Source: a virus
Length of the DNA stretch: 21,547 nucleotides
Direction: 5' to 3' (one strand)
Virus record (IMG/VR): IMGVR_UViG_3300028859_000067
Span: 1 to 21,547 of that record
This document shows, one piece after another, positions 1-21,547 of this stretch. The position numbers were made by a program, and so were the translations under genes. Every line of letters begins with the position of its first letter. Positions within the stretch are counted from its first letter, which is position 1. The notes beneath the pieces were generated by a model. That model worked only from the letters and a program-made list of their open reading frames with translations. It had not been told where the DNA came from and did not search any database.

Positions 1-1
1 T

Positions 2-397
2 CGGGCAATTTGCTACATCGACAAGCCAAGCGAAACTGTGCAAATGGCTGCTGTTCAACGAGATAGTTGGGCAATTGAATACATCGACAAGCCAAGCGAA
101 GCTGTGCAACTGGCTGCTGTTCAACAAGATGGTTGTGCAATTAAATACATCGACAAACCAAGCGAAGCTGTGCAAATGGCTGCTGTTCGACAAGATGGTT
201 GGGCAATTTGCTACATCGACAAGCCAAGCGAAGCTGTGCAACTGGCTGCTGTTCAACAATATGGTTGTGCAATTAAATACATCAGCAAGCCAAGCGAAGC
301 TGTGCAAATGGCTGCTATTCAACAAGATGGTTATGCAATTGAATGCATAAAAAAGCCAACAATTAATGTCAAATTAGTGGCTAAATTGCTGTCTTAA
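2..397 (+). CDS. 22-residue repeat protein (DUF4116-like), 5' end outside window
   Basis: The reading frame is open to the left edge, so the true start is upstream; the internal GTG at 38 is not a convincing start because the repeat continues in frame before it. The visible 131 codons are a tandem array of a 22-residue unit of the form SEAVQ(M/L)AAVQQDG-A-YIDKP, five full copies and one degenerate last copy ending KPTINVKL. The pattern resembles DUF4116-type alpha-hairpin repeats found in some phage and Legionella proteins; function unknown, possibly a helical solenoid for protein contacts. The repeat is conserved at DNA level too (66-bp periodicity), which points to recent expansion or gene conversion. 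No enzymatic motif is visible in this part. Confidence 0.75.
   Translation, partial: RAICYIDKPSETVQMAAVQRDSWAIEYIDKPSEAVQLAAVQQDGCAIKYIDKPSEAVQMAAVRQDGWAICYIDKPSEAVQLAAVQQYGCAIKYISKPSEAVQMAAIQQDGYAIECIKKPTINVKLVAKLLS
5..356 (+). repeat. 66-bp coding tandem repeat, about 5.3 units
   Basis: Units begin with GCAATT at 5, 71, 137, 203, 269 and 335, exactly 66 bp apart. Neighbouring units differ by a few bases, and two diagnostic sites alternate along the array (CAAATG versus CAACTG, and TTGG versus TTGT at the unit end), suggesting a partly erased two-unit (132-bp) higher-order repeat. All differences keep the frame open. Confidence 0.9.
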
Positions 398-427
398 AAT
401 ATTCAAAACAAAGCACTTATTTTTCTA

Positions 428-456
428 TTGACTTTTAAGTTTAGGTTTGATATACT
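428..456 (+). promoter_or_regulatory. sigma70-type promoter (extended -10) for the 481 gene
   Basis: TTGACT at 428-433, a 17-base spacer, then TATACT at 451-456, preceded by TG at the extended -10 position. Expected start is near 463, giving a leader of roughly 18 nt with AAAGGA at 471-476 as ribosome site before ATG 481. Confidence 0.8.
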
Positions 457-480
457 ATATTTGTAAGTAGAAAGGAACTT

Positions 481-681
481 ATGAACACATTTTCTGAACC
501 AGTTATTGCTGAAGGACCTCATTCAATTGAAGCTATTGTTGTCGATCAAGTAAAGCATCTTACTATTGCCCGTTCTGGCGATTGTGAGCACATTACTGTA
601 TGGATTGATAGCAAGTGTTTTCTAATCACTGCGTTTATCAATTCTGCCAATGAGCCGCAGATTAGGATTAAACAAGCTTAG
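481..681 (+). CDS. small hypothetical protein, 66 aa, early gene
   Basis: Not recognised. ATG with AAAGGA four bases upstream, directly behind a strong sigma70-type promoter, so this is very probably a real early gene. The product is small and soluble-looking, with no signal peptide, membrane segment or clear metal-binding motif; two cysteines (in GDCEH and SKCFL). The last codons and stop lie inside a 16-bp tandem duplication (663-694), so the C-terminus RIKQA may have been set by that duplication. It is the only protein gene between the repeat protein and the putative small RNA. Confidence 0.65.
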   Translation: MNTFSEPVIAEGPHSIEAIVVDQVKHLTIARSGDCEHITVWIDSKCFLITAFINSANEPQIRIKQA

Positions 682-694
682 GATTAAACAAGCT
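663..694 (+). repeat. 16-bp tandem direct duplication
   Basis: TAGGATTAAACAAGCT occurs twice head to tail at 663-678 and 679-694. The first copy carries the last sense codons of the 66-aa gene and the second begins with its stop codon; a slippage duplication at the gene end is the simplest explanation. Confidence 0.8.
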
Positions 695-721
695 TTGGTT
701 TAAGAAAGGAGAAAATAGTTC

Positions 722-750
722 TTGACAAATTAGGTTAAACTTGATAACAT
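722..750 (+). promoter_or_regulatory. sigma70-type promoter for a non-coding transcript
   Basis: TTGACA at 722-727, 17-base spacer, TAACAT at 745-750 with TG one base before the -10. It is nearly the same sequence as the 4641 promoter: over 29 bases only a few differ. No open reading frame of useful size follows, so it probably drives the RNA at 757-945. Confidence 0.75.
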
Positions 751-756
751 AATAAT

Positions 757-945
757 AGATAATGTAAATATCAATCAGTAGTGAGTGTATTAGTTAAGCT
801 AGTCTAATAGAAGCGTTGAAAGGACGCCAAAATATGACCTGACAATAGTGAAAACTTATGGGTTACAAATTATAAAAAACATCAATTAGTAGTGGAAAAT
901 CCCAGCGGAGCCAAATATTGGCGTAGATGCTGGGATTTTCATTTG
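757..945 (+). ncRNA. candidate phage small RNA, about 190 nt
   Basis: This stretch without a protein gene (682-984) contains a complete transcription unit: promoter 722-750, expected start near 757, and a strong hairpin at 896-939 followed by a T-rich tail. Between them the longest start-to-stop frames are only a few codons (for example ATG ACC TGA at 834). Local stems seen: ATTAG 789-793 with CTAAT 804-808; GCGTT 813-817 with GACGC 823-827 closing a GAAAG loop; TGACC 835-839 with GGTTA 861-865. A near-identical 14-nt segment ATCAAT(C/T)AGTAGTG occurs near both ends (770-783 and 881-894). T4 itself makes small stable RNAs of unknown function (RNAC, RNAD), so there is precedent. Not matched to any known family. 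Confidence 0.5.
896..939. terminator. two-tier hairpin terminator, probably bidirectional
   Basis: Outer 11-bp stem 896-906 / 929-939 (AAAATCCCAGC with GCTGGGATTTT), inner 5-bp stem GCCAA 910-914 / TTGGC 918-922. It ends the putative small RNA on the plus strand and lies 46 bp past the stop of the minus-strand 985 gene, where the A-rich left arm reads as T-rich. Confidence 0.7.
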
Positions 946-984
946 ATTTCTCTTACCCGCGAACTGCATAATTATTTATCAAAA

Positions 985-2493
985 TTATGACAATTTGAAA
1001 TTTATTTTTCCACCTGGTTTACTATTCGCGTAAAAATTCTTATGACATTGGAATTTTATTTCACCTTCAAAACTTGGTGGCCAGATAACACTAAAATCAG
1101 TATATGATGCGCCGTCTCCACTCACTGTCATTTTTGTTTTTATTTGAATCATATCACAACGAGATAAAATTTCTTTAAAAAATCCAGTTACAATAGATGT
1201 TTTTTCATTCAATTTCTCAGTCACAAGATATGCGATAGTTGCAAGCAAGTGTAATCCAAAACAATAATTAGGATTCTTTAGATTTGGCTTATATACTGGA
1301 TTAGTTAATACCTTTTGCAGTTTTTTAGTGACATCTTTTTTGGTTGCATTCGGATCATCGATTAATTCTTTAATTTTTTTCTGATCTGCTTTATCGATAA
1401 AATCGAACAGCACTCCCAATTCTAATACTCCATCTACTGCTGATTTGACTTTCAATAAAGTCAACACATTGAATAAATATTTGTATTTTTTCTGACTGAG
1501 CAAATCAGAATATCTTTCTGGATTTTTTTCAATAGCAGTTGTTAAACTAACTACACTAGCTGCTGCCCCACCTTTACTATTCTTGGAACTTACTGCTAAT
1601 TTGGTAGAATTATTAATATGTAAATAACTATCAACTAATTGTTCATTTCCTGCCATTGGAAATGAACAATTTTTTATTTTGGCCCAACTTGATCCCATTG
1701 GTTTAAGTAATTGATCTTCAACTTGTTTATATGCTCCAGAAATAAAATGACCTGTAAGTAGAGCAATTGGAGCAGCAGTCTCCCCAAGATCAACTTCATA
1801 TGAATTGAAATGTTTTGCTGCGTTCGCCACTGGTTCAGAAAATCCAGCCCTAATATTATTTAATAATTTTGGAATTTGTGTAATTACTTCTTCTGGCAAT
1901 TCAGTATGAGTAGCAATGTTTGTAGTAACTTGCTCAAGTAATCCATCAACATCAAAAAAATTATTTACTCCAACAACAGTAGATGGTTTCAAATTAAGAT
2001 CAGCCTTTTGCTGTGCTACATTTTCAATTGCATAATCAGTGTCTCTTGCAAAATCTGAATTAGCCCAAAAAAATGGAACTGAGTTTAAACTTTTGGTGTT
2101 GAATAGTTTTACAAATGCTACAACTTGTTTTTGTTCATTAGTCCATAGCGTCACCAATGCCGCTCTTCCAGTATTATTAACAATGTGCCAATTATTATTG
2201 GAAATTTTTGCTTGAATCTTATATTGCTCAAGTGCTTCCATTACTTTTTGCTGGCCAGTTTTAAGTAATTTTTTTTGATCTGCAAGTGGCAATCTTTTTG
2301 CGGCAGGAGGAAGCATATTTACAGTATCATTTTCATAATACATACCATTTTCAGGAAACACAACATTTCCCATAGCAGTTATGGTTTTTCCTTCTGGACT
2401 TTTAAAAACAATCAATTTTCCAGCAGCGGCTTCTTGACAACGCACATACAATCCCCTACTCCCCGCCTCTTTAATTATTTCGTTATATCTCAT
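985..2493 (-). CDS. hypothetical phage protein, 502 aa
   Basis: Not confidently recognised. Starts MRYNEIIKEAG, a pattern (MRxxE[IL][IL]xE[AG]G) it shares with the neighbouring nucleotidyltransferase-fold gene. A distinctive segment around residues 305-320 (AVSSKNSKGGAAASV) recalls the beta-strand with conserved Ser/Lys in some PD-(D/E)XK-type nucleases, but I cannot assign catalytic residues. No signal peptide or membrane segment. A late-type promoter box (2499-2505) lies immediately before the ATG, inside the end of the upstream homing endonuclease gene, which ends four bases before this start. The weak AAAG is the only ribosome-site candidate, so translation may be coupled or start from a very short leader. 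Probably a late or virion-associated protein; function unknown. Confidence 0.7.
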   Translation of the reverse strand: MRYNEIIKEAGSRGLYVRCQEAAAGKLIVFKSPEGKTITAMGNVVFPENGMYYENDTVNMLPPAAKRLPLADQKKLLKTGQQKVMEALEQYKIQAKISNNNWHIVNNTGRAALVTLWTNEQKQVVAFVKLFNTKSLNSVPFFWANSDFARDTDYAIENVAQQKADLNLKPSTVVGVNNFFDVDGLLEQVTTNIATHTELPEEVITQIPKLLNNIRAGFSEPVANAAKHFNSYEVDLGETAAPIALLTGHFISGAYKQVEDQLLKPMGSSWAKIKNCSFPMAGNEQLVDSYLHINNSTKLAVSSKNSKGGAAASVVSLTTAIEKNPERYSDLLSQKKYKYLFNVLTLLKVKSAVDGVLELGVLFDFIDKADQKKIKELIDDPNATKKDVTKKLQKVLTNPVYKPNLKNPNYCFGLHLLATIAYLVTEKLNEKTSIVTGFFKEILSRCDMIQIKTKMTVSGDGASYTDFSVIWPPSFEGEIKFQCHKNFYANSKPGGKINFKLS

Positions 2494-2497
2494 ATCT

Positions 2498-3586
2498 TTA
2501 TTTATTCAAATTAGCTCTTCCTTTAATATATCCAGCCACTTTATATTTTTCCCACTCTTCTTTTTTAATAGTTTTGCTTATATTTTTCTCAACATTAGAA
2601 ATCCACATATAATCACGAGTATTACTTAGCAAATGACCTTTTATATACCCCATTTGATTGTATAGAATAAAGTCTACTGGAAAAATTCTTTTAACATCTT
2701 TAATAATTAAATTGGTTATCCATATTTTTCCAATTGTTTTAGACTTAATTATTCCTCTAATCCATCCCAAATTTTTATATTTTAACCAATCACATTTTTT
2801 AATTCTAATTTCTTGTTTCAACTTTAAATTTTTAATAAAAATAGTATCTTTCCATAAATTTGATTTTTCTTTTTTCAAATCATCAGACATTTTATACATC
2901 ATTCCTTTTGAATATCCTGACTTTAAATACTTTTCTAAATCATTTTTAGAAATTAATATTTCTTCTGATCCATTATTAACCCATATTTTTCCAATATTTT
3001 CTTTTGCATTTTTACGTAATGTTTGAAATACTTTTTCTGGAGATCCTTTAATATATCCTTTCAATTCATATGAAGAAAGTTCTTTAATATTAATCATTTT
3101 TCTATTTCCAGTTAAGGAGTTATAAATATGAATTTGGTCTTTCTTATTAGAAATCATTCCTTTCTTAAATCCCAAATTTTCAAATTTAGAAAAATCAATT
3201 GGTAATATTTGTTTTTGACAATCTCCATTATTAATCCAGATTGTTCCTACGCTACTTCTAAAAGACTTAGAACCTACATGCAAATTATACCAAGAATCAT
3301 TATTGATTGCTTTAACTCTATAAAGAAATTTACTTTCATGCTCAACACATTTTTTCTTAGAATCAAAAATTCTACAAATCTTGATATCAAATATATCTTT
3401 TCCTTCATTATCAATAATGTTTTTAATTATTTTGCTTGACGTAAAATAAATAGTCCATAAATCCTCAGGTTTGCATCCTTTTGCAAATCTGCATCCATAA
3501 TATTTCTTTTTAGTTATTTTGTGAGTAATACAATATGTAAAAGGAGTTCTATCAATTGCAGTAAAAGTTGATGGATAAATATTCAT
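2498..3586 (-). CDS. GIY-YIG-like homing endonuclease with six C-terminal repeats, 362 aa
   Basis: N-terminal nuclease domain, about residues 15-100: TYCITHKITKKKYYGCR fits the GIY...YIG...R pattern in divergent form, followed by DLWTIYFTSSK and VEHESKFLYR, where the glutamate would be the metal ligand. This arrangement is typical of free-standing homing endonucleases of T4-like phages. Residues about 113-362 hold six copies of a ~40-residue unit with IW(I/V)NN at its start and Y--GYIKG at its end, probably a DNA-reading array. AGGAGG at 3596-3601 is a strong ribosome site nine bases before ATG 3586. The gene sits between the 985 gene and the divergent 3674 gene, i.e. an intergenic insertion. 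Its leader (3587-3654) carries the hairpin element also found before the unrelated 18740 endonuclease. Codon use is extremely AT-rich. Confidence 0.7.
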   Translation of the reverse strand: MNIYPSTFTAIDRTPFTYCITHKITKKKYYGCRFAKGCKPEDLWTIYFTSSKIIKNIIDNEGKDIFDIKICRIFDSKKKCVEHESKFLYRVKAINNDSWYNLHVGSKSFRSSVGTIWINNGDCQKQILPIDFSKFENLGFKKGMISNKKDQIHIYNSLTGNRKMINIKELSSYELKGYIKGSPEKVFQTLRKNAKENIGKIWVNNGSEEILISKNDLEKYLKSGYSKGMMYKMSDDLKKEKSNLWKDTIFIKNLKLKQEIRIKKCDWLKYKNLGWIRGIIKSKTIGKIWITNLIIKDVKRIFPVDFILYNQMGYIKGHLLSNTRDYMWISNVEKNISKTIKKEEWEKYKVAGYIKGRANLNK

Positions 3587-3654
3587 GGCTGATTGCCTCC
3601 TGTGGCATTAGAGTGGTTAGAGATGGGAGTCTCGTGAACCACATTATTATTTAT
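3587..3654 (-). promoter_or_regulatory. structured 5' leader of homing endonuclease gene, copy 1
   Basis: Read on the minus strand: late-type box ATAAATA (3654-3648), then a 30-nt hairpin at 3642-3613. Outer stem GTGGTT/AACCAC, a CAC bulge on the 5' side and one T on the 3' side, inner stem GAGA/TCTC, loop CTCCCA. TCTAAT and AGGAGGCAATCAGC follow, before ATG 3586. The same architecture, spacing and flanking words occur at 18671-18739 with compensated stem changes. Confidence 0.65.
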
Positions 3655-3665
3655 CTTGATAAATA
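3648..3665. promoter_or_regulatory. back-to-back late-type promoters in an 18-bp palindrome
   Basis: TATTTATC-TT-GATAAATA is a perfect inverted repeat with a late box on each strand: ATAAATA 3659-3665 toward the nucleotidyltransferase gene, and ATAAATA 3654-3648 toward the homing endonuclease. The ATG of the rightward gene (3674) is only eight bases beyond its box, so that mRNA would be leaderless or nearly so. Confidence 0.55.
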
Positions 3666-3673
3666 TCTGTATC

Positions 3674-4636
3674 ATGAGAATATTTGAATTATTAATGGAA
3701 GGCGGAAATGTTTTTGCAGGAAAGACTGCTTCTATTAAACGCGAAAATATTGAACCAACCATATCTGCCTATTTCAAAGAATTGAAAAAATTGTTTCCAA
3801 AGAAAGCTAATATTTTCAACTCGCAACATTTTGTACCACTTGGATCAGTTGGGAAGAAAGCAGTATCTGGCGATATAGACTTAGGAATAAGTGCATCAGA
3901 TATTTTAGATAAAACAATGAGTGATGCATCCATCTCTTTATGGGGTATTGATCCACTTGCTGTTCATAATGAAGCTCTATCTTTGGAAAAGAGAGCTAGA
4001 ACAAGTGGACCTGAACGATTGAGAATGAAGGCTTTTTTAAAAATTCTTACTGCATACATTAATTCTAAAAATTCTGATTTATCATGTAATGAGAAGAAAG
4101 TTACTGATGGGAATATTTTTGGTTTGTTTCCACAGTTTGATGAATCAAGAAATAATTTAGGAATTGGAGTTCAAATCGATTGGATGATTGGAGATTTAAA
4201 CTGGCTTAAATTTTCTTATTTTTCATCTGCATATCCAGAAGGGTCAAATGTAAAAGGGCTACATGGCAGCGAACTATTGGCATCTGCTTTTCAAGTTGCA
4301 AATTTAATGTTTAGTCATATAAATGGTATCAAAGATAAAACAACAAATAAGTATATTTCTCATGATCCGCAAGAAGCATTAAATATTTTAGGAGATCGTT
4401 TAGGAGTTATAATTCCCAGATCAGAAGTTGAAGATTATTACAGGCTTCATTCTTTATTGAAAAGCAAAATGCGTCCAGAAGATTATAATACATTATTAAA
4501 TGTTTATTTCAAAATCCTAGATTCAACTCACGGAGATATTCCTGATAACTTACAAAAAGAATGGTTAAAAAGAAAAAATTCTTTGGGATTAACTGGAAAA
4601 TTTCTCCCAGATAATTCTGCTCTGAAGAATAAATAA
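3674..4636 (+). CDS. nucleotidyltransferase-fold protein, 320 aa
   Basis: The N-terminal half shows a polymerase-beta-type nucleotidyltransferase signature: GS at residues 57-58, then GDID with Asp67 and Asp69, and a third candidate acid at Asp169 in QIDWMIGD. This is the GS...DxD...D layout of NTP-transferring enzymes. The C-terminal part is helical without a recognised domain. Similar proteins occur in T4-like phages; substrate unknown (nucleic acid, protein or antibiotic-like small molecule are all possible). I chose ATG 3674 (MRIFELLMEGGNVF) rather than the upstream TTG 3656, because the MRxxELLxEGG beginning matches how such phage proteins start and because the late box lies over the TTG. 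There is no clear ribosome site. Ends five bases before the next promoter. Confidence 0.7.
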   Translation: MRIFELLMEGGNVFAGKTASIKRENIEPTISAYFKELKKLFPKKANIFNSQHFVPLGSVGKKAVSGDIDLGISASDILDKTMSDASISLWGIDPLAVHNEALSLEKRARTSGPERLRMKAFLKILTAYINSKNSDLSCNEKKVTDGNIFGLFPQFDESRNNLGIGVQIDWMIGDLNWLKFSYFSSAYPEGSNVKGLHGSELLASAFQVANLMFSHINGIKDKTTNKYISHDPQEALNILGDRLGVIIPRSEVEDYYRLHSLLKSKMRPEDYNTLLNVYFKILDSTHGDIPDNLQKEWLKRKNSLGLTGKFLPDNSALKNK

Positions 4637-4640
4637 TTTC

Positions 4641-4669
4641 TTGACAAATTATATTAAATTTGTTATCAT
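4641..4669 (+). promoter_or_regulatory. sigma70-type promoter giving a leaderless transcript
   Basis: TTGACA 4641-4646, 17-base spacer, TATCAT 4664-4669 with extended TG. Only six bases (TTTTAT) separate the -10 from ATG 4676, so the expected start nucleotide is the A of the start codon. No ribosome site is present. Drives the three-gene operon 4676-7039. Confidence 0.8.
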
Positions 4670-4675
4670 TTTTAT

Positions 4676-5515
4676 ATGAATATAAAATTATTCCAAATTT
4701 GTTATGCTCCTGAACACTTCACTAATATAAAAGTTCCTTTTGAAGTTTGGGATAATTCTGAAAATCTTACTCCCAAACTTTGTGAGTTTCCAATATTCAA
4801 TAAAGTTTATGATTATGCGACTGAAAATAATATAGACTATTGGGGAGTATTGAGTCCAAAGTTTGAATACAAAGCTGGAATATCAGGCCAACAATTTTAC
4901 GATTGGATTGAAAGGGAAATTACTAATTCACCAGCCAAACCAGATGTTCTTTTTATAAATCCAACTCCAATCAATGAAAGTTTATCCTCAAGCGTAATTA
5001 GCCAAGGAGAAAACTGCCATCCTGGTTTGATGAATTTAATGCAACGAGTTTTACAACGTATGAATATTAATTTGATATTAGCCACTTTATGGAATTATGA
5101 TACTTTTGCATTATGCAATTATTTCGTTGGTAATAAGGTTTTTTGGACTAAATATTTAAATTTTGCAAACCAATTTATTGCTGAAGCTTCATCTGATCCA
5201 AATGATTATAAAATGATGTTTGAAACTGGGGCCAATTACGGGCTTAACAGCGCATTGCCTTACTATACGTTTGTGTTAGAAAGATTATTCAGTCTGTTTC
5301 TTATAATATATCCCGAAATTAATCATTATGAAGCCAAATATTCCAGAGAGCAACTCTTCAAAAAAACAAAATTACCTTTGGAAATTGTTGATGAAATTCG
5401 AGCACTTTCATATATAAAGCATCTTGGAATTAATGATCCAGAACTACTCAGGCACTGGATATTTTTAAGAAATAAATTTGCTCAACAAAATCCAAACATA
5501 TTCAATGTGGAGTAA
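4676..5515 (+). CDS. putative glycan-related (glycosyltransferase-like) protein, 279 aa
   Basis: Begins MNIKLFQICYAPEHF and contains the run YWGVLSPKF at about 61-69, followed by KPDVLFINPTP and a GENCHPGL segment. This style is seen in uncharacterised proteins of glycan-biosynthesis clusters in phages and bacteria that handle or mimic glycosyltransferases. No classical DxD is evident in this reading, so the activity is inferred and tentative. The start is fixed by the family-like beginning and by the promoter six bases upstream, which makes the message leaderless. The next gene follows after one base, and the product of that gene also looks glycan-related, so the pair may modify the host surface or phage glycans early in infection. 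Confidence 0.5.
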   Translation: MNIKLFQICYAPEHFTNIKVPFEVWDNSENLTPKLCEFPIFNKVYDYATENNIDYWGVLSPKFEYKAGISGQQFYDWIEREITNSPAKPDVLFINPTPINESLSSSVISQGENCHPGLMNLMQRVLQRMNINLILATLWNYDTFALCNYFVGNKVFWTKYLNFANQFIAEASSDPNDYKMMFETGANYGLNSALPYYTFVLERLFSLFLIIYPEINHYEAKYSREQLFKKTKLPLEIVDEIRALSYIKHLGINDPELLRHWIFLRNKFAQQNPNIFNVE

Positions 5516-5516
5516 T

Positions 5517-6233
5517 ATGAAACCATTATTTATTATTAGCAGTGCTATTAGAACAAAACACGGAAAATTTTCTGCTACAGAACGATTACAGCAAACTATT
5601 GAGACTTTAAAAAGTATTAGAGATAGAATTCCAGATGCAAAAATTTTAGTTAATGAAAGTTCAGGAGAGCAATCAATAACTCAAGAAGAAAATAATAAAT
5701 TATCACGTTATGCAGACTGGATTGAAAACTATTCTAGTGATCCGCAGGTTCAAGAAATATATAAAAGCACAAACAATTGGGATATTGTAAAAAATTATAC
5801 TGAAATGTTGGTTACAGCGAAATCTTTATACATTTTAGAAACATATTCTCCAGAAAGTTCTCGAATTTTTAAACTAAGTGGAAGATATCAGTTAACGAAT
5901 GATTTTGATTTAAATAAATATGATGATCCGAATTTAACTAGTAAATATATATTTTCTGCCAGAAGAAATAGCCAATTTCCCACTAATGTAACAAATGGAT
6001 TAACTCATCAACTAATGAGTAGATTGTGGTCATGGCCAACCAATAAATCTGATTTGGTATTGGCAAGATATAAAATAATGTTGGAAGATTTTACCAACTC
6101 ACTAAATCAAAATAACTATCGTGATATTGAACATTTATTATTCAAATATTTTGAAGGCCCAAATCTATTTGAATTTCCCATTATTGGTGTCACTGGCCAA
6201 CTCGGTCCTACTGCTCGACAAGTATCAGATTAA
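5517..6233 (+). CDS. putative glycosyltransferase-like protein, 238 aa
   Basis: Start chosen at ATG 5517, where GTGGAGT just upstream acts as ribosome site and the previous stop is one base before; the alternative ATG at 5478 lies inside the preceding gene. Features: MKPLFIISSAIRTKHG at the N-terminus (a Rossmann-like first strand with a conserved-looking RTKHG), ILVNESSG around residues 41-48, and KLSGRYQLTNDFD around 115-127. The KLSGRY run is common in phage and bacterial proteins related to nucleotide-sugar transferases, with D-F-D a possible metal/nucleotide site. Second gene of the operon from the 4641 promoter. Function inferred from context and weak motif likeness only. Confidence 0.5.
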   Translation: MKPLFIISSAIRTKHGKFSATERLQQTIETLKSIRDRIPDAKILVNESSGEQSITQEENNKLSRYADWIENYSSDPQVQEIYKSTNNWDIVKNYTEMLVTAKSLYILETYSPESSRIFKLSGRYQLTNDFDLNKYDDPNLTSKYIFSARRNSQFPTNVTNGLTHQLMSRLWSWPTNKSDLVLARYKIMLEDFTNSLNQNNYRDIEHLLFKYFEGPNLFEFPIIGVTGQLGPTARQVSD

Positions 6234-6241
6234 GGAGAATT

Positions 6242-7039
6242 ATGAGAAATAATTACTGGCGTTGTTCTAAATTCGCAGATTTTATTCGTGGATCAAAAAC
6301 ACTTCATGCATTATCTGGCAAAGAATGGAAGGAATGGCATCAAAAAGAAAAAACAATACATCCATTTCGTTATTGGCTTGCAGAAGAGGCTTTGGGTTCT
6401 ATCCAGAATTTTATTAATTGGCCATTGGATAAATATCATAACATTAAGTGGTATTTAAATAATCGTTTCATATCACAATCTCATCAATTAACTGCTAGTG
6501 CCAAACATATTAAGCGCGGGCAATGGTGCGATATTACTGAAAGAATACTTCCTTGCTTATTTGATACACTAGTTGATTATGTAGAAATTGAACTGGCTCA
6601 TATTCAATGTTGGAATAATCGAAAATATAAATGGAAAAACGGCCGATGCCAAAAAGCTGGACGTGACAATTTGTATTGGCAAGAATCTTTGGTATATAAT
6701 GAAGATAGTGGAGTTTATCCTGGAGATAAATTGTATGGGAAATTAACAAAACAAGCAATTAATGCCAAAGAAATACACGACTTGTATGTATGGTGGACTG
6801 AAATTTATTCTAACAGGCTTGAACCCATGGATGAATCTGGTTGGTCTGAATTTTGTTCCAGAAAAAGAACTTCTGGTGATGGATTTATGGATTTTCTGGA
6901 TGCAGATGAAACTACTGAACATAGAAAAGAATCTAAAAGAATTTTATCGAAACTAAATAAACTTGAAAAGAAATATCATAATGAAGACACAAATATGATG
7001 ATTAGATTAATCAAAGTGCGTGATTCTTTGTGGACCTAG
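6242..7039 (+). CDS. conserved T4-like phage protein of unknown function, 265 aa
   Basis: Tryptophan-rich soluble protein: NYWRCSKFADFIRG at the start, HPFRYWLAEEALG near residues 41-53, then WPLDKYHNIKWYLNNRF and RGQWCDITERILPCLF, and a charged helical C-terminus. I recall this N-terminal pattern as a widespread uncharacterised protein of large T4-like phages; no enzymatic motif is identifiable. AAGGAGA 6232-6238 precedes ATG 6242 and the previous stop is eight bases upstream, so it is the third gene of the operon that starts leaderless at 4676. The operon ends immediately after it at the 64-bp palindrome. Confidence 0.65.
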   Translation: MRNNYWRCSKFADFIRGSKTLHALSGKEWKEWHQKEKTIHPFRYWLAEEALGSIQNFINWPLDKYHNIKWYLNNRFISQSHQLTASAKHIKRGQWCDITERILPCLFDTLVDYVEIELAHIQCWNNRKYKWKNGRCQKAGRDNLYWQESLVYNEDSGVYPGDKLYGKLTKQAINAKEIHDLYVWWTEIYSNRLEPMDESGWSEFCSRKRTSGDGFMDFLDADETTEHRKESKRILSKLNKLEKKYHNEDTNMMIRLIKVRDSLWT

Positions 7040-7041
7040 AA

Positions 7042-7105
7042 TACTAATAACACATAAAAAATAGGAGCCAATTAATTGGCTCCTATTTTTTATGTGTTAT
7101 TAGTA
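7042..7105. terminator. 64-bp perfect palindrome, bidirectional terminator
   Basis: Bases 7042-7105 are a perfect inverted repeat, 32 bp per arm, centred between 7073 and 7074. The core GGAGCC/GGCTCC is flanked by A6 and T6, so each strand reads as GC stem plus U-run. It separates the plus-strand 6242 gene from the convergent minus-strand phoH-like gene, whose TAA stop (7102-7100) lies inside the right arm. Confidence 0.9.
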
Positions 7106-7849
7106 ATCTCCAAAAATTTTAAGAACTTCAGACACAACTGGGTGTCTTTCTATATCTTTATGGTCAAATTCAATACTAGCTATATATTTCGCTTCACCAT
7201 ATTTCTCTAACAGATTTTTAAATCTTAATAATCCATTTTCTCCAGTTCTCTTATCTGTCTGATCATTATCTCCTGTAACGACCAACTTTGACCCATCACA
7301 AAGGCGCGTAAATACAGCCTTTATCTGGTTTTGTGTTGCATTTTGGCTTTCATCAACAATTACAAAAGTATTTCTAATATTTCTCCCTCTCATAAAACCA
7401 ATTGGAGTTATTTCAATAGTATTATTTTCCAACAAATTATCAATTTCCTTTTGGCTATAATACTCTGATAAAACATCAAATAATGGAATTAACCATGGAG
7501 CTAATTTTTCTTTTAAATCTCCAGGTAAAAAACCCACGCTTTCATCGTCCACTCCAACCAAAGGTCGGCATAAAATAATTTTTTCAACAGTTTTTTCTGA
7601 TAATGCTTTAATAGCAGCGAGCATTGCAAGATATGTTTTGCCAGTTCCAGCACACCCAGAAGCCAAAACAATCATTTTTTCTACATCTAATAAATATTCC
7701 AAATACTCTTCTTGGTGTACATTTCTGGGTATAATACGAACTGCTTTTCGTATTCCTGTTTTTGTAGTATAATTTGCTTTTGCTGGTTGACTTTTCGTTG
7801 CGGTTAAATTTGATTCTTGTGGAGGGCGCTGTTTTTTAAGTCTCGACAT
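7100..7849 (-). CDS. phoH: PhoH-like P-loop ATPase, 249 aa
   Basis: Walker A GCAGTGKT at residues 65-72, Walker B FVIVDESQNAT with the catalytic pair Asp165/Glu166 (VDES), and the PhoH signature GDNDQTD at 193-199 following KLVVTG. PhoH-family proteins are RNA/nucleotide-linked ATPases with a helicase-like fold, common in phages; their precise role is unsettled. The basic N-terminal ~45 residues (SRLKKQRPP...) are poorly conserved-looking. I place the start at ATG 7849 because AGGAGA (7861-7856) is six bases upstream; the in-frame ATG at 7873 overlaps the late-type promoter box (7883-7877), so it would not be in the message. A single-gene unit ending in the shared palindromic terminator. Confidence 0.92.
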   Translation of the reverse strand: MSRLKKQRPPQESNLTATKSQPAKANYTTKTGIRKAVRIIPRNVHQEEYLEYLLDVEKMIVLASGCAGTGKTYLAMLAAIKALSEKTVEKIILCRPLVGVDDESVGFLPGDLKEKLAPWLIPLFDVLSEYYSQKEIDNLLENNTIEITPIGFMRGRNIRNTFVIVDESQNATQNQIKAVFTRLCDGSKLVVTGDNDQTDKRTGENGLLRFKNLLEKYGEAKYIASIEFDHKDIERHPVVSEVLKIFGDY

Positions 7850-7876
7850 GCAGTATCTCCTATAGTAGTTCATTAG

Positions 7877-7883
7877 TATTTAT
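7877..7883 (-). promoter_or_regulatory. late-type promoter for phoH-like gene
   Basis: Minus-strand ATAAATACTAAT fits the T4 late consensus TATAAATACTATT closely. Expected start near 7870, leaving a leader of about 20 nt with AGGAGA before ATG 7849. Confidence 0.6.
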
Positions 7884-7908
7884 TGGATTAAAAAATTTAT
7901 TCCATATG

Positions 7909-7942
7909 ATAAATACTTAGATGAGAATAGGAAAGCTAAATA
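7909..7942 (+). promoter_or_regulatory. two tandem late-type promoters before the 7960 gene
   Basis: ATAAATACTTA at 7909-7919 and CTAAATACTAATAGG at 7936-7950, 27 bp apart. The second overlaps the approach to the ribosome site AGGTGA (7948-7953), six bases before ATG 7960. The second is nearly the same block as the one before the 9433 gene. Confidence 0.6.
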
Positions 7943-7959
7943 CTAATAGGTGATTCCAC

Positions 7960-8502
7960 ATGTCAGATATAAATATCGCAGCTATATTGGATAATATTAA
8001 GCAAGTTTCATTGTCTCCTTCAAGTATGGATATACTAAGAGAATTTGAAAGAGTTATTGATGAAAATGGTTGTTACGCTTTTCATCATTATAAATCTTTA
8101 GAATTAGTAGAAGGACCAATTATATCTGCCTATAGAGTGAAATGCATTTTTATGAGTCCTCTCAAAAAAATGCCCGATCCTTCTGGAGCAGCAAGATTGC
8201 TTCCATATGGAGTTAAAGTTAGTTATAAAAAAGCTTGGTTGAAATATCCAATTAAATTAAAATCTGAAAATGATTTTAGAGCAGGTATAAAAAAGCCAAA
8301 GATTGCCAAAACAGAAGTTTGGCTGGTATATATCGATATGCCAAAATACTTAATAAAAAATATTACTAGTGGTAGTAAAGAAATCATGGATAAAGAAATG
8401 GATATGAATGATATAGACGATGCATATGAAGAGGGGCTGGACTCTTATCGCGGAATAAAACAAGGAGAGCAAAAGCAAGAAGAAGAACATCCAGGATTTT
8501 AA
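7960..8502 (+). CDS. hypothetical late protein, 180 aa
   Basis: Not recognised. Ribosome site AGGTGA and two late-type boxes precede it, so it is probably expressed late. The body (residues 1-135) looks like a compact alpha/beta domain with the motif PDPSGAARLLPYGVKVSYKK; the last ~35 residues are highly charged, rich in Glu, Gln and Lys, and look disordered. No membrane segment or signal. The gene is followed after two bases by a homing endonuclease inserted between it and the 9433 gene, which has the same kind of promoter; the two were probably neighbours in a late operon, and both may be virion or assembly proteins. Confidence 0.65.
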   Translation: MSDINIAAILDNIKQVSLSPSSMDILREFERVIDENGCYAFHHYKSLELVEGPIISAYRVKCIFMSPLKKMPDPSGAARLLPYGVKVSYKKAWLKYPIKLKSENDFRAGIKKPKIAKTEVWLVYIDMPKYLIKNITSGSKEIMDKEMDMNDIDDAYEEGLDSYRGIKQGEQKQEEEHPGF

Positions 8503-8504
8503 AT

Positions 8505-9449
8505 ATGAAGAAATTGACTTTAAAAGAATTCATTGATAAAGCAAATATAGTTCATAATTTTAAATATGATTACATTAATAGCATATATATAAACAGTCGC
8601 TCAAAAATTATAATAAATTGCAAAATATGTAAAGTAAAATTTGCTCAAAATTCAAACAAACATTTGAGTGGAAAAGGTTGCCCTGCTTGTGGAGGAACTA
8701 AAAAAATTACCACAAAAGAATTCATTGATAAAGCAAATATAGTTCATAATTTTAAATATGATTACAGCAAATCCATATATGCAAATAATCATACCAAAAT
8801 CATAATAATTTGCAAAAAATGTCATAATGAATTTACTCAAACTCCTAATAGCCATTTAGCAGGATATGGTTGCAAAAATTGTTTTTTCTATTCTTTAACA
8901 TATAATATTGCTGAATTCATTGATAAAGCAAATATAGTTCATAATTTTAAATATGATTACAGCAAATCCATATATGCAAATAATCATACCAAAATCATAA
9001 TAATTTGCAAAAAATGTCATAATGAATTTACTCAAACTCCCCACAATCATTTAGCAGCAAAAGGATGCGCACAATGCTGTGAATCAAAAGGAGAAAAAAT
9101 AATTAGAAAATATTTACTTGAAAATAACATTAATTTTGAAAACCAATTTAAAATTTCAAAATGTAAAAATAAAAGAATGCTATCATTTGATTTTTCAATT
9201 TTTGAAGCAGAAAAATTAATTGGATTGATAGAATTTCAAGGAATGCAACATTATAAATCTATTAAAAGCTGGGATGGCGAAAAAGGATTTATTCAAAGAA
9301 AATTTAGAGACTCTATAAAATCCAATTTTTGCAGAGAAAACAATATTCCTCTACTTATTATTCCATATTGGAATAAAAATAATATAGAAGAAATATTAAA
9401 TAATTTTATCATAAATATTAATAGGTGCAAATATGACGAAACTATTTGA
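8505..9449 (+). CDS. Vsr-like (EDxHD-type) homing endonuclease with three zinc ribbons, 314 aa
   Basis: Residues 1-195 are three repeats of a ~64-residue unit: EFIDKANIVHNFKYDY, then CKxC and CxxC pairs (CKIC/CPAC, CKKC/CKNC, CKKC/CAQC), i.e. treble-clef or ribbon DNA-binding modules of the DUF723 style. Residues ~198-314 are a Vsr-like PD-(D/E)XK-related nuclease: GEKIIRKYL, LSFDFSIF, GLIEFQGMQHY and a final IPLLIIPYW; likely active residues are the Glu after the ribbon, Asp in FDF and His in QHY. Paralogue of the 18740 protein. It lies between two late genes, two bases after one stop and overlapping the next start by 17 bases, the expected site for an intergenic homing gene. Repeats two and three share an exact 128-bp DNA match. 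No strong ribosome site. Confidence 0.75.
   Translation: MKKLTLKEFIDKANIVHNFKYDYINSIYINSRSKIIINCKICKVKFAQNSNKHLSGKGCPACGGTKKITTKEFIDKANIVHNFKYDYSKSIYANNHTKIIIICKKCHNEFTQTPNSHLAGYGCKNCFFYSLTYNIAEFIDKANIVHNFKYDYSKSIYANNHTKIIIICKKCHNEFTQTPHNHLAAKGCAQCCESKGEKIIRKYLLENNINFENQFKISKCKNKRMLSFDFSIFEAEKLIGLIEFQGMQHYKSIKSWDGEKGFIQRKFRDSIKSNFCRENNIPLLIIPYWNKNNIEEILNNFIININRCKYDETI
8526..9040 (+). repeat. intragenic duplication: exact 128-bp direct repeat plus a 49-bp third copy
   Basis: Bases 8718-8845 and 8913-9040 are identical over 128 bp (195 bp apart), and their first 49 bases also occur at 8526-8574. They encode successive zinc-ribbon modules. No synonymous differences exist in the matched part, so the duplication or conversion is recent. 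Confidence 0.92.
9411..9417 (+). promoter_or_regulatory. late-type promoter for the 9433 gene
   Basis: ATAAATATTAATAGGTG at 9411-9427 combines a late box and the ribosome site AGGTG, closely matching the block at 7937-7952. It lies within the last codons of the homing endonuclease, so the insertion left the downstream gene with its own promoter. Confidence 0.55.
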
Positions 9450-9999
9450 AGGATTTGAAGTAAGTGATTTGGTAAATGTATTGGAACCAAAAATTCATAT
9501 AGACGAATTCAACTCAAAAATGGGAAAAGACGATGATATAATTGTTCTGTCTTTTTTGATTAATGACAAACAAGCAAGTATCGATTTTATTGATTTTATA
9601 GAAAGAGGATATAATTTCGTGCTGGACTGTGATATATCAGATAGCGAATTAAAGCCAGGTAGTTATTTAGTTTTCGTAGAATTATTAAGAAGACGACGAG
9701 TTATTGATCAAATTTTTCAGTTGCTTTCTGATTTATCTGCTGCAAGTCAACTAAATATAAACGATTGGAAGTTTCGTTATATGAATTCAGAAAATTACTA
9801 TCCAGTGACTGCCAAAGAAATGAAACTACATATTCCGTTATATCCAAGAGCTTACAATGAAAAATATAATAAGCCAATTGAAGATGTAAAACAACTTGCA
9901 GGTCTTCAAACTGAAAATTATTATTATAAAGATTCATTAATTGAACAATTACAATTTAATGCAGGTGTACACAATGTCAATAAAAACAGTAATCTCTAA
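9433..9999 (+). CDS. hypothetical late protein, 188 aa
   Basis: Not recognised. AGGTG at 9423-9427 is six bases before ATG 9433; the first 17 bases overlap the end of the homing endonuclease gene. Acidic, alpha/beta-looking soluble protein with YPVTAKEMKLHIPLYPRAY around residues 122-140; this proline/tyrosine-rich segment may be a conserved core. No membrane segments. Its tail overlaps the start of the next gene by 26 bases (stop 9999, next ATG 9974), implying coupled translation. Given its late promoter and position before lysis and tail genes, a virion or assembly role is possible but unproven. Confidence 0.65.
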   Translation: MTKLFEGFEVSDLVNVLEPKIHIDEFNSKMGKDDDIIVLSFLINDKQASIDFIDFIERGYNFVLDCDISDSELKPGSYLVFVELLRRRRVIDQIFQLLSDLSAASQLNINDWKFRYMNSENYYPVTAKEMKLHIPLYPRAYNEKYNKPIEDVKQLAGLQTENYYYKDSLIEQLQFNAGVHNVNKNSNL

Positions 10000-10564
10000 T
10001 TTATTTTCATCAAAATCTACGAGTCAACCAGTTCCTGAGATAAATAAAACTGAACCAATTACATTGGCAGCGCAGCCAATAATTACTAACACGTTAACCC
10101 TTCAGAAGGAGTCTATTAATATGTCAATCATTAAAGATATAGAATCATTTGCAAGCAAGTTTGAAGCTGAATTTACCAAGTTATGGGGCAAAGCTCCAAC
10201 CCTTTCAACAATTGCATTAACAACCATAAAATTTGCTGCTCCATTAATTGAATCTGTTGTTGGTATTGAAGCTGGAGCAGGTGCAAGCACAGAAGTAACA
10301 GAAATATTAGATGATGTTGAGCACAGTCTTGTTGCTGCTGCTGGATTAGTAACAGCAGTAGGTCCAACTGTTTCTGTTACAAATCTAATTACTGGTATTT
10401 CCAACGATTTGACTGCACTTTTGGCTGCTGGACATGTAACTAACTCCACCAGTGTTTCAAATATTACTCTTGTAGTTAAAGAATTGGCTGCATTGCTTGG
10501 ATCACTTCCAGCACCAGCGCCAGTGTCAACTGTTCCAGTTGTAGCAACTGTAGCAACTGTTTAA
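9974..10564 (+). CDS. Ala/Val-rich small protein in lysis-gene region, 196 aa, two possible starts
   Basis: Two in-frame starts have good ribosome sites: ATG 9974 with CAGGTG upstream (196 aa), and ATG 10121 with AAGGAG upstream (147 aa, beginning MSIIKDIESFASKFEAEF). The first 49 residues are Ser/Thr/Pro-rich linker-like sequence; the rest begins with an amphipathic helix, then several hydrophobic stretches (about 75-95 and 115-140) and ends in a Pro-Ala-Val tail containing a repeated VATV. It resembles small uncharacterised phage proteins often found near holin and endolysin genes. The hydrophobic stretches are too polar for me to call true membrane spans. Followed by a strong terminator. 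A holin-like or membrane-associated role is a guess from context. Confidence 0.6.
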   Translation: MSIKTVISNLFSSKSTSQPVPEINKTEPITLAAQPIITNTLTLQKESINMSIIKDIESFASKFEAEFTKLWGKAPTLSTIALTTIKFAAPLIESVVGIEAGAGASTEVTEILDDVEHSLVAAAGLVTAVGPTVSVTNLITGISNDLTALLAAGHVTNSTSVSNITLVVKELAALLGSLPAPAPVSTVPVVATVATV

Positions 10565-10577
10565 TTTTTATTAAACC

Positions 10578-10612
10578 AAAAAACCACTTGTAATTATTAC
10601 AAGTGGTTTTTT
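10578..10612 (+). terminator. rho-independent terminator after the 9974 gene
   Basis: Perfect 16-bp stem 10578-10593 / 10597-10612 with loop TTA: A6-CCACTTGTAA pairs with TTACAAGTGG-T6. Symmetric A6/T6 arms would also work on the other strand, although no minus gene ends here. Confidence 0.9.
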
Positions 10613-10630
10613 ATTTCCTTTCTTCTTTGC

Positions 10631-10637
10631 ATAAATA
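10631..10637 (+). promoter_or_regulatory. late-type promoter for the membrane protein gene
   Basis: GCATAAATATAT with the ATAAATA box at 10631-10637, just after the terminator. Expected start near 10643, leaving a leader of about 12-14 nt that contains AGAGG (10646-10650). Confidence 0.55.
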
Positions 10638-10656
10638 TATCCAGTAGAGGTCAATG

Positions 10657-11397
10657 ATGTTAGAAAATAATATTTTGTTGTATTCAAAAATTGCTGCTTT
10701 TATAAGCCTGTTTCTGTTTTTTATTTCAATGAGCGTATTGGTTTGGAGTGGTCTTAAACTTCCCAATCAAATATCATCATTAATGTCTCAAACACAAACT
10801 GATTTAGTCCAAACTCATATTCTATTGAACAATTTAAATGATACTATTACTAGAACTAACCTTACATTAGATTCTGTTAATAGACAGTGCGGGGTTTCTG
10901 AAAAACCATGCGGAACTTTAGCTGATATAAATAAAACACTGGGAACTATTCGCGGAACATTTGGTCAAATTGAAATCGCTGCAAATCATGAAGATAAAAA
11001 TCTTTATACACTAGATTCGCAAGAAACACAAATATTTAAAGATTCTCATCAATTAATTATCAACGGAAATACATCTTTATTCGCATTAACTTCTACATTA
11101 AATACATTTAATAATGCTGAGAAGAATTTACCTGCGTTATTTAACGTTACTACTGGAACTATTACTGATTTGGATGGAGCAGTAAAACGAATAAACAATA
11201 AATTAGATGATTCAAGGTTTGAATCTATTACTACTCATTTGGATAATATATCTGCTCATGTAGATGGAATGACTGCTGATACTCAATATAAAATGCATCA
11301 ATTATTTCATCCAGATAAAGTTAAATTAACTTTCTGGTCTGGAACAGATGCTACGCTAATGTATATTCACTCTCACATTTTGCCACCATTATTTTAA
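10657..11397 (+). CDS. single-pass membrane protein beside endolysin, 246 aa
   Basis: One clear hydrophobic segment near the N-terminus, about residues 8-32 (YSKIAAFISLFLFF...VLVW), then a long polar region predicted as helical/coiled (repeated Thr, Asn, Leu heptad-like spacing) with two cysteines in RQCGVSEKPCGTLADINKTL. Topology is probably short N-terminus inside and the bulk in the periplasm. Similar membrane-anchored proteins lie beside endolysin genes in other phages; the role could be holin partner, spanin-like or unrelated. Start taken at the second of two adjacent ATGs (10657) because AGAGG is six bases upstream; 10654 would leave only three. The endolysin gene follows after 46 bases. 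Confidence 0.65.
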   Translation: MLENNILLYSKIAAFISLFLFFISMSVLVWSGLKLPNQISSLMSQTQTDLVQTHILLNNLNDTITRTNLTLDSVNRQCGVSEKPCGTLADINKTLGTIRGTFGQIEIAANHEDKNLYTLDSQETQIFKDSHQLIINGNTSLFALTSTLNTFNNAEKNLPALFNVTTGTITDLDGAVKRINNKLDDSRFESITTHLDNISAHVDGMTADTQYKMHQLFHPDKVKLTFWSGTDATLMYIHSHILPPLF

Positions 11398-11443
11398 TAA
11401 CCATATTTAACTTAAATAATTAAATTTAATCATAGAGGAAATG

Positions 11444-11848
11444 ATGGACATAACAGCAGGAATTGATTTGATAAAAGAATTTGAAGGATGTAGATTAACT
11501 GAATATCAAGATATTGCTGGAGTTTTAACAATTGGTTGGGGACACAAGATTTTATCCAATGAAAATTTTTCCGATGGAATAACTCAAGCTCAAGCTGATA
11601 TTATTTTAAACTCTGATTTGATAGTAATCAAAAAATACTTAGAATCTATACCAAACTTAACTGACAACCAAGCATCCGCTTTGGCTGATTTTGGATACAA
11701 TCTTGGGTTGGGAAGTTTAAAAACGATGGTTTTACATGGATTAAATAACGTCCAATCTCAAATTCTTCGTTGGAATAAAGCAGGAGGAGTGGTTGCTCCT
11801 GGTCTTGCTCGAAGACGACAAGCTGAACTTGCTTTATGGTCTTCATAA
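11444..11848 (+). CDS. endolysin, T4-type lysozyme (GH24 muramidase), 134 aa
   Basis: Cleaves the MurNAc-GlcNAc bond of peptidoglycan for host lysis. The catalytic triad spacing is that of T4 lysozyme: Glu14 in EFEGCRL, Asp23 in YQDIAG and Thr29 in TIGWGH (+9, +6). Further family landmarks: ALADFGYNLG and the C-terminal GLARRRQAELALW. At 134 residues it is slightly shorter than T4 lysozyme (164) and close to the P22/lambdoid group in length. No signal peptide or SAR segment, so a holin is needed for export. Two adjacent ATGs (11441, 11444); AGAGGA at 11434-11439 favours 11444. A weak late-type box (TTAAATA near 11412) precedes it, and a palindromic terminator follows three bases after the stop. 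Confidence 0.93.
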   Translation: MDITAGIDLIKEFEGCRLTEYQDIAGVLTIGWGHKILSNENFSDGITQAQADIILNSDLIVIKKYLESIPNLTDNQASALADFGYNLGLGSLKTMVLHGLNNVQSQILRWNKAGGVVAPGLARRRQAELALWSS

Positions 11849-11850
11849 AA

Positions 11851-11882
11851 TAAAAAAGAGCTGGTATACCAGCTCTTTTTTA
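11851..11882. terminator. 32-bp perfect palindromic terminator after endolysin
   Basis: Perfect inverted repeat 11851-11882, 16 bp per arm, core GAGCTGGTA/TACCAGCTC flanked by A6 and T6. Plus-strand terminator for the lysis genes; the next late box begins six bases later. Confidence 0.9.
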
Positions 11883-11887
11883 ATGAA

Positions 11888-11894
11888 CTAAATA
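11888..11894 (+). promoter_or_regulatory. late-type promoter for the gp5-like gene
   Basis: CTAAATACTTTTG at 11888-11900. Expected start near 11900, so the leader is only about ten bases and begins with the ribosome site AGGAA (11901-11905) before ATG 11910. Confidence 0.6.
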
Positions 11895-11909
11895 CTTTTG
11901 AGGAAATCA

Positions 11910-14156
11910 ATGTCCAATAAAAGAATGGGAAGTAAAAGTGCTCCATATATGAGAACAGACAACACTGGCCTTTTTCATAGCCCTGGACCATATATTGCAA
12001 TTGTAAAGAATAATATAGATCCCAGTCGTGCTGGGAGATTGCAAGTTTATATCCCACAATTTGGAGGAAGCGATGAAAATAATCCATCCAATTGGTTGAC
12101 TGTTTCTTATGCTTCTCCTTTTGCTGGACAAACACGGCAACGAATTGACGTAAATTCATACGTTGATACCAACATAGACGTAACTAATCAATATGAGAAT
12201 AGCTTTCAAAGTTATGGATTTTGGTTCGTTCCGCCTGATTTAAATGGTCGAGTGTTGGTTATTTTTGCTAACGGTGATCCATCACAAGGATATTATTTTG
12301 CTTGTATTAGAGATTCTATGGATTCACATATGACTCCTGGAATTGGTGCCGTAAAAGCATCAAAAAGTGCAACAGATGGTGGCTATATTTGGCGTCCTAC
12401 TGGGGCAAATGCTATAGCAACTCATACAATGCTGCAATCTTATATTGAATTAACTCAAAATGGTAAATCTGAGATTCCTTTTAGATTACCAGTAAGCGAA
12501 CCTGTATTAATAGCTCAAGCAAATTCATCTCCTTCCACCCCGTTGCAAGTTCAAATGGTTCCGCAAGTTTATCAAACAAAACAATTAGGAATGCAAGGAC
12601 TAGCTTTTGATTTTATTAGAGGGTCCACTAGCGCATCTAGTGTAAGGGAAAATCCTAGTCAAGTATTTGGTATTAGTACTCCAGGTAGATTAATATCTTT
12701 TGCTAATGTAGCAACTAGTGCAAGTGTCATTTCACAAATTCAAGAATTTTTAAATTCTAATCAAGTAGAAATAGTTAGTAACAATCAAGAAAATCAAGAT
12801 TCTTTAACAAAATCTCTTACTTGCACATATAGAACAGGAGGCCATTCATTTGTAATGGATGATGGCACCATCGATGGATTTGATCAAGGGATAAGAATCA
12901 GAACAACTTCTGGCAATGAAATTTTGATGGATGATACTAATGGGCAAATTTACATAATTAATAGCCAAGGAACAGCTTGGGTTGAACTTTCTCCTTCTGG
13001 GTATATTGACATATTTTCAGCTAATAATTTTTCTATTAGAAGTCAAGGTGATATTAATTTTCATGCTGATAAAAATATCAATATGAATGCAATTGGAAAA
13101 ATTAAAATTCATAGCGGAGACACGACTCAAATTGATAGCATTGGCTCTTTAACTACCAGATCATCCAGTGATTTTACACTATACAGTACTGATTCAATAC
13201 AATTAGGGACTTCTGGAACAGTAGCCATAGATTCAAAAGGAGCAGGAAGCATTCAAAGTGGAGATGTATTAAATATTAAAGGAACTAAAATAAATTTGAA
13301 TAGCGGAAGCGGAAAGAATGTTAAAGATCCTGGAATATTACAGCAAAGTAAACAAATTGATGTTATTCAATCTGATGGAAGTAAAGTATGGTGGTCCAAT
13401 GGTAAATTTGACTCTATTTGTTCTCGTGCTCCTGCTCATGAACCTTGGCCAAATCATGAGATAAATGGTATCAAAACTACTGCGGCTCAAGGAAATGATT
13501 CAGGCCAATCAATAGTTAGACCGCAAACAGGAACTACAAGTTCTGGAGTTCGCGGCACAACAACAGGAAAAACAATAAATGAATCTCAAATTGCTTCCCA
13601 GCCAGTAGTTGGAGTTTTATGCGGATTAACTGTTAGACAAACTCAAGCGTTATTGGCGCAAATTGGACAAAATGAAAATAGTGGAAATTATTCTGGTCAA
13701 AATTCATTGGGATTTGCTGGAAAATATCAACTTGGAGCAGATGCTCTCATTGATTGTGGGTTAATGAAACAAGGAAGTCATTCGTCTGGAACTAATTTAA
13801 CAGCAATAAATAATCCAGCTAATTGGACCGGAAATCCATGCAGTAGTGTTTCTGATTTCTTAAATAATCCATCTATTCAAGAACAAGCAATAATGTTATA
13901 TACAAAAAAGCATTGCATATCATTACAAAAGGCAAAAGTTATAACTTCAGCATCTACACCAGAAGAAATTGGGGGTTATTTAATGGCTGCTCATTTAGTG
14001 GGAGTTGGAGGAGCAATCAAGTTATTTCAAATTCAAAATAATTTACAATCGTCGTCATCTGCTTTAACTAAAGATGCAAATGGAACAACAAGTAATTACT
14101 ATTTTGCTCAAGGCTCAAATGCAGTTGCTTTGGGAAGCAGTTCAGAAAAAGCATAA
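11910..14156 (+). CDS. 5: gp5-like baseplate hub / tail spike with C-terminal cell-wall hydrolase domain, 748 aa
   Basis: Central spike of the contractile tail. Residues ~25-130 are an OB-fold like T4 gp5/VgrG: IDPSRAGRLQVYIPQFG, then FVPPDLNGRVLVIFANGDPSQGYYF in two parts. Residues ~330-470 carry short strand repeats (GDINFHADKNINM, GKIKIHSGD, GTVAIDSKGAG) typical of the trimeric beta-helix needle. Residues ~570-740 look like a lysozyme/transglycosylase-type domain: IGQNENSGNYSGQNS with a candidate catalytic Glu in NENSG, then GFAGKYQLGADALIDCG. In T4 gp5 the lysozyme sits between OB-fold and needle; here it is after the needle. ATG 11910 is chosen over the in-frame TTG 11898 because TGAGGAA lies just before it and the late promoter covers 11888-11900. 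Confidence 0.82.
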   Translation: MSNKRMGSKSAPYMRTDNTGLFHSPGPYIAIVKNNIDPSRAGRLQVYIPQFGGSDENNPSNWLTVSYASPFAGQTRQRIDVNSYVDTNIDVTNQYENSFQSYGFWFVPPDLNGRVLVIFANGDPSQGYYFACIRDSMDSHMTPGIGAVKASKSATDGGYIWRPTGANAIATHTMLQSYIELTQNGKSEIPFRLPVSEPVLIAQANSSPSTPLQVQMVPQVYQTKQLGMQGLAFDFIRGSTSASSVRENPSQVFGISTPGRLISFANVATSASVISQIQEFLNSNQVEIVSNNQENQDSLTKSLTCTYRTGGHSFVMDDGTIDGFDQGIRIRTTSGNEILMDDTNGQIYIINSQGTAWVELSPSGYIDIFSANNFSIRSQGDINFHADKNINMNAIGKIKIHSGDTTQIDSIGSLTTRSSSDFTLYSTDSIQLGTSGTVAIDSKGAGSIQSGDVLNIKGTKINLNSGSGKNVKDPGILQQSKQIDVIQSDGSKVWWSNGKFDSICSRAPAHEPWPNHEINGIKTTAAQGNDSGQSIVRPQTGTTSSGVRGTTTGKTINESQIASQPVVGVLCGLTVRQTQALLAQIGQNENSGNYSGQNSLGFAGKYQLGADALIDCGLMKQGSHSSGTNLTAINNPANWTGNPCSSVSDFLNNPSIQEQAIMLYTKKHCISLQKAKVITSASTPEEIGGYLMAAHLVGVGGAIKLFQIQNNLQSSSSALTKDANGTTSNYYFAQGSNAVALGSSSEKA

Positions 14157-14179
14157 ATGGGAATGCATCCAAATAATGC

Positions 14180-14335
14180 TTGCCTGCTCTATCACATCTG
14201 GCTGCTCAAGAAATATGGAATCATAATGCTATAAAATCAAATAAAAATGGAATTGAATTAATAACTATTTGGGAAATAGATTGGAACAAAAATAAAGAGC
14301 AAATCAAACAAGACTTGCTCTGTAAATTAAAATAA
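14180..14335 (+). pseudogene. remnant of a homing endonuclease (C-terminal fragment)
   Basis: A 51-codon open stretch without ATG or ribosome site, bounded upstream by an in-frame TAA. Its end, NGIELITIWEIDW followed by NKNKEQIKQDLLCKLK, is the usual C-terminal signature of free-standing phage homing endonucleases (a strand ending IWE-DW, then a short helix to the stop). No nuclease or zinc-ribbon part remains. It fills the gap between the convergent gp5-like and gp46-like genes, where an intact homing gene may once have sat. The minus-strand terminator hairpin of gp46 lies inside it. Confidence 0.6.
14286..14321 (-). terminator. terminator for the gp47-gp46 operon
   Basis: On the minus strand AGAGCAA (14321-14315) pairs with TTGCTCT (14302-14296), a 7-bp stem with a 12-nt loop, followed by TTATTTTTGT. 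It lies about 20 bases past the gp46 stop. Confidence 0.6.
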
Positions 14336-14339
14336 TATT

Positions 14340-17222
14340 TTATTCATTAAAATTAAACGAAGTATATCCATTTTCTTTTGTAACAGTTAATACACTATTA
14401 CACTTACTTATCAATTCATCTTTATGACTAATAATCCAAACATCTCTGTTTTGCTGTCTAGACATATCTCTTAATAGTTTAATGGCTGATTCTGTTCCTG
14501 AAACATCAATGCCAGCATCAATCATTTCATCCAATCCCAAAAGATTAATTTTTTGATATAAGCTTTCGTGAACATCTCTGAAAGCAAATGATAGTCCCAA
14601 TTGAAGTCTCGCCATTTCTCCGCGAGATAAATTTCCAGGGCTCAATTCTCTTCCCAATTCACTTATATTAACATCTAAATCATTTTGAAATATTACTGTA
14701 TGCGGAAGTCCCAATGCTGTTAGATAATAATCCAATCGAATATTTAAATAACTAAGATTTTGTTCAATAATCTTCTTTCTAATAAATGAGTCTTTATTAG
14801 TCAATAACTTCATTAAAAATTCTTGATGGTCAACCAAACTTGAAAAAGCATTCATTGTAGATAAATCAATTGTTTCAATCGCAGTATTTTGCATTTCTGA
14901 AATCTGATCTTTATATGGGTCGATTTCATTATATTTTTGCTCATACTGTTGAATCAAAAGATTTAATTTATTTTTATGTTCATAAACGTCAGATAGTGCA
15001 TTATATACTTTTTCTTTTGGTTTAATAACATTGGGAATTATACTAAAAGAAGCCAACACTTCATTTATTTTATCATACCATTGTTGAATATCTTTTTCGG
15101 TTTGATTATATTCTTTTTTTATCTTTAATAATAATTCTTTATGCACATCATCATGAATTTTTTGATGGCACGTTTGGCAACATTGATTTTCTAAACTAAG
15201 CAAATCGTCATTTAACTTCATTAAAATTTTATTTTCTTTATTTAATGAAGTTTCATAATGTTTTTTCTGTTGTTCCAATTGCTCTTTATTAGCAGCAGCA
15301 GTGTTATACTCATCCCAACTTGAATGAATTTTTATTTCTTCTTCAATGTCAATTTTAGAAAGGAAATCAATAGATTTCTCCAATTTAATTAATTCTTCAT
15401 TTTTAGAACGCTCCCACAACTTCTGCCTTCTAATTAAACTATTAATCTGATCTTGTATTCTCTTGTTGGCTTCTTGGACGCTTTTAATACGAATATCTTC
15501 TTTTAACACATCTTCTTTTGCAATTTTAATTTCTTCTTTTAATTTTTCAGCTTTTTCGCTGAGTAAAGTAATTCCCAACAACTGTTCAATAATGGTTCTT
15601 TGGTCACTAACTTTTTGAAATAAGAAAGGCGTTGTATAAGTATTTAATGCAACAATTTGACAAAACATATCATGGCTCATATTCAAAATTGTTTCAATTT
15701 CTTTTTGAGTTTCCCGACTATCTCCTTGTGATGTATCGTTCAAATCTAAAGCAATATCTTTTTCTTCTTTCTTAATTCCATTTTCAAAAAATTCAAATAC
15801 TCTTGGTTTTAAGCCTCGATTAATTATATATTCTTTGCCATCAGATTCAAATTCAATGGTGACTAACATATTTTTACCATTGGTTTTATTAATGAGATGT
15901 TCTTTCTTAATATTGGAAATGGGCCATGAAAATAATGCGTAACTCAATCCATTCATTATAGTAGTATTATGAGTTACAACAAAATTATCAGTAACATATA
16001 AATGCTCTGGATCATCAACCATGATGCACTGACATTCTTTTTTGCCAATAAATTCAATACTTTTTATTTGTGATCGCAACTGTGTTTCATATTGATATTT
16101 TTTTGATAATCTTTCTCTTTTTCTGGGTAGAGATACGATGTTACGCATATTATAATATCTAATATTTACATTATAGGAATCTTTACAAGGAACACGTTTT
16201 CCTTTATAACTATATGTTTTATTTTTTTTATGAAAAATTCTAGCTAACCCTCCAATACTACGAACAATATATGTAATATCATTTGCTAGTTGTCTGCTTG
16301 TTGTGCAAATAGAGAAGCCTCCATTTTTTCCAATATAACCATTAGTGTCCATTAATCCAGCAAGTAATTCTTCTTTTTGCCTTACACTAGAAGATTTATA
16401 AATTTCTGGTATAAATTTAGTATCACTATGCGTTCCGCATAAATTCAATTGTTTTATAATTCTATTAAATTTATTTGGATTTTTTAAAACGTTACTTTCA
16501 TAATTATTATTACTAACAACTCTATAATCATATAAATTAGTCGAATTACCTTTATAACTTAACGAACAATTAAATTCAGAATTTAATTTTTCATTCATTT
16601 TATTTTTCATAAATTCATCAGCAGTAGTAAAAGTAACACTAGATGATACTGATAATCCTGCATAACCTAAAGTAGCTCCTAATAACCATGGATCGATAGG
16701 TAAGCATATATCCGATATATTTTCTGGTTTAATTAATGGTGTGTAAATATAAGCTGAAGGATTTTTATTTTCATATTTTTTTAAATGTTCTATAATTTCG
16801 CCTGTAGTTAAAATACTTTCTTTATTAATATATTTTTTTGATGTAAATTTATGGCTATAAGTTTTCCATAAATGATCATATGAAGCCTCAACTGTTCTTC
16901 CATCAACAAAAGTAATAAGATAAGTATCAAGCATCCCTTGACCATAAATACCTGTTACTTTAGCTTGTTTACCTTTTGGTGTTATAATCAAATCATTTAA
17001 ACATAAATCTCCCATTTTTTTCCAACCAGATTTTGTTAAAATATTAGATGTCAATGGTTGCGCCTTGCCGCATCCATTACGGCTTCCAGAATCTTCTCCA
17101 CCCATATCTAAATTTTCTCCAAGAACCAATACTAACTCTTCTCGATTAAAATTTAATGTTTGCGGTGCATTGCCAATACTTAGAAAATTTCGTAATGTCA
17201 AATTTTTAACTATTATTGCCAT
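14340..17222 (-). CDS. 46: gp46-like recombination nuclease subunit (SbcC/Rad50 type) interrupted by an intein, 960 aa precursor
   Basis: ATPase subunit of the gp46/gp47 (SbcCD/Mre11-Rad50-type) nuclease for DNA end resection in recombination-dependent replication. N-extein residues 1-53 include the family run GENLDMGGEDSGSRNGCGK; C-extein starts TTIMNGLSYALFSWP. After splicing the P-loop reads NGCGKTT. Long coiled coils (about 550-680 and 690-780) surround the zinc-hook CQTC (682-685). The C-terminal ATPase half has signature LSRGE (865-869), Walker B LLGLDE (894-899) and a switch-like WIISHKDE (929-936). The mature protein would be 594 aa, close to T4 gp46 (about 560). Start codon overlaps the previous stop (TAATG). 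Last gene of the gp47-macro-gp46 operon; because the intein splits Walker A, splicing is required for activity. Confidence 0.93.
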   Translation of the reverse strand: MAIIVKNLTLRNFLSIGNAPQTLNFNREELVLVLGENLDMGGEDSGSRNGCGKAQPLTSNILTKSGWKKMGDLCLNDLIITPKGKQAKVTGIYGQGMLDTYLITFVDGRTVEASYDHLWKTYSHKFTSKKYINKESILTTGEIIEHLKKYENKNPSAYIYTPLIKPENISDICLPIDPWLLGATLGYAGLSVSSSVTFTTADEFMKNKMNEKLNSEFNCSLSYKGNSTNLYDYRVVSNNNYESNVLKNPNKFNRIIKQLNLCGTHSDTKFIPEIYKSSSVRQKEELLAGLMDTNGYIGKNGGFSICTTSRQLANDITYIVRSIGGLARIFHKKNKTYSYKGKRVPCKDSYNVNIRYYNMRNIVSLPRKRERLSKKYQYETQLRSQIKSIEFIGKKECQCIMVDDPEHLYVTDNFVVTHNTTIMNGLSYALFSWPISNIKKEHLINKTNGKNMLVTIEFESDGKEYIINRGLKPRVFEFFENGIKKEEKDIALDLNDTSQGDSRETQKEIETILNMSHDMFCQIVALNTYTTPFLFQKVSDQRTIIEQLLGITLLSEKAEKLKEEIKIAKEDVLKEDIRIKSVQEANKRIQDQINSLIRRQKLWERSKNEELIKLEKSIDFLSKIDIEEEIKIHSSWDEYNTAAANKEQLEQQKKHYETSLNKENKILMKLNDDLLSLENQCCQTCHQKIHDDVHKELLLKIKKEYNQTEKDIQQWYDKINEVLASFSIIPNVIKPKEKVYNALSDVYEHKNKLNLLIQQYEQKYNEIDPYKDQISEMQNTAIETIDLSTMNAFSSLVDHQEFLMKLLTNKDSFIRKKIIEQNLSYLNIRLDYYLTALGLPHTVIFQNDLDVNISELGRELSPGNLSRGEMARLQLGLSFAFRDVHESLYQKINLLGLDEMIDAGIDVSGTESAIKLLRDMSRQQNRDVWIISHKDELISKCNSVLTVTKENGYTSFNFNE
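15966..17063 (-). mobile_element. intein in the gp46 P-loop, 366 aa, endonuclease motifs degenerate
   Basis: Precursor residues 54-419. The N-terminal block starts with Ala (AQPLTSNILTKSGWKKMGDL) rather than Cys or Ser; block B is VEASYDHLW with the His; the end is HLYVTDNFVVTHN, and the next residue is Thr. The central part has two LAGLIDADG-type helices about 106 residues apart: LGATLGYAG (181-189) and LAGLMDTNG (287-295). The acidic residue normally at position 8 is Ala in the first and Asn in the second, so the homing nuclease is probably inactive while splicing blocks remain. It is placed between Lys53 of GxGK and Thr420. Confidence 0.9.
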
Positions 17223-17602
17223 TATTCCTCATTATCTTTTTCTTGAAAAGGTAACCATTCCAGCGGAAATATAACATTTTCAGATGCTCCTCTAAACATT
17301 GGAGCAATTTGAAAATGACTATATCCAGCCAATCCAGTACCAACCGCAGTCAATATAAAAGTATCTTCTGAATGATTTCTTGCATACTCTAAAAATATTG
17401 TAACATATTCTTTTATCTTATTCAACGGTAATGTTTTTATATATCTGTCTTTTGTTGGAATCGCATATGATCCACCATCAATTCCAACTCCTTGAATTCC
17501 ATGTCCACAAAATTGAATTGCTCCCCAATTTTTACGGGCTTCCAACGCAGCGCCTTTGCCATTTATTCCAGCTTCATTGCTTCCGTAAACAAAAACGTTC
17601 AT
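17222..17602 (-). CDS. macro-like domain protein, 126 aa
   Basis: Single-domain protein: NVFVYGSNEAGINGKGAALEA at the start in two parts (GSNEAG and GKGAAL), GIQGVGIDGGSYAIPTKD, and TAVGTGLAGYSHFQIAPMF near the end. This order of glycine-rich loops is that of small macro-like proteins of phages and bacteria (the A1S_2505-like family), expected to bind ADP-ribose-type ligands; enzymatic activity is unknown. AAAGGAG lies a few bases before ATG 17602. It sits between gp47 (12-base gap) and gp46 (overlap TAATG), hence co-transcribed with the recombination nuclease. It could reverse ADP-ribosylation or remove NAD-derived signals, but that is inference from the fold and context. Confidence 0.8.
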   Translation of the reverse strand: MNVFVYGSNEAGINGKGAALEARKNWGAIQFCGHGIQGVGIDGGSYAIPTKDRYIKTLPLNKIKEYVTIFLEYARNHSEDTFILTAVGTGLAGYSHFQIAPMFRGASENVIFPLEWLPFQEKDNEE

Positions 17603-17614
17603 TATATTACTCCT

Positions 17615-18634
17615 TTAAATCCCACGATATATTTCAAGTAACAAACTATTATCAAAAAACTGAGATTCTATAGCACCAAGTTGTGACTGAACAATTGTAT
17701 CAACTGACTGAAAAGCTACATTACCTCCATGCGCCAAGTCTTCTGAAAAAGTACTTTTTTTCATTGATATTAATGACATTTCTCTTAACGAATATTCATC
17801 TACTAAAGTTTCTTTCAAATATGCAGCTTCTTCATATGACACTTCTGAATCTAACATTAATTTTATATAACCATTGATTGGTAAATATAATGATGGATCA
17901 ACAACCAATTGGCTAATTTTAACTATTCTGTATTTTGGAGCTTTCGGCCAAGAAATATATTTCGGAGTTCCTCCATATGGCAAAATCATCATTCCTCGAT
18001 CATCATCTCCAGAATCCCCAAAATTATGAGGGAATGCATTTCCTACATAATGAATATTATTCTGCTGCTGTCTCATATGAAAATGGCCAGAATAAACTTC
18101 TTCAATTTGTTTTAACTGATCAATTTTTATATCTCCAACATCTGGCATCGGCACTCGACTGTTCATCATAAATCCAGGTAATTCCAAATGTCCAAATATA
18201 TATTTTGATCTAATATTTTCTATTTTAGAAAAATCTTGCTCATTTAGCCAAGGTAGAAAAGTAACATCATTTTCAGTATATATATCATTAACAATTTCAA
18301 TATTCGGAATATGTTCTGCCCAAGCAATACTATGAATGGTTCTATTGGATTTATAGTAATTATCATGATTGCCAGTAAGAACAATTACTCTATCAAAAGC
18401 ATCACTGAGCAATCTTAATATTTGTAATCCATAATTTAACGAAATTAAATTTACATTATTTCTATTATTAAAAAAATCTCCCAAAAATATACAAATATCA
18501 CAGTTTTCTTCGCTAGATTTTTGTATGAACCATTCAACAAAATTTTTACAATCTTCCAAATGAACAAGACTGTTTGTTTTTAGTCCAATATGCAAGTCAG
18601 TAAAAATTGCTGCTTTTTTAAATAAATTGGTCAT
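17615..18634 (-). CDS. 47: gp47-like recombination nuclease (SbcD/Mre11 type), 339 aa
   Basis: Catalytic phosphoesterase subunit, partner of gp46. Metal-binding motifs in order: FTDLHIG (Asp13, His15), FLGDFFNNR (Asp53), TGNHD (Asn89, His90, Asp91), FGHLE (His149) and SGHFH (183-186 region). With the start at ATG 18634 the length is 339 aa, the same as I recall for T4 gp47. The frame extends 28 codons further upstream to ATG 18718, but that extension covers the promoter (18669-18641) and has no ribosome site. Only six bases lie between the -10 and ATG 18634, so the mRNA is predicted to be leaderless. First gene of the gp47-macro-gp46 operon. Confidence 0.93.
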   Translation of the reverse strand: MTNLFKKAAIFTDLHIGLKTNSLVHLEDCKNFVEWFIQKSSEENCDICIFLGDFFNNRNNVNLISLNYGLQILRLLSDAFDRVIVLTGNHDNYYKSNRTIHSIAWAEHIPNIEIVNDIYTENDVTFLPWLNEQDFSKIENIRSKYIFGHLELPGFMMNSRVPMPDVGDIKIDQLKQIEEVYSGHFHMRQQQNNIHYVGNAFPHNFGDSGDDDRGMMILPYGGTPKYISWPKAPKYRIVKISQLVVDPSLYLPINGYIKLMLDSEVSYEEAAYLKETLVDEYSLREMSLISMKKSTFSEDLAHGGNVAFQSVDTIVQSQLGAIESQFFDNSLLLEIYRGI

Positions 18635-18640
18635 ACTTCG

Positions 18641-18669
18641 ATGATAAGTCCTTTGTAATGTTTTGTCAA
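18641..18669 (-). promoter_or_regulatory. sigma70-type promoter of gp47, start site on the ATG
   Basis: Minus strand TTGACA (18669-18664), 17-base spacer, TATCAT (18646-18641), then six bases to ATG 18634. The -35 abuts, on the opposite strand, the late-type box of the divergent homing endonuclease leader. Confidence 0.8.
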
Positions 18670-18670
18670 G

Positions 18671-18739
18671 ATAAATAATGTCAGTCACGATGTTAGCCCA
18701 TCCACTGACTCTAATCATTCATGGAGGAACAATCAGCTT
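18671..18739 (+). promoter_or_regulatory. structured 5' leader of homing endonuclease gene, copy 2
   Basis: Late-type box ATAAATAATG (18671-18680), then a 30-nt hairpin 18680-18709: outer stem GTCAGT/ACTGAC, CAC bulge, inner stem GATG/CATC, loop TTAGCC, one C on the 3' side. TCTAAT (18710-18715) and GGAGG-AACAATCAGC follow before ATG 18740. Same plan as 3587-3654: identical stem lengths, bulges and loop size. Confidence 0.65.
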
Positions 18740-19687
18740 ATGCGTATTTATACAACTACTGATTTCATATTATCGTCTATTTCTAAACATAATAATGAAT
18801 TGCTTTCTTATGAAAAAACTATTTTCACTAGTAAAAACTCCAAAGTAATTATTACTTGCAAACTTCACGGCGATTTTGAGCAAATAGCAAAAATTCATTT
18901 GAAGGGGCATAGTTGCCCTCAGTGCGGCCATAATTATCGAGCCAATTTAAATAGATTAACCACTGAACATTTTATTAATGATGCTAATAAAATTCATAAT
19001 TTTTTCTTTTCATATGATAATTCTTTTTATATTGGTAGAAATCGCAAAATAACTATTACTTGTCCCTTTCATGGTGAGTTTAATCAAATGGCAGGAAATC
19101 ATTTAAATGGCTTTGGGTGTCCCAGTTGTTCTGGTTGCAAAAAATTAACAACTGAAGAATTTGTAAGAAAAGCCAATATTAAACATAATTTTAAATTTGA
19201 TTATAGCAAGTCAATTTATATAGGTGCTCATTCAAAAGTTATTATAAGTTGCCCAGAACATGGTGAGTTTACTCAGAAACCAAATTGTCATTTATCTGGC
19301 GCTGGCTGTCCTGTGTGTAAAGAATCAAAAGGAGAACGAGAAATTCGCATAAATCTTAAAGAATTAAAAATGAATTTCAAATACCAATACTCTTTTAAAA
19401 ATTGCAAAAATATAAAACCACTGCCATTTGATTTTGCATTATTTAATAATAAAAAATTAATTGGTCTAATAGAATATCAAGGTATACAGCATTATAAAGT
19501 AGGTTCTTTTGGTAGTAAATCAAAATCAATAGAAGATAAAATTAAAGATTTATATGAAATTCAATCTAGAGACTTAATTAAACTAAATTATTGCAAAACA
19601 AATAAAATTCCTCTTTTAATTATTCCTTATTGGAATCTGAGTAATATCAAAAATATTTTGTCTAATTATTCATATCCACCATCATAG
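18740..19687 (+). CDS. Vsr-like (EDxHD-type) homing endonuclease with three zinc ribbons, 315 aa
   Basis: Paralogue of the 8505 protein with the same plan. Three DNA-binding modules of ~65 residues carry CxxH and CxxC pairs (CKLH/CPQC, CPFH/CPSC, CPEH/CPVC). The C-terminal nuclease reads SKGEREIRINL, LPFDFALF, LIGLIEYQGIQHY and ends IPLLIIPYW; candidate active residues are Glu in GERE, Asp in FDF and His in QHY. Unlike the 8505 copy its modules have diverged from each other. Ribosome site GGAGG (18723-18727) precedes ATG 18740. It is inserted between gp47 and the gp55-like gene, on the opposite strand, and its last 22 bases overlap the C-terminal codons of gp55. Its leader matches the one before the 3586 endonuclease. 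Confidence 0.78.
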   Translation: MRIYTTTDFILSSISKHNNELLSYEKTIFTSKNSKVIITCKLHGDFEQIAKIHLKGHSCPQCGHNYRANLNRLTTEHFINDANKIHNFFFSYDNSFYIGRNRKITITCPFHGEFNQMAGNHLNGFGCPSCSGCKKLTTEEFVRKANIKHNFKFDYSKSIYIGAHSKVIISCPEHGEFTQKPNCHLSGAGCPVCKESKGEREIRINLKELKMNFKYQYSFKNCKNIKPLPFDFALFNNKKLIGLIEYQGIQHYKVGSFGSKSKSIEDKIKDLYEIQSRDLIKLNYCKTNKIPLLIIPYWNLSNIKNILSNYSYPPS

Positions 19688-20529
19688 CTATTAATATCTT
19701 TATTTGTGCGCGAATAGCTGGGATTCATAGAATTTTTTATAAGCAGATCATCTCGTATCTGCTGATTTTTCTTTTCAATATTTAGTATTCGTAAGAAAGA
19801 GTTATGACATATAGATGTAAAAAATGCAAAAGGATTGGCTGATTTTGATTCATCGAACTGAAGGGCTACTTGGCAAAGTTGCATTACTGCCTGACCTTTA
19901 AATTCTTCAACATAAGAATAATTTCTCCAGTTTCCTTTACTCGCATATTTGTCTGTTAATTTCATAATCATTCTTGCCAAAGTATCTGTAAAATATCCGT
20001 GAGTCTTGCAAAATTGTCCATTATCCAAATCTCCAATCCAATGACTTTTAGCAACTACACGCAAAATATTATTTTCATCAAATCTATAATTGTAAAACGG
20101 AGGGAAATTAATTCTAATATGGTCAGCTTTTAAATTACTCAGCGGCACAATATTTAAACTTTCCAAATCATCATCTTCATCTTCTAAAACAAAATCATCA
20201 TTGTCAATTACACTATCAAAAAATCTATCTATACTTTTTCCTGGAACAATTTCAGCCAACATCTTTTCTGATTTAGAAATTTTCGGAGGAAGCATTGGTA
20301 TGTGTTCCCAAGTCATAATTCTAAAAACTAAATTAGTTGTTGGTAAGTTGTCTATATTTACTTTTTCTCCAGTTTCTCTTAAAATTCTGGCTACTTTGTT
20401 TTGCTTTGCTAAAATAATATTTTGATAATTTATTTCTTTAGTGTCAAATAATATTATATCATATTGGTGATCAGTTTCTTTGTTTAGAAATGAACAAAAC
20501 GTATTCTTTGAAAGATGAATTTCTTTCAT
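19666..20529 (-). CDS. 55: gp55-like late-transcription sigma factor with long N-terminal extension, 287 aa
   Basis: Directs host RNA polymerase to late promoters of the TATAAATA type. The C-terminal half (about residues 155-265) matches the gp55 core by eye: VAKSHWIGDLDNGQFCKTHGYF in two parts, WRNYSYVEEFKGQAVMQLC, and FDESKSANPFAFFTSICHNSFLRIL, the helical region 2-like part. T4 gp55 is about 185 aa; here ~140 residues precede the core, including TNLVFRIMTWEHIPMLPPK and an acidic run (DNDDFVLEDEDDDLE). Many late-type boxes in the window fit its presence. The ribosome site is weak (AGAG). Upstream, 50 bases away, is a frameshifted small gene probably in the same early operon from 20894-20866. 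Its last codons overlap the convergent endonuclease gene. Confidence 0.85.
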   Translation of the reverse strand: MKEIHLSKNTFCSFLNKETDHQYDIILFDTKEINYQNIILAKQNKVARILRETGEKVNIDNLPTTNLVFRIMTWEHIPMLPPKISKSEKMLAEIVPGKSIDRFFDSVIDNDDFVLEDEDDDLESLNIVPLSNLKADHIRINFPPFYNYRFDENNILRVVAKSHWIGDLDNGQFCKTHGYFTDTLARMIMKLTDKYASKGNWRNYSYVEEFKGQAVMQLCQVALQFDESKSANPFAFFTSICHNSFLRILNIEKKNQQIRDDLLIKNSMNPSYSRTNKDINSYDGGYE

Positions 20530-20578
20530 TATATCTCTATTATTTAAATAATTCTGTTTGATGGTGTCCCCCGAAAAT

Positions 20579-20826
20579 CTATTTAATTTTTAAATTATTT
20601 GCCAATTCGTTATATATATTTTCAATTTCTTCTTTAGAAAGTTCTGGCTGATTATTCTTTTTTAATCTTTTATTATACCGGTCAATTATTTTTTGTGGGA
20701 TATACTATATTCTTTTTTCAATTCTTCCAATTTTTCCGGTGCCAACGGAAAGTTACCTAATGTGCTTGCTACCATTCCTTCCATATTTTGTATTTTCGCT
20801 ATGTTATATAGCCTTCTATTTCTCAT
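20579..20826 (-). pseudogene. frameshifted small conserved-looking gene upstream of gp55
   Basis: ATG 20826 with GAGGA upstream opens a 46-codon frame (MRNRRLYNIAKIQNMEG..., ending LEELKKEYSISHKK, stop at 20688-20686). In the -1 frame, immediately overlapping, the sequence goes on as IPQKIIDRYNKRLKKNNQPE and ELSKEEIENIYNELANN, stop 20581-20579. Joined, they make one plausible ~82-residue helical protein broken by a single indel in or next to AGTATATCC (about 20700-20708), either a base lost or an AT pair gained. There is no in-register slippery heptamer, and the -1 frame has a stop just before the junction. Could be a true pseudogene, a sequencing error, or a shortened functional 46-aa protein. 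Confidence 0.6.
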
Positions 20827-20847
20827 AATTGTTCCTCATTTTGTTGC

Positions 20848-20854
20848 ATAAATA
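20848..20854 (+). promoter_or_regulatory. late-type promoter for the tail gene at 20902
   Basis: GCATAAATACTTAT with box 20848-20854. Expected start near 20861. The leader of ~40 nt ends in a strong AAGGAGG (20884-20890). Bases 20852-20870 form an 8-bp inverted repeat (ATACTTAT/ATAAGTAT). Confidence 0.65.
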
Positions 20855-20865
20855 CTTATATAATA

Positions 20866-20894
20866 AGTATATATTTTCTATAGAAGGAGGTCAA
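20866..20894 (-). promoter_or_regulatory. sigma70-type promoter toward the small gene and gp55
   Basis: Minus strand TTGACC (20894-20889), 17-base spacer, TATACT (20871-20866); expected start near 20859, leader ~33 nt with GAGGA before ATG 20826. Its -35 is the complement of the ribosome-site region (AGGTCAA) of the divergent tail gene. Confidence 0.7.
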
Positions 20895-20901
20895 GAAAAA
20901 A

Positions 20902-21547
20902 ATGAGTATTAATTCCAGCGCATCATTTACTGACCCATCTTCTTTACGACTCGATAGTTTAAATATGTCATCTGTTAATAAAATTGCACCCACAGTTACT
21001 TATTCTGGAAATAGTTTAAATGATAAAAGAGTTCGTATCAGTATGTTTCCAAATAGTCCGAAAATTTTTTATAATGATCCAAAAAATAATCTATTAAATA
21101 TTTTGGCAGCAACAGGTGGTCTTGTATTTCCATTTCAACCAAAAGTTGATATTTCTTATTCTGCCAACTATGATAGTACAGAAGTAGTTCATAGTAATTT
21201 TGCATTCAAATCTTATAAAAATAGTGAAATGAAAGCAATTGATTTATCATGCAATTTTCCAGTTAGAACTCCTTACGAAGGGCAATATGTTATTGCTGCT
21301 ATACATTTTTTGAGATGTTTAACTATGATGTTTACTGGAAATGATTCAGGTGACTCATTGGGAGTTTATAACTTAGGAGGTTCACCGCCATTAGTTGTAA
21401 GTCTTTCTGGAATGGGATTTGCAGGATTAGATAATATTCCTGTAGGCGTAACCAATATAACTGCTTCATATCCTGATAATGTTGATTATTTAACAATTGC
21501 AATTCCAGGGTTAAATGGAGAACTAACTAAAATTCCAGCCCAAATGA
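20902..21547 (+). CDS. T4-like tail-tube/baseplate protein (gp48/gp54-like), 3' end outside window
   Basis: Open from ATG 20902 to the right edge (215 codons visible). Strong ribosome site AAGGAGG and late-type promoter upstream. The pattern GGLVFPFQPKVDISYSANYDS, seen as GGLVFPFQP and ISYSANYDS, then YVIAAIHFLRCLTMMFTGNDSG, PPLVVSLSGMGF and YPDNVDYLTIAIP, is one I associate with tail-tube-associated baseplate proteins (gp48 or gp54 type) of T4-like phages, which initiate and cap the inner tail tube. The N-terminal 40 residues are Ser/Asn-rich. The exact family member cannot be fixed from the part shown, and the alternative is a different virion structural protein. Confidence 0.65.
   Translation, partial: MSINSSASFTDPSSLRLDSLNMSSVNKIAPTVTYSGNSLNDKRVRISMFPNSPKIFYNDPKNNLLNILAATGGLVFPFQPKVDISYSANYDSTEVVHSNFAFKSYKNSEMKAIDLSCNFPVRTPYEGQYVIAAIHFLRCLTMMFTGNDSGDSLGVYNLGGSPPLVVSLSGMGFAGLDNIPVGVTNITASYPDNVDYLTIAIPGLNGELTKIPAQM

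Follow-up and report, generated by a model that had tools for sequence, protein, structure and literature searches.

What does a short stretch between a predicted promoter and a terminator-like hairpin do in a T4-like phage when it holds no gene of ordinary size? The locus lies in IMG/VR record IMGVR_UViG_3300028859_000067, whose 21,547 bases (31% G+C) were analysed over their whole length and are called the window here. The window carries T4-like genes for a late sigma factor, a Phage_base_V baseplate protein, PhoH, and gp46/gp47-like SMC and calcineurin-like proteins. Because 8913-21547 is equal to part of an 80-kb record, G003, at 12,634 of 12,635 positions, the two records were taken as one phage. 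The unit itself (722-942) lies outside this overlap and adjoins small genes bearing their own promoters. Other features of the window were also recorded. A DUF4116 protein is encoded at 3-397 by 5.4 tandem copies of a 66-nt repeat (87% matches), and two paralogs with promoters of their own are located near the G003 end (L122:13298-14365). A gp46-like SMC/RecF-type protein (14340-17222) has a LAGLIDADG homing-endonuclease segment, probably an intein, inserted at about residues 271-358. A GIY-YIG (SegE-like) endonuclease and two treble-clef zinc-finger (DUF4379) proteins, all probable homing endonucleases, are encoded amid conserved phage genes (2498-3586, 8505-9449, and 18740-19687).

A sequence-only reading of this DNA had described the locus as a promoter-to-terminator unit without an ORF. 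No ORF of at least 30 aa ends before the terminator in 722-942, where only few-codon frames occur, in agreement with that description; a 32-aa GTG frame which it had missed (892-990) crosses the hairpin and is not conserved. Transcription from the promoter at 722 is predicted to start near 757. This promoter was said to be almost identical to the one at 4641. The two are indeed similar, but the alignment of 706-750 with 4625-4669 gave 78% identity over 45 nt, and the wording was therefore too strong. The 722 promoter also resembles other promoters of this phage that directly precede small early genes, e.g., TTGACAAACAACCCAAACATTGATACCAT, while promoter-like sites in a generic scan were no commoner than chance (36 found vs 32.6 expected). 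For the sister promoter, the predicted start coincides or almost coincides with the ATG at 4676, where anti-Shine-Dalgarno (SD) pairing is absent (+1.5 kcal/mol), which suggests that this modelled message may be leaderless. Just upstream of the 722 promoter, a 16-nt tandem duplication (TTAGGATTAAACAAGC, 2.6 copies, 659-703) runs across the end of the 66-aa gene.

The gene converging on the unit was used as a syntenic anchor. Useful relatives of this gene in IMG/VR, at 64-68% protein identity, were found in G001 (IMGVR_UViG_3300028909_000017) and in G006, G009, and L127, whose sequences are almost the same here and which were counted as one lineage. In both other lineages, a homolog of the element lies just past the 3′ end of the anchor gene on the opposite strand, and the proposed search for the same region in related phages thus gave syntenic homologs in two lineages beyond that of the window. 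A covariance model made from the window and G001 only was run on 0.8 Mb. It found G009 and L127 with E = 2.7e-5 and gave no other credible match there; its E-values are rough. These sequence comparisons support homology, at the same locus in three lineages, of 826-942, which comprises the SD-like stretch, AUG ACC UGA C, an AU-rich stretch of about 50 nt, and the terminator hairpin. The independent sequences of the element number three. Two other lineages carry the anchor gene without the element, among them G002/L130, whose anchor gene is 58% identical, and no copy of the box turned up near the anchor gene in relatives at 31-37% identity. As to translation-related RNA genes in these phages, about 29 tRNA genes are present in G001 and none in the window or G003; a tmRNA gene of the permuted type with the tag ADSIVNGATKIFTYPVKISNRELALA was reported by ARAGORN in a relative phage (L116:15183-15608; G009 55183-55608).

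Table 1. Features of the unit and its flanks, in window positions.
Feature	Positions	Strand	Details
Upstream small early gene	481..681	+	66 aa; homolog 59% identical, also upstream of the element in G006/G009
Early (sigma-70-type) promoter, predicted activity	722..750	+	TTGACA-17-TAACAT; 10/12 matches; TG before -10
Predicted small transcript	757..942	+	Putative ends, from the promoter at 722 and the hairpin at 895-940; roughly 185 bases
Repeat, 5′ copy	770..783	+	ATCAATCAGTAGTG; 13/14 identical to 881-894; not seen in homologs
SD-like stretch	818..825	+	GAAAGGAC; anti-SD energy -5.3 kcal/mol, as for genes of this phage
Conserved box	834..843	+	ATGACCTGAC; two-codon frame AUG ACC UGA (834-842) plus C; three-lineage 10-mer
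Repeat, 3′ copy	881..894	+	TAGTAGTG (887-894) kept in G001 as CAGTAGTG
Terminal hairpin	895..940	+	Outer arms 895-906/929-940 (12-bp perfect); inner stem 910-914/918-922 (5 bp)
Kink-turn-type internal loop	907..928	+	GGA (907-909) opposite GUAGAU (923-928)
Convergent gene, syntenic anchor	985..2493	-	502 aa; no Pfam or PHROG match

Translation of every forward frame in the three lineages gave short dissimilar frames with stops at differing places. The conserved small peptide that had been named as evidence against an RNA unit was not found, the two codons described below aside. Frameshifted or remnant peptides (MTD..., YDLTI) were considered and rejected after the translations of the three lineages were compared. 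The idea of a short unit without an ordinary protein was supported by the syntenic homologs in two other lineages, the lack of a conserved peptide, and the covariation of the terminal hairpin.

The deepest-conserved element, which had escaped the first reading, is by its sequence a ribosome-binding-site-like stretch followed by AUG ACC UGA. The reading that we tentatively favour, as a possible one, is that the unit is a lineage-restricted small early RNA with a two-codon minigene, working like lambda bar, as its functional core. Several observations argue for this. ATGACCTGAC is the only 10-mer common to all three syntenic regions (2/5000 dinucleotide-shuffle triples share a word that long), it occurs once per genome in the window, G001, and G009 with both strands searched, and the third lineage was recovered by the covariance model. 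The frame of start, one codon, and stop is kept in all three lineages, where a purine-rich SD-like stretch of gene-like strength precedes the AUG (-5.3, -5.7, and -6.3 kcal/mol), energies that about 10% of all window ATGs also reach. When intergenic sites with SD, ATG, one codon, and stop were collected from about 330 kb of these phages, AUG ACC UGA was the only one shared between genomes. The sequence 'GAAAGGA', similar to the SD-like stretch, precedes other early genes, and the window element has the same promoter plus GAAAGGA layout as these small genes. In the window phage, ACC makes up 8-9% of Thr codons and TGA is a minority stop. Two-codon phage minigenes that affect translation are also known: when expressed, the lambda bar minigenes (AUG AUA UAA) are toxic to E. 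coli with a deficiency of peptidyl-tRNA hydrolase (Pth), and peptidyl-tRNA can accumulate (PMC8012679).

Other observations stand against the minigene. The window AUG is predicted to be mostly paired (unpaired 0.05-0.23 at U and G), while that of G006 is open, and the SD-to-AUG spacing is 9 in the window, 4 in G006, and only 1 in G001. ACC is not rare in G001/G009, at 19-23% of Thr codons. No promoter was found directly before the element in G001 and G006; a promoter of its own was seen only in the window lineage, and in the other two the element may only be the 3′ end of an operon. The comparison holds only three independent sequences, the element is missing from two lineages with the anchor gene, and conservation of the 10-mer could have another cause. 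Because the window AUG is predicted to be paired and the G001 SD lies too close, the minigene reading is only moderately to weakly supported.

If the minigene reading is right, early transcription in the window phage would start from the 722 promoter and end at the bidirectional hairpin. Ribosomes would load at the SD-like stretch, make fMet-Thr, and meet UGA-C, which is a weak stop context. Slow termination or drop-off would then tie up ribosomes or leave peptidyl-tRNA-Thr, comparable to lambda bar with tRNA-Ile. Since no plus-strand cistron follows before the terminator, we propose that the minigene RNA would be trans-acting, with translation in the infected cell as its target. The kink-turn-type loop, present in the window and G001 only, may make the 3′ end more stable or be the binding site of a host protein. 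A search of these phage records found no Pth gene. A stronger version, in which a stand-alone two-codon early gene with a kink-turn hairpin tail is kept through T4-like divergence and uses up initiator tRNA, tRNA-Thr(GGU), and ribosomes, so stopping or readjusting host translation, appears doubtful.

The same box could in principle serve a longer product, with +1 frameshifting at ACC UGA C leading into a short protein. In the window, 51 codons of the +1 frame can be read without a stop (MTDNSENLWV...), and UGA-C, the context used by the prfB frameshift, is present at the stop. However, its counterparts in G001 and G006 resemble it little and reach a stop after 17 and 11 codons, respectively; ACC-U is no slippery codon, and the window frame crosses the terminator hairpin. 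We regard such a protein as highly improbable.

The hairpin that ends the unit is very stable (z = -6.3). It has A4 before and T4 after its G+C-rich core, a classic T-run tail is absent, and a simple terminator scan did not report it. What had been called a two-tier terminator corresponds to its outer and inner stems. Given the A4/T4 flanks and the position between converging genes, the hairpin is probably a bidirectional terminator for both units. Among the three lineages, 5 of 10 outer pairs were changed on both sides and all are still paired (2/500 shuffles), a count that leans toward structure because the alignment was fitted to the model. By eye, window and G001 differ by two double changes in the first nine hairpin pairs. 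This covariation could be explained by selection for the terminator alone. Of the stems proposed for a covariation test, the terminal hairpin covaries; the sequence 5′ of it is structurally unremarkable.

These properties raise the question of whether the locus is simply an operon end, that is, a bidirectional terminator together with the beginning of a small early gene that was otherwise lost; the promoter and SD would be leftovers of this gene, and the transcript would be inert. The flanked hairpin between converging genes fits with this, as does the lack of structure outside it. Gene content just upstream varies among the three lineages, with an extra gene in G006/G009 and no 66-aa gene in G001, which marks the site as one where genes are gained and lost. 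In G001, the small gene preceding the element (MKANETVATQ..., L003 ~7800, minus strand) differs by a one-base frameshift from its ortholog in G006 (GGAGATATTTAAAAGCGG), and is either a decayed gene or a sequencing error. On the other hand, leftovers should not keep the 10-mer, YAGTAGTG, and the hairpin loop while the neighbouring protein has diverged to 64-68% identity, and a terminator has no need of a kink-turn-type loop. Taken with these points, an inert operon end is somewhat unlikely.

The internal loop was compared with known kink-turns. The arrangement CCAGC-GGA-GCC/GGC-GUA-GAU-GCUGG at 902-933 (GGU for GGC in G001) gives a bulge of three bases and, after it, G-A and A-G. In the standard kink-turn rule, a three-base bulge precedes G-A and A-G pairs between two helices (PMC5061560), and the loop agrees with this rule as a sequence match. 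It is identical in G001 though the stems have changed, and is absent in G006/G009, which form a plain hairpin. Unlike standard Kt-7 type kink-turns (PMC5061560), it lies inside a phage terminator hairpin, it occurs in two of the three lineages, and no L7Ae-family gene was found in these phage records. A search of open-access papers gave no precedent for a phage terminator hairpin with such a loop.

A base-pairing small RNA was the other candidate, with the AUGACCUGAC and YAGUAGUG boxes as seeds for host or phage messages and the hairpin as terminator and protective 3′ end. The unit does stand alone in the window, its conserved boxes (YAGTAGTG being common to the window and G001) are carried by a largely unstructured RNA, and the terminal hairpin is stable and covarying. 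The 14-nt repeat, which duplicates one box in the window, was present as described, with an identity equalled by 2/150 dinucleotide shuffles, but only its 3′ copy is conserved. The two copies were also considered as a structural pair, and this was rejected on the lack of conservation of the 5′ copy. Against seeds of this kind, a perfect complement of ATGACCTGA is absent from the phage genomes themselves, the unit's own promoter is not conserved, and the SD before the box and its start-stop reading would have to be coincidence. We therefore judge a base-pairing RNA unlikely.

Several local stems had also been proposed; outside the terminator, the folding of 757-893 was no better than that of shuffled sequences (z = +0.31; 122/200 shuffles as good). 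The Rfam search that had been suggested, at gathering score and with E up to 10, gave no family match and no credible match for the unit. Neither a conserved fold beyond the terminator nor a described family was thus found. The original proposal of a structured regulatory RNA or decoy was not supported, given the unstructured 5′ part, the Rfam result, and the unconserved 5′ repeat copy and promoter. A 6S-like promoter decoy was rejected; the predicted fold is without a long hairpin bearing a single large central bubble, and Rfam gave no match. The unit is like phage small RNAs such as the c4 RNA of P1/P7 (review PMC12197685) in its short predicted transcript, its lack of an ordinary ORF, and its terminator hairpin. 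It is unlike them in having no known target, no conserved fold outside the terminator, and no Rfam match.

Further homologs were searched for. No credible match to the window region or its G001 homolog was obtained by blastn against 50,697 named phage records. Degenerate scans of IMG/VR (hairpin; box + box + GGAG; SD + ATGACCTGAC) gave, besides G001, matches inside coding genes, with the exception of one intergenic match in the unrelated contig L153; these scans require exact short-pattern matches, and diverged relatives could be missed. Bacterial and archaeal genome contigs scanned for the hairpin gave 9 contigs, with all matches inside long open frames. With tblastn, the anchor gene found nothing in named phages and genome contigs, and neither the alignment of the anchor nor that of the 66-aa protein, when used for searching, led to another lineage that carries the element.

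Among known systems, the unit resembles lambda bar (PMC8012679) as a phage-encoded two-codon frame behind an SD, without a product of ordinary size and with a second codon rarely used by this AT-rich phage. It differs in that the window frame encodes Met-Thr with UGA and belongs to a promoter-to-terminator unit of its own; the likeness is by analogy, and sequence kinship is not claimed. Two-codon mini-ORFs also occur in bacterial leaders, such as axe-txe mg2 (ATG ACT TAA) and LEE1 (PMC8708949), which share with the window a Met-Thr two-codon frame with an SD. These act in cis on the next cistron, whereas the window unit has no cistron before the terminator.

Two-codon frames fall under the usual length limits of gene calling. 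Should the unit instead prove to be a terminator remnant or a small RNA, the result would still be a conserved small element whose phage terminator hairpin bears a kink-turn-type loop. If the minigene reading is true, a conserved two-codon unit would suggest that minigenes like lambda bar are an evolved phage tool and not a lambda curiosity, and mini-messages acting on the host translation machinery would give the unit its importance.

Follow-up and report, generated by a model that had tools for sequence, protein, structure and literature searches.

Two homing nuclease genes that show no detectable similarity to each other (BLASTP E value of 0.28) are preceded by leaders of the same design in the window analyzed here, a 21.5-kb viral fragment (IMG/VR record IMGVR_UViG_3300028859_000067). 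The question raised by this locus is what such a shared leader does, and on which strand it does it. Copy 1 of the leader belongs to a GIY-YIG (SegE-type) nuclease on the minus strand (2498..3586; Pfam PF19835, 1.8e-7), and copy 2 to a Vsr-like/zinc-ribbon nuclease on the plus strand (18740..19687; phrog_559, 1.7e-59, and phrog_9084, 5.4e-23). Both present, in this order ahead of the ATG, a late-type box (GATAAATAAT; box 1, at 3646..3655 on the minus strand and 18670..18679 on the plus strand), a hairpin (hereinafter P1), TCTAAT, the purine block GGAGG, and AATCAGC. The full conserved unit (3575-3655, minus strand, and 18667-18751, plus strand) extends past the start codon into nuclease codons 2-4, which contain TATTTAT.

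The two hairpins fold with identical geometry, namely, a 6-bp outer stem, CAC opposite a single base, a 4-bp inner stem, and a 6-base loop, at -10.5 (copy 1) and -10.4 kcal/mol (copy 2), and for neither copy was any of 200 shuffled sequences as stable. By direct reading, all five pairs that differ between the copies, three outer and two inner, are compensated. The leader order, the geometry, the compensated pairs, and the lack of homology between the coding regions had all been pointed out in a preliminary description of this DNA, and each is borne out.

Distribution of the leader and the nucleases behind it

We scanned IMG/VR with DNA patterns derived from different parts of the leader, such that all totals are lower bounds, and trained a covariance model on 60 diverse copies, which was then run on the fetched loci and the window. 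The model produced 315 matches, nearly all above 35 bits, with noise near 20. At least about 280 copies with distinct leaders were recovered from contigs of T4-like phages and a few cultured phages, with up to 13 copies per contig among whole contigs (360 kb and 333 kb). The cultured phages matched were Variovorax phage V45v66, Sinorhizobium phage phiM9 and, more weakly, Pseudoalteromonas phage XG4; a BLASTN search of GenBank phages with the leaders yielded a single true copy, in V45v66. phiM9 carries two elements, at 14761-14851 and 28168-28249, both of them at annotated homing endonucleases. For one of these, Sm_phiM9_032 (KP881232), the annotated start (14718) lies upstream of the element (14761-14851), and the real start is probably inside or after the element.

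The element was found in 2 of the 118 GTDB stretches of bacterial DNA that matched the start pattern (L309 and L375; about 0.75 Mb in total) and was absent from the examined cyanophages and Vibrio and Rhizobium phages with related nucleases. A model of the antisense strand (see below) had no matches anywhere in T4, Aeh1, or the whole genome of Aeromonas phage 25. Among the known RNAs of Rfam 15, including ribozymes, there was no covariance-model match at the curated score.

The preliminary description had named a lack of further hits upstream of homing genes as a refutation; instead, many of the additional copies precede such genes, of the GIY-YIG, HNH, and Vsr-like types. Among 106 diverse proteins encoded behind the element, 66 matched PHROG 314 and 38 matched PHROG 655, both labelled homing endonuclease, and the Pfam types represented include NUMOD3, several HNH and several GIY-YIG families, as well as TnsA-like, PvuRts1I-like, and zinc-ribbon domains. 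Thus, a single leader serves several unrelated nuclease folds, and with a homing-family nuclease as its downstream gene, the unit is a homing cassette. The boundary of this cassette is placed at the element by a comparison of two loci (L017 and L018), in which the flank and the leader agree completely or almost completely as far as the ATG, whereas the nucleases behind them are unrelated. At the 3' ends of the nuclease genes, we detected no partner motif or matching element such as a transposon would have. These observations suggest that free-standing homing nucleases of unrelated folds have spread with one common control cassette, behind which nucleases have been swapped, as in this pair of loci. 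One further locus (L133) contains four elements, some of which precede truncated nuclease frames, as expected of homing genes in decay.

A structure selected on the antisense strand

An alignment of the sense strand, gathered by a pattern outside P1, showed that all six outer and all four inner pairs vary on both sides, with 99% and 97% of the cells paired, respectively. The covariation score was 0.758, compared with 0.218 ± 0.014 for shuffled and at most 0.157 for slid alignments, the opposite of the refuting outcome named in the preliminary description, namely, more copies without significant covariation. A third short helix, around the Shine-Dalgarno sequence, covaries too. The alignment of the opposite strand comprises 19 pairs, with 96.7% of the cells paired and a score of 0.586 (shuffled, 0.201 ± 0.010; slid, at most 0.144), and RNAalifold, unprompted, returned the identical 19 antisense pairs, arranged in two hairpins.

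The antisense consensus is G-CUGAU-NNN-loop-NNN-RUUAG-A-[6 bp]-R-[4 bp]-loop-[4 bp]-G-Y-G-[6 bp]. The first hairpin, P2, has about 8 bp and a loop of the CUCCUU type that is complementary to the Shine-Dalgarno sequence. Its base is formed by the complements of the sense-strand TCTAA and ATCAGC, with a fixed G·U at the third pair. The second, P1, has 11 bp with two bulged Gs and is followed by a U-rich tail. In copy 1, folding together with RNAalifold places P2 at 3589..3611 (plus strand), and folding together with wobble polarity places P1 at 3613..3642 (plus strand), with 6 bp, an R-Y pair flanked by the bulged Gs, 4 bp, and the loop. In copy 2, P2 is a 10-bp hairpin (CUGAUUGUUC/GAAUGAUUAG) at 18711..18736 and P1 lies at 18680..18709, both folded on the minus strand. 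Folding of the sense strand gave a weak P2 for copy 1 and none for copy 2, and P1 stops short of the Shine-Dalgarno sequence in both. The antisense fold is the more stable one in both copies (-21.3 versus -15.7 kcal/mol in copy 1 and -20.1 versus -11.2 kcal/mol in copy 2).

In compensatory change of an RNA helix, G·U is a common intermediate and A·C is not. Read on the sense strand, P1, the first three pairs of P1b, and the inner part of P2 contain 31, 7, and 8 A·C cells, respectively, and no G·U. The central base of the CRC bulge and the base opposite it behave in the same manner: CGC/C occurs 212 times, CAC/C 41 times, CAC/T 25 times, and CGC/T never. Overall, there are 87 A·C and no G·U wobble cells on the sense strand, that is, all G·U are on the antisense strand, a polarity that RNA and single-stranded DNA would show alike. 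After clustering at 85% identity, with P1, P1b, and the bulge pair counted once per cluster, the numbers are 52 and 0. The pairing search preferred sense G·U to A·C in P1, so that its bias runs against the observed polarity. Furthermore, the antisense fold is more stable in 203 of 223 copies (mean of -16.8 versus -12.8), and most distant copies score higher with the antisense model, for example, XG4 (45.0 versus 29.4 bits), with V45v66 slightly favoring the sense model (61.8 versus 58.3 bits).

Together with the frame-independent late box described below, the wobble polarity and the fold energies place the selected structure on the antisense strand. It lies opposite the nuclease-coding strand and overlaps the nuclease start, the arrangement of a cis-encoded antisense element. 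The claim of the preliminary description that this is a portable control element stands insofar as the element is selected, portable, attached to unrelated nucleases, and provided with a late-type box, but a hairpin of the nuclease mRNA is not supported. The antisense selection, the pairing of TCTAAT with ATCAGC as the base of P2, and the conservation into codons 2-4 go beyond that description.

Facing late-type boxes and a candidate antisense RNA

In T4, late promoter boxes occupy positions -13 to -6, and the variants ATAAATA and CTAAATA occur in related phages (PMC1524935). The element has boxes of the TATAAATA, ATAAATA, or CTAAATA type, and the phage encodes a gp55-like late sigma factor (19666-20529 of the window), the combination expected of T4-like late promoters. 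The TAAATA of box 1 is located 2-7 nt from P1 in 250 of 276 copies, most often at 5 nt (178/276), with 3-4 nt in 67/276. The 5-nt spacing would start the late mRNA at the first base of P1, and 3-4 nt would trim only one or two bases.

A second box (box 2; ATAAATA on the antisense strand) faces the first from within nuclease codons 2-4 (3575..3581, plus strand, in copy 1 and 18745..18751, minus strand, in copy 2). It is present in 57 of 61 copies that had not been selected for it, compared with 2 of 669 control windows. Among the 77 unselected copies with both TAAATA and GCTGAT, the former precedes the latter by 5 nt in 58; in the two window copies, the spacing is 6 and 7 nt. In V45v66 and XG4, box 2 is not at its canonical place. 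Given these spacings and the -13 to -6 rule, each of the two transcripts would begin with the first base of the element or one adjacent to it. Relative to the ATG, box 2 is retained in each of the three reading frames, which led us to reject protein coding as an explanation for the conserved M-x-I-Y start. We also rejected a stem in which the TAAATA of one late box would pair with the TATTTA of the other, because the boxes do not covary.

Divergent copies separate the element from the start codon. In one divergent set (G004; contig 3300034053_000029) and in phiM9, the start codon has shifted to a position upstream of CCAGC, the spacing of box 2 to the element is still 4-5 nt, and changes at the P2 base are compensated by direct reading (CUGGACAU/AUGUCUAG, CUGGUCAU/AUGAUUAG, UUGGUCAU/AUGACUAA). 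With the start codon shifted and both the spacing and the pairing retained, the conserved unit is the antisense one rather than the ribosome-binding site.

On the 3' side of antisense P1, there is an A followed by a U-rich run that mostly overlaps box 1. Copies that lack box 1 remain U-rich on the antisense strand (4.7 of 8 positions, read as A on the sense strand, against a background of 2.9; p = 7e-7), and several of these contain runs of U5-U7. The retention of U-richness without box 1 suggests that an antisense RNA terminates in this stretch after P1; the U-tract is interrupted by A, and a simple terminator scan called none in copy 1. The predicted RNA of copy 1 would accordingly span 3587..3655 on the plus strand, starting at G3587 by the -13 to -6 rule and ending within the U-rich tail (3643-3655), and that of copy 2 would span 18670..18739 on the minus strand, from the putative start to the U-rich tail.

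We propose, with a probability of about 60%, that a small gene for an antisense RNA, about 65 nt long, travels with homing nucleases, and that its product pairs with the start of the nuclease mRNA and throttles expression. Under this model, the late promoter within codons 2-4 would start the RNA at or next to GCUGAU; the RNA would fold into P2 and, after a one-base gap, P1 with its two bulged Gs, and would most likely end in the U-rich stretch, hence the predicted length. The nuclease mRNA would begin at the facing late promoter, at the opposite end of the same element, such that the antisense RNA would be complementary to the 5' end, the Shine-Dalgarno sequence, and the start region of this mRNA. 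Pairing of the P2 loop with the Shine-Dalgarno sequence would keep nuclease output low, and collision between the two promoters might contribute to this effect. How homing genes stay tame in T4-like phages thereby becomes directly testable, including in the cultured phage phiM9. The element appears to represent an undescribed family of structured phage RNAs, multicopy within a genome, absent from Rfam, and located on a strand that is left unannotated.

Competing readings and relationship to known systems

The P2 base (GCUGAU/UUAGA) and the R/GYG positions are nearly invariant and lie next to stems that vary freely. They look like a recognition site, which suggests more than pure antisense regulation explains. 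We entertain, as a tentative possibility, that the antisense RNA is a dedicated RNA component of free-standing homing elements, recognized by a phage or host protein through the P2 base and the G bulges or acting in trans between copies of one genome, and shared by different nuclease folds. If so, the RNA would do more than restrain its own gene. The binding of a phage protein by the element, already raised in the preliminary description, is possible. A stronger form, in which the RNA is made but has its main job elsewhere, in trans or bound to a phage or host protein involved, for instance, in late transcription, mRNA decay, or the homing reaction, would account for this pattern of invariance as well as for the up to 13 different copies per contig. 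We nevertheless consider it unlikely: the element always overlaps the nuclease start, an overlap that a trans-acting RNA could do without, and no binder is known.

The element might also serve the neighboring gene as a 5' leader or insulator, with box 2 restoring late transcription after insertion and P2/P1 forming a leader structure. Simple ORF calling in 120 clear cases gave 67 elements antisense within a gene run, 28 in the same direction, 15 divergent, and 10 convergent; the predominance of the first class and the fact that the neighbor is often read away from the element speak for this reading. Nonetheless, this role is improbable. Box 2 is equally common when the neighbor reads the other way (17/17 in the same orientation, 40/44 in the divergent one), an independence that favors a role for the nuclease over one for the neighbor and disfavors box 2 as a promoter of the neighboring gene. 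The neighbor often has its own sigma-70 promoter directly beyond the element: a -35-like TTGAC pointing away from it occurs in 46 of 254 cases, compared with 4 in the opposite direction and 9-22 further out, and is accompanied by a -10 at the proper spacing in 40 of 55 cases, indicating that the element is often directly upstream of the neighbor's own promoter. The U-rich tail, moreover, suggests that the RNA stops before the neighbor. Directly beyond copy 2, a sigma-70-like promoter (TTGACA, 17 nt, TATCAT; 18634-18672, minus strand) reads into a gp47-like gene, for which an ATG at 18634 is a better-fitting start codon than that of the longest ORF, at 18718.

A structure that acts as single-stranded DNA, with the hairpin bound or cut in replication, recombination, or homing, would agree with the wobble data because DNA hairpins likewise accommodate G·T, but the U-rich 3' side and the late boxes that flank the structure at fixed spacing point to transcripts, and no partner motif was found at the nuclease 3' ends, making this reading very doubtful. 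Least credible is the hairpin of the nuclease mRNA controlling translation or stability that the preliminary description had suggested: P1 does fold on the sense strand, and the predicted start of late sense transcription coincides with or adjoins its 5' base, but the wobble polarity, the weaker sense folds, a ribosome-binding site outside P1, and a start codon whose position is not conserved relative to the element all weigh against it.

Hairpins precede several homing genes of T4 (I-TevI, I-TevII, I-TevIII, and segB) as well as mobE of Aeromonas phage Aeh1; they form in early read-through mRNA, contain the ribosome-binding site, and are lost from late mRNA (reviewed in PMC2988022). The present element resembles these in combining a homing nuclease of a T4-like phage, a late promoter, and an RNA structure at the gene start. 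It differs in that the fold is antisense, has its own late box, and is common to unrelated nucleases. Specifically, the ribosome-binding site is not inside a stable mRNA hairpin; a late mRNA starting at the first base of P1 would retain the 5' arm and carry the hairpin; and selection for pairing on the mRNA strand is contradicted by the complete absence of sense G·U. The block on translation of early read-through transcripts, suggested in the preliminary description by analogy with I-TevI, accordingly finds no support, with wobble polarity, fold energies, and box 2 all placing the structure on the other strand. The hairpin of seg43(25) in Aeromonas phage 25, the function of which is unexplained, lies just upstream of the ribosome-binding site of a homing nuclease and excludes it (PMC2988022). 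The sense hairpin described here is likewise upstream of, and excludes, the ribosome-binding site, but nothing in the phage 25 genome is matched by the antisense model.

The proposed mode of action has counterparts among cis-antisense RNAs of mobile elements and plasmids. IS10 RNA-OUT, CopA/CopT of plasmid R1, and Sok of hok/sok are short structured RNAs that lie across the start of the gene they control. The bulges in the CopA stem, according to Hjalt and Wagner (1995) as cited in PMC3753616, aid binding and protect the RNA from RNase III. Bulged stems, typical of antisense regulators such as CopA, are present here as well; the element is not known to be related in sequence to any of these RNAs. 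Unlike these regulators, the element is one module for several unrelated nuclease families, and both of its putative facing promoters are of the phage late type. In the open-access literature searched, we found no description of such an RNA. Cis-antisense control of a mobile gene is of a known kind, whereas the RNA family and its shared portable arrangement appear to be new.

The window contains additional traces of homing elements. Directly downstream of the gene at 985-2493, an exact pattern match at 957..980 (minus strand) consists of box 1, a 5-nt spacer, the 5' arm of P1, and CGCGG, without the 3' arm; even allowing two mismatches, 0.05 such matches are expected by chance, and this half-element is probably a remnant of a lost cassette. 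A third nuclease (8505-9449, plus strand) is a paralogue of the one at 18740, with 44% identity; it starts 3 nt past the upstream stop codon and has no match to the element. A gp46/SbcC-like gene (14340-17222, minus strand) contains an intein with a LAGLIDADG homing domain, so that this 21.5-kb stretch carries several kinds of homing element. A small ORF (38-397, plus strand) encodes imperfect repeats (KPSEAVQ-AAVQQDG units).
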